Position numbers and translations under genes: made by a program
Notes under the pieces: generated by a model
What the model saw: only the letters and a program-made list of their open reading frames with translations
Databases searched by the model: none
Told to the model about the DNA's origin: nothing
From: Haloarcula pelagica
GTDB taxonomy: Archaea > Halobacteriota > Halobacteria > Halobacteriales > Haloarculaceae
Assembly (NCBI RefSeq): GCF_030127105.1
Contig: NZ_CP126161.1
Coordinates: 2,790,001 to 2,854,000, forward strand
DNA length: 64,000 nucleotides
Reading direction: 5' to 3'
In this document: piece by piece, positions 1-64,000 of the stretch
Position numbering within the stretch: position 1 is the first letter of the stretch
How the letters are laid out: every line of letters starts with the position of its first letter

Positions 1-305
1 GACTGCTGGTGGAGCCAACTGTGACAGGACCGGCACAACAGGGAGAGGTTCTCGGGGTCGTGCTCGTCCATCCCCTCGACATCGCGGTCGAGGTGATGAA
101 CATGGAGTGTCGCCAGCCCGCCTCCTTCCGGGCCGTATCGGCCACAGGACTGACACCGGTGGTTATAGGTGCTGAGGATCTCTCTGCGGGTCTCCGGTGC
201 AACGGTCTCGTTGCACGTCTGGGGATCCTGCTGGTCTGTTCGCTCGTCACTCTGGGTGACTGGACTGTTCTCGTCGTCAGATGGTTGTGGTTTCGTCTGT
301 GCCAT
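1..305 (-). CDS. HNH endonuclease, C-terminus beyond left edge
   Basis: The 101 visible residues start at an ATG at 305. Residues 1-35 are polar and acidic. They are followed by a zinc-type HNH fold with CxxC at C51/C54, HVHH at residues 68-71, an Asn-Leu at 86-87 and a second CxxC at C91/C94. This is the usual zinc-framed HNH nuclease that cuts double-stranded DNA with one metal ion. The reading frame is open at base 1, so the full protein may be a stand-alone HNH enzyme or the N-terminal part of something larger. It is the last visible gene of the minus-strand RAMP/exonuclease operon, which suggests it supplies target cleavage. The HNH call rests on residues seen; the role is inference. Confidence 0.8.
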   Translation of the reverse strand, partial: MAQTKPQPSDDENSPVTQSDERTDQQDPQTCNETVAPETRREILSTYNHRCQSCGRYGPEGGGLATLHVHHLDRDVEGMDEHDPENLSLLCRSCHSWLHQQ

Positions 306-435
306 CTCTGGATATTCTATCGCCGCAGTTGGTCGTCGGCCCATCGCTGCTCTCTGTGGTGTATCGCTTCACTCCGCAGCCGCCATCGGGTAGTTCGTCC
401 CGGATCCAGTCAGCAAGTTGCTGCCTCTCAGCCAC
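277..435 (-). CDS. possible small overlapping ORF (52 aa)
   Basis: A GTG-started frame of 52 codons begins 4 bases after the stop of the exonuclease gene and ends inside the start of the HNH gene. Its composition (AERQQLADWIRDELPDGG at the N-terminus) looks like a haloarchaeal protein, and it fills an otherwise empty 133-base gap in a tightly packed operon. I recognise no family. It could also be untranslated linker DNA. Confidence 0.3.
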   Translation of the reverse strand: MAERQQLADWIRDELPDGGCGVKRYTTESSDGPTTNCGDRISRDGTDETTTI

Positions 436-438
436 CGC

Positions 439-1107
439 TCATGGCGTCCGTATCGGTGACAGCGACTTTACCTGGAAGTCCGATTTCGCACAGTAGCGCT
501 CGGCTATACGGCCAAGCGCCGCCGTCCGCAGTATATCCGCCACGTTGTGCAGGACGAGCGACGTGAACTCCGCGTCGTCGAACGCCTCGACAGCTTCCCC
601 GCTCTCCTCGAAGGGGTCAAGCTCGTTGGCCTCACCATCACAGAGGACGGCATACGCTGTCTCGAGATCGGCGTGGTCCTGCCCATCGACCTGCGTGTTG
701 AACAGATCGTCGATGACCGGGTATAGATCAGCGTATGGCACGTCGACGAACGGCCAGGTCAGGCCACACGATGCAAACCGCGTTCGGAGGAAGGGCAGAT
801 CGAACCCGCCGTTCCACGTCTCCCCGTTGTAGGCCGTGAGCAACACGTTAGCACCCTGAAGCCGGTCTCTGACGTACGACGAGAACGCGCGGAATAACTT
901 CGCCTCCGAGGTGTGCATTGTCAGGTCGACGTGCTCGTCGGTCTTTGCCTGGACTGTCTCTTCGACGTCTCCCCAGTCGCGGACGCCCGTCTGGCAGAAC
1001 ACCCGCATACCGACGGGGAAACAGAAGCCGACGACTGTCACTTCATCCGTCCGGTCGAAGCCCGTCGTCTCGATATCGAACGCGACGAGGTCCAGTGGGT
1101 CACTCAT
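439..1107 (-). CDS. DnaQ/RNase H-like 3'-5' exonuclease (222 aa)
   Basis: A DEDD-type exonuclease fold is visible. Exo I is FDIETTG with D11 and E13. Exo II is the segment ending GFDLPFL with D103. Exo III is LHNVADI with N188 and D191, as in the RNase_H_2/YprB group. Such enzymes degrade DNA or RNA from the 3' end using two metal ions. The start ATG overlaps the stop of the Cas5-like gene by one base (TGATG), so the two are translationally coupled. It has no partner polymerase here. Its position between a RAMP protein and an HNH nuclease suggests it trims crRNA or target nucleic acid. The fold call is firm; the role is inference. Confidence 0.8.
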   Translation of the reverse strand: MSDPLDLVAFDIETTGFDRTDEVTVVGFCFPVGMRVFCQTGVRDWGDVEETVQAKTDEHVDLTMHTSEAKLFRAFSSYVRDRLQGANVLLTAYNGETWNGGFDLPFLRTRFASCGLTWPFVDVPYADLYPVIDDLFNTQVDGQDHADLETAYAVLCDGEANELDPFEESGEAVEAFDDAEFTSLVLHNVADILRTAALGRIAERYCAKSDFQVKSLSPIRTP

Positions 1108-2093
1108 CAGGCCTCACCTCCCCGGGCACTATCGCTACGTGCTGGCACTCGATCCGCACTCGTCGGCCGCAACCGGAACTCACCGAATCCGTATTTCGCG
1201 TGCGTGCCAACCCGTTTGATCCCGTTTTTCGCCGTCCGAACCGGGTCCGCCCCGGCGAAACTGACCACCTGTCCGTGGTCGACCGTCTCGAGAGCGTAGG
1301 CGTCTCCGCCGTCCTGCAGTCGCGTCTCCCGGCGCCGCAACGGCCTCTCGGGGTCCCACCACCACGGCACGTCCTGGTCGTCAGCACCAGGATAGTCACT
1401 CGCCAGTACGTACGGAGTGAGCAGTTCCAACTGCAGTTCCGTGTCTCTGAGCCGACTGTAGGACACCTGGTCCAGGTCGACCAATTGTGAATCGACGAGC
1501 GAGAGTTCGCCGAAGCCGTAGTTTCGCGCCCCGCCGACGCGCAGGGTCTCAAGGGTAGTCTCGTCGACCGGGAGGACCCCCGCGTCGGATTCGGCGTGCA
1601 GATAGCAGTGCAAAAACCACCGCGCGGTTCGCTGGGACTTTTGCATCTCCGGTGGGCGCCCGGACCGACAGGTGGACGCGAACGCCAGTCGGTCACCGTA
1701 GCGCTGGATATCATGCACGTTGTGGGCGTCCCGTGGGGGCGACTCCAGCAACCAGCGCTGGGCCACATCACGGTACAGGAACAGATCAGCGTATGTCTCA
1801 ACCCGTGGGAGCGACGACCCGAGCGTTCCGGCGCGGCCCGTCGCCGAGTGTTCCGGTGGATACTCGCCGTATTCGCCCGGGACGAACACGCCGTGACTCG
1901 CCTGTAGGGCCTGGCGAGTCCGACCATCTACTCGCCGGCCGAGAGCGTTACACAACGCATGCCCCGTCACGAAATACGGGTGGCCGGCGTAGTCCGTCTC
2001 CAGTTCGAAGAGAGCCTGCTGGATGTGGGTCACGCCAGCACACCCCCTCCGTTTCCACTCGAGTGTTGGTGTCTCACTGTCGATCACCGCCAT
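1107..2093 (-). CDS. Cas5/Csf3-like RAMP protein (328 aa)
   Basis: The protein has two glycine-rich loops typical of RAMP (RRM-fold) Cas proteins: GGARNYGFGEL near the middle and GTHAKYGFGEF close to the C-terminus. The ATG at 2093 is preferred because it overlaps the preceding gene by only 20 bases and the coding character begins there. Two RAMP-type modules in one chain is the layout of Cas5/Csm4/Csf3-type backbone subunits that cap the crRNA 5' end. The G-rich loops are seen; the subunit assignment is inference from the partner Cas7-like gene two positions upstream. It could instead be a Cas7 paralogue. Confidence 0.55.
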   Translation of the reverse strand: MAVIDSETPTLEWKRRGCAGVTHIQQALFELETDYAGHPYFVTGHALCNALGRRVDGRTRQALQASHGVFVPGEYGEYPPEHSATGRAGTLGSSLPRVETYADLFLYRDVAQRWLLESPPRDAHNVHDIQRYGDRLAFASTCRSGRPPEMQKSQRTARWFLHCYLHAESDAGVLPVDETTLETLRVGGARNYGFGELSLVDSQLVDLDQVSYSRLRDTELQLELLTPYVLASDYPGADDQDVPWWWDPERPLRRRETRLQDGGDAYALETVDHGQVVSFAGADPVRTAKNGIKRVGTHAKYGFGEFRLRPTSADRVPARSDSARGGEA

Positions 2094-2907
2094 AGACGGC
2101 GACGTAATCATTGAGATAGGCCAGTGCCGTCGACCACGACCGGATGCGGCGTAGTTGTGCATCCAACCGGCGCCATCGGCGTGTGCTGTCCTGGTCGATC
2201 GGATGGGCTGACAGCCGCGACCACACGTCAGCGAACGACTGGGCCGGCACATCCCCAAGCGTCGCTGCCGGCCGGTCGCCTGGATCGCCCGTGAGATGCA
2301 ACGCGAGCACGGGCGACCAGAGCACCGTCCGGCATGGCTTGACGACGTCGCTGGCGAGTGCTGCCTCGGTCGTCAGGTTCTGCTGCTCGGTGGCCCCTGG
2401 TTCCGTCGCCACTAGCGAGAAGTCATCGAACGCGTGACCAGACTGGTAGTTGTCCAGCAGCGCCGCCACGAGCAGGACGTGTGCTCGCAGCGATGTGTAG
2501 GGATAGTACACCGATTCGTTGAACCCAGCAGCGACAGGACTCGTCAGCCACGCCGCATGGAGTGTGGCTGGGTCCTCCGGCGTGACGAGTGCCTCGAACT
2601 CGCCGTCTGTCGCCGGGAGTTGTCGGGCCTCTCGTGCCGGGGTACCCGTGACGAGTGAGAGGCGGTAGGGTGACTGGTGGGCTGCCACCGTCTGTCCGGG
2701 GGCGCCCGACGGTCGAGAGAGCAGTGCCGCATCTTGGTCGGCTCCGTGGGGCACTGTCTCGTTCACCCGGACGCCCGCATACGTCTCGGCCGCCGCCTTG
2801 TGTCCACGGCTGCGCAACTTGTGGACGTCATGGCGGAACGCTGCGACCAGTGGCTCGACAGCGGAGTCCGCCGTCTCCGCCAGCGAGTCGAACGGCATCT
2901 CGCTCAC
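2074..2907 (-). CDS. unknown protein of RAMP operon (277 aa)
   Basis: I recognise no family. The start overlaps the Cas7-like stop by four bases (ATGA), and its own end overlaps the Cas5-like gene, so it belongs to the same transcript and probably the same complex. The sequence is rich in predicted helix, with a basic stretch near the C-terminus around RRWRRLDAQLRRIRSW. It has one cysteine and no zinc finger. By position between Cas7-like and Cas5-like genes it would be the large or small subunit (Csf1-like or Cas8-like). It lacks the zinc cluster expected of a classical Csf1, so this is only a guess. Confidence 0.45.
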   Translation of the reverse strand: MSEMPFDSLAETADSAVEPLVAAFRHDVHKLRSRGHKAAAETYAGVRVNETVPHGADQDAALLSRPSGAPGQTVAAHQSPYRLSLVTGTPAREARQLPATDGEFEALVTPEDPATLHAAWLTSPVAAGFNESVYYPYTSLRAHVLLVAALLDNYQSGHAFDDFSLVATEPGATEQQNLTTEAALASDVVKPCRTVLWSPVLALHLTGDPGDRPAATLGDVPAQSFADVWSRLSAHPIDQDSTRRWRRLDAQLRRIRSWSTALAYLNDYVAVYGGDRQ

Positions 2908-3872
2908 GCCGCATCACCACCGGGCACCGGTAGGTCACCGTCACGGGCGGCCGTGCGGGCCTGCAGGGCGCGCACGAACTCGTCACGGCACTCCGTGGCC
3001 CACACCTCGTCTTTGGCCTCCATCGCCTGTGTGGGGGCCTGGGCGCGATTGTACACCCGGCGGAGTTCTTCGGCGGTATACAGTGGGTTCACCACTTCGG
3101 TATCGACGATGCCTGCCCCGAAGTTTCGGGCGCCGCCCAGTTGCATCGCGTACTCGTCACTGTGGGTATTCAGGTAGTCGACCGCCTCAACGAGTAGGCC
3201 CACGTACTCGGGTTTCAGATCGCGGAGCGTGAGACGCCACGTCCCCACGAGATTGCCAACGACGTCCCGGGTGGCCTGTCTGAGAGGTTGCCCCTCGTCG
3301 TCGGCGTTGCGCGAGCGGACCTGTGTGTTCAGTTGCCGGTAGTGGGCTTCCGCTTGGCCCTTCGTGACATCGACCTGGCGGCGGATGGGCGAAAAGCGGA
3401 TCGGCCGGCGGACCACCCGGCCAGCGCGGTCGCCGAACCCGCCGAACAGGTCGTAGATCACACAGCCCGTATCCACGTCGGTGTCGGCATCGACACAGCT
3501 GCCTTTCTCGTGATAGCCGCTGTCGAGATCGCGGTCGTAGACGTCTTCGAGCATGTAGTCGGCGTTCGGTTCGCCGGGGTGGCAGGCTGTTGCGCCCGCC
3601 GTCTGGACGATCCGTTCACAGCCATGGCGCAGCCAGCCCGAGAGCGTGAACGGCGAGATCTGGCCAGTGATCTGGTTCTGTGGGTCATCCGCTTCGTAGC
3701 GGTCAGCCGAGGCGTGGGGGCGATCCGTCACGATACCGTCGCCCGGTGCCAGCAGGTCGATCTCCAGCCCGACGTAGATGTCCGGGAGTGCCATCTCGTC
3801 GACGGTGTGTGGAAGGTTGAGTTCCATATCCAGATGGGCGGTGTCGAAGGTCTGGGTGTTCTCGTCGTGCAT
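2904..3872 (-). CDS. Cas7/Csf2-like RAMP protein (322 aa)
   Basis: Three hallmarks of Cas7-group RAMP proteins are visible: an early segment ISPFTLSGWLRHGCERI, like the Csm3/Csf2 pattern in which a chosen-start helix follows a PxSxLxGxLR-type loop; a Cys-then-LFGGFG segment like the C-x-LFG loop of Csm3/Csf2; and a C-terminal LGGARNFGAG glycine loop. Cas7 subunits form the helical backbone that holds crRNA. The ATG at 3872 is chosen because a GGAGGT ribosome-binding site lies just upstream and it follows the preceding stop by two bases. Type IV (Csf2) is the closest sense I have. Type III or I-D relatives are possible. Confidence 0.6.
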   Translation of the reverse strand: MHDENTQTFDTAHLDMELNLPHTVDEMALPDIYVGLEIDLLAPGDGIVTDRPHASADRYEADDPQNQITGQISPFTLSGWLRHGCERIVQTAGATACHPGEPNADYMLEDVYDRDLDSGYHEKGSCVDADTDVDTGCVIYDLFGGFGDRAGRVVRRPIRFSPIRRQVDVTKGQAEAHYRQLNTQVRSRNADDEGQPLRQATRDVVGNLVGTWRLTLRDLKPEYVGLLVEAVDYLNTHSDEYAMQLGGARNFGAGIVDTEVVNPLYTAEELRRVYNRAQAPTQAMEAKDEVWATECRDEFVRALQARTAARDGDLPVPGGDAA

Positions 3873-3874
3873 CG

Positions 3875-4150
3875 TCAGTGCGCACCTCCCTTGCTGGTGC
3901 CGGGTGCATACGGTGGGGTTTTGGCTGGTACGTGCAGACAACCAGTGAATTTCACATTCCTGGTCCGGTAGGTGGGGTTGTCGGCTGAACGGGAGGTAAA
4001 CGCGGTCATCGGGTCGATTTCCCGGAGTTCTTGTCGGTAGGCTTCGCAACCTGCGACCCTTTCACTGACCTCAAAATATATTAATCTTGATAATTCTTCA
4101 ACCAACTGTGCACCGTCAGCCTCTTGTTTTGACGACGTTGAGTTTTCCAT
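3875..4150 (-). CDS. small first protein of RAMP operon (91 aa)
   Basis: I recognise no family. The ATG at 4150 gives 91 residues that begin polar, include an amphipathic helical stretch (AQLVEELSRLIYFEVSERV), and end in a proline- and glycine-rich tail. An in-frame ATG at 4249 would add 33 residues, but that extension runs through a cluster of inverted repeats and looks regulatory. The stop is two bases from the Cas7-like start, so the gene is co-transcribed. It could be a small accessory subunit or an anti-/regulator protein. Confidence 0.5.
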   Translation of the reverse strand: MENSTSSKQEADGAQLVEELSRLIYFEVSERVAGCEAYRQELREIDPMTAFTSRSADNPTYRTRNVKFTGCLHVPAKTPPYAPGTSKGGAH

Positions 4151-4173
4151 GGGTATCTCACGGCTCGTGGGAA

Positions 4174-4241
4174 ACCCAGTCTGGGTGTCCAAAGCACCCG
4201 GGCATTTCTGATTGACTGTTTGCCTCGTGAGACTGGGTCTC
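4174..4241. promoter_or_regulatory. cluster of inverted repeats upstream of RAMP operon
   Basis: Bases 4174-4186 form ACCCAG-T-CTGGGT, a perfect six-base dyad. Bases 4229-4241 form GAGAC-TGG-GTCTC. The nine bases ACCCAGTCT at 4174-4182 are repeated in inverted orientation as AGACTGGGT at 4230-4238. The sites sit between the RAMP operon and the divergent winged-helix gene, so an operator for that regulator is a reasonable guess. They would fall in coding sequence if the 4249 start were used. Confidence 0.35.
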
Positions 4242-4285
4242 CTCACCATCTCCTACACTGTGTAATGGTAAAAGCTTTTCCATCA

Positions 4286-4295
4286 CCTAAATAGG
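4286..4295 (-). promoter_or_regulatory. probable TATA box of RAMP operon
   Basis: On the minus strand the sequence reads CCTATTTAGG, a plausible haloarchaeal TATA element. A start site about 27 bases downstream would be near 4263, just ahead of the candidate starts at 4249 and 4150. Confidence 0.35.
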
Positions 4296-4350
4296 AGATG
4301 GATGACCACGTCCCGCCATCTACATAGGTAAGGTCCACAAAATCCAGGTT

Positions 4351-4584
4351 GTGCCGGGGAAGGACCGTGAGGAAGAATCTGGAAAGTATACAACCAGTTA
4401 CCCGGATTCCGAGTTTTTAGATGCGATCCGTCGCCACGACGGAATGGCTGGTACTTCAGAAATAGCCGAAGAAGTTGGCTGTACCCGACGTACAGCGTAT
4501 ACTCGGCTCCAGTCTCTTGAGGCAGACAACCGTGTTAGCAGTCGAAAAGTAGGTAATTCGTTAGTTTGGACAGTTGAGGCATAG
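4351..4584 (+). CDS. winged-helix DNA-binding regulator (77 aa)
   Basis: A GTG start gives a 77-residue protein that is essentially one winged helix. The recognition region is GTSEIAEEVGCTRRTAYTRLQSL, followed by a wing ending RKVGNSLVWTVEA. This is the common small haloarchaeal MarR/ArsR-like form. It diverges from the RAMP operon across about 200 bases holding TATA-like sequences and inverted repeats, so it is a likely local repressor. No sensor domain is visible. Confidence 0.75.
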   Translation: MPGKDREEESGKYTTSYPDSEFLDAIRRHDGMAGTSEIAEEVGCTRRTAYTRLQSLEADNRVSSRKVGNSLVWTVEA

Positions 4585-4758
4585 TACTTGAGACGTTGAA
4601 ATATATTATCTGGCCTCCGCTGAAACCCTCATAATTTGATACGCACGGAGTGCAACATACAGAGGATGTATCTCGCAAATAGGTCTGTACGTCTTCGGTC
4701 TCCTGAGTCGCTGTCTGTTTCTGCTGTGGTCGAGCCCGAGGAGTACTCTATCGTATCC

Positions 4759-5145
4759 TCAATAACTCCTGTCGCCGTCTAGATCCTGATCCGCTCGATT
4801 TTTGATTTGCTCCTTTTCGGAGTGTTCTTGAATTGTCTCTGCTGAATCGGAGTCTCCAGGTCCGTAGACCTCACGAACGTGGCTGAGATGCTCTCTTGCA
4901 ACATTTTGGGAAATATTAAATTTCTTAGCAATCTTTTTCGCAGTCAGGTCATTATAAGTGGAAAAAGATTCCACGATAGCCATTGAGACAGACATATACT
5001 CACCGCTATCGGCTCTCACCCGTTCGCTTCCGTCAGTGAACTCCGATTCGATAGGATACTTATCTTCTGGATGAGGTGTTTGTTCCTCGTCAGGGATTGT
5101 TTCCCAATCGTCCGGCATCCGTCCTACATCCTCAGAATTGTCCAT
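4759..5145 (-). CDS. hypothetical protein with HTH-like segment (128 aa)
   Basis: I recognise no family. The N-terminal 50 residues are acidic and disordered-looking. The central part (TAKKIAKKFNISQNVAREHL) has the spacing of a helix-turn-helix. The C-terminal 35 residues are again polar and charged. It may bind DNA. It stands alone between two plus-strand genes, in DNA with more A+T than the first 4 kb. A TATA-like AT-rich stretch lies upstream around 5160-5190. Confidence 0.5.
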   Translation of the reverse strand: MDNSEDVGRMPDDWETIPDEEQTPHPEDKYPIESEFTDGSERVRADSGEYMSVSMAIVESFSTYNDLTAKKIAKKFNISQNVAREHLSHVREVYGPGDSDSAETIQEHSEKEQIKNRADQDLDGDRSY

Positions 5146-5253
5146 GATCCCGATTGATAATGCGCCAATAAATATCTTTATTCTAAACCTAATTTCATTC
5201 GGTATTTTCCATATCGGACTGGCGTAGTTTGACCTTCCCGAATACGTATATGA

Positions 5254-5262
5254 TTATAAATA
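5254..5262 (+). promoter_or_regulatory. TATA box of the 121-aa hypothetical gene
   Basis: TTATAAATA lies about 40 bases before the ATG at 5301, placing transcription start near 5283-5290. It is a clear archaeal TATA element and supports the 5301 start over an in-frame start at 5229. Confidence 0.5.
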
Positions 5263-5300
5263 GGCAAAAATTTATGTGCCATAAAGAACAACTTTCGTGT

Positions 5301-5666
5301 ATGAGTAATAAACGTCGGAAAGATACAGCACACGATGTTGGCGATTCAATGCCCGGAACAGTTGGTGACAGTAAGGGGACAATCCATGACCGACAAGGGG
5401 GGCCATCGTTTGATCCAGAGGACGTCGAGGTACCAGGCGAAAATAACACGCAGTCTAATCAACAGCACGAACACACCGATAGCCAGAAACAGACGAATAA
5501 GGACACTTCAACAGGAGAAACTAACACTGAGGAGTCAACGAAACAAAGTAAGCGTATGAAGTACGCAAAAAAGTATGGTGAGTCATGGCCTGTTGAGCGC
5601 CAACGCAGGTTCCTTGAAGAGCATGATGTGTCTGCGAAGGATATGGGTTGGAGGCTTACTGAGTGA
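5301..5666 (+). CDS. hypothetical hydrophilic protein (121 aa)
   Basis: I recognise no family. The first 85 residues are low-complexity, rich in Thr, Gln, Asn, Ser and Asp, and probably disordered. A compact C-terminal segment (residues about 88-121, MKYAKKYGESWPVERQRRF then LEEHDVSAKDMGWRLTE) looks folded and helical. The ATG at 5301 is set by the TATA box at 5254-5262. The gene lies 99 bases before the SF1 helicase on the same strand and may be transcribed with it. Confidence 0.5.
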   Translation: MSNKRRKDTAHDVGDSMPGTVGDSKGTIHDRQGGPSFDPEDVEVPGENNTQSNQQHEHTDSQKQTNKDTSTGETNTEESTKQSKRMKYAKKYGESWPVERQRRFLEEHDVSAKDMGWRLTE

Positions 5667-5765
5667 GTGAGATTTTGTTAAGGAGAACATCCTTCGCCCG
5701 GTATTGGACTGTCTTTGGACGCTTTTTGAATAAACCGATTGTCGCTTACTCGCAGGATTGAAAGA

Positions 5766-7994
5766 ATGAGTCATAATCCTTTCCAAGACTGGTCGCAGGA
5801 TAACGCTCGGTTATTAAAAACGGATCTGACGCAGGAACGATATTCTCCAGTTTCAGTTGCTAAGGCATATGAAAATGCCGTTGAAACTATTCATAGTATA
5901 GATACTACATCAGACCAGTACGTAATTCCGCTGTTTGAGCCAGATGCTCCGAAACCCACTCAAGAGTATGTTTATTACAAGCCTGAGTCACAGAAGGTGA
6001 AAATCTACGATTCAGGGAATCACAGCATTGCTTGGCTTCCGCCAGGTGAAGTGTCGACTACGGAGCTTGGTCAGCGCCTCAAATGGTGGCTACCACCTGA
6101 TGAGCAAGATTTTGAAACACTCAGTGAGGAGCATGTGCCACCCGAATCAGTCAGTCCAGTTACCAATCTCAGCAAGTCTGAGTCGTCTGAGTTTTTTGAT
6201 GAGATGCTGGAACTGGTCCAACAGGAGCGGATTGCTGATAAGCAGGCTAATAGAGAACAGTATGAGGCTCTTGGGCTGAATAAAGCCATTCACCGAGGGG
6301 TGATGGCGGGCCCACTCATCCCACTTGGGACAGCACCATACGAAGGGGGTCGGGCCTTCAAATTTCAACTCACTTCTGAAGAGTCCGATGATGATACGGA
6401 TCCTAATCTCCGTGATGATGCTGAGATTTTCCCTGACAATGAGTATCTAGTGGGAGTCCGTGGGCATGAGAGTATCTCTCCTATTGAAATGGAAGCCGTC
6501 TATGTTGGGGATACAGACCTTTGGCTTCGGCCGCTGAACAAGTCAATCGCTAAGAATTCACCAAAGAGTAACGTACTAACGGATGACGAAGCAACGGTTT
6601 GGGTACATGATTTAGTTAATCCACTCCCGTACAATCGACGCCGCGACGCGATCCACAACGTGAAACGTAGCCGCAACAAACGACAACTTCTCACTGGCAA
6701 TCAGAATGCAGTGTTCTCGTCGGGACAGCATGCAATTCCAGATTCAGGTCTTGAACTTAATATTTCGCAGCAGAAGGCGCTTGTGTGGGCAGAGGCTGCT
6801 GAGGATTGCTTCTGCATCCATGGCCCGCCCGGTACCGGGAAAACGCGGACGCTTACTGCCTATATCCGTGATGCTGTCGCCCGTGAACAGCGCGTCCTTG
6901 TCACTGCACACTCAAATCAGGCTGTTGATAATTTGCTTGTTGGTGATAGTACTGTTGATGAGCCAGAAGAAGGGACGCTGCACGCTATAGCACAAGACGA
7001 CGAAACAGACATCACCATTTCTCGTTCCGGAACGAATTCTGAGGACCGAGTTGTTAACCGATACTATCAGGGCGTGCCATCAGCTAATGCAGATATTGTT
7101 GCGGCGACAACAAGTGGGGCTGCGCGCTTCTCGACTGACAGTTTTGATGTGGGAATCGTTGATGAAGCAACGCAAGCTAGCTGCGCCTCGACTGCTATCG
7201 CTTTTAACGTCTCTGAAAAGCTTGTTTTGGCGGGAGATCATAAACAACTGCCTCCATTTGCAGCCTCTGAGGACGCTCTTGGAGATGAGCAACGTCTTTC
7301 ATTATTTGAAGTATTGATAGATCGGTTCCACGAGGATCTATCAGTCATGCTCCGGACGCAGTACCGGATGAACGAATCGATCGCAGCCTATCCGAACAAC
7401 GCGTTCTACGATGGAAAAGTGAAGACTGCTGACCGGAACAGTGACTGGACTGTCGCTGACCTTTCCCCGCTTATGGGTATCCATATCAATGGGTCTGAAC
7501 AAAAAAGAACAGGGAGCCATTCGTACTACAACTCCGAAGAGGCTGAAGCCGCTGCAAAGCAAGTAAAGTTACTCACGAATAGTGGCCTTGCTCCTGGAGA
7601 TATCGGTGTTATAGCAGCATATAGCGGGCAGGTGGACGAAATAAAACAACAGGTGCGTCAACTCGGTATCGGTCACCCGGAAAAAGTAACCATCCAAACT
7701 ATTGACGGTTTCCAGGGAAGTGAACGGGAGGCCATCATTGTCTCACTAGTGAGAAGTAATGACGAGAATTCAAGCGGGTTTTTGACGATGCCAAATGAAG
7801 GACCGCGCCGGCTTAATGTTGCACTCACCCGTGGGCGCAAACGAGTTGTCATCATCGGAGACTGGAACACACTCGGGAAACTTGCTGATTACCGCGAGCC
7901 GGAAGAAAGTTGTGCTGACTTGTATGCCCAATTAGAGGAACGGATTCGAACCAGCGGAAAAATGCTCGATATAGCTGCCAAACCGTCTCAATAG
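5766..7994 (+). CDS. UPF1/Dna2-like superfamily 1 helicase (742 aa)
   Basis: All SF1B motor motifs are visible. Walker A is GPPGTGKT at about residues 353-360, Walker B is VDEATQA near 464-470, and motif III is GDHKQLPP near 490. Motif IV (LRTQYRMNESI), motif V (IDGFQGSEREAIIVSLVR) and motif VI (RRLNVALTRGRKR) follow. The N-terminal 340 residues are not recognised; they contain a middle beta-rich part and may contact nucleic acid. The family translocates 5'-3' on DNA or RNA. No nuclease domain is seen. The ATG at 5766 is preferred over an in-frame start at 5739. The stop lies five bases before the target duplication of a transposon that landed just behind the gene without breaking it. Confidence 0.85.
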   Translation: MSHNPFQDWSQDNARLLKTDLTQERYSPVSVAKAYENAVETIHSIDTTSDQYVIPLFEPDAPKPTQEYVYYKPESQKVKIYDSGNHSIAWLPPGEVSTTELGQRLKWWLPPDEQDFETLSEEHVPPESVSPVTNLSKSESSEFFDEMLELVQQERIADKQANREQYEALGLNKAIHRGVMAGPLIPLGTAPYEGGRAFKFQLTSEESDDDTDPNLRDDAEIFPDNEYLVGVRGHESISPIEMEAVYVGDTDLWLRPLNKSIAKNSPKSNVLTDDEATVWVHDLVNPLPYNRRRDAIHNVKRSRNKRQLLTGNQNAVFSSGQHAIPDSGLELNISQQKALVWAEAAEDCFCIHGPPGTGKTRTLTAYIRDAVAREQRVLVTAHSNQAVDNLLVGDSTVDEPEEGTLHAIAQDDETDITISRSGTNSEDRVVNRYYQGVPSANADIVAATTSGAARFSTDSFDVGIVDEATQASCASTAIAFNVSEKLVLAGDHKQLPPFAASEDALGDEQRLSLFEVLIDRFHEDLSVMLRTQYRMNESIAAYPNNAFYDGKVKTADRNSDWTVADLSPLMGIHINGSEQKRTGSHSYYNSEEAEAAAKQVKLLTNSGLAPGDIGVIAAYSGQVDEIKQQVRQLGIGHPEKVTIQTIDGFQGSEREAIIVSLVRSNDENSSGFLTMPNEGPRRLNVALTRGRKRVVIIGDWNTLGKLADYREPEESCADLYAQLEERIRTSGKMLDIAAKPSQ

Positions 7995-7998
7995 TCCG

Positions 7999-8006
7999 AT
8001 GTCAGC
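7999..8006 (+). repeat. target-site duplication, left copy
   Basis: ATGTCAGC sits immediately outside the left inverted repeat of the transposon and is repeated exactly at 8656-8663, directly outside the right one. Confidence 0.85.
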
Positions 8007-8655
8007 GGCTCTGTTGAAATCCTCAACAGCTGATACATTCTGAGCTCTCGTGTTCAGTACAGAGGAACCACTTATCACGATAGTCTCCACATCAAACATT
8101 ATGTCCCACACACGCCGCCAAGCTCTCCGTTCTGCTGGTATCTTAATTGGGATGAGTCTTGCTGGCTGTTCTGAACAGCAAGAATCAACAGCCCAACTTG
8201 GAGATCTCCAGTTTGTAAATAAAGACGAGTCGGTACACACTGTTGTTCTTTCAGTCCATCGAGAGAGCGACCCTGTGTTCATGGCTTCTTACGATATCCC
8301 AATGTCAAAATCGTCTACGACGACTATAACTGAGGGATGGCCGACAGATCCTGGTCAATACAGCGTCGTCGTAGCCCTCTCAGGACAGAGTAATCCGGAG
8401 TCGATAGAACTTGTTCCAGATGGTGGTTGCCAAAGCCTGATTGTTGAGATCAACAACCGATCGGTGTCATTTTTCGGGCCAGCACAAGCCACAGATAGCT
8501 GTACAACCGACGTGGCTACCTCCAGTACGAAATCAGTAGATGAATAGGATGAGATTTCTCTCGCGCTGATCGTCAACTGATGATACATATGCACTCTTCA
8601 GCGACCGGCTGTTTCAGACGAGAAAATGTCTGAAGAATAGGATTTCAACAGAGCC
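8007..8655. mobile_element. non-autonomous transposon carrying a lipoprotein gene (649 bp)
   Basis: The left end is GGCTCTGTTGAAATCCT (8007-8023). The right end is its exact reverse complement (8639-8655). The element is flanked by an eight-base direct repeat, ATGTCAGC. A GG-starting terminus and an 8-bp duplication fit the IS1595 family as I remember it. No transposase is encoded. Instead the element holds one gene, a Tat/lipobox lipoprotein (8101-8547). A subterminal dyad (TTTCAGAC at 8612-8619 with GTCTGAA at 8628-8634) lies near the right end. The element must move in trans. The perfect ends and duplication suggest recent insertion. Confidence 0.85.
8101..8547 (+). CDS. Tat-type lipoprotein, transposon passenger (148 aa)
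   Basis: The ATG at 8101 gives MSHTRRQALRSAG followed by a hydrophobic stretch and a lipobox LAGC with the lipid cysteine at residue 23. This pattern is that of haloarchaeal lipoproteins exported folded by the Tat route. The mature 125 residues are beta-rich, with a pattern (LQFVNKDESVHTVVLSV, later GQYSVVVALSG) of an immunoglobulin-like or cupredoxin-like sandwich. I recognise no catalytic site. It lies wholly between the inverted repeats of a 649-bp element, so it travels as cargo. Confidence 0.7.
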   Translation: MSHTRRQALRSAGILIGMSLAGCSEQQESTAQLGDLQFVNKDESVHTVVLSVHRESDPVFMASYDIPMSKSSTTTITEGWPTDPGQYSVVVALSGQSNPESIELVPDGGCQSLIVEINNRSVSFFGPAQATDSCTTDVATSSTKSVDE

Positions 8656-8663
8656 ATGTCAGC
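8656..8663 (+). repeat. target-site duplication, right copy
   Basis: This is an exact copy of ATGTCAGC at 7999-8006, abutting the right inverted repeat of the transposon. Confidence 0.85.
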
Positions 8664-8822
8664 GTATCATTGAAATATTCACAGTAAATTTACTGCGGTG
8701 CAACTTGAGGTAGAAAGTGTTGGAATAAGGATAGCTACAGTAAGTAGTGCAAGATATAGAGCATCTATCTACCGAGTTTGGGCCCACGTAGATTTTTGAA
8801 TCCGAGTGATCAAATTGTCGAT

Positions 8823-9095
8823 ATGGCTGATGATCCAACGATTCCGATGGGAGACGTACGGCAAGACCCGGATAGCGACCGGCAAGGTGCTTTCAAGCGA
8901 GGTTGGACGGCTGCTGTCAAGGATCTCGATGACGGAGAATCGTCGAAGTATTCCGAGGGGCCACCACCAGAGGAACTGACGTGGGACAATCTTGGGTATC
9001 GCCTCGGGAGCATATTCGGTGAGACAGATGACGACCTACGTCAGAGACTCTTTGATTGGTGTAAAGACAAGCAAAGACGAGAGCGAAATGATTGA
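8823..9095 (+). CDS. small conserved-looking haloarchaeal protein (90 aa)
   Basis: The ATG at 8823 gives 90 residues. An acidic N-terminal half is followed by a compact C-terminal domain, LTWDNLGYRLGSIFGE then DDDLRQRLFDWCKDKQ. I have the impression of seeing this type of short domain in many haloarchaeal proteins, but I cannot attach a function. It faces the AAA ATPase gene convergently, with an inverted repeat between them. Confidence 0.5.
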   Translation: MADDPTIPMGDVRQDPDSDRQGAFKRGWTAAVKDLDDGESSKYSEGPPPEELTWDNLGYRLGSIFGETDDDLRQRLFDWCKDKQRRERND

Positions 9096-9133
9096 TTTGT
9101 TTCAATAATAGCTCGTAGCTCACGCTTAGATTT

Positions 9134-9160
9134 TGCTGAATGTGCGCCCTCTATTCAGCA
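9134..9160. terminator. inverted repeat between convergent genes
   Basis: TGCTGAAT (9134-9141) and ATTCAGCA (9153-9160) form perfect eight-base arms with an 11-base spacer, between the ends of the 90-aa gene and the AAA ATPase gene. It may act as a bidirectional terminator. It could also be a leftover insertion-sequence end. Confidence 0.35.
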
Positions 9161-9245
9161 CGGCTCCGAGAAAATATCACTGATTGAGAATCGCAAATGT
9201 ACCATTATCTACTGTACTATCTCTGGTTGGCTAAATCACTACATC

Positions 9246-10412
9246 TCACATTGATTCGATTGTCTCGACAACAGTGTCACGCCCAATAGTATTGGTAATC
9301 GTCTCTGAATTTGTGGCAGTATCGAGGACCCGACTGCAGATACTCAGTACCTGACGAATATTCCCCTGTGAACGCTGAAGAACAACGTTGAGACCCTGTT
9401 CTGTGAATGGTTCAATTCCTGCTTCCCCGTTGGTTCTAGCCGTATCGAGATAGTCCTCAACGAGGTTGTATACCTTCTCTTCAGTGAGCGGTCGAAGTGC
9501 GACCTCCTGTCCAATTCTCTCTGAGAATGCATGATATTCACTCATCACATCTTGCCAGACTTCTGGTGCGCAGCCAAAGAGGATACACAAGCCACGGCTA
9601 TTCTGGTCCATCAAATGCCTGATACTGTTCAGCGTTGCCTGCTCATCTTTCGGCGTCAGTTGGGCAATTCGCTCGAATTCATCAATGAAGGTAAATATCC
9701 CAGTATAGTCGAGTTCGAGCAGCATGTTCTTCAGCGCCGTAAACGCCCGAACCGCACTGGTATCATCGTCGATTGCACTATGGATCTCCATCTCTTTTCG
9801 TTGTTCGTACCTGAGGCCCTCAGCGGTCAACCATTGCCAAGCATAGAGGTTCGTATCTTCGTAGACGAGGTGGACTATTGCTCGGGCAAAATCGGCGAAC
9901 TTAGTCACATCGCTCAGTCGCTGTATCGTTTCTGGGACGATATCCGATAACAATACTTCACCATCATCGATGAGTCGTTCCATCGAACTGGCGCTGGTTG
10001 GATTTGCGTCCGTCTGTTCTCGTGCTACTGAAGCGAGGAACTCGTAGCTCAATGCCTGCATCCGGTCGAATCCAATGTCGTAAACGAATTCGTGATAGAT
10101 ATCGAGGAAACCATCCCCCGGTTGCGCAACATATCCTACGAGAACATCGTCGCGGTCTCTGACGAGTGATCTCGTGTATTTGAGTGTGTGTGACTTGCCG
10201 TTGCCGTACTTACCGGTGACGACAAGATGTTTCGATTTGCCAGTGCCGAGAACTGACGAAACGGTGTTACTGATGCGTTCGGTTACTTGCTCCTGCCCGC
10301 AGTAGACTGCTGGCTCATCATCTGGTACAGGACTATACGGGAAGGGGTTCTCCGTGAGTCCGAACTCCGAGTAATCGCGCTGTTCGTCCGTGATGGTGAA
10401 ATTATCGCTCAT
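9246..10412 (-). CDS. AAA+ ATPase co-transcribed with dpdA-like gene (388 aa)
   Basis: The N-terminus carries an ORC/Cdc6-style entry (FGLTENPFPYSPVPDDEPAVYCG), then Walker A GKYGNGKS at 67-74, Walker B FIDEFERI at about 242-249, and a sensor-1-like strand LCILFGCAPEV near 275-285. The C-terminal part after 330 looks like a lid plus helical domain. Such ATPases load or remodel protein on DNA. Its start overlaps the winged-helix gene by four bases (ATGA), and that gene overlaps dpdA the same way. The three proteins are therefore made together. A role beside DpdA, for instance in place of the ParB-like DpdB that I do not see here, is inference. BREX BrxD-like ATPases are an alternative family. 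Confidence 0.7.
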   Translation of the reverse strand: MSDNFTITDEQRDYSEFGLTENPFPYSPVPDDEPAVYCGQEQVTERISNTVSSVLGTGKSKHLVVTGKYGNGKSHTLKYTRSLVRDRDDVLVGYVAQPGDGFLDIYHEFVYDIGFDRMQALSYEFLASVAREQTDANPTSASSMERLIDDGEVLLSDIVPETIQRLSDVTKFADFARAIVHLVYEDTNLYAWQWLTAEGLRYEQRKEMEIHSAIDDDTSAVRAFTALKNMLLELDYTGIFTFIDEFERIAQLTPKDEQATLNSIRHLMDQNSRGLCILFGCAPEVWQDVMSEYHAFSERIGQEVALRPLTEEKVYNLVEDYLDTARTNGEAGIEPFTEQGLNVVLQRSQGNIRQVLSICSRVLDTATNSETITNTIGRDTVVETIESM

Positions 10413-11302
10413 GGTTGAGTGTAGTTCAGATTCCGGTCGTGGACCGTGAGGTAATAGTATCGTTTGCCGTACTGTTCGATTCCTCGCATCACCCTGTCGG
10501 TCGACTGTGAAGTCGAAACCAAACTGTCGTCAGCGGCTAACTCGATCTCTTTAATCCCGTAGCTTGCATCCTTGGCTCCGGTATCCATCGGCGCACCAGA
10601 CAACTCGAGTTTCCCCACGTTCTCCGCCGCTAAGTGTGAGAGCGCCGCATCGAACGACTCACGCGTCAGTTCAAGAGATGCACAAAGTGATTCTCGCACC
10701 TCCGGGATAGAGAGGTACCGCTGCCTGAGACCGACACCAGCAGTTTCCTCGAGGTCGTCATATATCTCCAGCAGGGCATAGTGGAAGTTTGCTGGCGGTT
10801 CCTCACTTCGTGGTTGATAGTACTCGCCGGTAAACGCGTTCCGCTGAACTGTCCCGAGTCGTTCGCCCCAGTCACCGACTACTTCGATTCCAGTCTGATT
10901 GTATGCATACGGCGTGAATTCCGCTTGCTCTTCTAATTGATCAAGGACAGTATCTAACTGCGCAGGACCTTCGTCTGTGACGACCTCCAGAAAGCTACGG
11001 TAGTGTGGACTTCTGGTCGCAAGGATGGAACTGACTTGCGACCAATCCTCTGCGCGCACACTACTTACGAACGATTCTCCAACTGGTGTCGTTCTGTATT
11101 GCTGGTTGTCTTCTTCGTGTTTGCTATCTTCTTCGATGAGATCGATGCGTAGTGCCTCAAGTAGCGTTTCACGGGCTCTTCGATGACTAACGTCGAGTTC
11201 CTCTTCGATATCTTCGGTCGACATCGGTTCCTGACAGAGGAATGCCGTCTCGACCAACCGTGCCATCGTAACTGGCCGAACTGTCGGACGTTCGTCGCTC
11301 AT
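10409..11302 (-). CDS. winged-helix protein of dpdA operon (297 aa)
   Basis: Residues about 10-60 form a winged helix (ARLVETAFLCQEPMSTEDIEEE region). The rest is mixed helix and strand with no motif I know. The last 60 residues are beta-rich and end RYYYLTVHDRNLNY. It overlaps dpdA upstream and the AAA+ ATPase downstream by ATGA, the arrangement expected of subunits of one complex. It could be a DNA-sequence reader for the modification machinery rather than a free transcription factor. Confidence 0.5.
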   Translation of the reverse strand: MSDERPTVRPVTMARLVETAFLCQEPMSTEDIEEELDVSHRRARETLLEALRIDLIEEDSKHEEDNQQYRTTPVGESFVSSVRAEDWSQVSSILATRSPHYRSFLEVVTDEGPAQLDTVLDQLEEQAEFTPYAYNQTGIEVVGDWGERLGTVQRNAFTGEYYQPRSEEPPANFHYALLEIYDDLEETAGVGLRQRYLSIPEVRESLCASLELTRESFDAALSHLAAENVGKLELSGAPMDTGAKDASYGIKEIELAADDSLVSTSQSTDRVMRGIEQYGKRYYYLTVHDRNLNYTQP

Positions 11303-12333
11303 GTGAGCCTCCGGACCTGCTGCTTTGCCATTCGGAACGCTCGTTTCGTGACTTCGTTACCCTGGAAACGAAGATCGAGGTACGATTCTAGGTCCTCACC
11401 GGCAGCGACCATGTACCTGAATCTTCGCAACTCAAGAGCAAGCGCCCAGAGGTTGTGTTGAACAAGGAGGTCACGATCGCCTCGGACTTCCTCGAAATCA
11501 CGGGTACTGCAAACAGGACAAGCACAAGGAAGCAGTGAGAGATTCTCGACGTTTTTCATCGGTTCTCCCCCGAACCCAGGAATGAGGTAGTTCCTGTTCC
11601 CCGCACTACGGATGAAGGCTGACGAATCGAAACTATCAACTCCCATATACAGAAGTAGTGGTTGGTACGTAACCCCACCTAATCCATAGACATGGAGGTG
11701 CTTCTCTGTGGCACGACGTGCCGATAGTATAATTTTTGTTACCTTTTCGTAGTCAGTTCTGATTGGGACCAAACTCCCCACTGCATATCCATCGAAGGAA
11801 CCCTCGCGTTCCAGATATCGAATTGTATTTCGGACAGTCTCCGGGTCATACCCGTGGACACTCCCCAATAAGATCTCCTCGCCGTCGTGTCGATCACTCG
11901 CTTCAAGTGCAAGATCGATACTCCGACTGATTCGGCGCTGATTTTTCGCTTGTCGGTTATCCCGGGAGAGGGGAACGTCAACGGTCCCAAATATATCAGC
12001 ATCCATCCGGCGCTGTGTCTCCAGGGTCTTTTCTGGGGTGGTGTCGACCTCGCTCGTCTGAAAATCGAACCCCCCGCTATCCGCGAAGACGATTGTATCC
12101 GAGGTGACCCCCATCTCGTCACGAAGTGAACTCCCTTCGACGAGGCGGTTCCACTGTGGGTCCCTGTTTCGGATTGCACGCGCGTTGACCATCGCTGTCG
12201 ACAGATCTGGTATACTGTCAGTGTATTCTGGCGTGTTATCGCTCGACCGTTTCCCGATATTGCTTACCGGAAAGAGCACTGGAGTCCGTAACTCCCCGTG
12301 TGGTGTATCGAGTGTACGTTGTCTGTACAACAT
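11299..12333 (-). CDS. dpdA: DpdA-like 7-deazaguanine transglycosylase (344 aa)
   Basis: This is a TIM-barrel transglycosylase of the TGT superfamily. The ELRTPVLFPVSNIG opening at about 14-27 matches the TGT pattern. The active-site loop FADSGGFDF places the first Asp at 85. GLGG is at 217-220. GVDSFDSS at 231-238 holds the expected nucleophile Asp. The zinc site is C270, C272, C275 and probably H293. Canonical TGTs exchange guanine in tRNA; the DpdA branch inserts preQ0 into DNA. The DNA role is inferred from neighbours: a complete preQ0 operon and restriction-type helicases. The ATG at 12333 is chosen over one at 12405 because a TATA box at 12363-12371 places transcription start within a few bases of it. 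Confidence 0.75.
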   Translation of the reverse strand: MLYRQRTLDTPHGELRTPVLFPVSNIGKRSSDNTPEYTDSIPDLSTAMVNARAIRNRDPQWNRLVEGSSLRDEMGVTSDTIVFADSGGFDFQTSEVDTTPEKTLETQRRMDADIFGTVDVPLSRDNRQAKNQRRISRSIDLALEASDRHDGEEILLGSVHGYDPETVRNTIRYLEREGSFDGYAVGSLVPIRTDYEKVTKIILSARRATEKHLHVYGLGGVTYQPLLLYMGVDSFDSSAFIRSAGNRNYLIPGFGGEPMKNVENLSLLPCACPVCSTRDFEEVRGDRDLLVQHNLWALALELRRFRYMVAAGEDLESYLDLRFQGNEVTKRAFRMAKQQVRRLT

Positions 12334-12362
12334 ATGCGACGCGCTGTGGTAAGCTGGGCTGG

Positions 12363-12371
12363 GGTATAAAG
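12363..12371 (-). promoter_or_regulatory. TATA box of dpdA operon
   Basis: The minus strand reads CTTTATACC. It lies about 30-38 bases from the ATG at 12333, giving an almost leaderless transcript. It abuts the 18-base palindrome. Confidence 0.55.
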
Positions 12372-12388
12372 CTTTGCTCGAGCAAAGC
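12371..12388. promoter_or_regulatory. perfect 18-bp palindrome operator
   Basis: GCTTTGCTCGAGCAAAGC is a perfect palindrome. It covers the position just upstream of the dpdA TATA box, where TFB would contact the BRE, and lies between dpdA and the divergent winged-helix gene at 12441. A dimeric winged-helix repressor bound here would block the dpdA promoter. The divergent gene is the obvious candidate (inference). Confidence 0.6.
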
Positions 12389-12440
12389 AATCTTCGGTAA
12401 ACCATAGCGACTTTAGATTCTGTCAGTAAATGCTTGGTAG

Positions 12441-12722
12441 ATGGCGTCAGACGATGTGCGCAGACTATTCGGTCGAAAGCGCACCATCGAAGTCCTACAG
12501 CTCTTGTCTGACCAGGGCAGATTGAACTATTCAGAGATCGAGACTAGCATCGAATCATCGAGCGATACAATCAGCCAGTCGCTTGCGCTGTTGGGTGAAT
12601 ATAGTCTAGTCGAGCGTCACGAGCGAAGTTCCCGGGATGTTCAGTACAAAATCACTCAGAAAGGTACTGACCTGCTGGAGGCCCTAGAGAGAATCGAATC
12701 GGTATTGGCCCAAGATGCCTGA
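12441..12722 (+). CDS. winged-helix regulator divergent from dpdA (93 aa)
   Basis: This is a single winged-helix domain of the HxlR/ArsR type. The segment RTIEVLQLLSDQGRLNYSEI is followed by a recognition helix around SSDTISQSLALLGEYSLV and a wing ending QYKITQKGTDLLEAL. CTTTAGATT near 12411-12419 lies about 26 bases before the ATG, so the gene is leaderless. It diverges from the dpdA operon across a perfect palindrome and ends six bases before the converging fused-transglycosylase gene, so it is physically wedged into the modification locus and probably controls it. Confidence 0.75.
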   Translation: MASDDVRRLFGRKRTIEVLQLLSDQGRLNYSEIETSIESSSDTISQSLALLGEYSLVERHERSSRDVQYKITQKGTDLLEALERIESVLAQDA

Positions 12723-12728
12723 GTCCTC

Positions 12729-15644
12729 TCAGAACTTTTCGATAGCGGCTTGGCTTGGTTCTTCTTCGATATATCGACAGAGGAGGCTCACAGTTTCTGG
12801 GTCCACCTCACTGGTATCGGGCAAGTTCTTGGCGAAGTTCTCTAAATAGAGCCCTTTGAGACCGATCACGATCGTCTCGTGGCGCTTGGCATCTTCTGTT
12901 CGCGCAGGGACGGAGACGATATTCTCGTACTGTTGATCAACCAGATCTCGGTTGAAAACGACACCAATGCGATCCGAGCGTACCGTTTGGACGGTCTCGT
13001 CGATGTCGATACTGGTGTAGTAATCTTTGCCCAGTGTAAAGAAGACGATATCGTAGTCAGTTTGATTTAGTACTCTCCACAGATCCTTCTTGATTCCCAG
13101 TCGCTCCGACCGTTCTCTGATTTGACTGACGTTCATACCGCTGAACGTGACTTCATACGGTGGCAACTCTTCCTCTTCACCCACCAAGCCGAACCCAGCA
13201 CTGATAAAGAACCGCTCCACGTTGTGGCCGTCGTCCCTGAGCCTCCTCACAGCATTGCTGATCGACTCCTGCTGGCGGCCAGTGTACAGGTCCTTGGCTT
13301 TGATACCGAGGGAATCATCGTGATTGAGTAGTTCTTCCTTCGACGACCCATCTATCTCGTCAACGTCAAAGATGCGTTCTCCGTCTGGAACGTACTTCGA
13401 ACCCGAGCATTGATCGATAACTAAGATGTCGAGATCCGAACCAGTATCGAAGGCCGGTTTATGTGGTGCAAAGTCTTCACCTGCTGAATACTCTTCGCCA
13501 AGGTCAGAGAGGACTGTTTCCCGAAGGCGATCCGGTTGCTCAAAGACGGATACTTTACAGTCAGATCCATCGGCAGCCCGGTTTAGTATCGATTCCGTGT
13601 TCTGATCGATACCATAGACGTAGACCTGATCGTACCGACTGAGCGCTTCAGTGAACCGATTCTCTGTGCCTGTTGGGGCAAACGAAACCGTTCGTGGAGT
13701 CTCGTCCCACCACTCATGAACGCCGTTCGCATCGAATGCCCCGACTTCCGCGACAGGGAGGTCGTGTGTCTGTTCCCAGAACCCGCTCCGTTCCTCTCTG
13801 AGGTAGTCTTCGACAGTGCGATAATTGCTGAAGGAAGCCGATCCTTTCGTGAGGATCAGGATTTTTGGTAGGGACTCCGAGAACTCCTCGTAGAAGCGAT
13901 CCGTATTGTGGAACCCACGTCGGCGGTTGCGGTCGTTTCCACGGAAAATGCATACCTCGACACCGAGGTCAATACAGATCGGACAATCACAATGTTCCCA
14001 CGGGCGGTCTGCAAGCGTCTGCTGGTATGCCTCGAGCAAATCCTCGTTTCCGATCCAGATAGCGTAATCCTGAACGACGAACCAGAGACGCTGGAATGCA
14101 CTCATTCCTGATGTCTTTGCTTCTTCACGTTCAAGGATGGACGCCATCCGAGGGAAACGCTCGAACGATTCCGAAGCCGTCTGCAGTATATTCTGATACT
14201 TCTCGAACGGAAGCGGATCGGTTTCGCTGTCAGAGCGCAGGAATTTGACGATCTGGGTCCGGAGGTCGTCACTGAAGTATGCTTGTAGCTTCCGAGCGTA
14301 TTCGAAATCATCACGCAATACGGATTCGATGTCCCGGAGTCGTGAAGCATTGAATTTCTCGTCATGACGGTGATTCCGGAGGTACCGCTTTGTCTCTGTG
14401 AGCGTCTTGCTGGCCTTCTCTTCCCACTCTCGGAGAGCCTCCGCAATCGATTCGTTGTCTGCGTAAGCTCGGAGCGCGATGAGGGTTTCTTGACCTCGAA
14501 GAGCAGTTTCGACAGCATCCGCTATCTCGGCACCGTGCTTGGGATACTGGACACGAATAGCATCATATCGATCGTCGCTGTCTAGCCGGTAGTTCTGTCC
14601 ACCAGTCCACGCAGACCGTAGCATGCTTGCGCTGTCGAAACTGGACATACCGGACCGTCCAATCGTCTCGAACGCATCTGACTTGGCGAATCCGAAGACG
14701 TGTGTGTCGACCCGGGTCCGATTGGTCCGCTCGTAGTCTTTAACCGATTTACCGACTTCCTTGACGATCTTTCTAACGTCGTGAACCGGACTCCCTGCTA
14801 CGCCACCAATTCCTATGTAATCGTAGCCGATATCGAGTACCTCTTCGACCGCCCGGACATACGATTCGGCTGTCCATCCCTGGACCGCAACCATCAACCG
14901 GAACGGATAGTCTCCCCTCTGATACTGCTTCCACATTTCGCGGGCGTTCTGGAGCGTCAGCTCGTATCTGAATCGCTTGTCGTCCTCTCGATAAACCGCT
15001 CTCGGATCGTCATCAAGACGATTCAGCACCTTGTCGACATCACCCTCAAAATCAGACTGGGTGAGCGGCCGGACACCATCGCTGCGATCGATGCAGATCG
15101 ACGAGTCGTGCTTTTCGACATACTCGGGCCATTCTTCGGGCCACTCGTCGATCATCAGATCGACTGCATCTGTGATCTTCGAAGGGATATCTGATTTATT
15201 AAAATCGCCGCCAAGCGCCCGTTCATCAAGGTAGAGTCGCCCCCTCTCCTTTCCTGAGCCCAAGACAAGGTGGTCGATCGTCACTCCGACCGAGACGTCC
15301 AGCGTCTCGTAGAACTCCAACATATCCTCGTTGCCATACGGAGGGAACGGGTACGATTTGTACCCCCATGCGCCACAGTCGCTGATCGTAGGAAGCCACC
15401 CAGGAACGGAAAGGATCGGGTCGTCGTAGACCCCATGCTTCGAGAGTCGCTCTGCCTTGTTGGCTGTCGATTCGACCTGCTCGCGTGAGATCAAGACCCC
15501 ATCAATCGGCGTCGACTCTTTGGCGAAGATATCCCAGATATAGTCCAGATTCCGCTCTTGGCGGTGGAGGTTCGATAACTCGTCGTGTTCGAAATCATAG
15601 CCCGCATCCACAGCGTCGTCCCACTCGGGAACATAGAACCTCAC
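12729..15644 (-). CDS. second DpdA-like transglycosylase fused to YaaA/DUF6884-like domain (971 aa)
   Basis: Residues 1-600 follow the TGT barrel: SDCGAWGY at 88-95 in place of SDSGGFQ, YIGIGGVAGSP at 276-286, GMSSFDSAS at 332-340 with the nucleophile Asp, and a zinc site HCDCPIC at 551-557 with a later His at 579. A helical insert fills about 360-540. From about 737 a separate domain begins: VIDQCSGSK (743-750), AKDLYTG (783-789), FISAGFGLV (813-821), PPYEVTF (828-834). This is the pattern of YaaA/DUF6884 proteins. As I recall, DpdC, which converts preQ0 in DNA to its amide, belongs to DUF328 (YaaA). The chain may therefore join insertion and conversion steps. The start is GTG at 15644 with a TATA near 15684-15690. 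It converges on the winged-helix gene. Confidence 0.7.
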   Translation of the reverse strand: MRFYVPEWDDAVDAGYDFEHDELSNLHRQERNLDYIWDIFAKESTPIDGVLISREQVESTANKAERLSKHGVYDDPILSVPGWLPTISDCGAWGYKSYPFPPYGNEDMLEFYETLDVSVGVTIDHLVLGSGKERGRLYLDERALGGDFNKSDIPSKITDAVDLMIDEWPEEWPEYVEKHDSSICIDRSDGVRPLTQSDFEGDVDKVLNRLDDDPRAVYREDDKRFRYELTLQNAREMWKQYQRGDYPFRLMVAVQGWTAESYVRAVEEVLDIGYDYIGIGGVAGSPVHDVRKIVKEVGKSVKDYERTNRTRVDTHVFGFAKSDAFETIGRSGMSSFDSASMLRSAWTGGQNYRLDSDDRYDAIRVQYPKHGAEIADAVETALRGQETLIALRAYADNESIAEALREWEEKASKTLTETKRYLRNHRHDEKFNASRLRDIESVLRDDFEYARKLQAYFSDDLRTQIVKFLRSDSETDPLPFEKYQNILQTASESFERFPRMASILEREEAKTSGMSAFQRLWFVVQDYAIWIGNEDLLEAYQQTLADRPWEHCDCPICIDLGVEVCIFRGNDRNRRRGFHNTDRFYEEFSESLPKILILTKGSASFSNYRTVEDYLREERSGFWEQTHDLPVAEVGAFDANGVHEWWDETPRTVSFAPTGTENRFTEALSRYDQVYVYGIDQNTESILNRAADGSDCKVSVFEQPDRLRETVLSDLGEEYSAGEDFAPHKPAFDTGSDLDILVIDQCSGSKYVPDGERIFDVDEIDGSSKEELLNHDDSLGIKAKDLYTGRQQESISNAVRRLRDDGHNVERFFISAGFGLVGEEEELPPYEVTFSGMNVSQIRERSERLGIKKDLWRVLNQTDYDIVFFTLGKDYYTSIDIDETVQTVRSDRIGVVFNRDLVDQQYENIVSVPARTEDAKRHETIVIGLKGLYLENFAKNLPDTSEVDPETVSLLCRYIEEEPSQAAIEKF

Positions 15645-15879
15645 AGTTAGATAGTCACCTGTACCTGTGTATCGCTCTCTCGCTTATAGAAGTGACTCAT
15701 CACCAGAGGCCCGTCTGACCATCTCAATTTGGCCCTTCGACTTTTGAATGTTACAGATCTCTTGAATGAAGCCGTCTATTTAGCTTGGATTCAGACAGTT
15801 ATCCAGAACCGGCATATTTACTAGACTCAGTAGCGGTTGTTTCGGCTTATTAATACGGGAATTCAAATAATCTCTCTGA

Positions 15880-17136
15880 TTAGAATTTACTCAGATTAGT
15901 CATGTCAACATTATGCCCGTCTGTATCAAGCGATGCTGTTTCGACCGAACTAACAACTTCACCATAGAAGTAATCGCTAATTTCGGTAATCTGAACATAT
16001 GCAATACCTGTGTCTGACACACCCTTTTCAAGAACGACAGGTGCCTCGATATCATCACGGACCAGATTTGCCGTATCCCGTCGTTTTGAGACCTTAGCTT
16101 CGTATCTTTCACCAATCTCTATCGAGGGTGATTCATATCTTTTTACTCTTCCTGTAAAGTTGCCACCTGAGGCAGTTACGATAGAAACAGTTGCTTGTCC
16201 CGAAAGAATCGCTTCGTTTTCGAGTTCAATGAGACACCTTTGATTACCTGCCTCGAGCGTTGCCTCCGACTGCTTCCGACTGGTTTCTAAAGTGACTTTG
16301 TCCCCGACACTAGGTGCAGAAACTTCATCATCAGCAATCTGGCCACGGATATTCATTGGCGCTAGATTTGAGAGGGAAACTTCTGCAGGGCCAGTTGCCG
16401 GTGCGGGTTCGTTGAGTTCGATGGACACACCGAATTCTGAGACCCTAACTTCGGTGCTACCCTGTTTCAGATGCCCGATAACAGTGTCTCCCTCAGATGG
16501 TATCTGTTGTGTATCACACAATTCTCCTTGTAATGGTGAATCAAGTTTAGTGATTTCGACAGGAACTTCTACAGATACAGGAACCCAGCGGTCCAGCTTT
16601 ATTTTGCAACCAGAGCCGGTCCTTGCTGATCTAGAATCAGCGATTGTCTGACCATTTATTTCTGTCCCTGTAGTGATACCTTCTTCTCTAATTGCGATGG
16701 GGAGTGCGTAGGCCGTTTCATCACGGGTCTTCATGATTTTAACAGTACCACTGAATTTCGGGCCAACCCGGTACACATAAACTGCTTCAAGATTGCTAGA
16801 GTTCGCTGCTGGTGCTCGTGCCACTCCATTTCCGACCATCCCATCGGTTTGTATGTCAATTTCATCCTGGGGTTGGTCATGACGCTTGTATGCGGCCCGC
16901 TCTTGACGGAGTTCGGCATGGCCATCACTGACATTAATTACTGTCGCGTAGATTCCCATACCTGGAGTCATAGAACTGGAACCCGCTGCTTCAGTTACCT
17001 CAAGAGTGTTGATAGCGGCCCATGGGGGGGCTTGTGCCTTGACTTCATGAATATCCACAGACAGTATTTTTGTGCGGATAAAGTCGCCAGCTTTTATGGG
17101 TAAATTAATTTCACCGGGTTCGATAGGAGAGACCAT
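15880..17136 (-). CDS. multi-TRAM/OB-like repeat protein (418 aa)
   Basis: The whole protein is beta-rich and made of repeating units of roughly 55-65 residues with the rhythm of TRAM/OB domains, such as a GDFIRTKI opening, APSVGDKVTLETSRKQSEAT, and repeated acidic connectors. TRAM and OB domains bind RNA or single-stranded DNA. They occur in RNA base-modifying enzymes, where they hold the substrate. I see no catalytic motif. It diverges from queD and follows the fused transglycosylase on the same strand. It may be a nucleic-acid-binding cofactor for the modification step. The domain call is by pattern only. Confidence 0.45.
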   Translation of the reverse strand: MVSPIEPGEINLPIKAGDFIRTKILSVDIHEVKAQAPPWAAINTLEVTEAAGSSSMTPGMGIYATVINVSDGHAELRQERAAYKRHDQPQDEIDIQTDGMVGNGVARAPAANSSNLEAVYVYRVGPKFSGTVKIMKTRDETAYALPIAIREEGITTGTEINGQTIADSRSARTGSGCKIKLDRWVPVSVEVPVEITKLDSPLQGELCDTQQIPSEGDTVIGHLKQGSTEVRVSEFGVSIELNEPAPATGPAEVSLSNLAPMNIRGQIADDEVSAPSVGDKVTLETSRKQSEATLEAGNQRCLIELENEAILSGQATVSIVTASGGNFTGRVKRYESPSIEIGERYEAKVSKRRDTANLVRDDIEAPVVLEKGVSDTGIAYVQITEISDYFYGEVVSSVETASLDTDGHNVDMTNLSKF

Positions 17137-17299
17137 ATTACTGTTTTAATCTGACTATCCAAAAACCTAATACAATATTCGCGCTGTCGAGATTCACAAA
17201 ATTTGATAGAGAACGGTCACTTACCATGGAGACTGTATGTTGAATGTGATTCCCCACCGAGTAGTGGAGACCTCAACTGAGGCCCATATTTCAGTTCCA

Positions 17300-17330
17300 C
17301 TCCGGGGCATGTCTATAAATGCTCCCGGAG
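17300..17330 (+). promoter_or_regulatory. inverted repeat enclosing the queD TATA box
   Basis: CTCCGGG (17300-17306) and CCCGGAG (17324-17330) are perfect arms, extended inward by GCAT and ATGC with one unpaired base. The element CTATAAAT at 17313-17320 lies exactly in the middle, 23-30 bases before the queD ATG. A protein bound here would occlude TBP. The site differs from the dpdA palindrome. Confidence 0.5.
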
Positions 17331-17342
17331 TATTCTCCCAGT

Positions 17343-17804
17343 ATGGTTGAGGGAATATCGAAGGATCAGTCTGACCGGACACGGCTCTCTGAAGCAGGGG
17401 AGAGAGAATTGCTAATTGGTGAGGACCAACCAATTCGGATTAGCTCTGGCCATCGCATACAGCACCACGATGGGAAGTGTAGTCGCCCACATGGACACAA
17501 TTACGAGATTTCTGTCAGTGTTACCGGCGAGCTAACCAAAGAAGGGTGGGTCGTCGACAAAGGTGAGATCACTTCGATAATTTCTGAGTGGGACCATCGC
17601 TTCATACTCGAGCGTGGCGATCCACTCATTGAAGCTTTCGAACAAAGCGGTGATAGTGGCGCTCTCGTCGTTATCGATCATCCACCGACGGCAGAGGTAA
17701 TGGCGGTGCTGCTGGAAGAACGCATGATGGAGGAATTTCCAGACACCGTTTCAGATGTCTCCGTCTCAGTTAGAGAAACAGGCGAGCTGTGTGCAGCACC
17801 GTAG
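17343..17804 (+). CDS. queD: 6-carboxy-tetrahydropterin synthase QueD (153 aa)
   Basis: This enzyme converts dihydroneopterin triphosphate to 6-carboxytetrahydropterin, the second step from GTP to preQ0. The zinc histidines are H37, H50 and H52 within the SGHRIQHHDG and RPHGHNYE segments. The catalytic Cys is C46. The Asp-His pair is D84-H85, and the C-terminal RETGE supplies E145. Length fits the family. The TATA box makes the ATG at 17343 essentially leaderless. It is the first gene of a four-gene operon with intergenic gaps of six, two and one bases. Confidence 0.92.
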   Translation: MVEGISKDQSDRTRLSEAGERELLIGEDQPIRISSGHRIQHHDGKCSRPHGHNYEISVSVTGELTKEGWVVDKGEITSIISEWDHRFILERGDPLIEAFEQSGDSGALVVIDHPPTAEVMAVLLEERMMEEFPDTVSDVSVSVRETGELCAAP

Positions 17805-17810
17805 CTATCG

Positions 17811-18578
17811 ATGCCTGTGAATGCTGACGCGGAAATTGAGGATGCAGAAGCCGAGGGCGACCTCCCGATCAACGAACTCTTCTATTCGTTACAGGGGGAG
17901 GGGAAGCTTTCGGGTGTTCCATCGGTCTTCGTCCGAACCAGCGGCTGTAATCTTCGCTGCTGGTTCTGTGATTCGTATCACACGTCCTGGGAACCCACAC
18001 ACGCATGGATGGACATAGAGGAAATGATCTCAGAGGTCGAGTCTCACCAGGAATGCGAACACGTCGTCCTCACCGGCGGCGAACCAATGATTCACTCTGC
18101 GGTGACAGACCTACTGGATAAACTCTCAGCAAGGGGGTACCACACGACAGTCGAAACGAACGGTACCATCCATCGTGATGCTCCGGTTGATTTGGCTAGC
18201 ATTAGCCCAAAACTTCAGTCGAGTACGCCCACAGCAGAGAAAGATCCGAAGGGTGAGGGAGAATGGGCGGACAAACACGATGAGCGTCGACTGGACCTCG
18301 AGTCACTGTCCGCACTCGTAGAGGACTACGCGTTCCAACTGAAATTTGTCGTCACCAGCACCGACGATATGGTGGAGATCGAATCTCTCCTTGAACGGTT
18401 GCGGAATGTCACCTCTGAGTCCATCGCCGGTGATGATATCCTACTCATGCCCGAAGGGGCGACGCGGGACCGGTTGGAAGAGACGCGCGAACTCACAGCC
18501 GAATTGGCGATGGAATACGGGTACAGATACACGCCGAGGCTGCACGTGGATCTGTGGAACGACGCACCAGGAACCTGA
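17811..18578 (+). CDS. queE: 7-carboxy-7-deazaguanine synthase QueE (255 aa)
   Basis: This is the radical-SAM enzyme that rearranges 6-carboxytetrahydropterin to 7-carboxy-7-deazaguanine. The iron-sulfur cluster motif CxxxCxxC is C46, C50, C53 in SGCNLRCWFCDS. TGGEP at 88-92 binds SAM. The N-terminal NELFYSLQGEG is typical of QueE. It begins six bases after queD and ends two bases before folE. Confidence 0.92.
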   Translation: MPVNADAEIEDAEAEGDLPINELFYSLQGEGKLSGVPSVFVRTSGCNLRCWFCDSYHTSWEPTHAWMDIEEMISEVESHQECEHVVLTGGEPMIHSAVTDLLDKLSARGYHTTVETNGTIHRDAPVDLASISPKLQSSTPTAEKDPKGEGEWADKHDERRLDLESLSALVEDYAFQLKFVVTSTDDMVEIESLLERLRNVTSESIAGDDILLMPEGATRDRLEETRELTAELAMEYGYRYTPRLHVDLWNDAPGT

Positions 18579-18580
18579 AC

Positions 18581-19189
18581 ATGACCGACGATATTCAAAC
18601 TGACACGGTAGAGAGCGTCGACGATATCGACGGCGAGACGCACGCAATCGACTGGTCGAAAGCTCAAGAGGGCGTTCGATTGTTGCTGGAGGCCGTCGGC
18701 GAAGAACCGGATTCAGCGAAACTCCAGGAGACCTGGCAGCGCCGGGTTCCAAGTGCCTTCGAGACGCTGACTCAGGGAACACGGATCGAGGCGAAACCTG
18801 AGATGCGAACGTTCGAGGCGTCTGGTGAGAGTTTCGTGGTTAAAGAAGATATCCCAGTCTACAGCCTCTGCGAGCACCATTTGCTACCGTTTTTCGGTAC
18901 TGCAACGGTCGCATATCGTCCAGACAGTGAGGTCGTAGGGTTATCGAAACTCGCGCGTTACGTGCGGTGGCAGTCACGCCAACTCACGATGCAGGAACAA
19001 CTCACACAGGATATCGCTCATGGACTCGCCGACGAGATTGGAGCCTCTGCGGTGATGGTCGAGATATCGGCGACACATCTCTGTGAAGCGATGCGCGGTG
19101 TCGAGACGAAGACCGAGACATCGAGTAGAGCGGTTGTCGGCGAACCGACTGAGCACGAACGACGGCGATTCAACGAGGCAACCAGATAA
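18581..19189 (+). CDS. folE: GTP cyclohydrolase I (FolE type IA, 202 aa)
   Basis: This enzyme opens GTP to dihydroneopterin triphosphate, the entry step to preQ0. Zinc ligands C97 and H100 in SLCEHHLLPFFG and C168 in HLCEAMRG are all present. The GLSKLARYVRWQSRQLTMQEQL block is classic type IA. Many archaea use the unrelated type IB enzyme, so a type IA gene inside a defence island suggests acquisition from bacteria along with the pathway. The ATG at 18581 is two bases after the queE stop, and an acidic N-terminal tail of about 25 residues precedes the fold. Confidence 0.92.
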   Translation: MTDDIQTDTVESVDDIDGETHAIDWSKAQEGVRLLLEAVGEEPDSAKLQETWQRRVPSAFETLTQGTRIEAKPEMRTFEASGESFVVKEDIPVYSLCEHHLLPFFGTATVAYRPDSEVVGLSKLARYVRWQSRQLTMQEQLTQDIAHGLADEIGASAVMVEISATHLCEAMRGVETKTETSSRAVVGEPTEHERRRFNEATR

Positions 19190-19190
19190 T

Positions 19191-19886
19191 ATGTCATCAA
19201 ACTCCCGAGCGGTCGTACTCGCATCAGGTGGAATGGACAGTGCAACCGCAGCGGCGGTCGCAAAAGAATCCGGTCACGAGCTTTATATGCTGCATACGTC
19301 GTACGGGCAGCGGACGGAGTCGAAAGAACTGGAGTGTGCAGAGGCCCAGGCCGATTACTACGACGCTGCAGACTTTCTTCATCTAACCACTGACCATCTC
19401 TCGAAGATCGGTAATTCGAGTCTGACGGACGACGAGGTCGCCGTTGAAGATGCTGATCTCGACAGCGACGAAGTCCCAAGCTCGTATGTTCCATTCAGGA
19501 ACGCCAATTTGCTCTCGATGGCGGTATCATACGCCGAAGCTAACGAATGTGATGCAGTGTATATCGGTGCCCATTCTGAAGACTTCTCGGGCTATCCCGA
19601 CTGCCGTCCCGCATTCTTCGACGCGTTCCAGCAGGTCGTTGAGGTTGGCACGAAAGACGATACCGAGATAACTATCAGCGCTCCATTCACTGAATGGTCG
19701 AAGACCGATATCGCCAAACGAGGTGTAGAACTGGACGTCCCCTATCAATTGACGTGGAGTTGCTACCGTGACGACGAACCCGCATGTGGAACCTGTGATG
19801 CCTGCGCATTCCGCCTCCAAGCATTCCAGAATATCAACGAGAGGGATCCAATCGAGTATGCCGAGCGGCCAGACTATCGAACATAA
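19191..19886 (+). CDS. queC: 7-cyano-7-deazaguanine (preQ0) synthase QueC (231 aa)
   Basis: This enzyme converts 7-carboxy-7-deazaguanine to the nitrile preQ0 using ATP and ammonia. The PP-loop SGGMDS is at 12-17. The zinc cysteines are C191, C199, C202 and C205. The segment YVPFRNANLLSMA is typical of QueC. The ATG at 19191 follows the folE stop by one base. It closes the GTP-to-preQ0 operon. A host haloarchaeon needs preQ0 for tRNA archaeosine too, so this set is probably an extra copy dedicated to DNA modification. Confidence 0.92.
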   Translation: MSSNSRAVVLASGGMDSATAAAVAKESGHELYMLHTSYGQRTESKELECAEAQADYYDAADFLHLTTDHLSKIGNSSLTDDEVAVEDADLDSDEVPSSYVPFRNANLLSMAVSYAEANECDAVYIGAHSEDFSGYPDCRPAFFDAFQQVVEVGTKDDTEITISAPFTEWSKTDIAKRGVELDVPYQLTWSCYRDDEPACGTCDACAFRLQAFQNINERDPIEYAERPDYRT

Positions 19887-20078
19887 ATAAAATCTCCTCA
19901 CGCCGAAAATAGAGAAACTCTCCCAAGTGAATACAATTACGGCTCGATTGGGATCCTCAGTTGATGACCATTAGTTTGGACCGTGGTGAATAGAGATCGC
20001 GTACCTTTTACTGAAGATTTTTGAAGCCTGCCCAATTGATTTAATAGATCCGGGAAAGGCGTCGAAAACACCCACACC

Positions 20079-20108
20079 AGAACTAAATAGAACTAAACTA
20101 GAACTGGG
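20079..20108 (+). repeat. three 10-bp tandem repeats at a small-gene promoter
   Basis: AGAACTAAAT, AGAACTAAAC and the weaker TAGAACTGGG follow one another directly. The A+T core CTAAATAG (20083-20090) is about 25 bases before the ATG at 20112 and may serve as TATA box, so the repeats could be a regulator-binding array. Confidence 0.4.
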
Positions 20109-20111
20109 CCT

Positions 20112-20318
20112 ATGGGCAACTACGCCGTTGGAGACATCGTTGATGCGTCAACCGTGAATTTGAATCGGTTTGATATAAAGAATGCTGACCAGAATTCAGC
20201 AGGAGTACGGAAACTGAAAATTGTTGAGATACCATCAAAAGGAAAACCAGTAGCTGTTGTTCAAGAGTGGGGTGATCGGACTGGATCAGATAACGACCTC
20301 CTTGGAGGACACTTATAA
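20112..20318 (+). CDS. small hypothetical protein (68 aa)
   Basis: I recognise no family. It has a short beta-rich pattern (NYAVGDIVDAS, then RKLKIVEI and KPVAVVQEW) suggestive of an SH3- or OB-like barrel and a flexible C-terminus. The gene appears leaderless behind the three 10-bp repeats. It lies alone between queC and the UvrD-type gene, facing the latter convergently. Confidence 0.45.
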   Translation: MGNYAVGDIVDASTVNLNRFDIKNADQNSAGVRKLKIVEIPSKGKPVAVVQEWGDRTGSDNDLLGGHL

Positions 20319-20461
20319 CATCTGCAAATCTCTTTAATTTCTTCACCCGACCGATCCCTTGCATCTTATGCCTTTCCATCAGGTTTTAACGATTTCAGCA
20401 GAGTCTGTATTATCCAATCTTATATGAAGCTAGTTATCGGTGCTATACGTCTAATCGCCGG

Positions 20462-23400
20462 TTACTCTTCCAACGTATACTCCGGTCGTGCTGAACAGCT
20501 GAACCTGACATCGCACTCGGCACACGTTCCCTCCGAGGGGAGTTCCTTCTCTGTGATATCAAACCAACCACCCTCCTCGCGGTCTTGCTTGATATCGTCG
20601 ACAGTCCGCTCGAACTCCTTGATCGATCCCTCGACGTCATCACCGGAGAAGTCGACCTCGAACATCGCTTCATCACGGTCGCCCTCACCGAGGAAGTAGA
20701 TCACACCCCGATCAGGGTACTCCCCGTTCTGATATCGGTAGAGTTCTGCGTAGGTGTACAGTTGGGCCTGATAATCCGTTAGTTCCGCACCACCATCCGG
20801 ACGTTGTCCGGCCTTGTAATCCCAGATCTCGTCACCATCGTCGTCACCCATGAGAACGTCCACGACTCCTTCGAGTACGAAGTCATCGCGGTTGCTCTGA
20901 AGACGGTGTTCGGTGTCGACAACGCGTGGATAGAGCCAGTCGCCTTCTGTCTCGTTGAACCGCTTGATGTACTCGAACGCGGTCTCTTCAGCCTCCTCGC
21001 TCATCGGATAGATGTTCCTAGCCTTCAGCGCTTCCGCTACCTCATCGAAGTAGTCTCGCAGTTCAGTTGCGGATGGTGGTTCGTCTCCCTCAATGTCTCC
21101 CAAATCGCCCGAGTAATGCCGGTGTGCTCTATCGAGCGTCTCGTGGACAACGCGACCAAAGAACAGTTGGGTCACGTGGTTCGGCGTGAACCCGAGCTCT
21201 TTGTAATAGCCATACTGGCGCTTGCAGCGACGGTACGATAGTACGTCACCCGTGATGCTATACCGGCGTTTGAGATCGATATCGTCGAGAGGACCTACGC
21301 TGTCCTCGACGCTCTCTAGGAAGTCGTCCGGATCCTCCACCGATCGCTCGCCCGAGAACCAGTCTTCGTCGAGTTGGTTGCCGTTGGCTTCGTACCCGAG
21401 GGAGAGGCCACTGGTCCCTCCTTCGGTCCCCAGAAGGAACAGGTCCTCCTCGGCGCGCGAATAGGAGACGTAGAATCGTCGTACTTCGTCTCGTTCTGCT
21501 CGATCGTCGACGTCTCCAACCGGTTCGATGTCTGCGTAAGGTTCCAGTTGGTCCTCAAGCCAGTAAGTCCCACTCGTCCAAGGCTCCGAATCGAGGTTCC
21601 CTGTGAAGACCACGGGAAATTCGAGGCCCTTGGCCTGGTGGGTGGTCATGACCTGAACGAACCCTGCAGGTAGTTGATCGTGGGGATCTTCCGGTTCGTC
21701 GAAATCCTGTGCTTGGAGGTAGCCACAGAACGTCCAGTAGAACGATCCGAGGAAGCTCGTCGACACACTGTTCGAATTCGACGATTTCTCGAGATAACCA
21801 GCGCCAGCCACACTGAGAAACGCATCGAAGAGGTTAGTGAGACGACCGAGGCGTTCCCCACGGTCCGGTCGGTCGCTTCCTTCGATCCACTCCCGGAATG
21901 GATCGAACGACAGGATACGGTAGAGCAGTTCGAGTATCGTGAATCCAAGCGACTCTCCGTCATCAGCGAGTGCGATCTCGCGTTGTTTTCTTCTAACGAA
22001 GTCGTCCAACTGCCAGGCGTTGTATTCTTCGACGTATCCGTCGAACGCGGTCGCCCATTCCTCGACCTGGTCCTCGACCCCACCTTGCAGGTTGACCCAG
22101 GGGACAGATGCGCCATCGAATTCTGGGTCGATGACGCGAATAACTGCTCCGAGCGCGAACCGTATCTCGTCCTGCTCGAGGAACGCTTTGTTCCGTGGAT
22201 TGTGGACTGGGATATCCCGGTCCCGCAGTGCCTGTACGTACTGACCCGCCCAATCATCACTCTCCTTTGTGCTCTTAAACAGGAATGCGACCTGGCTGTA
22301 GTCCTCGATGTATCCGTCTTCGTGGAGACGCTCGACCAACTCCGCCGCACGTTCAGCTGCGGTTCCAGTGTCCTCAGACAGTAACGCCCGGACGCTAGTC
22401 CGACCGTCAGTATCTGTCCGGTCGACCAGCATCGGTTCCTTCCCGGGTGCCCGAGCACCAGGACGCTGCATCAGCGGATAGTCATCGATGTATCGATTGC
22501 ACCAAGAGACGACGTCGTCCGTCGATCGGTAGTTCGCCCGAAGTTGGACTTCCTTGACAGGTGCACTAAACCGCTGGCGTGCACGTTCGGGAAACTGGAT
22601 GAGGCACTCGACAGTCCCACCGCGAAACCGATAGAGTGCCTGGTCGTCGTCACCGACGACGGTGATGTTCGGCGAGTCGAGTTTCTCCGTGAGTCTGAAA
22701 TATAGTTCCTGCTGAAGGGGGTTGGTATCCTGATATTCGTCGACGAGTACGTGCTCGAGTTGGGGCCGTTCACGTTCTGGTTCTCCATCGATGAACCGCT
22801 GCCCCGCTTCGCTGTCGAGGAACTCTATGAACTGTTCGAGAAGTCTGGCGAAGTCTGAGCGACTGTTATCGCGGAGTGTCTGGCGATATCGTTCGAGTCC
22901 TTCAGCACAGACACGCCATGCCGACTCGTCCGCAGTTCGCAACTCCGTCGTATCAGCTCGATACTGAGAAATTCGGTTGAACAGCTTGGAGGCCAACTCT
23001 GTCGCCTCCCACTTGTTGGGCGAGAAGTTCTGTTTCCACCCACGCAACTCCCCGAAGAACTGCCACACATCGTCGATATCGCTGTCAGAGATTGTCTCCC
23101 AGTTATCGGCTGACCCGGACCCACGGAGGACCGAAACGAAATCACAGTTGTCGTACATAAAGAGTTGCTGTGCGTCCTCGTCGAGGAGTTCCACACTGGC
23201 GTAATCCTCGTACCGGTACTCCTGCATGATGTCTTTCGCTAGTGAGTGGAGGGTTCCGGTTCGAATCTCATTCGCGTCGACTACATCCTGGAATCCCAGT
23301 CTGGAGAGGCGGTCGACGATGCGCTCCTCGAGATTCTGGGCCGCCTTCTCTGTGAATGTCGTCAGCAGTATACCCTGTGGCGGGACTTCGTCTACAAGCA

Positions 23401-23599
23401 GCAGCTTGAGTGCTCGGCAAATCAAGACTTCCGTCTTCCCACTTCCAGGGCCAGCCGTGACGTGTAATGGTCCGTCACCGTGTCTGATTGCTCGCTCCTG
23501 GGCGCTGTTGAACGACCACTCCGGATCATCGAACCGGCTGCGGTTGGCTCGCTCTAACCGGTCGATAAATTCGTCGGCCGTGAGTGGTAATTCGGTCAT
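20462..23599 (-). CDS. UvrD-type helicase fused to PD-(D/E)XK FeS nuclease (1045 aa)
   Basis: Helicase motifs are Walker A AGPGSGKT at about 49-56, VDEYQDTNPLQQ at 286-297, GDDDQALYRFRGG near 316, and THQAKGLEFPVVF in the second half. The C-terminal 230 residues form an AddB/Cas4-like nuclease: an RRCKRQYGYY cysteine, GVVDVLMGDDDG then DEIWDYKAGQ as D-(D/E)xK, a Q-containing QLYTYAELY helix, and C1026, C1029, C1035 completing a four-cysteine iron-sulfur cluster. Such proteins unwind and resect DNA ends. The ATG at 23599 is preferred over starts at 23632 and 23614. It may be a defence nuclease or a RecBCD-like repair enzyme carried by the island. Confidence 0.82.
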   Translation of the reverse strand: MTELPLTADEFIDRLERANRSRFDDPEWSFNSAQERAIRHGDGPLHVTAGPGSGKTEVLICRALKLLLVDEVPPQGILLTTFTEKAAQNLEERIVDRLSRLGFQDVVDANEIRTGTLHSLAKDIMQEYRYEDYASVELLDEDAQQLFMYDNCDFVSVLRGSGSADNWETISDSDIDDVWQFFGELRGWKQNFSPNKWEATELASKLFNRISQYRADTTELRTADESAWRVCAEGLERYRQTLRDNSRSDFARLLEQFIEFLDSEAGQRFIDGEPERERPQLEHVLVDEYQDTNPLQQELYFRLTEKLDSPNITVVGDDDQALYRFRGGTVECLIQFPERARQRFSAPVKEVQLRANYRSTDDVVSWCNRYIDDYPLMQRPGARAPGKEPMLVDRTDTDGRTSVRALLSEDTGTAAERAAELVERLHEDGYIEDYSQVAFLFKSTKESDDWAGQYVQALRDRDIPVHNPRNKAFLEQDEIRFALGAVIRVIDPEFDGASVPWVNLQGGVEDQVEEWATAFDGYVEEYNAWQLDDFVRRKQREIALADDGESLGFTILELLYRILSFDPFREWIEGSDRPDRGERLGRLTNLFDAFLSVAGAGYLEKSSNSNSVSTSFLGSFYWTFCGYLQAQDFDEPEDPHDQLPAGFVQVMTTHQAKGLEFPVVFTGNLDSEPWTSGTYWLEDQLEPYADIEPVGDVDDRAERDEVRRFYVSYSRAEEDLFLLGTEGGTSGLSLGYEANGNQLDEDWFSGERSVEDPDDFLESVEDSVGPLDDIDLKRRYSITGDVLSYRRCKRQYGYYKELGFTPNHVTQLFFGRVVHETLDRAHRHYSGDLGDIEGDEPPSATELRDYFDEVAEALKARNIYPMSEEAEETAFEYIKRFNETEGDWLYPRVVDTEHRLQSNRDDFVLEGVVDVLMGDDDGDEIWDYKAGQRPDGGAELTDYQAQLYTYAELYRYQNGEYPDRGVIYFLGEGDRDEAMFEVDFSGDDVEGSIKEFERTVDDIKQDREEGGWFDITEKELPSEGTCAECDVRFSCSARPEYTLEE

Positions 23600-23671
23600 G
23601 CCAATTAAATACATTTTACTGTCACTTAACACTGGTTGCAGCGTGGCTTTGACTGGAATTGAAGACCACTT

Positions 23672-24175
23672 TCAGATGCCTCCCTGGTGGATGCCTGTTT
23701 CCTTGAGGCGGTCGGGGTCGGCGAACGGATTCTTACCTGACACTCTTTCACCCTCCCGATCAGTCCGGATTTTTTTGCCCCCACTAAACGGATTGGCCCG
23801 AGTAGAACGCGATTTGTTCTCAGTTTCGTCATTGACTCCTTGGTCCCCAGAACTGTCGTCCCTGGGAGATTGGTCCATGCAAGTCACGTCGTGCACGCAA
23901 TTACAGATGAGATAGTTCCTGTTCCCGCCAGAGCCGATGGCAAACTTACCGATTTCCGCGGTGAGAATGTAGCTTTCGTCGACATCCAGTCGCTTCCGTG
24001 ACACACGGTCGAGACCCAAAACGACTGTTTCCCCTCGAACTCCATCTATCTCCAGGAAGATATTATCTGAGTTGATGGAAACTGGAAGTGTGATACCCCC
24101 CTCATTGGACTCGTTATCGAGGTGTCGCAACAACTCGTCAGCGTCAACCGTTTGCGATGGTGCCTGTGAGGTCAT
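23672..24175 (-). CDS. hypothetical protein with disordered tail (167 aa)
   Basis: I recognise no family. Residues 1-105 look folded, with strands such as ITLPVSINSDNIFLEIDG and GETVVLGLDRVSRKRLDV, ending in ICNCVHDVTCMD with three cysteines. Residues 106-167 are charged and probably disordered. An upstream in-frame start at 24274 would add a hydrophobic stretch; the ATG at 24175 is preferred. It lies 72 bases before the UvrD-type gene and may be transcribed with it. Confidence 0.45.
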   Translation of the reverse strand: MTSQAPSQTVDADELLRHLDNESNEGGITLPVSINSDNIFLEIDGVRGETVVLGLDRVSRKRLDVDESYILTAEIGKFAIGSGGNRNYLICNCVHDVTCMDQSPRDDSSGDQGVNDETENKSRSTRANPFSGGKKIRTDREGERVSGKNPFADPDRLKETGIHQGGI

Positions 24176-24321
24176 GGGTGCTTTCCTGGTCGTGGCGGAA
24201 CGACTCCGACACGTCCCAATTCCAAGGGATAACATCAACAAATATAAACAGGAAATGCTCCCCTCAGGACTCAATCAGACAAGAGAGGTCTCCATCGTCT
24301 ATTCTAGTGACCTGTAGCCGC

Positions 24322-24358
24322 CGATATCAACTCCAACATTCGACAGGAGTTGATATCG
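24322..24358. repeat. perfect 13-bp inverted repeat
   Basis: CGATATCAACTCC (24322-24334) and GGAGTTGATATCG (24346-24358) are exact arms around an 11-base spacer, with outer AGCC/GGCT that could extend the stem. It lies between the vWA gene end (24448) and the next minus-strand start (24175). It fits either a terminator hairpin for the first or an operator for the second. Confidence 0.5.
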
Positions 24359-24447
24359 CTGTGGCTTTTGCCCATTCCTCCTTCTGTTACCTTGTTGGAG
24401 TCATCGAACACTTGCTGCCGGTCTGGAACGGGTATAGGGATGAGCCT

Positions 24448-25074
24448 CTATGCGTCTTCCTGTCGATTCCGATCAATTTCGTCAAATCCATGCGTCTCAC
24501 CCTCTCGCCGGACCTGACTGACCTGTTCTGAGGTCGAATCGTATGCCGCTTGCGCACCCTCTCCGCTGTGAGCCATATCCAATGAGTTGTCCTCATCCAT
24601 CCCCATACTCGATGCTGTCAGCGCAGCTTCCTGATTAGCACCGATAAACAGGAACTCCCAGTCATATTCCTCACGGTATTCCCTAACTTGTTCCCTGAGA
24701 CGATCGTGTGGAGTCTCGGAAGCGTTTTCTTTCCCGTCAGTCAGAGTCACGATGATGACGTTGTCGGGACGCTCGGATTGGCCTTTAGAGCGTACCAAAT
24801 CCGCCGTTTCGGTCACAGCAGTTGATATGGCATCGTGAAGTGCGGTTCGACCTCCAGGGCGGTAGTTATCTTCAGTCAATTTTGGCGCCTCTACGATCGG
24901 ATAATCGTCGAACACGAGGTCGACGTTGGTGTCGAAATTATACAGGGAGACCGTGGCAGAGCCTGGTTCACCATGCTGCTCATCTAAAAACGTATTAAAT
25001 CCACCAATGGTGTCCTCCCTGATCGAGGACATGGAACCGGACGAATCGAGAACAAATGTTACGTGCGTTTGCAT
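24448..25074 (-). CDS. stand-alone von Willebrand A domain protein (208 aa)
   Basis: The whole protein is one vWA domain. The metal-binding MIDAS motif DSSGS is at 10-14, the second-site Thr is in GGRTALHD near 74-81, and the third is LTDGKENAS near 121-129. It has no signal peptide or membrane segment, so it is intracellular. Intracellular vWA proteins usually pair with an AAA+ ATPase; none is adjacent. The last 35 residues are polar. It may act as an adaptor in the island's complexes. Confidence 0.75.
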   Translation of the reverse strand: MQTHVTFVLDSSGSMSSIREDTIGGFNTFLDEQHGEPGSATVSLYNFDTNVDLVFDDYPIVEAPKLTEDNYRPGGRTALHDAISTAVTETADLVRSKGQSERPDNVIIVTLTDGKENASETPHDRLREQVREYREEYDWEFLFIGANQEAALTASSMGMDEDNSLDMAHSGEGAQAAYDSTSEQVSQVRREGETHGFDEIDRNRQEDA

Positions 25075-25208
25075 GACTCATCCCATCTTCTGCAGCGGTG
25101 GTTAAAAACAAGAAATCTACAAACACGAATGGCCGAACTGGGCACTTGATGGTCGAACCCATCCTAAGACGTCCGGAATTAGACAGTGCCACCAATAGCT
25201 AAGTAGAG

Positions 25209-26540
25209 TTAGTTGGTCTTGATTCGCTCGAACGATTGTATTTCACCGCCCTCACAGAGATAATAGCTATCACGACCGTTCGTGACTTTGCGGGCGGGTT
25301 CTTGGAGTATATAATCCATCGTGTACTTGATGTTGTGCCCGGATAACGTGTCTAAGTGAAGCATTGCTGTTCTAGTACTGCCGTCACACACTTTTTCGAC
25401 ATCATTGAGTTCTGGGTTGTTCACACCCGCGGCACCGAAGCGCTCAGTTGTATCGGGTTCAAGTTGGTAGTATCCTCTAGATTCCAGAAATTCGGCAGTA
25501 TCGGCATCGGCCTCTGGAACGAAGGGAACATTTGGCCCATCCGGGCCCGTATTATAAATATCGCCTCGAAGATATAGTGCATCTACCCATAATGGGGCCG
25601 CACCTGTGTTCGTGACTTCGAAACTGAACCCACTTTTATCAGAAATATCTCCCTCGTGAACCGACTCAAACTGCGGTTCAGAAATTATCAGTGACCGATC
25701 AATTTCGAATATTGTCTCTGCCAGCACTTCCTCCTCAGAATCGATGAAGAAGAGATATTCTGTCCCCGGAAAATAGAACTCTGTATCGTTATTGAACCGG
25801 AACCGTTCTACCCCCGAAGTATCTACTAATGAGCGTCTATCGTCGATATTTCCCGCGTTTCCAGCGGTGCACTCGGTGGGCCGGTACCCACTACAGTCGT
25901 CGATTTTGAGTGTTCCCTCTCGATATTCTTCAGCGATGTCGATTCGAATACTCCAATCTGGGCCATCGCCAATCACCTCATAACCGGCGGAATCGGGCAC
26001 TCGTTCAAATCGGATGTCCCCGATATCCGGTTTCGGACCAACTCCATTGGGGTAAACTTCGGCCTCGACACTCGCACGAAGAGTCCCCGAATCAATCCGG
26101 GGGGACGCGGAGGATTCTGTATTGTCGATGACAAGATAAAACGAATCGTTGACAATACCGCTAGTATATGTACCCACATTTGCGGACCGTTCGACCAAGG
26201 TTTCGACACCCCCCACGGAGAGCGGTGTGTACCAGGTAGGTCCTTCTCGGTCGATGTACTCTCGGTAGTTTCCGTAATTAAAAAATAGCACATCGAACGC
26301 GGACTGCTCTGCACCAAGATTCTCGATTGTGTACCGATAGACTGCCTCAGCAGGATAATCCCCTGGCATTTTTAACACCCAAAAATCATCCTTTGCAGTC
26401 AACTCCACTGTTCCAGAAAAACTAGGATATCGATCTCCTGTCATTGTAGCCGGCGTGGATGGCTCAGACAATGATGTCGAACAGCCGCTCAACAGGATAG
26501 ATCCTGGAGCGATAGAGGTCAGAAATGCTCGCCGGCGCAC
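25209..26540 (-). CDS. Tat-type lipoprotein (443 aa)
   Basis: The N-terminus MRRRAFLTSIAPGSILLSGC is an RR-type signal with the lipidated Cys at 20. The mature part is beta-rich, with several segments like immunoglobulin or fibronectin sandwiches (VYRYTIENLGAEQSAFDVLF, FSFEVTNTGAAPLWVDALYL) and a pair of cysteines in a DDCSGYRPTEC segment. It would be anchored to the outside of the membrane. No enzyme motif is seen. Nothing ties it functionally to the nuclease operon beyond sharing its strand. Confidence 0.7.
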   Translation of the reverse strand: MRRRAFLTSIAPGSILLSGCSTSLSEPSTPATMTGDRYPSFSGTVELTAKDDFWVLKMPGDYPAEAVYRYTIENLGAEQSAFDVLFFNYGNYREYIDREGPTWYTPLSVGGVETLVERSANVGTYTSGIVNDSFYLVIDNTESSASPRIDSGTLRASVEAEVYPNGVGPKPDIGDIRFERVPDSAGYEVIGDGPDWSIRIDIAEEYREGTLKIDDCSGYRPTECTAGNAGNIDDRRSLVDTSGVERFRFNNDTEFYFPGTEYLFFIDSEEEVLAETIFEIDRSLIISEPQFESVHEGDISDKSGFSFEVTNTGAAPLWVDALYLRGDIYNTGPDGPNVPFVPEADADTAEFLESRGYYQLEPDTTERFGAAGVNNPELNDVEKVCDGSTRTAMLHLDTLSGHNIKYTMDYILQEPARKVTNGRDSYYLCEGGEIQSFERIKTN

Positions 26541-26765
26541 TATTACTCACTTCGTGATACTCTGCTATACTCCACGTTCAAATGAATGTTTGCCTGCGTA
26601 ATCTCTTGATATGCAAGAGCCACCGAAGGGTAACACATCTATGAAGCTGTTATAATACGGACAGCATGGTTTTCTAGTCTCAGTCTAGAGGACTGCTGTT
26701 ACAACTCCTGAATGGCGCCTGTCTGTGTTGGATACGGAAGGTTCAGTAGAGGTGATATTGAAATT

Positions 26766-29700
26766 TCAGTCGGAGTATGTTTGAGCACTATCTATCAAGC
26801 GTCTGAATATATCCTTACTTCGTAGAGTAGATTTGTTACCTACCAAAGTGAGGTCACGACCGCTGCCAAACAGCGAATAGAGCGTTGTTGGATCATTGAG
26901 CGGGGGGCGGACGATGTTATCTTCATTTGAGGTTGCAAGACTTACTACAGCGTGATCGGCAATCTCACCGTCTAGGTCTTCTGGCCGCCGGACGGGGACA
27001 TCCAGTTCCTTCTCGGCAAGCCGCCTCTTGATATGGGTGCCGTGTCGTTCGAAGGGTGTGACGACTACATCGGGATCTTTACTCTCGACAACCTGTGTGA
27101 CTATTTGCCCGGCAATATCGTTCGCCAGGAGTGCACGGTTGAATTCTGGGAGTTCAGCCGCTACAGTTTGCACCACAACCTGATGGTGACTCGCCCTCTC
27201 CCCTTCCAACGGGCCTTTCGAGGCAAGATACAGGCTTTCACTGTCGAGCACTACGACCGACTCTTCACGGAGCGCGGTCGCATCGAGTTCGATGCGATTC
27301 TCGAAGAGTTCGTGGGCAGCCATCGCTGACAAGGGCGTGTCAGTAACGTCGAACACCAGACGCTTTCCGGTGCCCTCAGCTGCGGGAACAGTCGATTCGA
27401 GTTCGAGAGTTTCCACAGGAGTTGCTTCATCGCCTTGGATGTTCAGGAAGGTGAGATCACCTGCGATTTCCTCCCATGGTTCGTCTTTATAGAATTCACA
27501 GAGGGCAGGCGTTCCCTCTCCTGTGAGTTGCAGACTCGCACGATTCTCCGTAGGAAACGATCGGTATCGTTCGAACTGGGTTCGGAAGTGTGTGTCCAGA
27601 CCCGCATTGGTTGCAGTGGTACTGAGTAAGCGCGGTCCAGATTTACGAACATCTCCAACAGCGATAACTCGGTCAGCGACATCTGCGAGGAAATCGTACT
27701 CAGGCTGCGTCAACTGTTCCGCACCGAGTAAAACCAGCAGGTCGAAGAAGTTCTCGGAGTGATCTCTCTCAGTAAACTCCCCCTCTTGGAGTTGATGGAA
27801 AAATTCTCTCAGTCCGCCCGGCCATGAGTCACTGGTGGCCTGCTGAACAGATGAGACAATGGAACGTGAGTCCAGGAGACGTGACTGGATGGCATGGTAC
27901 CCATCGCTGTTTTCGATACAATTCGGTCCACTGGTCCCATCAAGCCTGAAATGATCCCCGTCAGGTTGAGCGCTGACAGCCGTTTCGACCTGTGAAGGAG
28001 TCGCAGCAAGTACCAGGGCTCGGCACTGCTCTGCTGGTATGACGGAGTCCTTGTCGGGATGGGGATACGATGTGCTCACGAGTTCACGGACGATAGCAGC
28101 GATATCCTGGTTCCGGGTCGTACCCACGGGCAGGTCGACAAAGAGTTCGCTGCGGTCCAAATACTCGACAATCTCACTTAGAGAGATGGTGTCTGGGATT
28201 TCGTGATCTGTCGTCTCATTCGCCGTGTCTAGAGGATCGCCTTCGTTTCGTCGCTGAGAGAAATCCAGATACGGAAGATAATCCTCCTCGACAGATTCGG
28301 TACTGAATAAATAGAGGGCATCGACGGGTTCAGCGAGGGTCAGATACGATTCGTAATCGACATCAGAAGCAAGTGGAGCGAACCGATATTCGCCATCGTC
28401 TTCACCGTAGTATACCGCTTTGTCTGCTTGAGACTCAGTCTGTGCTCGGAGTCTAACTACCTCTCCCGGTTTGAAGTTCGGAACGACTGGCGTGTCGGTT
28501 TCGAAATGGAGGATCGATCCAGCACCACTTATTCCGGAAAACTCCATGTTTGGAATCCGATAGCCGGCCTCAGCCAGGAGTGTCTCATCAAGCGAACCCA
28601 CAACCTGCTTCGCGGTTTGTCGTGTCTTTCGCTCTTTTCTGAAAGCCTCCCTGACACTCTCGTAGTAGTCGATTACGTCGGTATCTCGGTATTCTGTCCG
28701 CTGATCACACCGGTCAAAGAGCGAGCAGTCGGTGGTCAGTTCACCCCCGTCAGTTTCATAACACGGCCATCGACGCTCGTTTTGACAGTGGTATGTACAC
28801 GCAGGCGGGAGTGCATCCTCTGGTCCGTTTATCCATTCTTCGACCGCGAAGCTACAGCCCTCACAGTTTCGATTATACGTGGATGGGGGTGCGTAAGCTT
28901 CTCCAGTCTCGATTATCTCATTTCGAATCTCCAAGAACTCACGAACGTCGGCCATCGTAAGCTCCACCGATTCAAATCTAACTGACTCGTCATCTGTGTT
29001 TGGATAGATAAGATATCCAGTCTGACCGTCCTCTACTACGTCTTGGAAAGACTGCCCCTCCCTCACCTGTTCTAAGAGGAGCCCGAAGAGGTACAATTTA
29101 ACCTGTTTACTATGGGTTTCGACGAGATCCTCTCCTGGGTTGCGTGTTGTCTTGATGTCGTATGGGACTCCATCGAGAATGATGTCTACTCGGCCAGCAT
29201 ACCCGAATTCGCTCGTGAGAAACCGTTCCGTCTCGATATCGGTTGTTGCCTGTATCCGGTCAAGGAACTCCGAATCTGTGAACAGTTGCCCTACGGCACT
29301 TTTGACGTGTTCTCGCCCGTCGAGCCCCGCACCCGAAAGGACTAGCAATGCCTGCTTGAATCCGAACTCGGACTCAAATACGTCTTCACAATACTCGTCA
29401 ATAGTATCCTGGTCCCACGTCTCTTGGTAGAATCTCTCCTCGTGATCTACGAGGGCTTTTTCTGTGATCTTGTGAATCGCATCTCCCCGGAACTTGTTCG
29501 ATTGTTGGTATGGTTCGCTGTTGTACTTATCACCAGGATATGCACGCTTGACGTACCGAAGATAGTACTCTCGGGGGCACCGATCACCAGTCCGGAGCTT
29601 CGATTTGCTGATGAGCGTATCGGGTTCCCGGATAACAAAGGAAGTCACATTGAGATAGACCGATCCGCTATCGTCGTGGCGATTCGGGATCGCACGAACA

Positions 29701-30017
29701 TGTAACACTTCCCCGCGCTGTAATGATGGGGCGTCGTACTCTCCCGTCTCGAGTGTCTCTTTTGTCGGAATCTCGAGTGTCGATCGAACGTACGGAGCCG
29801 TTTGTCTCAGTCCCTCGTGTTTGGTCGGCTCCTCTGACCAGAACGAGAGGAGGGCCTCTTCGCTTAGATCGTTATATGGATCGTCGACGTGATAGACTGT
29901 CTTATCTCCACCCGTTTTTCCGGGCATCGGGTTACTACGGACCCGACATCGAATGGTCGTTTCTTCACCGGTTGATCCGTCCAACTCCTCAACAACGGTC
30001 GCTAATGAGCGAATCAT
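26766..30017 (-). CDS. Cas4/Dna2-like nuclease with decayed SF1 helicase domain (1083 aa)
   Basis: Residues 1-130 look like an OB fold. Residues 135-440 form a Cas4/Dna2 nuclease: a Cys in LRTGDRCPREYYLRY (C147), GRVDIILDG with D278, YDIK with D287 and K289, then C385, C388 and further cysteines for an iron-sulfur cluster. Residues 620-1083 follow the layout of a Dna2-type helicase, but the catalytic residues are gone. Where Walker A should be is DLPVGTTRNQDIAAIVREL (about 628-646). Motif II is LLVLLGAEQLT, motif III is AVGDVRKSGPRL (786-797), and the motif V/VI region has no arginine finger. It overlaps the DUF1998 gene by four bases. It is therefore probably a nuclease subunit with a structural pseudo-motor. 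Confidence 0.75.
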   Translation of the reverse strand: MIRSLATVVEELDGSTGEETTIRCRVRSNPMPGKTGGDKTVYHVDDPYNDLSEEALLSFWSEEPTKHEGLRQTAPYVRSTLEIPTKETLETGEYDAPSLQRGEVLHVRAIPNRHDDSGSVYLNVTSFVIREPDTLISKSKLRTGDRCPREYYLRYVKRAYPGDKYNSEPYQQSNKFRGDAIHKITEKALVDHEERFYQETWDQDTIDEYCEDVFESEFGFKQALLVLSGAGLDGREHVKSAVGQLFTDSEFLDRIQATTDIETERFLTSEFGYAGRVDIILDGVPYDIKTTRNPGEDLVETHSKQVKLYLFGLLLEQVREGQSFQDVVEDGQTGYLIYPNTDDESVRFESVELTMADVREFLEIRNEIIETGEAYAPPSTYNRNCEGCSFAVEEWINGPEDALPPACTYHCQNERRWPCYETDGGELTTDCSLFDRCDQRTEYRDTDVIDYYESVREAFRKERKTRQTAKQVVGSLDETLLAEAGYRIPNMEFSGISGAGSILHFETDTPVVPNFKPGEVVRLRAQTESQADKAVYYGEDDGEYRFAPLASDVDYESYLTLAEPVDALYLFSTESVEEDYLPYLDFSQRRNEGDPLDTANETTDHEIPDTISLSEIVEYLDRSELFVDLPVGTTRNQDIAAIVRELVSTSYPHPDKDSVIPAEQCRALVLAATPSQVETAVSAQPDGDHFRLDGTSGPNCIENSDGYHAIQSRLLDSRSIVSSVQQATSDSWPGGLREFFHQLQEGEFTERDHSENFFDLLVLLGAEQLTQPEYDFLADVADRVIAVGDVRKSGPRLLSTTATNAGLDTHFRTQFERYRSFPTENRASLQLTGEGTPALCEFYKDEPWEEIAGDLTFLNIQGDEATPVETLELESTVPAAEGTGKRLVFDVTDTPLSAMAAHELFENRIELDATALREESVVVLDSESLYLASKGPLEGERASHHQVVVQTVAAELPEFNRALLANDIAGQIVTQVVESKDPDVVVTPFERHGTHIKRRLAEKELDVPVRRPEDLDGEIADHAVVSLATSNEDNIVRPPLNDPTTLYSLFGSGRDLTLVGNKSTLRSKDIFRRLIDSAQTYSD

Positions 30018-32074
30018 TGGCTGAACACCTCAGAGAGTAGTCGTCGGTTGAGTCTCGATTCTTGCTGTCCTGTCCCATGGAGACAGAGACCTGTCTCGGT
30101 CTTCAGGCAATCTGGACACGCAGTGACACACTGGACCACGAGTTCACCTAATCGCTCACCTAATTCTGCGATATCACGTCTGCCCGAATCGTCGGCAAAC
30201 CGATCGTACGTCGCCTTGATCTCAGGATCAGTGAACACGTGGCGGTTCAGGTGGAGCGCCAAATCGACTACTCGTGGAGTCCGTCCGATCGCAGTTTCGA
30301 CCCGCGTGTATTCGTCGGCAACGTACGAATAGAAGGTAGCTAACTCACGTGTCTCGAACAGATTCCGCGTCCGCTGCTCTACGTGTGCGACCAAATCATC
30401 CATCGAGTATGCGTCTGGATCGTCGACTTTGGACTTGACCACATCGGTCGCCATTTCGACGAATTCGTCGTGGTCGTTCCGATAGACATCGTAGAGAGAG
30501 CCGTCGGGATAGTTTGCGAGCAGTTCGATCGCTGCCCTGTCGGCGGTAGCCGAGTGGCACCGCCCCTGAGCTGCCAGCCCTCGCTCGATATCGAGATCGT
30601 TGGCTTGGAGTTGTTGGTAGACTTCCTTGGCTATTCCCGCACCGCCCTGGATTGGATCGTAGACTGCAATCCGCGCCGTATCGTCTCCCGTCTCTTGGAA
30701 GTTTACGTCGTACCAGAGTTCGAACGAAGTACCCGACCCCATCAGATTGTTGGCCCACGTAGACAGCGCGTGTTCAGCGGAATGAACGAGAGCCCTCTCG
30801 GCAAAGTCCATAACGAGATTATCGTTACGGCACCGAGCCAGCAGTTCTGCTATGGGGCCGGGGTGTTCGTCAATCGTTGTGAAAACATCAGAGACATCCC
30901 GACGTTCGTGTCCGAGTAGTCTAAGATGACGATCCGACTCGTCCGGGAGTAGCCGCTTGACCTCGTCGGCTACCTTAGTCCCAGACAATTCGAACACTCC
31001 TAATTCAGTCTCATCGACAACGCGTGACTGGTAATCGATTCCGAGTAGATGTTCGACGAGTGGACGGACGGCGTAGACGTGGTTGAGCGCCCGTTCGTCA
31101 AAGAACAATCGCTGCCAAATATTCGATTCGAGGAGTGCGAACTGAAGATCCCGTCTGAGTCGTGGGTTAGAGTCTAGTGTCGATTGTAATCGACTCCGCA
31201 AATCCTGTCGATCAAGTTCGAACGTCAACAACTGACTTTGCTCGTTGCTTGCGACGAAAGCTGTCTTCTCATCGCTCTCACAACGATAGCGCATTATCTC
31301 AGATCGCGTCTCGGTCGAGTCCGCAGGGTATAGCGTAAGCAGGGATCCGTAGTAACAGCGAACGAACTCACAGTCGTCCTCGAACGAATAGCTGCTGATA
31401 ATCCCCGCACTGTCTACCGGTTCTCGCTCCCCTTCGAATTCACCCGCAATATGCTTGAACCAGAGGTAATTCGTTGTGGGATCAGACGAGAGAGGTTCTG
31501 TAGTCATGGGTGGGTCCCCAGTCCAAACGATTCCCTTCTCCGGAATCCAGACGTAGTTTGGATCGCTTTTGTTTTCTTCTGTCACTCGTATCGTTAGTGG
31601 AACATATACGCGGACATCTTCTGGCTCGAATGGGAGTTCTGTGTATTCAACCTCGGAGACGTCGCCGAGAAGATCGGTGAGTGGATACGATTCTGCCCAG
31701 TCAAACATCGGCCCGATATCAGCATGGCCCATGGCCGATTCGTGATTCCAGTTACCCCGCCAGAGATCGAAATTCCCCCATCGCTGTTTATATCCTCCGG
31801 GGAGGAAGTTGTTCAACATCTGGTTCAGATTTTCACGAGCAAGTGTTTCTTCGGGGTCTTCATCGGCGTTGACGACGCCAACGGTCCCGCCGATCTCTTC
31901 CGGAATAAAGGTTCCAGCAACTATGAAGGGCGTTTTCGCCACCGGATCAGAGCTGTAGATCCCGGTCAAATCCAAATAGTTGTAGTCGTCGTCCTCGACG
32001 TAGCTCCGTATTCCTTGTAGTCTCGCTAACTGTTCGGTTCGACGACCTGCTTCGTCAGCACCTTTGTCAGTCAT
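30014..32074 (-). CDS. DrmB-like DUF1998 protein (686 aa)
   Basis: The C-terminal half has the features of the DUF1998 domain found in DISARM DrmB and at the end of MrfA-type helicases: LVHSAEHALSTWANNLMG near 440, YDPIQGGAGIAKEVY near 485-500, and a cysteine set C649, C653, C656, C664 ending in LCLHG. The N-terminal half is not recognised. It overlaps the helicase gene upstream and the nuclease gene downstream by ATGA, so the three are one unit. In DISARM, DrmA and DrmB form a complex that recognises incoming DNA. The same is inferred here. Confidence 0.65.
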   Translation of the reverse strand: MTDKGADEAGRRTEQLARLQGIRSYVEDDDYNYLDLTGIYSSDPVAKTPFIVAGTFIPEEIGGTVGVVNADEDPEETLARENLNQMLNNFLPGGYKQRWGNFDLWRGNWNHESAMGHADIGPMFDWAESYPLTDLLGDVSEVEYTELPFEPEDVRVYVPLTIRVTEENKSDPNYVWIPEKGIVWTGDPPMTTEPLSSDPTTNYLWFKHIAGEFEGEREPVDSAGIISSYSFEDDCEFVRCYYGSLLTLYPADSTETRSEIMRYRCESDEKTAFVASNEQSQLLTFELDRQDLRSRLQSTLDSNPRLRRDLQFALLESNIWQRLFFDERALNHVYAVRPLVEHLLGIDYQSRVVDETELGVFELSGTKVADEVKRLLPDESDRHLRLLGHERRDVSDVFTTIDEHPGPIAELLARCRNDNLVMDFAERALVHSAEHALSTWANNLMGSGTSFELWYDVNFQETGDDTARIAVYDPIQGGAGIAKEVYQQLQANDLDIERGLAAQGRCHSATADRAAIELLANYPDGSLYDVYRNDHDEFVEMATDVVKSKVDDPDAYSMDDLVAHVEQRTRNLFETRELATFYSYVADEYTRVETAIGRTPRVVDLALHLNRHVFTDPEIKATYDRFADDSGRRDIAELGERLGELVVQCVTACPDCLKTETGLCLHGTGQQESRLNRRLLSEVFSQ

Positions 32075-34788
32075 CGATCTTCCTCCAGTTCGTCGATGTA
32101 GTCATCTATCTGCGACAACGCACTCTCGCCCCCCTCCTCAACCATTCTTCCGAAGAACTTCCAATAGGGGATATCCCGTCCGGGAGCGATATGATCGTCG
32201 AGGCGGCTCAGATACTCGTCAAATTTGTTGATTACGCGATTCATTTCATCGTTGTCAATATCGTATGTCTGCGAAAGCCAGTCACGAAGCGCAAGTTGAT
32301 TCGCATTGAATTTGGTCCGGAGATAATCAATATCTGGACCTGCTACTCCCCTTCCACGAAATAGACGCTCCGCATTAACACCGTCTGTGACGTTGAAGAA
32401 GTCGATGATTGACGCAGTCATATGTTCAGCCCGGATGAATCTGTTATTCTCGTCTAACGGGATTTCGAGATGCTCGTCACGCGGGTTGCTAAGATAGTTC
32501 GAGTGGTGGAAATAGTAGGAATCAGTTGGCGTCGACCCGAGTACAACCACAGTTACCGGTTCGTCTTCAGCATCGCGGCCACCCCGGCCTTTCCGCTGAA
32601 GGAATCCAGGAACGTTTCTGGGGGCACGATACTGGAAGGTCCCGATGATGCTTGCGTGATCGAACCCAACCTCCAGTGCACTCGTCGAAATCAATTGATC
32701 CCAATTATTACCTGCCGGTTGATCTGATCCTGCTCGTTTCGTGTTTCCACTCTTGTGGATTGCTACGTTCATCTCCTCAAGATCGAGTTCTCGATCCTGC
32801 ATCGTCCACCAGCACTCACCATCCTGGTAGACTGGGCAAGGATTGATGTTCGGATTCGGGGGGAGCGACTCACAAACAGCGTCCTCGTCGTATTCATCGT
32901 CGGTGGCTCCACGGAACAACTCCCGCGGGCAATCGGGGTTATTGTCACGCTCGCCGAGGAGTGCATCCGGAAACCGGTACTTATAGAGGCCGTTCTCTTC
33001 GGCTTCTTGAACGTACCCACCGAGCCTACTGACAGAATCGATAGAATCGACGAATCCGAGAACCCGGTCTTTGTTTACGTCGAGGCCAGGTCTGTCTCCA
33101 GCCCGCTGTTTTCTCATCGTGTGGAAGAACCCAAAGGCGATCTGGATCATACACGAGAGGTTCGTCGCTGTGGTCTGGCTGACGTCACTCCACTCTTCAC
33201 GTGGTTTGTACATCGAGTCCCCCAACGGAACTCGGACATCCCGGGGATCGGTGGCTTTGACGAAGATAAAGTGTTCTCGACTCAACGTATCCTGCTCGTT
33301 TTCTCTCGGTGAGATTCGTTGTGCGTTCTTCGTGGCGAAGATACGACTCGTGAAGTCCTCGGCGTTGTTGATTGTCGCACTAGACGCGACCAGCATCGGC
33401 GATTGTTGGCGGGATTGTTTACGCATTCCCTGCTTGAATCGTCGAACGACGTTAGCTACGTTCATCCCCGCCTGATCCGTATAGATGTGAACTTCGTCGA
33501 GTACGAGGAACTTGGTCGGGTATGGCGCTTCCCAGAAAGCGTCGTGCCCGTATTTATCCATTATCCGCCGGTGAAGTGAGTTCTGTGTAGTAACGATCAG
33601 GTCTGCCGGCTCACCTCTGTCGACGGTCGCGTACTCTATCCTATGGGTTCTGGTTGTGGTACACTCGAAATGCGTCTCACTAAAACTATCAGGTACTTCG
33701 AGAGTACCATCGCAATCTTCATGCGGACAATCAAGTGTGACCTCTTCACGACTGCTGTGCTGAAGACTGATCGTTAGTGGGGCTTCCTCGAAAGAAGCAT
33801 TGAGCGAACTTTCTAGCCGATTTATTTCGGTTATATATTCGAAGGCACGTTCGAACTGGTTATCACAGAGGTCCTTCCGTGGGTAGGTCAGTACCGCCTT
33901 GTTCCCGCTGATGTGTGCTTTGTGCGCTGTGAGTGCGTAGGCTAAGGTTGGAAACAGGAACGCCTCTGTCTTCCCACCGCCAGTACTGGCGGTGACCACA
34001 TGAGATTTCGAATCCTCTATTCCTTGTTTGGTAACCGCATCGAGATATAATTCCTTGAACGCGCGCGCTTGATACGCTGCAAGGGAATCGAATTCTTCTG
34101 GCAGTCCCTCGTTGAAGAACCGACTCATCGTCGTCATCGTCTCTCTGATGGTCTCACGCCAGTCACTGCCGACAGAGTCCTCGAGTTCCCAAGCAGGTTC
34201 GGTCGCTTGGTCGTTGATGTGTTCGTTAATCTGGCGAATCGGTCGCCGGAAGCGAGCAGCTTCTTCCCTGTCACGTCCCATGATAGGTTGCTTCCGGTCC
34301 GCCGAATCTAGTTTCACCATCTTCACCAGATTCGGCGTGAATTTGTAATGTGCTTCGTCTGTCAGGCGCTGCCGCATGAGCGCAAAGTACCGTGCCATCT
34401 CTGCCACATGACTCCGGACTTGCTGACGGTTGTAGACGTAGAGAAGTTGTTCGGTCTCGACGAGATGTTCAACTGATCGCTGAAAAAGCTCTCTTGTGAC
34501 GGTCTCCTCACCGAGTTCCATCGTGTCGATGATGAGATCATCAGACTGGAGAACTTCGGTAACGAACGGACTGTCAGGCTCGCAGTGTCTTTGTTCGAAA
34601 TCGTTATAGACCTCATTGAGAGGAGCGGTTGCATCGTAGTTGCCCGCATTGATCTGTCGCTGGCAAATATCGGTCACTGCCTCGGTGATGTCGTCTGTAA
34701 CCTGTTTGTAGATCTCCTCGTGATCACAAAACGTCGCCCACGCTCGATCGATGACATCGAGGCTCTTGGAAGTCTGTTGTGAGTTCAT
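32071..34788 (-). CDS. DrmA-like superfamily 2 helicase (905 aa)
   Basis: Walker A is STGGGKT at 268-274, motif Ia is LTYPRKDLCDNQ near 300, the DEVH box is at 431-434 and SAT at 470-472. The second RecA lobe carries TSALEVGFDHASIIG and the motif VI FLQRKGRGGRD. Cysteine pairs C354/C359 and C376, and a later CPREL...CESL...CPVY...CWW set, suggest zinc inserts. This combination is that of the DISARM DrmA and MrfA-like group. It overlaps the DUF1998 gene by ATGA and the coiled-coil gene by one base. It may also be related to DpdJ, and it lacks a C-terminal DUF1998 of its own because that part is a separate gene. Confidence 0.75.
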   Translation of the reverse strand: MNSQQTSKSLDVIDRAWATFCDHEEIYKQVTDDITEAVTDICQRQINAGNYDATAPLNEVYNDFEQRHCEPDSPFVTEVLQSDDLIIDTMELGEETVTRELFQRSVEHLVETEQLLYVYNRQQVRSHVAEMARYFALMRQRLTDEAHYKFTPNLVKMVKLDSADRKQPIMGRDREEAARFRRPIRQINEHINDQATEPAWELEDSVGSDWRETIRETMTTMSRFFNEGLPEEFDSLAAYQARAFKELYLDAVTKQGIEDSKSHVVTASTGGGKTEAFLFPTLAYALTAHKAHISGNKAVLTYPRKDLCDNQFERAFEYITEINRLESSLNASFEEAPLTISLQHSSREEVTLDCPHEDCDGTLEVPDSFSETHFECTTTRTHRIEYATVDRGEPADLIVTTQNSLHRRIMDKYGHDAFWEAPYPTKFLVLDEVHIYTDQAGMNVANVVRRFKQGMRKQSRQQSPMLVASSATINNAEDFTSRIFATKNAQRISPRENEQDTLSREHFIFVKATDPRDVRVPLGDSMYKPREEWSDVSQTTATNLSCMIQIAFGFFHTMRKQRAGDRPGLDVNKDRVLGFVDSIDSVSRLGGYVQEAEENGLYKYRFPDALLGERDNNPDCPRELFRGATDDEYDEDAVCESLPPNPNINPCPVYQDGECWWTMQDRELDLEEMNVAIHKSGNTKRAGSDQPAGNNWDQLISTSALEVGFDHASIIGTFQYRAPRNVPGFLQRKGRGGRDAEDEPVTVVVLGSTPTDSYYFHHSNYLSNPRDEHLEIPLDENNRFIRAEHMTASIIDFFNVTDGVNAERLFRGRGVAGPDIDYLRTKFNANQLALRDWLSQTYDIDNDEMNRVINKFDEYLSRLDDHIAPGRDIPYWKFFGRMVEEGGESALSQIDDYIDELEEDR

Positions 34789-35840
34789 TAGTTGAATTCG
34801 ACCGTGATATCCGCTACTTCATCGTCGTCAAGTAACTCCGCGAGGGAGTCAAGGATCGTCGACCTGTCGAGATCTGTCGCGTCAGCAGTTCGGATTACGC
34901 TACCGTCATGCTCTATGAGCAATTGTTTTAATCGTTCAGTAGCCGATTGTCTAACTTCAGTCGTAAGTGCTGACGAGATCTGTTCGATGAGTGTTTCGGC
35001 ATCCCCCGCTTCGACGCATTCTTCCAGGTCACACTGGACAGCTAAATTCCGTCTGCGAACGGTATCGACGAGGCTTTCGGCTACACTCTGCTCCGCATAG
35101 GCTCTCGAGATGGATCTGTGGAGCATTCGACACCCCTCCAAAGCGGTGTATGCGTCATTGCTTCTCTTCCCTGCACTGTTGCTCTTGCTCTCAGCTTCGT
35201 CGAGGAGTTGTTTCACTTTCGCCAGGTCACTGGCGAATGCAGTTCGCCTGTCGTTCTGCTCCCCTAGTCCACTCAGATATTCGTGAATATCGTCCAGTAA
35301 TAGCCGGGCTATATCAGAATAGACTGGCACAGCATCCTCCGGCGATAACTGGTCAACAAGGGTGTCGTAGATATCCGAGATCTCAGCCTCAAGCGTACCG
35401 ATCGAAAGACGTTCGCTAGTTATGGCTTTGTGATGGCGCTCTGTCTCGACAAGTTGTTGCAGCATGGAATACTTCTTCTTGATATCCCCAAGTTGTAGGT
35501 CGAGGTCTGTCTGGACCTGTTCAATCCTATCTATTTCATAGCCTAAGCGTTCAGTATCTGCTTCTACACCGATCCGTTGTCGATCTCGAAGCGCAGACAG
35601 GACAGAAGAAAGGACTTGCACGCGAGTTTCTGTCTGTTGGACTAACTCAATGTCGTCCTCACTGATTTCGAGTTTTGCGTCCAGTTCCTCAAGTTCATGC
35701 TCCAACTCAGCAATCGACTCAACGATAGCTTCTGGGACTGTGTGACTCTGTTCTAGTGCCCGATATTCATCCCGCGCTTCGTCCAATGACGCGCGTGCAT
35801 TATCGAGCACATTCTCGAATTCCGTCGTAGTCGAACCCAT
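34788..35840 (-). CDS. coiled-coil protein of DISARM-like operon (350 aa)
   Basis: Residues about 10-170 are long charged heptad helices (for example ESIAELEHELEELDAKLEIS). The middle is helical, and the last 40 residues look like a small winged helix (SVIRTADATDLDRSTILDSLAELL). The ATG at 35840 is preferred over 35903 because a TATA-like TTTTAATATT lies about 40-50 bases upstream. The stop and the helicase start share one base (TAATG). It resembles in kind, though not obviously in sequence, the coiled-coil protein beside the other big helicase at 44782-45546. Confidence 0.55.
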   Translation of the reverse strand: MGSTTTEFENVLDNARASLDEARDEYRALEQSHTVPEAIVESIAELEHELEELDAKLEISEDDIELVQQTETRVQVLSSVLSALRDRQRIGVEADTERLGYEIDRIEQVQTDLDLQLGDIKKKYSMLQQLVETERHHKAITSERLSIGTLEAEISDIYDTLVDQLSPEDAVPVYSDIARLLLDDIHEYLSGLGEQNDRRTAFASDLAKVKQLLDEAESKSNSAGKRSNDAYTALEGCRMLHRSISRAYAEQSVAESLVDTVRRRNLAVQCDLEECVEAGDAETLIEQISSALTTEVRQSATERLKQLLIEHDGSVIRTADATDLDRSTILDSLAELLDDDEVADITVEFN

Positions 35841-36324
35841 TTGTGAAACTCGAATGGTATCATCATCTGATACAAGAATATTAAAACTGGTGCCGCTGGT
35901 CACCAGAACCGAAACCGACGATGTCCCCGAAATTTTGTTGACTCACCAGGGGGATCAACTGGTATCTCACCCACTCACAAACTTAATACGTGTCTCTGGA
36001 CTATCTTTATTTGGCGCTATACGCGCCTACGGTGATAACCGAAACAACCTCCGTCGATCGGGCTATCCTCGGTTGGTTCTAAACCGTGGACAAGTGGTCG
36101 ACGGTGACCTTGGCGTAACCACCCAAGGTCTACCAGTCCATTCGGACTGGTTCGATCGGCATAGATTGGCTATTAATCGCTCTGACAGTGAGGGTTTTGA
36201 CGTATAGAGCCGAAGTAGAATAGAAAGGGCTAGAGCTGTTTCTGCTGAATAAATCGCGCCCGGATACGAACAGTGTAAGCAGAATCTAACTCTGGTGTTC
36301 GTCCGGGGGGCTGATGGGCTGAAA
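35841..36324. other. gene-free stretch with tandem hairpins
   Basis: No convincing gene is seen in these 484 bases. The 5' part holds the promoter of the coiled-coil gene. The middle carries two adjacent perfect hairpins, listed separately. The remaining frames on both strands have non-acidic, low-quality compositions unlike neighbouring proteins. Confidence 0.4.
36106..36151. ncRNA. candidate structured element: two tandem hairpins
   Basis: GACCTTGG (36106-36113) pairs with CCAAGGTC (36123-36130) around a nine-base loop. One base later, ACCAGTCC (36132-36139) pairs with GGACTGGT (36144-36151) around a four-base loop. Both stems are perfect. The element lies downstream of the 486-aa gene and upstream of the coiled-coil gene. 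It could be a processing or terminator structure or a small RNA; I could not fold it into a tRNA. Confidence 0.3.
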
Positions 36325-37785
36325 TTAGTCGTTGTAGCCAAGGAAGACGGCTTCTGCGCTGGTTCGTCGCCCCCCGAAGTCAACCACCTTAGCTCTGATA
36401 CTATCGTTTTCGGAGAGATCTTGTGGGGCTTCAGTAACGAAGATAACGAGTTTCTCCTTCGTACCCATTATTGTCGGCGGGCGTGAACTGTAGTCGACTT
36501 CTTTCAGCACGAGCGTGATCTGTTCGCCGAGTTCAACTACGTCTGATGGGTCCCGTTCTTGTGCGCGTCTGTGGGCCCGCTCCGCTCGTGGATCATCATA
36601 CTTCCAGTCGTCGGTCGAGTCACTTTGCCCTTTGCCTGTGAGCGATTCAGAGACTTCTCCTGGGCCTGATTCTAACAGCATCTCCTCATTTTCCCCAGAG
36701 CTCGTACCCTGTCCGTCCTTTGTCTTTAATCCAGATTCAGCACCTGTATCGGTCGTTGAACGGTCTATTGGGATCTCGACCAAGCACTCACGAAGTCGGT
36801 GGGTCTCCGTATCTGGGGTTGCCTCTGTAGCGGGAGTCTCTGGGAACTCACCGAGAAGCGAGAGTGCTCTCGGGAGTTCGTCTACAGATGGAGCGACAGG
36901 TAGTGTTTGATCAGACTCTGGTGCAACCAGAATTTCGGTTGCTCCGTCGACGTGTTTTCTGTCCTGCTCTAGGGGTGGTCCAGTCTTGACTGAGGGGAAC
37001 TCTGTAACATGATTGCCATTTCCATAGGCAGTCCGATAGGCGGGCATTCCAAAGTCGTTCCGAACCGATTGTTGTTCACCATAGGGTATGGCATCTTCTC
37101 CGAGAAAATCGCCTCCATAAACAACTGATTCGAGAACACGGCGCCATAACGGATGGCCCTCCTCAGGGACATAATTGAGATGTTGCTGGAATCCAGCATA
37201 GAGATCTGCCAATCGGTTCGGTTGGGGTACACTGTCCGTACTTGAATCGTCGGGAGTCGAAGACTGAGATTCAGATTCTATCTTTCCAAGGTTTGTATTC
37301 GATTGTTGGGTGACGCCAGGGAACCGGTCGGGGTCCAAGAGATGAGATGTCCCGTTTCTTGGTTTCTGAGCCTGTGGTTCGTTGGGAAACTCAGCTAGGA
37401 GCTCGATGGCGCCTGCAAACGAGTCCTTATCGACTTTCACCGGGAGGACACGATTTGATTCGGGAGCGACCGGCAGTTCAAGATTGTCAGGGATCAATTC
37501 CTCATCAGCTGGGCGTGGCGACTTGGTTTCTATATACGGAAACTCTGTTACTTGATTCCCGTCACCATACTGCTCACGATATGTAGTAATCTTGAATTCG
37601 TTTCTGATAGCTTGTTGCTCACCATAGGAAACTGCGTCTTCTGTTAACCCATCGCCACCGAACAGAACCGACTCCAGAGCGAACTCCCATGCCGGGTACG
37701 TCTGTTCGGGCAAACACTCGATTAAGACGATCAACCCGTCGTAGAGATCTGCCAGTTCGTTTGGGGCGAGTGCTCTATCACTCAT
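36325..37785 (-). CDS. duplicated-domain protein with C-terminal TRAM-like domain (486 aa)
   Basis: A domain of about 128 residues occurs twice, at 9-137 and 190-317. The copies share LADLY, ALESV or VLESV, FGGD or YGGD, YGEQQ, GNQVTEFP or GNHVTEFP, VAPES and a closing LLxEFPxxP. A polar linker of about 100 residues follows, then a C-terminal beta-barrel of about 65 residues (ITLVLKEVDYSS to AVFLGYND) with the look of a TRAM/OB domain. I recognise no family for the repeat. It is the first gene of the minus-strand run that includes the DrmA/DrmB-like pair, though a 484-base gap separates them. Confidence 0.55.
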   Translation of the reverse strand: MSDRALAPNELADLYDGLIVLIECLPEQTYPAWEFALESVLFGGDGLTEDAVSYGEQQAIRNEFKITTYREQYGDGNQVTEFPYIETKSPRPADEELIPDNLELPVAPESNRVLPVKVDKDSFAGAIELLAEFPNEPQAQKPRNGTSHLLDPDRFPGVTQQSNTNLGKIESESQSSTPDDSSTDSVPQPNRLADLYAGFQQHLNYVPEEGHPLWRRVLESVVYGGDFLGEDAIPYGEQQSVRNDFGMPAYRTAYGNGNHVTEFPSVKTGPPLEQDRKHVDGATEILVAPESDQTLPVAPSVDELPRALSLLGEFPETPATEATPDTETHRLRECLVEIPIDRSTTDTGAESGLKTKDGQGTSSGENEEMLLESGPGEVSESLTGKGQSDSTDDWKYDDPRAERAHRRAQERDPSDVVELGEQITLVLKEVDYSSRPPTIMGTKEKLVIFVTEAPQDLSENDSIRAKVVDFGGRRTSAEAVFLGYND

Positions 37786-37907
37786 TGATTAGTGTCAGAT
37801 CAACAGACTCATTGATAGAATACTTTCTTCTCGTATTATCTCCAACGGACATATTTCGAATGTGTATTTCTTGTTTATATAACAGTATGTGATTCTTCGA
37901 ACTGTGC

Positions 37908-38213
37908 ATGACAGCTGAGAACTCTTGGACAACGCTTTTCGATTGTCTGCGGGCCAAGCCGCGCCGACGTATCTTGACAGCTCTGGCAGCAAAGGAGGAA
38001 ATATGCGGCGACCAACTCTCGGAGGAGATTGCTACGGAGATCTCACAGACAGAGTGGGTGCACATTCACTTACCCAAATTAGCTGAAAACGATTTCATCG
38101 TCTGGGATCGTAACTCGGGAACGATTGGCCGAGGAGAACGATTTAGCGAAGTGGAGACGTTACTCGCAGTTATTCAGACCGAGAGTGATACTTTACCTGA
38201 TGATTGGATATGA
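37908..38213 (+). CDS. winged-helix DNA-binding protein (101 aa)
   Basis: This is a single winged-helix domain of the haloarchaeal ArsR-like type (DUF7344, from memory). LFDCLRAKPRRRILTALA is followed by a helix pair ending in HIHLPKLAENDFIVWDRNSGTIGRG. The A+T element TTTATATAAC near 37872 places the start site close to the ATG. It diverges from the 486-aa gene and precedes the TFB gene, so it could control either operon. Confidence 0.7.
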   Translation: MTAENSWTTLFDCLRAKPRRRILTALAAKEEICGDQLSEEIATEISQTEWVHIHLPKLAENDFIVWDRNSGTIGRGERFSEVETLLAVIQTESDTLPDDWI

Positions 38214-38280
38214 TTCGGATTTGATAGCGCTACTTGAGATTCAGAAATGTATCGGATACTACTCAGGTTTTAGTTTCTAG

Positions 38281-38288
38281 TTTATATA
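38281..38288 (+). promoter_or_regulatory. TATA box upstream of TFB gene
   Basis: TTTATATA is a strong archaeal TATA element. Transcription would start near 38312, leaving a leader of about 145 bases if translation starts at 38457. The leader contains two perfect hairpins: CGCGGA/TCCGCG (38377-38394) and CCGTGG/CCACGG (38424-38440). Confidence 0.45.
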
Positions 38289-38456
38289 CGACGGTGTAGT
38301 TCGCTCGGTTAGAAACCGGTCAGTATCACATCCCATAGATTTAACACATCTGTGGCGAAATGCATTGAGCAGGTATCGCGGACCAAAATCCGCGTCCGCC
38401 GAGCGCTGGATGGTTTCCGGCCACCGTGGCGGTACCACGGTTATCACCGTACACCC

Positions 38457-39437
38457 ATGCACGCACACGTCCGTAGCACGGCCGAGAAATCGGCCACCGA
38501 CCAGGCTGGCGAATCGAATACGGAGCAACCCACGGCCACCACCGGCGGTGCAGTTTCGTGCCCGAACTGTAACTGTGATATCCACCCAGTTCCCGGTTCG
38601 GAGGCCGTCTGCCCTCGTTGTGATTTCGTTCTCACGGATCGGCCTCTTTCGACGGAGATAGACTTCGATTCCATCGGTAGTCAGTACAACCGTACTGGAA
38701 GCAGACAGACGTCTCTCTATGCCGACAAGGGATTGGGCGCTGGAATCACCGAAAACGCAACTACAGATGGCAACGGTGGTGTGCTATCGTCCGAACAGCG
38801 GCGGATTACTGAATCGAAGGGATGGACCAAGCATCGATCCACTACCGAAGTGCGACTGGACTATGCACTCGGTGAGATCCGCCGGATGGGCGCCGAGTTC
38901 AATATTTCGAGTGCCGAACTGGAACACGCTGGACAGTTGTACCAGCAGGCACACCGTGAGGGACTGATCACTGGCCGTTCTGTCGAAGGGTTCTCGACGG
39001 CCTGTCTTTTGATCGCCATCCGTCAGAGTTCCCGACCCGTGCCGGTGTCTATTCGTGAACTGGAACCTGTTGCCAGAGCCAGCACCACGCAAATCAAGAC
39101 CGCTCGCGGTGCGATGGAACTTGAACTCGGGGTGAAGATTCCCCCGATCGATCCCAGTGCTTTCGTCCCGAAAGCGTTCTCTGTCCTCTCCACACCATGG
39201 CGTGTGGAACAGCGTGTTCGGGATCTGCTGGATGGCTTCAACAGTAGTGACGAACAGGATTTTTGCGGAATTTCTCCCCGAACAGCAGCCGCAGCAGCAG
39301 TTCATGCGGCCTACGACATGGAGGAATGCGATGATCGCCCGACACTCTCGGAATTATCTGAGATATTCGACGTTAACGAAACTACAATCAGTTCACAAAA
39401 GAGTGAATTATTAGATTGTTATGGAGGTGGTAATTAA
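38457..39437 (+). CDS. tfb: transcription factor B, TFIIB family (326 aa)
   Basis: TFB bridges TBP and RNA polymerase at the promoter. The zinc ribbon is C35/C38 and C52/C55. It is followed by a B-reader/linker segment with RTGSRQTSLYADKGLGAGI, and two cyclin repeats at about 120-210 and 215-320. The ATG at 38457 is chosen. A GTG at 38352 would add 35 basic residues encoded by hairpin-forming DNA that looks like leader. The gene ends 253 bases before the five-gene restriction-type operon on the same strand. An extra TFB inside an accessory island could direct polymerase to the island's own promoters (inference). Confidence 0.88.
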   Translation: MHAHVRSTAEKSATDQAGESNTEQPTATTGGAVSCPNCNCDIHPVPGSEAVCPRCDFVLTDRPLSTEIDFDSIGSQYNRTGSRQTSLYADKGLGAGITENATTDGNGGVLSSEQRRITESKGWTKHRSTTEVRLDYALGEIRRMGAEFNISSAELEHAGQLYQQAHREGLITGRSVEGFSTACLLIAIRQSSRPVPVSIRELEPVARASTTQIKTARGAMELELGVKIPPIDPSAFVPKAFSVLSTPWRVEQRVRDLLDGFNSSDEQDFCGISPRTAAAAAVHAAYDMEECDDRPTLSELSEIFDVNETTISSQKSELLDCYGGGN

Positions 39438-39690
39438 TGCTCGAAAGGTTTGCCGTCGGTGAGATAGCGGATTATCGTATCCTGATATTCGGGGGAAGAT
39501 TAATTAAAATGCGGAGTAGTTTGACGGGTACAGTAGAAGTGACGCCATCACAGAAATTATTCCGTACTATCAGTCGCACGCGCCTGCGTAGTGGCTCTGA
39601 ACCCAAGGCAAATTCTTATCATCAGCAGGAATACCCCACTTTCCAGGATTCAGGAGCAGCAGGACTGGCAGAGAAGGGGTGTTGAATAGT
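39438..39690 (+). promoter_or_regulatory. gap before the restriction-type operon
   Basis: It holds A+T-rich TATA-like sequence (ATTAATTAAAA near 39500) followed by about 180 bases of leader ending in AAGGGGTG, a likely ribosome-binding site 9-14 bases before the ATG at 39691. An 82-codon frame across the gap has a composition unlike its neighbours and is not accepted as a gene. Confidence 0.35.
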
Positions 39691-40560
39691 ATGGATATGG
39701 AATCCCTGGATTGGCATGAACGGTTCGAGAATGTTGATTCGACGAGTTTGGCGGATATAATCCACACAGAACTATCGACTGTCGTTATCAAGGACCCACA
39801 ACTTGAGAAGCGGGACAAGCAGGCGAGAGCACAACTTCGGTCCTTGCCCTTGCTTCAGGCACTCGGCTTTGATCGAGTGGTTCACACGGAGTTACTGGAT
39901 AACGAATACAGTCCGATCGAGTACGAGTATATCAGGTCAGAAGAGGCATCTGCTGCCGACATAGAGTTCCCGCTTGTCCACGTCGTCACGCAGTCTGGAA
40001 TCACTGAGTATGGCGAAGAGGATCTCGTCCGGAAACTCACGGAACGCTCATTAGAAGAAGGCGGCAGATATATTCTTGTAACTGATACGATAGCACCTAA
40101 GACACCGACATACACAAAGAAACCGGGCCGGTCAATAGTTGATGACTTCCCAGCGATTGCTGTCCGCTCTTACCCATCTATTGCGAACCGGTTTCTGGAG
40201 GATACCTTGCAGTCACGGTCACGAATCCCAGTCGTCGAGACACGGAACGTCTTCTTTCACGCAGCATCGGCAATTCACGACGAACAGGAGGCACCAGCAG
40301 ATAGCATCGAAGCAATCTTTGACTACACACAGGCCCCACCAGACAGTCCGGTGTGGGACTCTGCATGGTACTTCTTAGAACACGATCTCGAGAACGTGTT
40401 GGAGGACTACTCTGACCACATCCGGGAGGCATTGCGCTCGTGGATGGAGAGAGGTGACACTCAGCGAGTTGCTAATCATATTCTCGAAGTTCTCAGAACC
40501 TGTGATTACGACGCATCGAAGTTGGAAGCATACCGAACTACGGACCCTGAATTCAGATGA
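39691..40560 (+). CDS. unknown first protein of DpdG-J-like operon (289 aa)
   Basis: I recognise no family. The first half shows alternating strand and helix (IEFPLVHVVTQSG, GRYILVTDTIAP) that could be a Rossmann- or nuclease-like fold. The second half is helical and charged. The ATG at 39691 has a GGGGTG site upstream. Its stop overlaps the next start by ATGA, so it is translated with the next gene, the pattern of a subunit pair. In the dpd clusters I know of, several small unknown proteins are needed for restriction, and this may be one. Confidence 0.45.
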   Translation: MDMESLDWHERFENVDSTSLADIIHTELSTVVIKDPQLEKRDKQARAQLRSLPLLQALGFDRVVHTELLDNEYSPIEYEYIRSEEASAADIEFPLVHVVTQSGITEYGEEDLVRKLTERSLEEGGRYILVTDTIAPKTPTYTKKPGRSIVDDFPAIAVRSYPSIANRFLEDTLQSRSRIPVVETRNVFFHAASAIHDEQEAPADSIEAIFDYTQAPPDSPVWDSAWYFLEHDLENVLEDYSDHIREALRSWMERGDTQRVANHILEVLRTCDYDASKLEAYRTTDPEFR

Positions 40561-41426
40561 TTAAAAACTACGACGAGAACGACCAGAAGGCGGATAAAGA
40601 CCTCGTGAACTACAATACTGTTCGAGTACCAGCACTACGAATAATTTATCAGAAAATTGGAGAGGATGGGGGAAGCCATAACGTCAGCACGCTCCGGAGT
40701 ACCCTCGCACCAGACGATGATCAGCATCTTGAGTCGTGTTTGAAATACCTCAGAGCGATCGACTTGATTGATCGACCTGAAGACCGGGTCGTTAGTGTGG
40801 TCAACCGCGATGTGCTGCCCGACATCTCGTTTGAGCTCCGTTTGCTGTTGCATATCAACCTACAGCCATACCCTCAGGACCACCTCCGAAAGGCCCAAGA
40901 TGTGGCCTTCGACACTGCCTCACGGACGCTCCAGCGTGACTTGCTCGAAACCAATCTCAAGGGAGAAGTTGACTACATAAACTGGAACCGGACGAAGATC
41001 AACGCCTGGTACCGACTCATGGAAGGAATCGGTGTGCTCTCGTTTGCGGACTCTCGGGAACTTATCCTCTCTCCAAGACCGGTGCTTCTGTACAAACTCC
41101 TCGAAACGTTCCGTGATACAGAGAACTCGACTGACTTCGGTGCAGCTATTCCTTGGATTGAAGACCATTTTATGTCAGCGCTGAATACCAGACCTGGGAC
41201 TCCCCGACTACATCAAGGGATCACGGATACACTGCAGGTTTTGATAGATGAAGATCTTCTCTCAGTCCGTGGGATGTCGGATGCACGGCACGAGATCGAA
41301 TTACCGTCGACCCAATCACGGCAGGAAGAACCCACAGTAACCGAGTTCGAGTTACACGGTTGGCCAAACAACCCACCTGCGAGCAAGCGCCATCTGTTTG
41401 ACCGATTCATGGAGGGAGCACTATGA
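40557..41426 (+). CDS. DpdG-like protein (289 aa)
   Basis: The N-terminal 90 residues look like a winged helix (VPALRIIYQKIGEDGG to CLKYLRAIDLIDRPEDR). The rest is helical with no motif I know. It sits directly before a large P-loop ATPase, coiled-coil protein and giant helicase, with ATGA overlaps on both sides. The size and the position before a DpdH-sized ATPase match my memory of DpdG in bacterial dpd clusters. I cannot verify this by sequence, so the name is a suggestion. Confidence 0.45.
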   Translation: MIKNYDENDQKADKDLVNYNTVRVPALRIIYQKIGEDGGSHNVSTLRSTLAPDDDQHLESCLKYLRAIDLIDRPEDRVVSVVNRDVLPDISFELRLLLHINLQPYPQDHLRKAQDVAFDTASRTLQRDLLETNLKGEVDYINWNRTKINAWYRLMEGIGVLSFADSRELILSPRPVLLYKLLETFRDTENSTDFGAAIPWIEDHFMSALNTRPGTPRLHQGITDTLQVLIDEDLLSVRGMSDARHEIELPSTQSRQEEPTVTEFELHGWPNNPPASKRHLFDRFMEGAL

Positions 41427-44400
41427 GTGCCTATCCTGTTGACTGGAACGACGAAGCGATCAAACGGTACCTGACCGCAGAGGCACACCAGAAGTCGAAA
41501 GCAGAGTTCGAACGGACACATATCGACATCGACAAGATCAAGGCCGATTTCCTGTTCCCACATCCGACGAACGACGAGTTCGTCAGTCAGGAAGAGTTCA
41601 GAGACGCAATATTGCGATCTAATCTTGACGACGATAACCGAATTTTCATCCTCAGAGGAGAGACCGGTAGCGGCAAGAGTCAATTATGTCAGTGGCTCGA
41701 ATACCAGGTCGGACACGAACCTGGAACAGGGTTCGATGATACCCATGTCGCCTTGCACGTTTCTCGGAGTGAGACACGAATCAAGGATATTGTCGATATT
41801 TTGACCGAGCCACTTGACATCGATGTCAATGTCCGGGACGTCGGCGGTCTCGACCCTGAAAAGGTCGCAAACGCCATGCTCGCAAACTTGGAGGCGTACA
41901 ACCCTATGGTTGAGGCCTTCACTAGCGATGAAATCGAGGCCCTCGTCGAAGACCGACCACAAAGTACGGACTTGCGCAGTATCCTCGAAAAGAACGTACA
42001 GAAATATCAGGATGCTGTCCAAAGTGATGATGAGGAAGAAGTCCCGGATCTGCTTCCAGAAGATGACTACAAGGAACTCGCCTTTACTGCGTTCGGGAAA
42101 GCGAAAGGCCGTGACACGATTTTCCCTGCTCTCCAGAAGTTCATCGATCAAGAACTGTCAAGCAAGCTCGGAGTGGGGGATTTCCAGCAGCGGTTGAAAG
42201 AGATCTCGGAGGAGTATATCGACCAGGGGCTCCGGCCAGTCCTGATCTGTGAAGACTTGACTACGTTCAGCGTCCTCAAAGAGCAACTTCTGGACCACAT
42301 CTTCCAATTGGACAGCGGGCACTACGATGTCGTCCTCGGCTGGACGTCAGGGTGGGAAAAGGACAATCTCGATACCGCACTTGGGACAGAAAATACGAGT
42401 ACATACATGGAAGACCGGGCGGAGGGATACCTGAGTACGACTGATGATAGCGGCCAGGCGTATTTCCTCTCGGACGACGTGACCACTGAACTCACCCGAA
42501 AATATCTCTCTGTCATACGCGAAGATTCAGACGTTGAAGCCGAAGTTGACATCCCCGAATCCGACTTCGACGGACTGTATCCTTTCAACGCCGAGTTCAT
42601 CAAGCGGGCCTATGAGAATCTAATCCAAGATGGGAACCAGCGTCGGACGCCACGTCTTCTGCTAATTCGTATCATCAGAGAGTGTCTAACCTCGACAAAA
42701 CCGCCGTTCGAAGCAATTGGTGGTAATCCATACGTCAAGAGCTTCCCGACCCCCGTCTCATTAGATTACTCCTCCGAGGTCCAGTCACTCGTCAAATGGT
42801 ACGGGATCCCGACTGTCGATGGAGATCTCCGAGTACCATCGGGTGTGTTTGAAGTCTTTGACATTGCCATCCCAGAAGCTGCGACACACTCTGATACAGG
42901 CGTGGTTTTCAGCGGAGATGGCCCAATTAAGACAGATTTCAGAGTCAAGCAGACGGGAGGACAAATCGAACCAGGAGCAACCATTACTGTAGAAACATTA
43001 CTGAATAGCCGAAGCGAACCAGATGCCGAGATTCTGTGCGACGGCGAACAGGTCGGCTATACAGGTCAAGGTGGTCTGTTAGCTGTTGACCTTCCAGGTG
43101 AAGAAAAGAAGGTTGAGATCGCGGCGTCTAAAGGTAGTCATAGAGACACAATTACGCTTTCCGTAGGCACTGATTCACTCAATCTCGCAGCAGATCCCTC
43201 GCCGGCCGAAGAAGGCGACACAGTTACAATTACTGCTAAATTTAATGGGAAGCCGTTATCAGATCTTTCAATCCAGCGTGATGGTCAGATAGCCGGCCAG
43301 ACTGACGAAGAGGGGAAATTAGAGATCACCGTAGACGATTCCTCGGAAATCACTCTCACTGCGAATCATCAAGACGTTGAGGATCAGCTTACTGTTCCGG
43401 TCAAGTCTGATCGGATCTATCCAGTCGAAACTGATCTTGATTCGGAAGTTGTCGACGAATACCGGTATCAGTACCAGCAGTGGGTGTCAAACGGTGAAGA
43501 GTACGATAGTTCGATAGTTCTTCGAGATGGAACCTCGGAACTACTCGAAGAGTGGTACGACCCAAGCCGACTGGCTAATCCGAACTCAACGAGCAGGGGT
43601 GTGGAGGGAATATACTATACTCGTGGTCAACAGTTCCCTGTCTCACTTCAGGGTGTTGACGAACGGGATGGGCTCGATGTCGAACTGCCGTTTGGATCCA
43701 AGTACAATTCAGTGTACGAACCACTGTTCTGGTACGGAATCAGCGAAGACGGTGAATTACCGAGAGAAGATCGCTACCAGATGAATTATGCCAATCTGCG
43801 AAACTGGACAGACGACTTGGTTGGTAGGTTCAAAGCCGAAATGCGCTCGCAGATTGAGGATTGTTTCGAGGGCTGGACGATAGAGGAGTTCATCGTTGTC
43901 GCTCAGTACCTCCTAATAAATAGCGCGCGGGGGGAGGCAGAGTTGAGCCGTGGAATCGTCTTCGAAGAATATGACTCCTCAAATAAATATGATCATCCAG
44001 TCCGTCGGCTTGAAAGTACCAACGCCTACCGTGAGGCGTATGGCGAGCTGACGAAGAACAGTAGCGTTCCAAGAGATCTAGCTGAGGGGTTTTTCAAACT
44101 CAAAGAGAACCTCGTCGATACCGAGCGGCTGAACAAGGCCTACCAGACTGTCGAATCGGACCTAGAGAGCTATCTGGAAGACGCGATGCTAATCGACACC
44201 AGTGATCTTCCAGACGCGTTCAAAATCGGTACGAGTCGGTCTCAAGCGTCAATCAAGCTCAAGCCCCTCTTGGAAAGGGTTAGACAGTACGCGCAGGAAT
44301 TGAACGCGTTGAGCGAGTCAGACGTCACGTATATCTCAGAAAGAATTGACGAAATTGACGAGGTCTTCGACAGAACCCACTCTGTCCCGAAACTTCGGGA

Positions 44401-44779
44401 GATGTACGATAGCTTGCTCGAGATCGTCGGTGATCTAGATATCAATACACAACAGGAGTGGCTTACGCAACAAAAGCGACTACAATCAGAAGAAAGCCTC
44501 CAGATGGGAAGATTCGCCGATGATATCGAGCAGTTCCAGAGCATTGAGGCTGCAGAAGGCCCTGAACTCGTTTCCGTAATGCATGACTTCGAGAAAAGTC
44601 TTGAAGAATCCCCTGAGTGGGAGATATATGAAGCAATCAAAGACATGGTTGATGCCGCACGCGAGGCACAAGTTCCTGAGACGGACGAAGAACTGAAATC
44701 GGCCGTGAAAGACTCGGATGAGTTCCAGAAATTAATGAAAACTGATAAGAACGCCACTGACGCAATCGGAGGAGACTAA
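41423..44779 (+). CDS. DpdH-like P-loop ATPase with inserted Ig-like domains (1118 aa)
   Basis: Walker A is GETGSGKS at 79-86 and the Walker B-like strand is PVLICEDLTT at 272-281, so residues 1-450 form a STAND/AAA-like ATPase core. Residues about 497-660 read as two tandem Ig/Big-like beta sandwiches (EPGATITVETLLNS, then EEGDTVTITAKFNG), a fold normally seen outside cells. The C-terminal 400 residues are helical with coiled-coil segments. It overlaps the preceding gene by ATGA and is two bases from the coiled-coil gene. Size and position agree with DpdH of bacterial dpd clusters as I remember it. It is probably the ATP-driven sensor or scaffold of the restriction complex. Confidence 0.55.
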   Translation: MSAYPVDWNDEAIKRYLTAEAHQKSKAEFERTHIDIDKIKADFLFPHPTNDEFVSQEEFRDAILRSNLDDDNRIFILRGETGSGKSQLCQWLEYQVGHEPGTGFDDTHVALHVSRSETRIKDIVDILTEPLDIDVNVRDVGGLDPEKVANAMLANLEAYNPMVEAFTSDEIEALVEDRPQSTDLRSILEKNVQKYQDAVQSDDEEEVPDLLPEDDYKELAFTAFGKAKGRDTIFPALQKFIDQELSSKLGVGDFQQRLKEISEEYIDQGLRPVLICEDLTTFSVLKEQLLDHIFQLDSGHYDVVLGWTSGWEKDNLDTALGTENTSTYMEDRAEGYLSTTDDSGQAYFLSDDVTTELTRKYLSVIREDSDVEAEVDIPESDFDGLYPFNAEFIKRAYENLIQDGNQRRTPRLLLIRIIRECLTSTKPPFEAIGGNPYVKSFPTPVSLDYSSEVQSLVKWYGIPTVDGDLRVPSGVFEVFDIAIPEAATHSDTGVVFSGDGPIKTDFRVKQTGGQIEPGATITVETLLNSRSEPDAEILCDGEQVGYTGQGGLLAVDLPGEEKKVEIAASKGSHRDTITLSVGTDSLNLAADPSPAEEGDTVTITAKFNGKPLSDLSIQRDGQIAGQTDEEGKLEITVDDSSEITLTANHQDVEDQLTVPVKSDRIYPVETDLDSEVVDEYRYQYQQWVSNGEEYDSSIVLRDGTSELLEEWYDPSRLANPNSTSRGVEGIYYTRGQQFPVSLQGVDERDGLDVELPFGSKYNSVYEPLFWYGISEDGELPREDRYQMNYANLRNWTDDLVGRFKAEMRSQIEDCFEGWTIEEFIVVAQYLLINSARGEAELSRGIVFEEYDSSNKYDHPVRRLESTNAYREAYGELTKNSSVPRDLAEGFFKLKENLVDTERLNKAYQTVESDLESYLEDAMLIDTSDLPDAFKIGTSRSQASIKLKPLLERVRQYAQELNALSESDVTYISERIDEIDEVFDRTHSVPKLREMYDSLLEIVGDLDINTQQEWLTQQKRLQSEESLQMGRFADDIEQFQSIEAAEGPELVSVMHDFEKSLEESPEWEIYEAIKDMVDAAREAQVPETDEELKSAVKDSDEFQKLMKTDKNATDAIGGD

Positions 44780-44781
44780 CA

Positions 44782-45546
44782 ATGCCAGGTTCTTCCTTGG
44801 AAAATACCATCAGCTCTCTCGAATCGAAAGCCGATGATTACCAGACTGCAGTGAATTTCGAAGCAAAATTGCAGGAGTACAAGAACGATGCGTCTTCGTT
44901 ACAGACTTCGCTCCACGGGCTACAAACACGATTGCAGGAGGCCGAGCGATTCAACACCATCTATACCGAGGCTTTCGGCTACGACTCACCATCATATAGA
45001 ACACCTGAGACCCTCAACGAAGCGCGGCGTCAGTCTCGCCGAGTTCTGGATAAGAGTGAAGAAGACTACTGGGAACTTATCGACGAAGACAGGGCTGACG
45101 AACATGAGGCCGAGATTCAGACTGCTCGGTCGAGTATAAATTCCGCCCGCCAGGAACTGCGGAGCAAACTGAACGACGAACAACAAAAATGGGAAACCCG
45201 AGTTCAGTCCGCTCGTCACATCCAGCGCTTGATGTCTGAATCCCGCGACACCGAGACATTGCTCACTGATGTCGAAACGTTCGTCCAAGACACAATGTGG
45301 GACGATGATCAAAGCCCCAGTAGTCTCAAAACCGAATGGAGAGCGCTACATAAAAAATGGACGAGCGGGGTTGTTGTCGATTGGTCAGAGCTCCGGGATC
45401 GTTACGAGTTAAGCAAACATACGATAGACGTATTGAAACGACTCGCTGAAGGAGAAAAAATCACGTTTAGCGAACTCGACAGTTCAGTCACTGAGGACAT
45501 CCTTGATGCGAATGTTCTGAAGGGGACGCTCAAGGTGACACTCTGA
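44782..45546 (+). CDS. coiled-coil protein, possibly DpdI (254 aa)
   Basis: Residues 1-70 and 110-150 are heptad helices (SLENTISSLESKADDY, ASSLQTSLHGLQTRLQEAERF). The last 55 residues resemble a small winged helix (LSKHTIDVLKRLAEGEKITFSELD). It is separated by two bases from the ATPase and one base from the giant helicase. A small protein between DpdH and DpdJ is DpdI in known clusters; the match is by position and size only. It may link the ATPase to the helicase. Confidence 0.5.
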   Translation: MPGSSLENTISSLESKADDYQTAVNFEAKLQEYKNDASSLQTSLHGLQTRLQEAERFNTIYTEAFGYDSPSYRTPETLNEARRQSRRVLDKSEEDYWELIDEDRADEHEAEIQTARSSINSARQELRSKLNDEQQKWETRVQSARHIQRLMSESRDTETLLTDVETFVQDTMWDDDQSPSSLKTEWRALHKKWTSGVVVDWSELRDRYELSKHTIDVLKRLAEGEKITFSELDSSVTEDILDANVLKGTLKVTL

Positions 45547-45547
45547 G

Positions 45548-48500
45548 ATGGACAACCCCGCACAAAGAGCGAACGAAGCTGTTAGCGCCTACCGCAACCA
45601 CTTCATCGGCCGTGCTGGCCCAGCAGCGCGGAGTGTCGCAAACAGACAGGCGCAGGTGCCGGGTGGGGACAACCATCTTCTCAACACTCGTGGTCCATTC
45701 CTACAGGCGCTTAATATCCCAAACTGGAGCGACGATTCCTGGGCGGAGTTCTCGTCTCAGGTAGGTCTCCATCCACTAATCCAGAAAGCGTTCTCTGATC
45801 TGGGGTTTAGAAGACTATACGATTTCCAGGAACGCAGTATCAGGGCGATCAAGGACGGTAACGACACCGTGGTGACCGCAGCAACTGGTCGTGGGAAGAC
45901 CGAAGCATGGCTGCTACCAATTTTGGATCGTATTCTCGAGAAGAAACGCCAGGGTACTGACGAAGGAACAACAGCTACGCTGATTTATCCGACGAAAGCG
46001 CTCGCACAGGATCAGTTCAAGCGGTTAGTACAGTATCTCTATCAGATCAACAAACAGTGGCCGGCGACACAGCAGATCACGATCGGTATCTACGACGGTG
46101 ATACACCGACTAATACCGGTTCGCGTGCGCACGGATATCTCGAGTCGTCGTTCAAATACTTTGACTGTCCGGGTGCGAACGAGGACTTAGAGAAATGTCG
46201 ACACTGTGGTCAAGGCGTACATATCCATCACGGGGGACAACAGTACGAATTACGGCCAGAAAAGCGACAGTGTGTAGACGACGTACCACTGGATTTCATC
46301 CGACTTACAAAAGAGGCGATCCTCCAGGATGGCGTCGACATCTTGTTGACGAATCCGGATACGATCAATATGAAGCTCGTCAACGTCAACGCACCTGACG
46401 AGCACGAAACCTTCATTTACGATCCGGATTTCCTGGTATTCGACGAAGTCCATACGTATGATGGACTCTTCGGGAGCTATACTGCGACACTGACCAAACG
46501 ACTCCGCGCACTCAGAGCAAAACGCGATTGCGATGATTTGCAGGTGATTGCAAGCAGTGCAACCGTCGAAAACGACGTGGAACTGTTTCGGCGTATCAGT
46601 AACTCTGAGGAGATCTGCCACGTAGACGAGAACCCACAGACTATCGACCAGGAATTACCGGCATCGGTCCCGGACTCGCTCATCGAAACAGAACTCACGG
46701 AAGCAGACCTGCTGGCATTTGCTCGTGGCACACGAACCCCACCGGCTCTCGACAGCGTCGGATTCGATATTGATCCGACTGCACACGATAACGAGCGACT
46801 TCTTGAACTGCTCCAAGATGCTTTGTTCGATGCGTTCACGAACAATCCTGGTGCTGTCGAACAGACAATACGGTATCTACACACAGAATTATCCGCCGAG
46901 CCACAGACACCGGCGGACTTCAAACAGAATCTCCAGACGACGTTCGGCCTTACCGACGCTGAGAGTAGCCGTCTGTTAGAGAATTTCACTCTCCTCGGTA
47001 CGTTTTCCGGCCTCCTGGAGAACCGGACTCATTTGTTCTCGTGGCCAATCGATGGATTCTACGCCTGTGCCGGGTGTGATGCAGTTTATACGTCGCCACA
47101 AGAAGAGTGTCGATCCTGCGGATACGGGTTTGTTACGAGAAGCGCGTACTGCAACCGGTGTGACGACGAAGCTCTAATCGCGTGGTATTGTCCGTCCTGC
47201 GAGCAACTCGACCAGTATGTTCCGAACGAAGGTGGTGAACGAGAGCGCAGTAACGAACATATCTGCCAGCGGTGTTCCGCTACCAGTGGCAAAGAGGTTC
47301 AGTCACTCCGGGTAACATTCCAGCCTATCTTGGAGTGCACATCATGCGGTGAGCGATCAGTTCGGACGACGAAAGGGTCCTGTCCGGCATGTCCTGCTGA
47401 CCTCGTTCATACCAGCCCAGACGAGTTGACCTGTCCAAACCCAGCGTGTGAAACGACCGTAACATATGACGCCGGATGCAGTTTGTGTGGGGGAGAACAG
47501 GAACCACTGTCCGGTACTGGCACTGTCGACTGTTCCGGTTGTGGTCGATCCTACGACGGAACTATACCGGACTACTGTGAGTGTGGTCGTTCATTGACAC
47601 AGACCCGACTCGTTCCCTGGGTCTGCAGGAAAGATGCCTGTGAGAGGGTACATTTCGGTGACCCTCCAGACACCTGTCCCTGTGGCTCACATACGTTCGC
47701 TCGAAGGGGGTTGTTCGAGGTCTTTTCCGAACAGTACTGCGGATCGTGTGAGACGAGTTCGATTGGAGCACCCGACTGTGAGTGTGATCCAGAAGCTACT
47801 CGTACGCGATCTGAACCATACCAATCCTATCAGACACTCCAACCTGATGGGACGGTTAGGGCTGCAAGCAGTATTTCTGCTGTTGCTCCCTGTACGCATC
47901 AAGGTCTCCACTATGATCCAAACCGCCGTTACGACGAACTGATTCGTGGACCTGGCAACCTTGCCGTCACGACGAGCCAATATCTTCTGAGAAGCGTCGC
48001 AGATCAAGAAGGATACGATGCCGCGAAACTCCTCTCCTTTGCGGATTCACACCGCGATATGAAGGAGGTCGACCGAGACTTTAGCGAACCTGAGAGTGCC
48101 ACATTACTCGATCAAGCTCTGCTAGCAGCGATTCGTGGACCAAAATCGTGGGTCTGCATAGACAGAGTCATCGACGATGCGATGGCTACCATCGAAGGGA
48201 TTGGCGAGGAACTATCTCCGCCAAGGGATGTGCAGAGCATCTCCTTCGATATTTTCGAAGAACTCGTCGATACGAATCGTCGACACATGGCGGTCGAAGA
48301 TGCAGTCAGAGACAGACTTGCTCGGCGGCTATATCCATACCGCTACAGCAACCGATACGGCGAGTTCGAGGGCCCACTCACAGGTGACGGTCTGGTAGAC
48401 GTTCGTCTAGATCCGTCAACTCATTCGAAGCTGGAAGCAGACGAGCGTGCAGTCTGCCGTGAGTTCGTGAAATACGGATCGAGGACACCGATCTCGGAGA

Positions 48501-51034
48501 TTGATCCACTTAGTGGCTCAACTACGGCCAAATCTGTTATCGACTCGCTGGTGACGAAGGGAATATTGGCAGTAGACGACGAGATCGTTAGCTTCGACGA
48601 ATCAGCTCTTGAAGTGACAATTGCGGGTGACAACGACGGATTGTCGTACAACCCTGACGGAGGGCGGGTCGGACAAACACTTGACAACCAGTTTGGACTG
48701 CAGAAATCCGGAAGCGTCGATTCGAATGCATCGATCGAAGATCTCGCTTCAGCGTCACACCCACGATTTACCGCTCGAGCCTATCGTGCACTGTATTCCG
48801 ATACGAATGGACTCGTCAGCCGGGTCTACCACGGGATGACTGAAAAAAAGGAGCGACGAGAGCTTGAGTACCTATTCAGAGAGGGGAAGCACCCTCATTT
48901 TCTCTCTTCGGGGCCGACCATGGAACTCGGTGTCGACATCGGAGATTTGGATGCACTACTGCTCTACGGTACGCCCCCGAACATGAACGCGTATCTTCAA
49001 CGAATCGGTCGGGCAGGGCGTAGTTCGAACTCGTCACTCGTACACTCCGTGAGTCAGCGGAATCCGATCGACTACTATTATTACGAGCAACCCAGCGACC
49101 TAATGGCGGCTGATCCCCAACCCGTACCACTGAAAGAGTACAACGAAGAGGTGTTGCGAGTCTCACTCACTTGGGGAGTGCTTGACTATATTGCAGCTAA
49201 TTTCGTAATACCCTGGGAAACCGAGAAACACGGTCGTTACACAGCAGTTTCTGGTGGAGGCCAATTTGAGAACCGCCGACCAACAAGGAGCGACGATACG
49301 GCAAAACTCACCCATGTGATGAGTGCCCATACTGAAGAACTGGGCCTAGATTCACGGGGATCGAAGCTCGCTGCGTTAGGTACAGTTGTTCACGACCATC
49401 GGAAAGAAATCAGATTGTATCTCGAATCGCTACTTGATCACGGGTTCTGCAGCGAATGTGGGAGAAAGTACCCTGAAGAGTATCCCAGCGAACACTGTGA
49501 AGGTGAGGATTGTACTGGGCGAATACGGAGTGCTCAGGCGGAGTTTGGACACCTAATTAGTGACGCGCTCGATAACTTTTCTGATCGATTCCTTGAACAC
49601 TACCGGGAGTACCGCGACCAGTTGCAAGGTGAGTTAAACGAAATCAAGCAGCGCTCGAGAGAGAATCGTCGGGTATCATCAGATGAAGAGTCCAGCCGTG
49701 CTATCGACGATGAGTCGGTTCTAGCAGATCGGAAAGAAGTTCTTGAGGAGCGACTCGAACGTATCCAGACGATGTCTTACCGGGATTTCATCAAGGAGTC
49801 TAAACAGAGTCGCTATGCTTTCGACATGCGGACTATCGCAAACGATGTCGGACTTAGTCTCGTCGACTCCGGAGAAGACGGCCAATATACCCGAGACGCT
49901 GGCGATGACGATGGCCGTTCGATGCGGATGGCGATAAGCGAACTACATCCGGGTGCCGCGTATCTCGACAATGGCGACGTATACGTCGTTTCGGAGGTTA
50001 GAATCGACGAATTCGCTTCTTCAGAACTCCGAGAGAGGGTCCGAGGTACGGAAAAAAGCGAGTTAGCTAACGAGACGGTCTGTACTGCCTGTGGCCGACG
50101 GCGAGCAGATACTGCAGAAACATGCGAATGTGGTGCGGATGCCGATACAGAGGAACGCCGTCTCGTCGCTCCAGAGTCTGTGCGGGCATATCGTCACGAC
50201 CTTCCGATGAATACTGGTGGTGACCCTGGCCGGACGATCTATCGTGAGTCGTCCAACACAATTCAAAGTACCTACGCCGAGCGGGAGACTGAGGTTCTGG
50301 ACTTTACCGCCTCACAGCAGTGTATACTAACAGACGAGGCGGGAACTGCTCGTGGAGAACTCAGGTACGGTTCGCTCGAGGTACTATACCATACCGATAG
50401 GTTCAGTGCTAAGTACAAATCCGGTGAGGTCGATCACAAAGACACCCAGTTCGAACTCTGTGGTGCTGAGAGTTGCCAGGGTGTCGTATACGAAGATGAC
50501 TCAGACCGAGTCCGTTGCAGTGCCGACGCAGACCATCGACCTGCAGGTGAGGACGGTAGTGAACTTGTCCGGTTGGGGTATGCGTATTCAACCGACGGTA
50601 TCAAGATCGAGTTCTCGGACACGAAGCAGGCACACACATTTGCTCATGGACTTCGGGTTGCCCTGCAATACATCGGCGGCGTCAGTATCCGTGATCTATC
50701 CGAGGTCGTACAAAATGACGGTGTCGTCTATCTATTCGATGCACAGGAGGGAGGTGGGGGAGTGACTCGACTCCTCTTCGAGGGAGATTCGGAGACACAT
50801 AGTCTACGGAAGGCTCTCAAACTACTGAATGACCACTTCCATTGCGAGTGCGAAGACGGCTGCCCACTCTGTCTATACCAGTACGGGTGTGACAGAGATA
50901 ATAGCGGGCAGTCTTTCGACAGAGAGGCCATCTTTGACTTGTTACGTACTGTTTCAATAGCTGAACTGGAAACTGACGGGGGAGAAAATCAGCGGATACG
51001 ACTCAATGGAATTAGCGGGGAAATAGATAGATGA
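45548..51034 (+). CDS. giant DpdJ-like SF2 helicase with zinc ribbons and DUF1998 (1828 aa)
   Basis: Walker A is ATGRGKT at 112-118, motif Ia is LIYPTKALAQDQ near 144-155, the DEVH box is near 298-301, and SSATVEND follows near 337. Residues about 505-750 carry roughly ten CxxC pairs, a row of zinc ribbons. The second RecA lobe has GPTMELGVDIGDLDALLLYG near 1120 and motif VI YLQRIGRAGRSS. The C-terminus is DUF1998-like with EGGGGVTRLL and a CEC-x4-CPLC-x4-C cluster around 1767-1782. It combines in one chain what the minus-strand operon splits between 32071 and 30014. The architecture is that of MrfA/DpdJ helicases acting in DNA repair and defence. It is the last gene before the chromosomal flank. 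Confidence 0.7.
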   Translation: MDNPAQRANEAVSAYRNHFIGRAGPAARSVANRQAQVPGGDNHLLNTRGPFLQALNIPNWSDDSWAEFSSQVGLHPLIQKAFSDLGFRRLYDFQERSIRAIKDGNDTVVTAATGRGKTEAWLLPILDRILEKKRQGTDEGTTATLIYPTKALAQDQFKRLVQYLYQINKQWPATQQITIGIYDGDTPTNTGSRAHGYLESSFKYFDCPGANEDLEKCRHCGQGVHIHHGGQQYELRPEKRQCVDDVPLDFIRLTKEAILQDGVDILLTNPDTINMKLVNVNAPDEHETFIYDPDFLVFDEVHTYDGLFGSYTATLTKRLRALRAKRDCDDLQVIASSATVENDVELFRRISNSEEICHVDENPQTIDQELPASVPDSLIETELTEADLLAFARGTRTPPALDSVGFDIDPTAHDNERLLELLQDALFDAFTNNPGAVEQTIRYLHTELSAEPQTPADFKQNLQTTFGLTDAESSRLLENFTLLGTFSGLLENRTHLFSWPIDGFYACAGCDAVYTSPQEECRSCGYGFVTRSAYCNRCDDEALIAWYCPSCEQLDQYVPNEGGERERSNEHICQRCSATSGKEVQSLRVTFQPILECTSCGERSVRTTKGSCPACPADLVHTSPDELTCPNPACETTVTYDAGCSLCGGEQEPLSGTGTVDCSGCGRSYDGTIPDYCECGRSLTQTRLVPWVCRKDACERVHFGDPPDTCPCGSHTFARRGLFEVFSEQYCGSCETSSIGAPDCECDPEATRTRSEPYQSYQTLQPDGTVRAASSISAVAPCTHQGLHYDPNRRYDELIRGPGNLAVTTSQYLLRSVADQEGYDAAKLLSFADSHRDMKEVDRDFSEPESATLLDQALLAAIRGPKSWVCIDRVIDDAMATIEGIGEELSPPRDVQSISFDIFEELVDTNRRHMAVEDAVRDRLARRLYPYRYSNRYGEFEGPLTGDGLVDVRLDPSTHSKLEADERAVCREFVKYGSRTPISEIDPLSGSTTAKSVIDSLVTKGILAVDDEIVSFDESALEVTIAGDNDGLSYNPDGGRVGQTLDNQFGLQKSGSVDSNASIEDLASASHPRFTARAYRALYSDTNGLVSRVYHGMTEKKERRELEYLFREGKHPHFLSSGPTMELGVDIGDLDALLLYGTPPNMNAYLQRIGRAGRSSNSSLVHSVSQRNPIDYYYYEQPSDLMAADPQPVPLKEYNEEVLRVSLTWGVLDYIAANFVIPWETEKHGRYTAVSGGGQFENRRPTRSDDTAKLTHVMSAHTEELGLDSRGSKLAALGTVVHDHRKEIRLYLESLLDHGFCSECGRKYPEEYPSEHCEGEDCTGRIRSAQAEFGHLISDALDNFSDRFLEHYREYRDQLQGELNEIKQRSRENRRVSSDEESSRAIDDESVLADRKEVLEERLERIQTMSYRDFIKESKQSRYAFDMRTIANDVGLSLVDSGEDGQYTRDAGDDDGRSMRMAISELHPGAAYLDNGDVYVVSEVRIDEFASSELRERVRGTEKSELANETVCTACGRRRADTAETCECGADADTEERRLVAPESVRAYRHDLPMNTGGDPGRTIYRESSNTIQSTYAERETEVLDFTASQQCILTDEAGTARGELRYGSLEVLYHTDRFSAKYKSGEVDHKDTQFELCGAESCQGVVYEDDSDRVRCSADADHRPAGEDGSELVRLGYAYSTDGIKIEFSDTKQAHTFAHGLRVALQYIGGVSIRDLSEVVQNDGVVYLFDAQEGGGGVTRLLFEGDSETHSLRKALKLLNDHFHCECEDGCPLCLYQYGCDRDNSGQSFDREAIFDLLRTVSIAELETDGGENQRIRLNGISGEIDR

Positions 51035-51387
51035 TGCGTGTACCGGTCTATTAACAGACCACTTTTGATGAAAATGAATCAGCTTGGTTGAGCATATTCT
51101 TGAGTCCGGGAAGGTTGTTCCGTAGTAGCGTATTCCGCCTTGGGTTCCCAATGTGGCCCCATTTGATGTATGATGCGCCAGATGTTCGGGTAACTCTCCG
51201 ACAGCCTTCTTCACTGTCGTTCGTCGCTTCGTCCAGTCGCTGGCTTCCGGAACCGCTACTTGGTAATTTATTAGCCCGACGGGTGACAGTCGTCGTGTAT
51301 GGTCCCCTCTCGCGGCCCGACACGGACTGTATCGGGAGTCGAGTACACACGGCCCGCCCCGGCCGGCGGAACCGGGGGTGGGTGTCG
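51035..51387. other. island/chromosome junction without recognised gene
   Basis: Base composition changes here from the mixed-composition island to very G+C-rich sequence. Frames on the minus strand run through but look like neither neighbouring style. The stretch could hold a remnant of a mobile element. I see no tRNA, direct repeat or integrase, and I cannot name an attachment site. Confidence 0.4.
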
Positions 51388-52209
51388 GTGAGTCTCGACA
51401 TCGGTGACGCGATCTCGAACGGCGTCGACAGTGTGACCGACCGCAACGGGCTGGTCCTGTTCGGGGTGTTCGCCGCCTTCGGACTCGTCAACACTGTCGT
51501 CGGCCAGTCGCTCCTCACGGCGTATTTCGAGTTCCTTCGGGGGTCGTTCGAGTCGATGCCTCCCGGGACCGGAATGGGCGGGAGTCCGTTCCCGTTCGCG
51601 CCCGGAAGCCAGCCGACACCGCTCGCGTTGCCGCTCCCGCTCTCGGTGAGTGCGCTGCTCGTGTTCGTCCTCGCCGTCCTTTCGGAGGCGCTCCGGATCG
51701 TCGGGATCCGCGTGGTCGCGAGCGACGAACGGGAGACGATCCCCGCAGCGGCCACGGAGCGACTCGGCAGGACGACGCTGACGGCGGTGCTCGCCGCGAT
51801 CGTCGTCAACGTCGCCGTCGGGATCGGGACCGTCGCGCTGCTACTCCCCGGGCTCTTTCTGGCAGTCTCGTTTTACTTCGTCCGGCCGGCCATCGCGCTC
51901 GAAGGCGTGGGCGTGGTGGACGCGCTGTCCCGGGCCTGGGAGCTCGCGTCGGGGAACCGCGTCGATCTGTTCTTGCTTCTGGTCCTCGTCTGGTTCGTCT
52001 CGCTGCTGGCGTCGATCCCGTCGACCGTCGTCACTCTCGTGAGCCCACTGGCCGGGAGCCTGGTCGGCGTCGTCGTCAACGCGGCCGTGCTGGTGTTCGG
52101 GATCGCGGTCGCGACGGACGCGTTCCTCCAGATCAGGGACGCCGAGGAGAGCGGCGTCGGTGCCGTCTCGGCGGATTCGGAGTTCTTCGAGGAGAGCGAG
52201 GACCTGTAA
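51388..52209 (+). CDS. polytopic membrane protein (273 aa)
   Basis: About five or six hydrophobic segments alternate with short loops, including LVLFGVFAAFGLVNTVV, LPLSVSALLVFVLAVLSEAL, LTAVLAAIVVNVAVGIGTVALL and LFLLLVLVWFVSLLASI. The C-terminus is acidic. It resembles haloarchaeal membrane proteins annotated only as DUFs (DUF7847, from memory). The GTG at 51388 (MSLDIGDAIS) is chosen because the upstream part of the frame is not membrane-like and crosses the junction. Confidence 0.65.
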   Translation: MSLDIGDAISNGVDSVTDRNGLVLFGVFAAFGLVNTVVGQSLLTAYFEFLRGSFESMPPGTGMGGSPFPFAPGSQPTPLALPLPLSVSALLVFVLAVLSEALRIVGIRVVASDERETIPAAATERLGRTTLTAVLAAIVVNVAVGIGTVALLLPGLFLAVSFYFVRPAIALEGVGVVDALSRAWELASGNRVDLFLLLVLVWFVSLLASIPSTVVTLVSPLAGSLVGVVVNAAVLVFGIAVATDAFLQIRDAEESGVGAVSADSEFFEESEDL

Positions 52210-52254
52210 CGACCGTCGGGACGAGACACCGAGTCGGTCCGACGGCGGACTGAC

Positions 52255-52608
52255 TCAGCTGTCACTGGCTTCGACGGTACAGCACAGACCGTCGGCACCG
52301 AGGCGGATCGACGCGGAGTCGTAGCGGAGTCGGAACGTCTTGCAGTGGTGACCGTCGCTGTCGTAGCGCATCGCCGTGGTCACCAGGCCGGCCTCCTGGA
52401 GTCGGTTGAGCCGGCGGTAGACCGTCGGTCGGGAGCTGTTACACTCCGTGACGATCTCGCGGGCGGCTTTCGCCTCCTCGCTGATCGCGGTGATGATCTC
52501 GCGTGCGTGCTCGTCGTCGAGCAGCGCGACGAGTTCGGTCGCCTGGATCGTCTCCTCGGGGCCGGCTCTGGTCTTGTCGGGCCGCTGTGGTGGGTGTGTC
52601 TGTGCCAT
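52255..52608 (-). CDS. winged-helix regulator (117 aa)
   Basis: The ArsR-like winged helix is LVALLDDEHAREIITAIS with recognition helix SSRPTVYRRLNRLQEAGLV and wing RYDSDGHHCKTFRLRYD. The ATG at 52608 lies close behind the sensor-domain gene (six-base gap). It is the last gene of a minus-strand run that also includes another regulator of the same type at 53985-54347. Confidence 0.75.
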   Translation of the reverse strand: MAQTHPPQRPDKTRAGPEETIQATELVALLDDEHAREIITAISEEAKAAREIVTECNSSRPTVYRRLNRLQEAGLVTTAMRYDSDGHHCKTFRLRYDSASIRLGADGLCCTVEASDS

Positions 52609-52613
52609 CGAGA

Positions 52614-53282
52614 TCACTCCGCGGGCTCGCCCCGCTCGATCGAGAGGAGTGCGTCGGTCAGATACCCGCCCAGATCGGCCAGTGCGTTCAGGACGTGCAG
52701 CGAGACGAGTCCGAGCACGACGCCGAGACCGGCCAGGCCGAGCGCGCCGGAGAGTGTCGTGACGGTGTAGCTCCCGGTCTGGTAGGCCATCCCCGGAGCG
52801 TCGTACACCAGCGGCGCGACGAGCAGCGAGCCGACGACCGACCCGGCGGTCACGACGGCGACGAACGCGACCAGACCGAACACGGACTTCAGCAACACCA
52901 CAGCGAGGCTGGTCCAGGCCGTCGCGTCGACGAGGAACGCCGTACACGCTCCGACTACCCCAGTGTCGGGATCGTCTATGGCATCGTGAAGCGTCGACAG
53001 CGCCGTCGGCGTCGCGGTTTCCTGATCCAACAGCACCCGGGAGAGCTGTGCCTCCAGCCAGGCCGCGCCGGTCACGGCCAGCAAGGTCAGGCCGAGGATC
53101 GGGAGGCCGATCAGGGTCACCGACAGTCCCAGTCCGGTCGAGACGCCGGTCGTGGTTCCGACGAAATACGCCAGCCCGAGCGGGCCGGCCAGCAGGAGGT
53201 AGACGAGGCGTCTGTACGTCGCCCCTTCGAACGGGACGCGAACGAACTGTCCGAGCGTCGCGGAGAGCGGTCGAGCGATCAT
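52614..53282 (-). CDS. membrane sensor-domain protein (222 aa)
   Basis: Four to six transmembrane segments are visible, in the order of the putative-sensor domain (PF13796, from memory) found in bacterial and haloarchaeal signalling proteins: LVYLLLAGPLGLAYFVGTT, VTLIGLPILGLTLLAV, then LKSVFGLVAFVAVVTAG and LSGALGLAGLGVVLGL. The start at 53282 keeps the usual short N-terminus. It shares its pattern with the plus-strand protein at 54454-55230. Confidence 0.65.
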   Translation of the reverse strand: MIARPLSATLGQFVRVPFEGATYRRLVYLLLAGPLGLAYFVGTTTGVSTGLGLSVTLIGLPILGLTLLAVTGAAWLEAQLSRVLLDQETATPTALSTLHDAIDDPDTGVVGACTAFLVDATAWTSLAVVLLKSVFGLVAFVAVVTAGSVVGSLLVAPLVYDAPGMAYQTGSYTVTTLSGALGLAGLGVVLGLVSLHVLNALADLGGYLTDALLSIERGEPAE

Positions 53283-53362
53283 TGTCACAGTTCCACCGAG
53301 GACCCGACGAACGGTATAAGGGGTCGACCGGCTGTCGAGCGGCCAGCCGGCCGGTAGTTTTA

Positions 53363-53641
53363 TCACCCAGTATCGAACGTCCGGTAGATCGCGAGCAGCC
53401 CGAGCGTGTGAGACAGTGTGACGCCGAGCAACGCCTGTGCGTCGCTGAGGGCCACGAACGGTCCGATAACCGACGCGAGCAGGGACGGGACGACGGCGAT
53501 AGCGAAGACGCCGATTGCGAGTGCACGCATCGTCGGGCTGTCGTTGCGCCGGTACCCGCGGAACGCCAGGCCGGCGACGACGAGTCCCAGGCCCGCCGTC
53601 ACGAGCGAACTCCCCGTCGCGAGCAGGTCGAGCCAGCTCAT
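53363..53641 (-). CDS. small three-helix membrane protein (92 aa)
   Basis: Three hydrophobic helices are separated by short charged loops, including the signature FRGYRRNDSPTMRALAIGVF. It is a haloarchaeal small membrane family (DUF7521, from memory). It overlaps the preceding 116-aa gene by four bases, and the two are related, sharing the GYRR-x-ALAIG / GYRRSRATPILLLAVG pattern. Confidence 0.6.
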   Translation of the reverse strand: MSWLDLLATGSSLVTAGLGLVVAGLAFRGYRRNDSPTMRALAIGVFAIAVVPSLLASVIGPFVALSDAQALLGVTLSHTLGLLAIYRTFDTG

Positions 53642-53988
53642 CGGCTCCCTCCGTAGACGACCACGAGAATGGTGAGCAGCCCGGCCGATTCGAGCAGTGA
53701 GGTCGTCAGGATCCGCACCGCACCGGGCACCACGACGAGGTTCCCGGCGATAAAGCGGACGAACATCGGTGCGGGGGCGAGCAGGAACATCCCGACCGCC
53801 AACAGCAGGATCGGCGTCGCCCGGGACCGACGGTACCCCTGGACGAACCGGTAGGTCACGAGCACCGACAGGCCGGTCGCGGCGAGGAAGGTCACGAGCG
53901 CGAGCAGGCCGACGACGGCCCCACCGCCCTCGACGGTGATCTGTCCCTGGAGGGCGGTCCCGCCCAGCGTGATCGTGTGTGCGGTCAT
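53638..53988 (-). CDS. small membrane protein, paralogue of neighbour (116 aa)
   Basis: Three transmembrane helices carry the shared loop FVQGYRRSRATPILLLAVG. It overlaps the winged-helix gene upstream and its shorter paralogue downstream by four bases each. Function unknown; the constant pairing with winged-helix regulators suggests a membrane signal relay. Confidence 0.6.
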   Translation of the reverse strand: MTAHTITLGGTALQGQITVEGGGAVVGLLALVTFLAATGLSVLVTYRFVQGYRRSRATPILLLAVGMFLLAPAPMFVRFIAGNLVVVPGAVRILTTSLLESAGLLTILVVVYGGSR

Positions 53989-54347
53989 CCCGTGAACTCC
54001 TCGTACAGTCTGGTGAAGCGGTCTGCGGGCGGTTCGCGTCTGTCGACCTCGATCCGGACGCCGTCGTCGTGGAACTCGATCTCGACCCGTTCGAGCCGCG
54101 CCGAGTAGGTCTTGTAGTGGTTCCCGTTCGGGTCGAGTTGTTGCTGCGCGTCGAGCAGATCCCGGTCCTCTAACCGCTCGATCCGGCGATAGATCGTCGA
54201 GTCGTCGGCGTCACAGAGCTCGCTCAGCGCCTGTGCCGACCGGCTCTCCTCGCGCGTCGCGACGAGTATCGTCCGGGCGTACTCGTCGTCGAGGAGAGCC
54301 AGCAGCTCCTCGTCGACCTCGCGGACATCGCCGGCGACCGAGGGCAT
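53985..54347 (-). CDS. winged-helix regulator (120 aa)
   Basis: The winged helix LLALLDDEYARTILVATRE has recognition segment ADDSTIYRRIERLEDRDLL and wing NGNHYKTYSARLE. It is the first gene of a four-base-overlapping run with two small membrane proteins, and a paralogue of the regulator at 52255-52608. The sequence upstream on its strand has an A+T element (GGTTAATATG near 54368-54377) suited to a TATA box. Confidence 0.75.
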   Translation of the reverse strand: MPSVAGDVREVDEELLALLDDEYARTILVATREESRSAQALSELCDADDSTIYRRIERLEDRDLLDAQQQLDPNGNHYKTYSARLERVEIEFHDDGVRIEVDRREPPADRFTRLYEEFTG

Positions 54348-54453
54348 CGTCCGTGTTTGCAGGGTGGAGCATATTAACCCCCGCCCAGCGTCTCAGAACC
54401 GCCGTTCTCGGTACCTTTTTTGACGGTTCCGGACCGACGGTTTCCACGACGGT

Positions 54454-55230
54454 ATGTCTATCGCCCACTCACTCTACGAGGCCCGCCCGCCCCTCCGATC
54501 GATACTGCTCGTCCCCCTCCGGCCCCGGCCGTACCTCCGCGCGCTGTATCTTTTCCTGGCCTTCCCGCTCGGGATCACGTACTTCGTGGTGCTCGTGGCG
54601 GGCGTGACGGTCGGGGCGGTGACGAGCATCCTCGTCGTCGGCGTCCCGTTGCTCCTGGCCGTCCTGTTGCTCGCCCGCGGGTTCGGATGGGTCGAACGCC
54701 GGCTCGTCACGGCACTGCTGGGCGTCGACGTTCCCGACCCCGACTACGGGTTTCTGACGGGGTCGGCTCGGGAGCGCGTGGTCGGACTGGTGGCCGACTG
54801 GACGACCTGGTCCGAACTGGGCTACCTGTTCAGCATGTTCGCGCTCGGCACGGGCGCGTTCGTCTTCCTGTTTACCGCGTTCGCGATGTCGGTGACCGTC
54901 GTCGCCACGCCGCTGTACTACGACCGTGCGCCGGGTCGAGTCGGCTTCTTCCCCGGCGATCCGGTCAGGCTCACCCAGTCGCTGTCCGTCCCCTGGGGCG
55001 ACCTGTTCGTGGGGGCGGAGTTCGGTTTCACGGTGAGCGAGTGGGCCGTCGACTCGCTGCCGGACGCGCTAGCCATGTCGCTGATCGGGGTGGCCCTGCT
55101 CTGGGTGACGCTGATCCTCGTCGACGGAGCCGGCTGGCTCTGGGGGCAGTACGCACGGCTGTTGCTCTCGGACGACCTCCAGCCGGTCGCACGGTTGCGC
55201 CGTCGCCTGCCAGCGGAGCGGAACCGATAG
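54454..55230 (+). CDS. membrane sensor-domain protein (258 aa)
   Basis: About four to six transmembrane segments appear in the sensor-domain order (YLFLAFPLGITYFVVLVAGV, VGVPLLLAVLLLARG, then YLFSMFALGTGAFVFLFTAF and LIGVALLWVTLILV). It diverges from the minus-strand winged-helix operon, and its counterpart is at 52614-53282. The C-terminal 30 residues are basic and cytoplasmic. Confidence 0.65.
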   Translation: MSIAHSLYEARPPLRSILLVPLRPRPYLRALYLFLAFPLGITYFVVLVAGVTVGAVTSILVVGVPLLLAVLLLARGFGWVERRLVTALLGVDVPDPDYGFLTGSARERVVGLVADWTTWSELGYLFSMFALGTGAFVFLFTAFAMSVTVVATPLYYDRAPGRVGFFPGDPVRLTQSLSVPWGDLFVGAEFGFTVSEWAVDSLPDALAMSLIGVALLWVTLILVDGAGWLWGQYARLLLSDDLQPVARLRRRLPAERNR

Positions 55231-55255
55231 GTAGCAGGGACGGACACATCGACCC

Positions 55256-55897
55256 ATGAGCCCTCCCATGGACAGCGAGACAGTCCCCAGCGACGCGGCT
55301 TCGGTCGCCGACCGGTACCACAGCGTGGAACGGCTGCTCAGCGGCGCGATGGCGCTGTCAGTCGGAGTTCTCGGCGGCGCCGCAGTGCTGGTGTTGCCGC
55401 TGTTGCCGGCGCTTGTCGCCGTCGTCGTCCTGCTCGTGGCCTTCCGGTTGCCGGTGTTCCGGACCGCGGGGACGGCCACGCTCACGACCGACGCGGCTCC
55501 GGAAGCGGTGCGTGACGCGTTCACCGGGCCCACGCCGCCGGTGCTCCCGTTCCAGTGGGGGATCGCAGACAGCGTCCGCACGACCGACGGGCGGGCCGAA
55601 TACGCGATCTCCTATCTGTTCGGACTCCGATCGGTGACGATGACCGTCGCGGCACGGGAGACAGCCGACGGGTCGCTCGAACTGACGATCAGGGCGGGCG
55701 ATCGCGACTGGGCCAGCTACACCGTCTCGATCCGCGAGCGCGACGGCCGGACGACCGTCGATGTCGAGTGGGCCGCCGACCGGCGGTTCGGGCTGCGACG
55801 GCTCCCACAGACGCTACTCGCGGCCCGGTATCGGGAGGCGGCACTCGACGCCCAGGGGTACACGACCGTCCGGTGGGAGCCGTCGCTGTCGGTGTGA
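55256..55897 (+). CDS. membrane-anchored protein (213 aa)
   Basis: Residues 30-70 contain two adjacent hydrophobic segments (LSVGVLGGAAVLVLPLLPALVAVVVLLVAF). The remainder is a soluble beta-rich domain (ATLTTDAAPEAVRDAF onward) that reads like a START/SRPBCC-type barrel. No catalytic residues are evident. It lies 25 bases after the sensor-domain gene and 37 before trpB. Confidence 0.55.
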   Translation: MSPPMDSETVPSDAASVADRYHSVERLLSGAMALSVGVLGGAAVLVLPLLPALVAVVVLLVAFRLPVFRTAGTATLTTDAAPEAVRDAFTGPTPPVLPFQWGIADSVRTTDGRAEYAISYLFGLRSVTMTVAARETADGSLELTIRAGDRDWASYTVSIRERDGRTTVDVEWAADRRFGLRRLPQTLLAARYREAALDAQGYTTVRWEPSLSV

Positions 55898-55934
55898 CGG
55901 GGGATTTTTGTCCTCGCGGCCGATTGTGAGTGGT

Positions 55935-57101
55935 ATGTCTTCACCTGGCGAGTTCGGTGAGTTCGGTGGGCGACACGTCCCGGAACCGCTCGAAGAGCCC
56001 CTCGGCCAACTGGCGGCGGCCTTCGACGAGCTGAAAGACGAGGAGTCGTTCCGCGAGGAACTCGACTCGCTCCTGGAACACTTCGGCGGGCGGCCGACAC
56101 CCGTCTTCCACGCCGAGACGCTCAGCGAGCGCTACGACGCGAACATCTACTTCAAGCACGAGGACCTGCTCCACGGGGGCGCGCACAAACTCAACAACAC
56201 GCTGGGCCAGGCGCTGCTGGCGAAACGGGCCGGCAAGGACCGGCTCATCGCCGAGACGGGCGCCGGCCAGCACGGCACCGCGACCGCGATGGTCGGCGCG
56301 CTGCTGGATCTGGACACGACGGTGTACATGGGCCGGAAGGACATCGGGCGCCAGGAGATGAACGTCTTCAGGATGCGCCTGATGGGCGCCGAGGTCGAAG
56401 AAGTCACCCGCGGCAACGAGGGGCTGGCCGAGGCCGTCGACGCCGCGCTGGAGGACCTCGTCGAGAACACGGCCGACACGCACTACCTGGTCGGTAGCGC
56501 CGTCGGTCCGGACCCGTTCCCCCGGATGGTCCGGGAGTTCCAGTCGGTCATCGGCCGCGAGGCCCGCGAGCAGATCCAGGAGCTCCACGGCGACCTGCCC
56601 GACGCCTGTGTGGCCTGTGTCGGCGGCGGCTCGAACGCGATCGGTCTGTTCCACGCGTTCAAAGACGACGACGTGGCCTTCTACGGCGCCGAGCCGGCCG
56701 GCAAGGGACTGAACTCCGGGCAGCACTCGGCGCCGCTGTCGGCGACCGAACAGGAGGAGCCACAGATCTTCCAGGGGATGAAGACCCGTGTCATCGACGA
56801 GGACACGGAGAACCACTCGGTCAGCGCCGGCCTGGACTACCCCGCGGTCGGCCCCGAACACGCCGCCCTGCAGGAACTCGGTCGGGCCGAGTACCACGGG
56901 ATCACCGACGAGGAGGCCCTGGCCGCGTTCCGGGAACTCAGCGAGTCCGAGGGGATCATCCCCGCGCTGGAGCCCAGCCACGCTATCGCGCTGGCGATCA
57001 AACTCGCCGAGGAAGACCGCCACGACACGATCCTCGTCAACCTCTGTGGCCGGGGCGACAAGGACATGCAGACCGCCGCCGAGCAGTTCGATCTGGCCTG
57101 A
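55935..57101 (+). CDS. trpB: tryptophan synthase beta subunit (388 aa)
   Basis: This PLP enzyme condenses indole with serine to tryptophan. HKLNNTLGQALLAKR holds the Schiff-base lysine, ETGAGQHGTATA follows, and GGGSNAIGLFHAF binds the cofactor phosphate. GEFGEFGGRHVPE is the standard TrpB opening, and the length is normal. No trpA or other trp gene is adjacent in the window. This is a housekeeping gene and marks normal chromosome. The ATG at 55935 is preferred over a longer frame. Confidence 0.93.
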   Translation: MSSPGEFGEFGGRHVPEPLEEPLGQLAAAFDELKDEESFREELDSLLEHFGGRPTPVFHAETLSERYDANIYFKHEDLLHGGAHKLNNTLGQALLAKRAGKDRLIAETGAGQHGTATAMVGALLDLDTTVYMGRKDIGRQEMNVFRMRLMGAEVEEVTRGNEGLAEAVDAALEDLVENTADTHYLVGSAVGPDPFPRMVREFQSVIGREAREQIQELHGDLPDACVACVGGGSNAIGLFHAFKDDDVAFYGAEPAGKGLNSGQHSAPLSATEQEEPQIFQGMKTRVIDEDTENHSVSAGLDYPAVGPEHAALQELGRAEYHGITDEEALAAFRELSESEGIIPALEPSHAIALAIKLAEEDRHDTILVNLCGRGDKDMQTAAEQFDLA

Positions 57102-57650
57102 TCAGAGCCGCTTCTCGAAGTGGACGAGTTCGTACTCGCCTTCCATCGACTCGCCGACACAGTCGTAGCCCTCGTCGCGATAGAACTCGACGGCGGCGGC
57201 CTGCCGGCGTGCCGTGGTCGCTAAGAGCAACTCGAACCCGTCCTCGGCGGCCCGTGCTTCGAGCCGATGGAGGAGGTCCCGCCCGATCCCGCGGCGCTGG
57301 CAGGGCGGGGCGACCCGCATCCGGTGGAGTTCGGCGGCGCCGGGGACCGTCCGCTCGTCGGCGTGGCCGACCTCGTTGGGGAGGTAGCCGCCGATGGCGG
57401 CGACCGCGCCGTCGGTCGTCCGCGGGAGATCGGAACCGACGGCGTCTGCGTCCGCGGGACCGTCTTCAGTGAGTAGTCCGACCAGAAACTCGCCGCCGGT
57501 GTCGAGATACCGACCGTCGATGTCCCTGAGGTCGTCGGTGCCGGGGATGTCAGCGGGTTCGGTCCCGGCGGCCCGCATCGCCCACTCGTGGAGGTCCCAT
57601 ACTGCCTGGGCGTCGGCGCTCCCGTACTGGCGGAACTGAACGGCTCCCAT
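57102..57650 (-). CDS. GNAT family N-acetyltransferase (182 aa)
   Basis: The GNAT fold is seen in the acetyl-CoA loop region: LHRMRVAPPCQRRGIGRDLLHRLEARA corresponds to motif A (V-x-x-x-x-R-G-x-G), followed by FELLLATTARRQAAAVEFYRDEGY. Substrate unknown. It converges on trpB with no space between stops. Confidence 0.8.
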   Translation of the reverse strand: MGAVQFRQYGSADAQAVWDLHEWAMRAAGTEPADIPGTDDLRDIDGRYLDTGGEFLVGLLTEDGPADADAVGSDLPRTTDGAVAAIGGYLPNEVGHADERTVPGAAELHRMRVAPPCQRRGIGRDLLHRLEARAAEDGFELLLATTARRQAAAVEFYRDEGYDCVGESMEGEYELVHFEKRL

Positions 57651-57728
57651 GACGTTGTTGTCGGGGCGACTGTCGTTTCAGCGTGTCGACCCGGCGACGG
57701 CGACACGGCCCGCCAGGACGCCAGTCGC

Positions 57729-58232
57729 TTACGACCGTCTCACACACTCCCGGACGATGTTGTAGACGCGCTCGGGCTCTTCGACGTTCTCCAGGCGGAT
57801 ACTCCCCAGGCCGAGGTTCATCGTGATGGTCCCAAAGCCCAGCGCCTTCTGGAAGCGGTTCTGGTTCAGCCGGTGGCTCCGGATCTGGTCGAACCGGACG
57901 CCCTTCGTGCGGGTGCGAAAGAGGAACTGGTACTCCCGTTCGACGCGGTCCCGCGTGACGACGTAGGTCGTCTTGACGAGGACGACCGTCCGGACCAACA
58001 GCCTGAGCGCGACCAGGACGGTCACCAACAGGACGACGAGTCCGACGGTGTTGGTCAGCTCCGGGTCCCCGAGCAGCTCCGGTCGCATCCTGAGGACCAC
58101 GACGACCGCGAGACCGACGAGCAGGAACACCGCCAGTCTGAGCAGCGTCGGTTTCGTGGTCGGGTTCGTCCGCAGTAGTTCGCCGTCACCGCTCTGTTCC
58201 CCGCCGTCGGTTCTGAGATCGCTCCGTGACAT
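57729..58232 (-). CDS. bacterial-PH-domain membrane protein (167 aa)
   Basis: Two hydrophobic helices (LLRLAVFLLVGLAVVVVL, NTVGLVVLLVTVLVALRLLV) are followed by a PH-like domain with YVVTRDRVEREYQFLFRTRTKG and the characteristic FGTITMNLG segment. This is the common haloarchaeal DUF304-type PH protein. Its start follows the Yip1 gene by one base, so they form an operon. Confidence 0.75.
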   Translation of the reverse strand: MSRSDLRTDGGEQSGDGELLRTNPTTKPTLLRLAVFLLVGLAVVVVLRMRPELLGDPELTNTVGLVVLLVTVLVALRLLVRTVVLVKTTYVVTRDRVEREYQFLFRTRTKGVRFDQIRSHRLNQNRFQKALGFGTITMNLGLGSIRLENVEEPERVYNIVRECVRRS

Positions 58233-58233
58233 G

Positions 58234-59031
58234 TCAGATCAGCCCTATCGTCGTCGCGACGACCGACCCAGCGACGTACAACACCGGCGACAGCGCCACC
58301 GCGACGACCGTCGTCGCCGCGTCGGTCCGCCCGGTCCGGTGGTTGATCCGCGCGCCGAGATACAGCGAGAGGAGGTAGTACAGCGTCGTGACACACAGCA
58401 GCGCCAGGACCCACCGGCCCTGTGTCGTCAGCGGGCCGGCGACCAGCGAGTCGGGCCGACCGCCGGGCAGTTCCAGGCTCGACCCCAGCAGGTCGATGAC
58501 CCAGTAGACGAACGCCGCCTGGGCGTTCCGGACCAGCGTCCGCGCCGCGGCCAGCCCGTCGGTGTTCGTGAGATACCAGACCCCGGAAAACAGCGCGACC
58601 AGGTACGCGCTGGTGGTGTAGACGACCGTGTGGACGCTCTGGACGACTCCCCGTGCACCCCCGGTCGCGACGACGCCGACGTGGAATGTCACCAGCGTGA
58701 TCCCCGTGGCGACGGTGATGAACGTGCAGTTCCGGACGAACGCGACCGTCACTGCCCAGGCGGCCGCCGGGTCGCCGACCAGCGGCGCCGCCACCGAACT
58801 GAACCCCGCGGGTGGTTGGCCGGCCTGCTGGAGGCCGACACCGGCGACGGTCAGGGGAAGCGCGTACAGCGCGAGGTTGACGAGGTAGACGATCACGAGC
58901 GAGAGCAGTTGCCGGGCGGTCGCCGACAGCGAGTCGCCGTAGGCGCTCCGCTGGAACGTGACGAAGCGCCGCGGCCGGACGACTGCGTCGAAGGCCGACC
59001 GGACGACCGGCACGACACCCCTCACGACCAT
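58234..59031 (-). CDS. Yip1-like membrane protein (265 aa)
   Basis: Five or so transmembrane segments are preceded by the typical Yip1-family start VRSAFDAVVRPRRFV. The loops are short and the helices glycine- and threonine-rich. It is co-transcribed with the PH-domain protein. It likely belongs to membrane organisation; no partner is known. Confidence 0.65.
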   Translation of the reverse strand: MVVRGVVPVVRSAFDAVVRPRRFVTFQRSAYGDSLSATARQLLSLVIVYLVNLALYALPLTVAGVGLQQAGQPPAGFSSVAAPLVGDPAAAWAVTVAFVRNCTFITVATGITLVTFHVGVVATGGARGVVQSVHTVVYTTSAYLVALFSGVWYLTNTDGLAAARTLVRNAQAAFVYWVIDLLGSSLELPGGRPDSLVAGPLTTQGRWVLALLCVTTLYYLLSLYLGARINHRTGRTDAATTVVAVALSPVLYVAGSVVATTIGLI

Positions 59032-59128
59032 ACGTGATTGTTCTCGAAGACGTATTTAGCCGTTTGTGTCGCGGCACCGTGGTACGCTTTTTAGTGGGAC
59101 GACAGCAAACGCTTCCACAGTCGCCACC

Positions 59129-59653
59129 ATGGCCGATCGATCAGATACGCCGCTCGTCGCCGTGACCGCGCTGTCGACGCTGTGGCTCGACGGACTCGCC
59201 GTCGGCTACCTGCTCGACCTCGCGACGCCCGTCCAACTGCTCGTCGCGTGCTGGGCGCTCTCTCTCCTGCTCGTCCCGCTGGTCGTCGCGGACGGAGAGG
59301 GGACGGGCGCGCTGTCCTGGCCGCTGATTGTCGCGCTGGAACTCCCGGTCGTGAACGTCCTCGCGGGGCTGGGCTACGCGATCGGTCGTCACCGAGCGGT
59401 CAGAGCCTCGGAGACTGGACTCCTGGGCCACGGTGGCTGTTACGGCCTGGGGATCGCTTTCGCGGGCCTCTCACTGGTCGTGGCCCCCTTCTTGACGGGG
59501 CCGCTCGCGCTGGGCTGTGGCTACCGGGTCCGGTCGACGTACCACCGGCGGCAGGGGTCGCTGTTGCTGGCCGTCGCCGGGACGCTCATGCTGGCCGGTC
59601 TCGTGACGAACGTCGTCATCTTCCTGTTCCTCCGGCCGGGGCCGGTCCTCTGA
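59129..59653 (+). CDS. membrane protein (174 aa)
   Basis: Four to five hydrophobic segments (LLVACWALSLLLVPLVVAD, LIVALELPVVNVLAGLGYAIG, GLGIAFAGLSLVVAPFLTG, LLLAVAGTLMLAGLVTNVVIFLF) show no conserved motif that I know. The ATG at 59129 is chosen over an in-frame start at 59066 because coding character begins there. Confidence 0.6.
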   Translation: MADRSDTPLVAVTALSTLWLDGLAVGYLLDLATPVQLLVACWALSLLLVPLVVADGEGTGALSWPLIVALELPVVNVLAGLGYAIGRHRAVRASETGLLGHGGCYGLGIAFAGLSLVVAPFLTGPLALGCGYRVRSTYHRRQGSLLLAVAGTLMLAGLVTNVVIFLFLRPGPVL

Positions 59654-59655
59654 GC

Positions 59656-60615
59656 TCAGGCGTCGGCGTCGATCGACAGCGAGGCCTGGTAGTGATCCCC
59701 GTCGACGGCGACGTACCGACGGCCGACGAGTTCGTCCCGACAGCTATCGGGGGCACAGTCCAGCGAGTCCCGGAACCCAAGTTCGGTCAGTAGCGTCCCG
59801 TAGGCGTCCGACAGCGGGACCGATTCGGTGTGGCGCTCCCGGGTCAGGACCCGACCGAACAGCTCCCGGGCTTCCGTCTCGAGTGTCGACAGCGAGACCC
59901 GCGCCTCGACGAGCGCGGCGTCGGCGACCTGCTCGAACCCGCGCTCGCTCGTCGCGACGCGCGTCGCGACGGCCGTGTGTGCGGGCTCGACGAGCGTCTC
60001 CTGGCTCACGTCGACGGCCAGGACGGTGTCGTGGACGGAGACGTGATCGTGCGCTGGCGTCGGCGCGAGTTCGCTCTCGATCCGGTCGAGGTGGCGATAG
60101 ACGAACCCGCCGCGCTCGACGGCGTCCCACGGTGCGCCCCCGTCGTGTTCGCGTGCCCTGGCGGCGAAGTAGGCGGGCATGACGGCGTTTCGATCGATCG
60201 GCGGGAGCGCCTCGCGCGGGGTCGCCTCGGGGGTGCCGTCCGCCTCGGCGTCGCCGACCCAGGTGAGTCGGAGGACGGACCGCTCGATGCGCTCGCTGCC
60301 GGTGACGACATCGTGGAGCTGGTAGTACTCGCCGTCGTGGGCAGTGTACTCGCCGTCGGGAACCGCCGGGTAGCCGTAGTTCGTGTATCGCTCGCCGGCG
60401 ACCGCCGCCTGCCAGGCGTCGCGCCTGACGGCTGCGAACGGACTGTCACGTTCGGGGGGTTCCCAGAGGACGTGTTCGCTCAGTTCGCCGTCGATGGACC
60501 GCAGCGTCAGGGTGAACTCCGTCGTGCGGTCGGTTCCGCCCCGGAAGGCGCTGCAGCCTGCCAGCGCGCCGGTGGCCGCCGCTGCGATGAACGCGCGGCG
60601 TGATGTGGAGGGCAT
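59656..60615 (-). CDS. Tat-type lipoprotein (319 aa)
   Basis: The N-terminus MPSTSRRAFIAAAATGALAGC is an RR signal with the lipid Cys at 21. The mature protein is acidic, with two cysteines in LDCAPDSCRDE near the C-terminus. I recognise no enzyme motif. It would be anchored outside the membrane. Confidence 0.75.
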   Translation of the reverse strand: MPSTSRRAFIAAAATGALAGCSAFRGGTDRTTEFTLTLRSIDGELSEHVLWEPPERDSPFAAVRRDAWQAAVAGERYTNYGYPAVPDGEYTAHDGEYYQLHDVVTGSERIERSVLRLTWVGDAEADGTPEATPREALPPIDRNAVMPAYFAARAREHDGGAPWDAVERGGFVYRHLDRIESELAPTPAHDHVSVHDTVLAVDVSQETLVEPAHTAVATRVATSERGFEQVADAALVEARVSLSTLETEARELFGRVLTRERHTESVPLSDAYGTLLTELGFRDSLDCAPDSCRDELVGRRYVAVDGDHYQASLSIDADA

Positions 60616-60784
60616 CGCCGACGCTTGGGGCGCCGGCGGTTAAACGGCTCGGATAACGAGGCGACCAGAACGTTCAGTACTGTGTCCGCCTATGCTCCGG
60701 TATGAACGATCGGTGCTGTGGGGCGGTCGCGGGAGGTCCGGCGACGGCCCGGCCCGGCTCGCAGCCGCTCCGGGGCGGTGGCAG

Positions 60785-62191
60785 ATGACCGACCGGTCGG
60801 CGTCGAACGTCGTCCTGATCACGGTCGACTCGCTGCGAGCGGACGCGCTGGGTGACGGAGCCTCCCCGACGCTGGACCGACTGGCCGACGAGGGTGTCGC
60901 CTTCGAGAACGCCGTCGCACACGGCAACTGGACGCCGTTTTCGTTCCCGAGCATCCTCGGGTCACGACCGGTGTTCGACGAGGGGCCGGCCATCGGCGTC
61001 GCGTCGACGCCGACGCTCGCGGAACGGCTCTCCGAGGCCGGCATCGCCACGGCCGGGTTCAACGCCGCTAACGGCTTTCTCACCGACCACTGGGGGTACG
61101 ACCGCGGGTTCGACGAGTTCGAGCCGTTCGTCGACAGTAGCGGCTACAGCAAGTATCTGGCCGCCCACCCGACGGTCCAGGCGTGGGTCCAACTCGGGCT
61201 CTCGCCGTTCCGCCGTCTGGCGACGAAACTCCGGGGCGGTGACGACGACCGGCCGTTCGCCGATGTCTCCCGGCTCACCGACATCGAGGACCACGCGACG
61301 GGCTTCGTCGCGCGGACCGAGGACCGATTCTTCCTGTGGATCCACTACATGGACACCCACACCCCCTACGTCCCGGCGCCGCGACACCTCCGCGAGGTCT
61401 CGGACAGGCGACTGGGCGTCGCGCGGATGCTGGGGTCGCATCTGCGGACCGGGCTGGGCTGGGATGTCGACGAGAGCCGACTCGCGACGCTGCGGACGCT
61501 GTACGACGGCACCGTCCGTCAGGTCGACGAGAGCGTCAGCCGGATTCTGGACGCCCTCGCGGCCGAGGGGGTCGCGGACGAGACGGCCATCGTCGTCGCG
61601 GGCGACCACGGCGAGGAGTTCCTCGAACACGGCCACCTCGCGCACTACCCGAAACTGTACCGCGAACTCGCCGAAGTGCCGTACTTCGCGTTCGTCCCCG
61701 ACGGACCGAGCCGGCAGGTGACCGAACCGGTCGGACTGGACACCGTGGCACCGACAGTGTGTGAACTGCTCGGCGTCGATCCGGCACCGGCGTGGGCCGG
61801 GCAGTCGACGCTCCCTGCCTTCGAAGGCGAATCGATCGACGACGGCCCGATCGTCTCGGTCGCGGTGCGCGGCGAGTCGATCACGAGCCAACCGATCCCG
61901 CGCCGGCGTGACGACGGGGAGCTACTCGTCAGCGTCCGTGACGACCGATTCACGTACATCGAACACACCGAGTCGGGCCATCACGAACTGTACGACCGCC
62001 GTGTGGACCCGGGCGAACAGACCGACCTCTCCGAGGCCGACCACGACGGGGTCGACACCACAGCGGTCGCCGACCGGTTCTCCGAGATCGTCGCGGACCA
62101 CGTCGGGGCGCTCGGCGACGATGTCGCCGCCGACGAGGCCGAGGAGAGCGACGAGATAGCGGCACGCTTACAAGCGTTGGGTTATAAATAG
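60785..62191 (+). CDS. sulfatase-family enzyme (468 aa)
   Basis: The alkaline-phosphatase-fold sulfatase pattern opens with VVLITVDSLRADAL (metal Asp), AHGNWTPFSFPSIL at the nucleophile position, and later HYMDTHTPYVP and VAGDHGEEFLEHG for metal binding. The nucleophile region has no CxPSR, so it is not a classical formylglycine sulfatase and may be a phosphotransferase- or phosphonate-type relative. It is followed seven bases later by a GtrA gene, suggesting a role in cell-surface glycan or lipid modification. The ATG at 60785 is chosen. Confidence 0.8.
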   Translation: MTDRSASNVVLITVDSLRADALGDGASPTLDRLADEGVAFENAVAHGNWTPFSFPSILGSRPVFDEGPAIGVASTPTLAERLSEAGIATAGFNAANGFLTDHWGYDRGFDEFEPFVDSSGYSKYLAAHPTVQAWVQLGLSPFRRLATKLRGGDDDRPFADVSRLTDIEDHATGFVARTEDRFFLWIHYMDTHTPYVPAPRHLREVSDRRLGVARMLGSHLRTGLGWDVDESRLATLRTLYDGTVRQVDESVSRILDALAAEGVADETAIVVAGDHGEEFLEHGHLAHYPKLYRELAEVPYFAFVPDGPSRQVTEPVGLDTVAPTVCELLGVDPAPAWAGQSTLPAFEGESIDDGPIVSVAVRGESITSQPIPRRRDDGELLVSVRDDRFTYIEHTESGHHELYDRRVDPGEQTDLSEADHDGVDTTAVADRFSEIVADHVGALGDDVAADEAEESDEIAARLQALGYK

Positions 62192-62197
62192 TCGCCG

Positions 62198-62608
62198 ATG
62201 GCGTTTGCCGAACGGTCGTACGTCTGGAACCCGCGGCTGGTTCGGTTCTTCGTCGTCGGCGTGACCGCCGCGTCGATCCAGACGGTGTTGCTGTGGCTGT
62301 TCCTGGAGTTCGCCGACCTGAACTACCTCGTCGGCGCGGTCATCGCGATCGAGGCGACGATCCTCCTCCAGTACGCGCTCAACAACGCCTGGACGTTCAG
62401 CCAGACCAGACACACCTCCCGCTGGGAGTATCTCGTCGGGATGGGGAAGACGAACCTCGTCCGCGGCTCGGCAATTCCGATCCAGCTCGGGCTCCTGTAC
62501 GCCTTCGTCAACTGGGGCGGCGCGGTCCCGCTCGTCGCGAACGGCGGGGCGATCGCGCTGACGGGGATCTACCGCTACGTCTTGGACGCGCGGTGGACCT
62601 GGGGCTGA
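62198..62608 (+). CDS. GtrA-like membrane protein (136 aa)
   Basis: Four transmembrane segments match the GtrA family, including RFFVVGVTAASIQTVLLW, YLVGAVIAIEATILLQYALNNAWTF and the closing GIYRYVLDARWTWG. GtrA proteins move lipid-linked sugars across the membrane. It is seven bases after the sulfatase gene, so probably co-transcribed. Confidence 0.85.
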   Translation: MAFAERSYVWNPRLVRFFVVGVTAASIQTVLLWLFLEFADLNYLVGAVIAIEATILLQYALNNAWTFSQTRHTSRWEYLVGMGKTNLVRGSAIPIQLGLLYAFVNWGGAVPLVANGGAIALTGIYRYVLDARWTWG

Positions 62609-62647
62609 GCACGACCCTTTTATACGCCAGCGCCCCGGATCGCCGGT

Positions 62648-64000
62648 ATGCACGAGACGGTCCGGCTGGGCGTCGATGTCGGCGGGACCTTCACCGATGT
62701 CGTCCTCGCCACGGGGCGCGATCTCACGACCGCGAAGGTCCCCTCGACCGTCCCGCAACACGAAGGGGTGCTCGACGGCATCGGCGTGGCGCTGTCGGCC
62801 GCCGACATCGACCCGACTGCGGTCGACCAGTTCCGCCACGCGACGACGGTCGCGACGAACGCGTTGCTCGAAGGGACCGGCGCCGAGACGGCGCTGGTCA
62901 CGACAGAGGGCTTTGCCGACGTGCTGGCGATCGGTCGTCAGGATCGGCCGTCGCTGTACGAGCAGTCTGTCGGGCGACCCGACCCGCTGGTCCCGGCAGA
63001 GCGGCGCTACGAGGTCGACGAGCGCGCGACCGTCGAGGGAATCGAGCGGGCGGTCGACACCGACGAAGTCCGGGCGCTGGCCGAGTCCATCGAGGCCGAT
63101 GCGGTCGCGGTCGCGTTCCTGCACGCCTACGCGCACCCGGAGAACGAGCGAGCGGCCGCGGAGACGCTGCGGGCGGAACTGGACGGTCCCGTCTCGGCGA
63201 GCCACGAGGTCCTGGGCGAGTTCCGCGAGTACGAGCGGACGGCGACGACCGTCGCCGACGCCGTCCTGACGCCGGTGATCGACGACTACGTGGGGCGGCT
63301 GGCCGCGGGCGCGGCCGAACGCGGCCTCCCGCTCCGCGGATCATGCAGTCCAACGGCGGCATCACGGACGCCGAGACCGTCCGGCACAACGCCGTGACGA
63401 CCGCGCTGTCGGGGCCGGCGGCGGGCGTCGTCGGCGCCAGCGCCTTCGAACCCGACGACGCCGACGGACTGATCACCTTCGACATGGGCGGGACTTCGAG
63501 CGATGTCTCGCTGGTCCGTGACGGCGCGGTCGAGCGGACGACCGAGGCCGACGTTGGCGGCCGACCGGTCCGCGTGCCGATGGTCGATGTCGAGACCGTC
63601 GGGGCCGGCGGCGGGTCGATCGCCTGGGTCGACGCCGGCGGCGCGCTCAGGGTCGGCCCGCGCTCGGCCGGCGCCGATCCCGGCCCGGCCTGCTACGGGA
63701 ACGGCGGGACCGACCCGACCGTGACCGACGCCGCGCTCGTGCTCGGGTATCTCGGGGCGGACACGACCTTGGGCGAGGACCTGACCCTGGATGTCGAGGC
63801 GGCGACCGACGCCCTCGCCGACCTGGCCGACGCGGCCGGACTCGACGGCCCCGTCGCGGCCGCGAGCGGGGTCTACGATGTCGCCAACGCGGCGATGACG
63901 CGCGCCGTCAGGAGCGTGACCGTCGAGCGGGGCCACGACCCACGCGAGTTCGCGCTGGCCGCCTTCGGCGGCGCGGGACCGATGCACGCCGCGGCGCTCG
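62648..64000 (+). pseudogene. hyuA: hydantoinase/oxoprolinase A subunit, frameshifted and cut by right edge
   Basis: The reading frame begins LGVDVGGTFTDVVLATG, the ATP-binding start of HyuA. It continues well to about 63335 (RGLPLR), then loses frame. The expected continuation (IMQSNGGITDAETVRHNAV, later FDMGGTSSDVSLV and AAFGGAGPMHAAAL) is encoded one frame away from about 63340 to the window end. One base gained or two lost at 63330-63340 would restore it. The gene is therefore either broken or carries a sequencing error. The intact enzyme hydrolyses 5-oxoproline or hydantoins with ATP, paired with HyuB. Confidence 0.8.

Follow-up and report, generated by a model that had tools for sequence, protein, structure and literature searches.

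Which kind of element carries the small lipoprotein gene at positions 7999 to 8663 of the window, what would move it, and why does it hold a lipoprotein gene in the place of a transposase? The window is the whole stretch of DNA analyzed, namely, 64,000 nucleotides of the Haloarcula pelagica genome, which consists of 4.46 Mb in four contigs.

The 649-bp element and its lipoprotein

An initial annotation had described a 649-bp transposon with perfect 17-bp ends and an exact 8-bp target duplication, and this description was confirmed base by base. Read directly from the sequence, the direct repeat ATGTCAGC is found at 7999-8006 and again at 8656-8663, with 8/8 identical bases. Between these copies lie the inverted ends, GGCTCTGTTGAAATCCT at 8007-8023 (plus strand) and its reverse complement at 8639-8655 (minus strand), which match at 17/17 positions; the symmetry stops there, base 18 being different. 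The length between the two target duplications is 649 bp. Next to the left end is a subterminal region of the form CTCA..GTGATA..TTCTG..TCAGTACAG (8024-8066, plus strand), a type common to other cassettes and short noncoding elements. The right subterminal region, ATTCTTCAGACATTTTCTCGTCTGAAACAGCCGG.. (8596-8638, minus strand), is common to the IS5 elements and other cassettes.

The element contains one long open reading frame (ORF), at 8050-8547, which has 165 codons from a GTG and 148 from the ATG at 8101. The gene was assigned to 8101-8547 on the plus strand. No remnant of an IS5-type transposase was detected between the ends, and the complete Tat lipoprotein gene of the initial annotation indeed stands in place of a transposase. 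A candidate TATA box, CTTATC, was read from the sequence at 8071-8076 (plus strand), ~27 nucleotides upstream of the start codon, and would possibly suit a leaderless transcript of the gene. The 148-residue product opens with MSHTRRQALRSAGILIGMSLAGC, which includes a twin-arginine signal and a LAGC lipobox with Cys23. The arginines at positions 5 and 6 and the pair G22-C23 are invariant in 19/19 aligned sequences, all of which had been chosen as lipoproteins. The protein hence has the twin arginine and the lipobox cysteine of haloarchaeal Tat lipoproteins, and its lipidation is predicted. No Pfam or NCBIfam family matched it. The AlphaFold model (six sequences) is weak, with a mean pLDDT of 61, and shows eight strands and no helix; judging from this model, the mature domain is probably all-beta. 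No solved structure resembled the model at an E value of ≤0.001, and a profile search of solved structures with the lipoprotein gave nothing below an E value of 0.038.

Distant relatives of the lipoprotein (~30% identity) were detected in 168 of 392 genomes at an E value of ≤0.001. Profile (HMM) matches to fetched loci that were weaker than ~1e-8 were not counted as homology, since the signal peptide by itself may account for them. Among the 29 relative loci fetched besides the window, four have an end-like site (≤2 mismatches) beside the gene, indicating that most members of this lipoprotein family are located outside such elements. Two of these four loci (L069 and L078) possess both ends and a 7/8 duplication. 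Three plasmid records carry distant relatives, and the end pattern matched 7 viral stretches.

The element disrupts no obvious gene; its left duplication begins 5 bp past an SF1 helicase gene (5739-7994). The right flank (8659-8769, ~110 bp) is a repeat found in several genomes of the genus, and it is opened by the last bases, CAGC, of the right duplication. At three other loci (L223, L227, and L228), the repeat begins with or near CAGCG beside unrelated sequence. Since the repeat starts at the end of the right duplication, the right copy is continuous with the native sequence, and it is the left copy that was added. A comparison with empty sites in related strains, as initially suggested, was made with window positions 7200-9500 but did not provide a strict empty site: none of the 32 genomes of the genus has both flanks, and only the right-hand repeat recurs in any of them. 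The region around the element (5739-23632) is possibly a DNA-modification/defense island, encoding the SF1 helicase, a BrxC/D-like ATPase, a TGT/DpdA-like protein, and a UvrD-PDDEXK protein; the best PADLOC match of the helicase is MkoA.

Elements with the same ends and their transposase

The exact 17-mer was found in 164 of 293 genomes of the order, and relatives of the 60-bp right end were present in 168 of 392 genomes. Of the right-end matches listed, 30 came with their loci and 80 more were fetched; part of the census of elements was chosen by similarity to the right end of the window element. In all collected loci, we identified 104 distinct elements with paired ends and 7 or 8 matching bases in the target site duplication (TSD), of which 85 had 8/8. 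When the TSD was read 5, 8, 11, or 16 bases further out, 0, 2, 0, and 0 elements were obtained, respectively. In the H. pelagica genome, the 16-bp end occurs at 16 sites with ≤1 mismatch and at 44 sites with ≤3 mismatches, compared to 6 sites for the reversed pattern. Both comparisons argue against the view that the repeat and the inverted ends flank an ordinary chromosomal gene by chance, a view for which we found no supporting point and whose probability is practically nil.

To regard the window element as an isolated oddity was thus too narrow, since such elements are common in Halobacteria. The 104 elements comprise short noncoding elements, cassettes, and insertion sequence (IS) copies, some of which have passengers. 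The majority of the cassettes carry cargo other than a lipoprotein, including acetyltransferases (L174 and L231, the latter labeled from its sequence), an AsnC-type regulator (L128), a PIN protein (L186), an SBF-type transporter (L096), an FMN_dh-type protein (L110), an RDD protein (L354), and a PQQ-repeat protein (L343); a PBP-like lipoprotein was found in L307. The possibility that cargo is always transcribed from a promoter in the left end was rejected as a general rule, as cargo occurs in both orientations; the end-type patterns of this orientation test were too strict, and the left end of the window element itself was scored as untyped.

Several observations were made along with the census. 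(i) Three Methanoregula records (L145, L194, and L195) contain elements of 256 to 258 bp with the same end and 7 to 8 of 8 duplication bases, and the ends therefore reach beyond Halobacteria. (ii) An 8-kb stretch of Halorubrum saccharovorum (L101) has five pattern-called Tat lipoprotein genes and several such ends and is possibly a cluster of decayed cassettes. (iii) In L186 (2295-3846, 8/8 duplication), a small gene is located just upstream of the PIN-domain gene, and the two possibly form a toxin-antitoxin pair.

Three full-length transposase genes were found between these ends in the H. pelagica genome, at C1:1181934-1182752, C3:212618-213433, and C1:1095136-1095954. Their identities to the reference transposase of L243 are 96%, 94%, and 68%, respectively; L243 is a 1,263-bp IS5 element from the same genus, in which both ends are present and the TSD is 8/8. 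Transposases of 273 and 284 amino acids match the IS5 family (NCBIfam NF033579), and the L243 transposase shares 83% identity with an annotated member of the ISHla2 family; its plasmid relatives are annotated as IS5. A transposase for matching ends is thus present in the same genome, as the initial annotation had anticipated, but it is not of the IS1595 type proposed there. The IS1595 family also makes 8-bp duplications, and a domain search of this genome gave three IS1595 matches (C3:6327, 194858, and 221600). None of them adjoins any of the listed ends, whereas the transposases between the GGCTCTGTTGAAATCC ends are IS5, and it is therefore highly improbable that these are the ends of an IS1595-type element; this partner was rejected. 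We take ISH1 to be a member of the IS5 family. For this element, the available text of a published study gives 8-bp target duplications (PMC7193027). The window element shares the ends and the 8-bp duplication with IS5 elements of the ISHla2/ISH1 kind but lacks their DDE transposase.

The search of the H. pelagica genome for further copies of the ends, which had likewise been suggested, led to three more lipoprotein cassettes. These are (i) an 838-bp unit with the TSD AACAGACC (8/8) and a plastocyanin-like Tat lipoprotein, (ii) a 765-bp unit with a 7/8 TSD and a 139-residue Tat lipoprotein, and (iii) a 592-bp unit with perfect ends, a poor TSD (5/8), and another Tat lipoprotein. With the window element included, this genome thus has four lipoprotein cassettes, each with a different Tat lipoprotein. 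There is no second copy of the exact 649-bp cassette in the genome, so that recent movement of the latter is at most a possibility. The same ends also frame two units with a TSD of 8/8 (2,592 and 3,823 bp) that contain additional genes besides an IS5 transposase, a unit of 9,883 bp (8/8) without an IS5 transposase of these ends, and a 1,236-bp IS without a TSD (2/8). The 9.9-kb stretch between these ends with an 8/8 duplication (L042 2788-12670, also L041) is on contig C4, and ~2.5 kb of it recurs near 4105-6653 of the contig.

As to known classes, mobile insertion cassettes (MICs) are known mostly from bacteria. A MIC is an IS-related object that has no transposase of its own and can be activated by a related IS, as defined in the available text of the ISsaga paper (PMC3129680). 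The window element has IS-type inverted ends, a target duplication, and a coding passenger without a transposase, and complete ISs with the same ends exist. It is like the MICs of that text in its relation to an IS and in lacking a transposase, and it differs from them in being part of a set found in haloarchaea, the cargo of which is diverse and enriched in Tat lipoproteins. Transporter ISs, which the same text defines by passengers beside the transposase (PMC3129680), also have counterparts with these ends, two of which (L118 and L344) are supported by a TSD and carry a lipoprotein along with the transposase; the window element lacks the transposase. Miniature inverted-repeat transposable elements (MITEs) are short and noncoding and have IS ends; short noncoding elements that combine these end types do exist, but the complete gene of 148 codons sets the window element apart from them. 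Another parallel is HqIRS32, an ISH2-type MITE of Haloquadratum and Halobacterium, which is ~520 bp long, is free of transposase, and has an ORF for a short protein (PMC3119063). In the available text of that source, it is the sole one of five MITE families with a likely protein ORF, and lipoprotein cargo is not mentioned (PMC3119063).

Over-representation of Tat lipoproteins in the cargo

Cargo was compared in cassettes that were 450 bp or longer and had an ORF of 90 or more amino acids. Nine of the 38 such cassettes, those of H. pelagica included, carry a Tat lipoprotein. With this genome left out, the figure is 6 of 34 cassettes, compared to 17 of 761 background genes (Fisher p = 2.3e-4). 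The count omits L069 and L078, which had been fetched via lipoprotein homology, L143 (a nested alternative of 2,299 bp), L176 and L332 (weak ends), nonhaloarchaeal loci, and units that were shorter than 450 bp or lacked an ORF of 90 amino acids. Among the passenger-carrying IS copies, a lipoprotein was found in 2 of 19, or in 2 of 17 with H. pelagica left out (p = 0.06).

The first gene at each end was then considered in 247 loci, nonhaloarchaeal loci and the H. pelagica genome being left out and 28 genes that were inside one end and outside another being dropped. A lipoprotein was encoded by 21 of 142 first genes inside the ends and by 6 of 183 outside (p = 1.9e-4); in the version that includes the window, the numbers are 22 of 143 and 6 of 185. 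Subsamples gave 8/73 versus 3/102 (p = 0.034) and 13/72 versus 3/85 (p = 0.0028). Transposases were the first gene in 52 of 247 cases inside and in 5 of 225 outside. Genes were called by a greedy longest-ORF rule and lipoproteins by a pattern rather than a trained predictor, so that the absolute rates are rough, while both sides were treated alike. Tat lipoproteins are over-represented as cargo outside the H. pelagica genome.

Origin of the cassettes and role of their cargo

The 649-bp unit is very probably a mobile insertion cassette of an ISHla2-like IS of the IS5 family. The 17-bp ends and ~50 bp next to each are the predicted binding region of the IS5 transposase, which intact copies in the same genome may supply in trans, and the unit would insert with an 8-bp target duplication. 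Such a cassette may arise through loss of the transposase from an IS with a passenger or through capture of a gene between two ends. The RDD cargo was found both with a transposase (L098, 1,476 bp) and without one (L354, 666 bp), and the two are 81.6% identical over 602 bp, which fits the first route; the opposite direction is possible. The cassettes would then spread between haloarchaea, and lipoprotein genes are retained as cargo beyond expectation. In this context, an alignment of 594 columns between the 592-bp unit of H. pelagica and a 591-bp unit of Haloferax larsenii (L131) shows 85.7% identity; the latter has a TSD of 8/8, and the flanks of the two units differ. Counting against the cassette are the lack of a strict empty site and of a second copy, along with the poor or missing duplications of the 592-bp and 1,236-bp units.

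Two other views accept the cassette and concern its cargo. The first is neutral hitchhiking, in which any short gene could sit between the ends and the lipoprotein excess would only reflect the many small, exchangeable lipoprotein genes that haloarchaea have on plasmids. The diversity of the passengers and the many elements on plasmid records speak for it, as does the dN/dS ratio of 0.73, near neutrality, between the 592-bp lipoprotein and its Haloferax relative. However, the first-gene comparison draws on the same replicons and still finds far fewer lipoproteins just outside the ends, and three other cargo pairs have ratios of 0.09 to 0.24, so that cargo as such is constrained. We regard neutral hitchhiking as plausible, although we lean against it. 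Two lipoprotein pairs of greater divergence were uninformative, their synonymous sites being at or near saturation.

According to the second view, the lipoprotein aids the element or its host, for example, through a cell surface change that excludes superinfection or the entry of vesicles or viruses, and selection spreads it. This would agree with the recurrence of different lipoproteins in independent cassettes, four of them in one genome, with the presence of one window-type family between such ends in several genomes, and with the high dN/dS of the single lipoprotein pair, which is only a hint of fast change. On the other hand, no relative was found in phage records, peptide patterns gave no match in viral contigs, and one cargo is plastocyanin-like, which suggests several functions. 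Selection for such a benefit appears rather unlikely.

Returning to the mobile insertion cassette that we favor, MICs are an already known kind of element, and the recurrent lipoprotein cargo is the new part; a literature search, largely without subscription papers, found no paper on lipoprotein-carrying cassettes or recurrent lipoprotein cargo in haloarchaea. As a quite doubtful extension, IS5-type cassettes might form a shared haloarchaeal delivery system that repeatedly spreads and diversifies surface lipoproteins, in which case the cell surface would be partly transposon borne; competition with viruses, vesicles, or plasmids might be the setting. Whereas passenger-only elements are usually regarded as rare curiosities, here the ends of one IS family frame many single genes across Halobacteria. 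The excess of surface lipoproteins in these cassettes represents a concrete route for small surface proteins between archaeal genera, and the cassettes may account for some of the isolated small lipoprotein genes in haloarchaeal genomes.

Follow-up and report, generated by a model that had tools for sequence, protein, structure and literature searches.

Known 7-deazaguanine DNA modification and defence systems

The published Dpd pathway divides base insertion and base finishing between separate proteins: DpdA, acting with DpdB, carries out insertion, and DpdC carries out finishing by hydrolysing dPreQ0 to dADG (PMC12839542). The ATPase activity of DpdB serves insertion and is dispensable in some clusters (PMC12839542). 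In Salmonella Montevideo, dpdC is required for the presence of dADG, yet dADG is not made by all validated dpd islands (PMC11888242). The family attribution of DpdC varies between papers; it has been filed under DUF328 (PMC12839542) and mapped to DUF6884 (PMC11888242). A further class, BRIGADE, is described in the main text of a preprint (Bell et al. 2025, PMC12458937) as restricted to halophilic archaea and as combining a predicted cluster for 7-deazaguanine with a pair of YprA-like helicases and a nuclease of the PLD or PD-(D/E)XK type. In Type I, one of the helicases is ARMADA-like and the other belongs to the Dpd branch. That main text makes no mention of a DpdA–DpdC fusion, TGT, YaaA or DUF6884.

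The DpdA–DpdC fusion of Haloarcula pelagica

The stretch of DNA analysed here (the window) comprises 64,000 nucleotides of Haloarcula pelagica, positions 2,790,001–2,854,000 of contig NZ_CP126161.1 (assembly GCF_030127105.1). It encodes a protein of 971 residues with the following parts.

12729–15644, minus strand: dpdA–dpdC fusion gene, 971 codons, GTG start
13875–15644, minus strand: DpdA domain, residues 1–590, a TGT barrel with haloarchaeal inserts
13500–13862, minus strand: middle alpha/beta region, residues 595–715, delineated from predicted secondary structure
12732–13433, minus strand: DpdC-like (YaaA/DUF6884-like) domain, residues 738–971, delineated from profiles, residues and structure

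A sequence-only reading of this open reading frame had proposed a transglycosylase and a DpdC-type domain in one chain. The frame is present at its full length of 971 residues and the proposal is supported at the level of domains: DpdA models match the N-terminal part, profiles of bacterial DpdCs match the C-terminal part and YaaA is the best structural match of the latter. The four motifs on which that reading relied are all in place (DQCSGSK at residues 744–750, AKDLYTG at 783–789, FISAGFGLV at 813–821 and PPYEVTF at 828–834). A frame error as the source of the fused frame was ruled out because the same continuous frame is common to about 29 haloarchaeal genomes. The N-terminal part is confirmed as a member of the DpdA family of DNA-guanine transglycosylases, joined to a DpdC-related C-terminal domain.

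The DpdA equivalog model of NCBIfam (NF041059) scores 272.2 bits, above its cut-off of 200, and the PADLOC DpdA model matches the N-terminal part with an E-value of 1.3e-72. The only PDB entry found by sequence is 7ui4 (E = 2e-40), a solved structure of DpdA, the Dpd system's DNA-guanine transglycosylase. The whole chain was modelled with AlphaFold2 (mean pLDDT 86, 47 rows), and a Foldseek search with this model also placed 7ui4 first (E = 1.8e-19, TM 0.75 normalised by 7ui4), with tRNA-guanine transglycosylases ranking after it. When ten DpdAs of Bacillota, cyanobacteria, proteobacteria and Haloarchaea are aligned, the columns of two candidate catalytic aspartates, D89 and D337, are invariant, as are those of the zinc ligands C552, C554, C557 and H579 (a CxCxxC...H site); the catalytic role of the aspartates is presumed from established TGT biochemistry. 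Haloarchaeal DpdAs contain additional segments and, past the zinc site, a stretch of about 120 residues (595–715).

The C-terminal domain and its relation to DpdC and YaaA

The Pfam DUF6884 model (PF21818) aligns with residues 781–880 at 29.3 bits (E = 1.1e-6), missing the gathering score of 30.0 by 0.7; the domain is homologous to DUF6884 but formally falls short of the cut-off by this small margin. The sequence-only reading had assigned DpdC to DUF328, which agrees with one published filing (PMC12839542) and with the YaaA-like fold, but not with the other (PMC11888242) nor with the family matches obtained here: DUF6884 is matched, and PF03883 (YaaA/DUF328) gave no Pfam match in the fusion protein at E-values up to 1. 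The reaction given in the same reading for DpdC, conversion of preQ0 in DNA to the amido base, is a published step (dPreQ0 to dADG; PMC12839542, PMC11888242). Five PADLOC DpdC models match the C-terminal part, the best with an E-value of 1.7e-8 over residues 741–863.

Two profile HMMs were built from bacterial sequences with no haloarchaeal member, and circularity was therefore avoided: HMM 1 from seven DpdCs encoded by separate genes at loci that also contain DpdB, and HMM 2 from 19 N-terminal domains of bacterial DpdC–DpdA proteins. Both were run on all stop-to-stop frames of the window, with reversed frames as a control. The fusion protein was the sole match in the window for HMM 1 (E = 1.3e-10; best reversed frame 4.6) and for HMM 2 (E = 6e-33; best reversed frame 31). 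All ten core residues that vary little or not at all among DpdCs are kept (C746, K750, Y787, G789, S815, A816, G817, G819, Y830 and Y875), and the CxxxK pair Cys746 and Lys750 is invariant across fused, split and bacterial DpdCs. Bacterial DpdC has two tryptophans, W127–W128, and a C-terminal extension that this domain lacks, its end coming about 70 residues earlier; the N-fused bacterial forms that were aligned lack them too. Neither feature is known to be needed for DpdC activity. Because of their absence, the domain is best filed, on its alignment, as DpdC-like rather than as a full-length DpdC.

The C-terminal domain was also modelled alone (mean pLDDT 94). The YaaA-fold similarity anticipated from the motifs was recovered with VIA-align, which ranked E. 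coli YaaA (5caj) highest (Z = 9.8 and rmsd 4.8 over 184 residues); the next row, at 8.7, lies only 1.1 Z units lower. The 50 best rows of a Foldseek search with the same domain did not include YaaA and consisted of weak unrelated matches (FtsZ and others; best E = 4e-3). Profile–sequence alignment of the domain and E. coli YaaA (probability 56%, E = 1e-4 for a single comparison) brings the motifs YTGxQ, SxxxG, PY and xxYxxS into register, but the CxxxK cysteine is missing from YaaA. The domain thus shares its predicted fold with YaaA and its candidate catalytic Cys–Lys pair with DpdC.

In a rival reading, the domain would have no catalytic role and would, like YaaA or YfjM, bind DNA or flip bases, holding or opening the target site and leaving the mark as dPreQ0. 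YaaA is a DNA-binding protein, the DUF6884 protein YfjM has been reported to bind damaged DNA and was modelled flipping a base (PMC11701544), and dADG is not the product of every validated dpd island, as noted above (PMC11888242). Such a module is nevertheless rather unlikely here, given the invariance of Cys746 and Lys750 in fused, split and bacterial DpdCs, the absence of that cysteine from E. coli YaaA and the fact that, among relatives with an established activity, DpdCs stand nearest. Stand-alone DpdC-like proteins also occur in Haloarchaea, and the one examined (L069) has no adjoining TGT; the domain may therefore do other work too.

Fused and split forms in Haloarchaea

A DpdA of this kind was found in 53 of the 392 sampled genomes of the order. 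It forms one continuous frame with the DpdC-like domain in about 29 of them; in about 22, a gene for a DpdA of 716–739 aa is followed directly by a gene for a DpdC of about 235 aa. Some of the split pairs overlap by 4 bases, and in two loci (L066 and L067) a single in-frame stop separates the two parts. The middle region 595–715 remains with DpdA in the split genes. Whether built from the DpdA part or from the DpdC part, the tree implies at least two changes between the fused and split states; 16 fused rows, including the window protein, form a supported clade, and one fused protein (L068) sits among split rows. A divergent haloarchaeal protein (L070) represents a third arrangement, with a short DUF6884-like domain at its end.

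The surrounding island and its restriction-like genes

The region at about 4–51 kb of the window has mostly 46–56% GC, against 68–72% to its right and about 63–65% to its left. It contains the following genes, in addition to those encoding the fusion and its companions.

26766–30017, minus strand: PD-(D/E)XK (Dna2/Cas4-like) nuclease, candidate effector (Pfam PDDEXK_1 6.8e-14, Dna2 1.4e-6)
30014–32074: MZB/DUF1998-like part of the DpdJ-like helicase, encoded as a separate gene (Pfam MZB)
32071–34788, minus strand: DpdJ-like helicase (PADLOC DpdJ 8e-52)
41423–44779, plus strand: DpdH-like ATPase, 1118 aa (NCBIfam DpdH 3.6e-19, under its cut-off)
45548–51034, plus strand: giant DEAD-box helicase, 1828 aa, Druantia/DrmA/DpdJ (YprA)-like (PADLOC)

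The giant helicase is matched by the PADLOC models of DruE (5e-43), DpdJ (2.8e-34) and DrmA (2.5e-26). A homologue of the nuclease at 26766–30017 adjoins dpdA in three other loci (L031, L034 and L036), and a further PD-(D/E)XK domain is recognised by Pfam at 20462–23632. The DpdH-like ATPase and DpdA co-occur: a DpdA gene is present in 36 of the 37 sampled genomes with the ATPase (p = 1e-36, uncorrected for kinship), and the two lie within 25 kb of each other in 29 of 34 one-contig cases (median distance 18 kb). In each of the 12 genomes with both genes on one contig, the DpdJ-like helicase lies no more than 36 kb from dpdA. This linkage of DpdH and DpdJ with DpdA is the pattern of a restriction half tied to a modification half, and the island looks like a defence system marking its own DNA. 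Its predicted gene content fits BRIGADE Type I, a haloarchaeal Dpd-like defence class.

Companion genes of the fusion

Three genes on the same strand and a divergent group of genes lie beside the fusion gene.

9246–10412, minus strand: AAA ATPase, BrxC/BrxD-like, 388 aa (Pfam BrxC_BrxD 1.7e-14), conserved neighbour
10409–11302, minus strand: winged-helix-like protein, 297 aa (weak HVO_A0261_N match), conserved neighbour
11299–12405, minus strand: TGT2, second TGT-like protein, 368 aa (Pfam TGT 1.3e-27)
17319–19886, plus strand: queD, queE, folE and queC, for the synthesis of preQ0, oriented divergently to the fusion gene (QueC family match)

The genes of TGT2 and the winged-helix-like protein overlap by 4 bases in the window, as do those of the latter and the AAA ATPase, and the three proteins accompany DpdA–DpdC in nearly all haloarchaeal loci examined. 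TGT2 keeps candidate catalytic Asp residues and the CxCxxC...H zinc site. The genes queD–queE–folE–queC are found, whole or in part and in the same order, beside the fusion or the split pair in many relatives, and their counterparts in Halobaculum are annotated as such; two further full-length copies of queC are located elsewhere in the genome. An OB-like gene at 15880–17136 was rejected as a candidate member of the module, since no homologue of it was found near the other loci. A DndB/DpdB family protein has no match in the genome and the DpdB profile has none in the window; a DpdB-like gene is present in one relative (L044).

Haloarchaea make archaeosine in tRNA. The fusion belongs to the TGT superfamily and TGT2 resembles arcTGT, which would be consistent with an additional archaeosine-pathway enzyme acting on tRNA. 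Elsewhere in the genome, however, two other TGT-family genes stand side by side and can be read, from length and score, as those of arcTGT and ArcS; TGT2 reaches 141.6 bits with the arcTGT model (cut-off 350) and is distinct from the housekeeping archaeosine TGT. With that housekeeping pair in place, and with the fusion itself being a DpdA equivalog that co-occurs with DpdH in a restriction-like island, work on tRNA is highly improbable.

Fusions of the reverse order in bacteria

Bacterial DpdAs on plasmid records have about 280–310 extra N-terminal residues, in which PADLOC recognises DpdC, and cyanobacterial plasmids encode a TGT–DUF6884 protein. From the 368 relatives found in a scan of 84,980 species genomes, the 80 best were retained. 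Among these best 80 of 368 and the plasmid loci, DpdC is N-terminal to DpdA in 55 proteins, a count that is biased because the first query sequence was itself a DpdC–DpdA fusion. In the same set, the reverse fusion spans Bacillota, Cyanobacteriota, Deinococcota, Planctomycetota, Verrucomicrobiota, Bacteroidota, Pseudomonadota, Myxococcota and others. Genes resembling DpdB occur within about 7 kb at 8 of 21 loci with separate genes but at none of the 55 reverse-fusion loci (Fisher p = 1e-5, only indicative as the sequences are related). Two viral contigs (L165 and L166) match the bacterial reverse fusion over its full length; the viral contigs, searched with the window protein alone, yielded no relative. 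The joining of the two domains is repeated and occurs in both orders, which is strong evidence that the DpdA and DpdC activities belong together.

The bacterial fusions also raise the question of whether the chemistry of the domain is that of DpdC. Their N-terminal domains are nearer to the haloarchaeal domain (E = 6e-33) than separate DpdCs are (E = 1.3e-10), and no product of a bacterial DpdC–DpdA fusion was found in open-access papers. Free preQ0 might be hydrated before insertion, or another derivative might be formed, for example deoxyarchaeosine. A departure of this kind is quite improbable, as all core invariant residues of separate DpdCs are kept and no scanned island gene reaches the ArcS cut-off, TGT2 scoring 52.9 bits against 440.

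Proposed pathway

Judged from sequence, the fusion is probably (at a probability of about 0.7) a two-step DNA base-modification enzyme that inserts preQ0 and then converts it to 7-amido-7-deazaguanine (dADG), the self mark of a BRIGADE/Dpd-type system. The products of queD–queE–folE–queC would make preQ0 (7-cyano-7-deazaguanine), the DpdA domain would swap guanine in DNA for preQ0 and the DpdC domain would hydrate the nitrile of the inserted base to give dADG, probably by means of the invariant Cys746 and Lys750 of CxxxK. By analogy with those nitrile-processing enzymes in which a Cys thioimidate arises, Cys746 is the likely nucleophile. The reading of the protein as bifunctional, with insertion and nitrile conversion in one chain, is a well-founded prediction, since conversion of dPreQ0 to dADG by DpdC is published. 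TGT2, the winged-helix-like protein and the BrxC/D-like AAA ATPase may substitute for DpdB, the ATPase with which DpdA works in bacteria, as suggested by the conserved neighbourhood and the absence of DpdB. The dADG would label host DNA as self, and unmarked DNA would be attacked by the DpdH/DpdJ-like proteins, the giant YprA-like helicase and the nucleases of the island.

A broader proposal can be advanced only tentatively, its chances being put at somewhat below even: that a DpdB-free fused DpdA–DpdC, in either order, constitutes a second architecture of 7-deazaguanine marking, that a haloarchaeal complex of two TGTs, the winged-helix-like protein and the BrxC/D-like ATPase replaces DpdB and that an archaeal host chromosome carries a dADG self mark. 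Fusion in both orders in distant lineages indicates a functional coupling of insertion to finishing, with dADG rather than dPreQ0 as the predicted mark. It also suggests machinery that carries out insertion without DpdB, predicts 7-deazaguanine bases in archaeal host DNA and offers a compact, salt-adapted enzyme open to assay. Both parts of the protein and the island type are already known; the fused architecture in two orders is apparently undescribed, the open-access literature searched containing no description of a DpdA–DpdC fusion.

Comparison with known systems

The Dpd system of Salmonella Montevideo (DpdA, DpdB and DpdC) shares with the island DpdA, the DpdC domain, the preQ0 genes and the DpdH/DpdJ-like genes. 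Unlike in that system, DpdA and DpdC form one chain here, and TGT2 with its two neighbours, the winged-helix-like protein and the BrxC/D-like ATPase, is present instead of DpdB. The likeness to BRIGADE comprises a haloarchaeal deazaguanine gene cluster, two YprA-type helicases and PD-(D/E)XK nuclease domains; by their profile scores, the helicases may pair a Druantia/ARMADA-like with a Dpd-branch-like type, as in Type I. BRC (BREX-related capture) similarly has a TGT alongside BREX-like ATPases, but it employs HerA/FtsK and PglZ and, according to its authors, has no DpdB or DpdC (PMC12839542).

E. coli YaaA (DUF328, 5caj) resembles the C-terminal domain in fold (Z = 9.8) and in the motifs YTGxQ, PY and xxYxxS; it differs in having no CxxxK cysteine, in being unfused and in its nature as a peroxide-stress DNA-binding protein. 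The bacterial DpdC–DpdA proteins, such as those of Paenibacillus sp. 37 (WP_149847115.1) and Nostoc NIES-3756 (WP_331711066.1), which are annotated only as DpdA, likewise have both domains in one chain and no DpdB within about 7 kb, and some have a second TGT nearby. Their DpdC domain, however, is N-terminal, in the opposite order to that of the haloarchaeal fusion.

Low-GC island and fusion protein

The low-GC island (window 4001–51000) is densely filled with defence-like genes; its GC content is mostly 46–56%, compared with about 68–72% to the right of the island. An SF1 helicase located at the left end (window 5739–7994) matches MkoA of the Mokosh system in PADLOC (7e-81). Minus-strand genes at window 439–4049 appear, as judged from their sequences by eye, to encode RAMP/Cas7-like and 3′–5′ exonuclease-like proteins. 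Residues 595–715 of the DpdA–DpdC fusion protein (window 13500–13862) are predicted to have an alpha/beta structure; among the DpdAs compared here, this region is present only in the haloarchaeal ones.

Variant haloarchaeal loci

A divergent haloarchaeal DpdA (locus L070, 7329–9020) has a short DUF6884-like domain at the C-terminus, and its gene is accompanied by those of the second TGT-like protein (TGT2), the winged-helix-like protein and the AAA ATPase, as well as by folE, queD, queE and queC. In another haloarchaeal locus (L044), a DpdB-like gene (11772–13226; E 8e-20) is flanked by a split DpdA–DpdC pair on one side and TGT2 on the other; this is the sole DpdB-like gene seen near any haloarchaeal member. 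DpdC-like proteins can also be encoded alone. One such haloarchaeal protein (L069, 8169–8891) matches PADLOC DpdC at 3.9e-15, no TGT was seen near its gene, and lone proteins resembling it were found in about 17 of the 392 sampled haloarchaeal genomes.

Bacterial plasmid and viral relatives

Cyanobacterial conjugative plasmids encode a 472 aa protein composed of a TGT-like part and a DUF6884 (PDC-M57A) part (L075, 5866–7284; L080, 4866–6284). Two viral contigs (L165 and L166) each encode a protein whose match to a DpdC–DpdA fusion, the reverse-order form found in bacteria, spans the whole length of that fusion. A Paenibacillus plasmid locus (L082, 4152–11173) forms a bacterial counterpart of the haloarchaeal module: besides DpdC–DpdA and another TGT, it encodes QueE, QueD, QueC, a VUT-family transporter, a P-loop NTPase and several hypothetical proteins.
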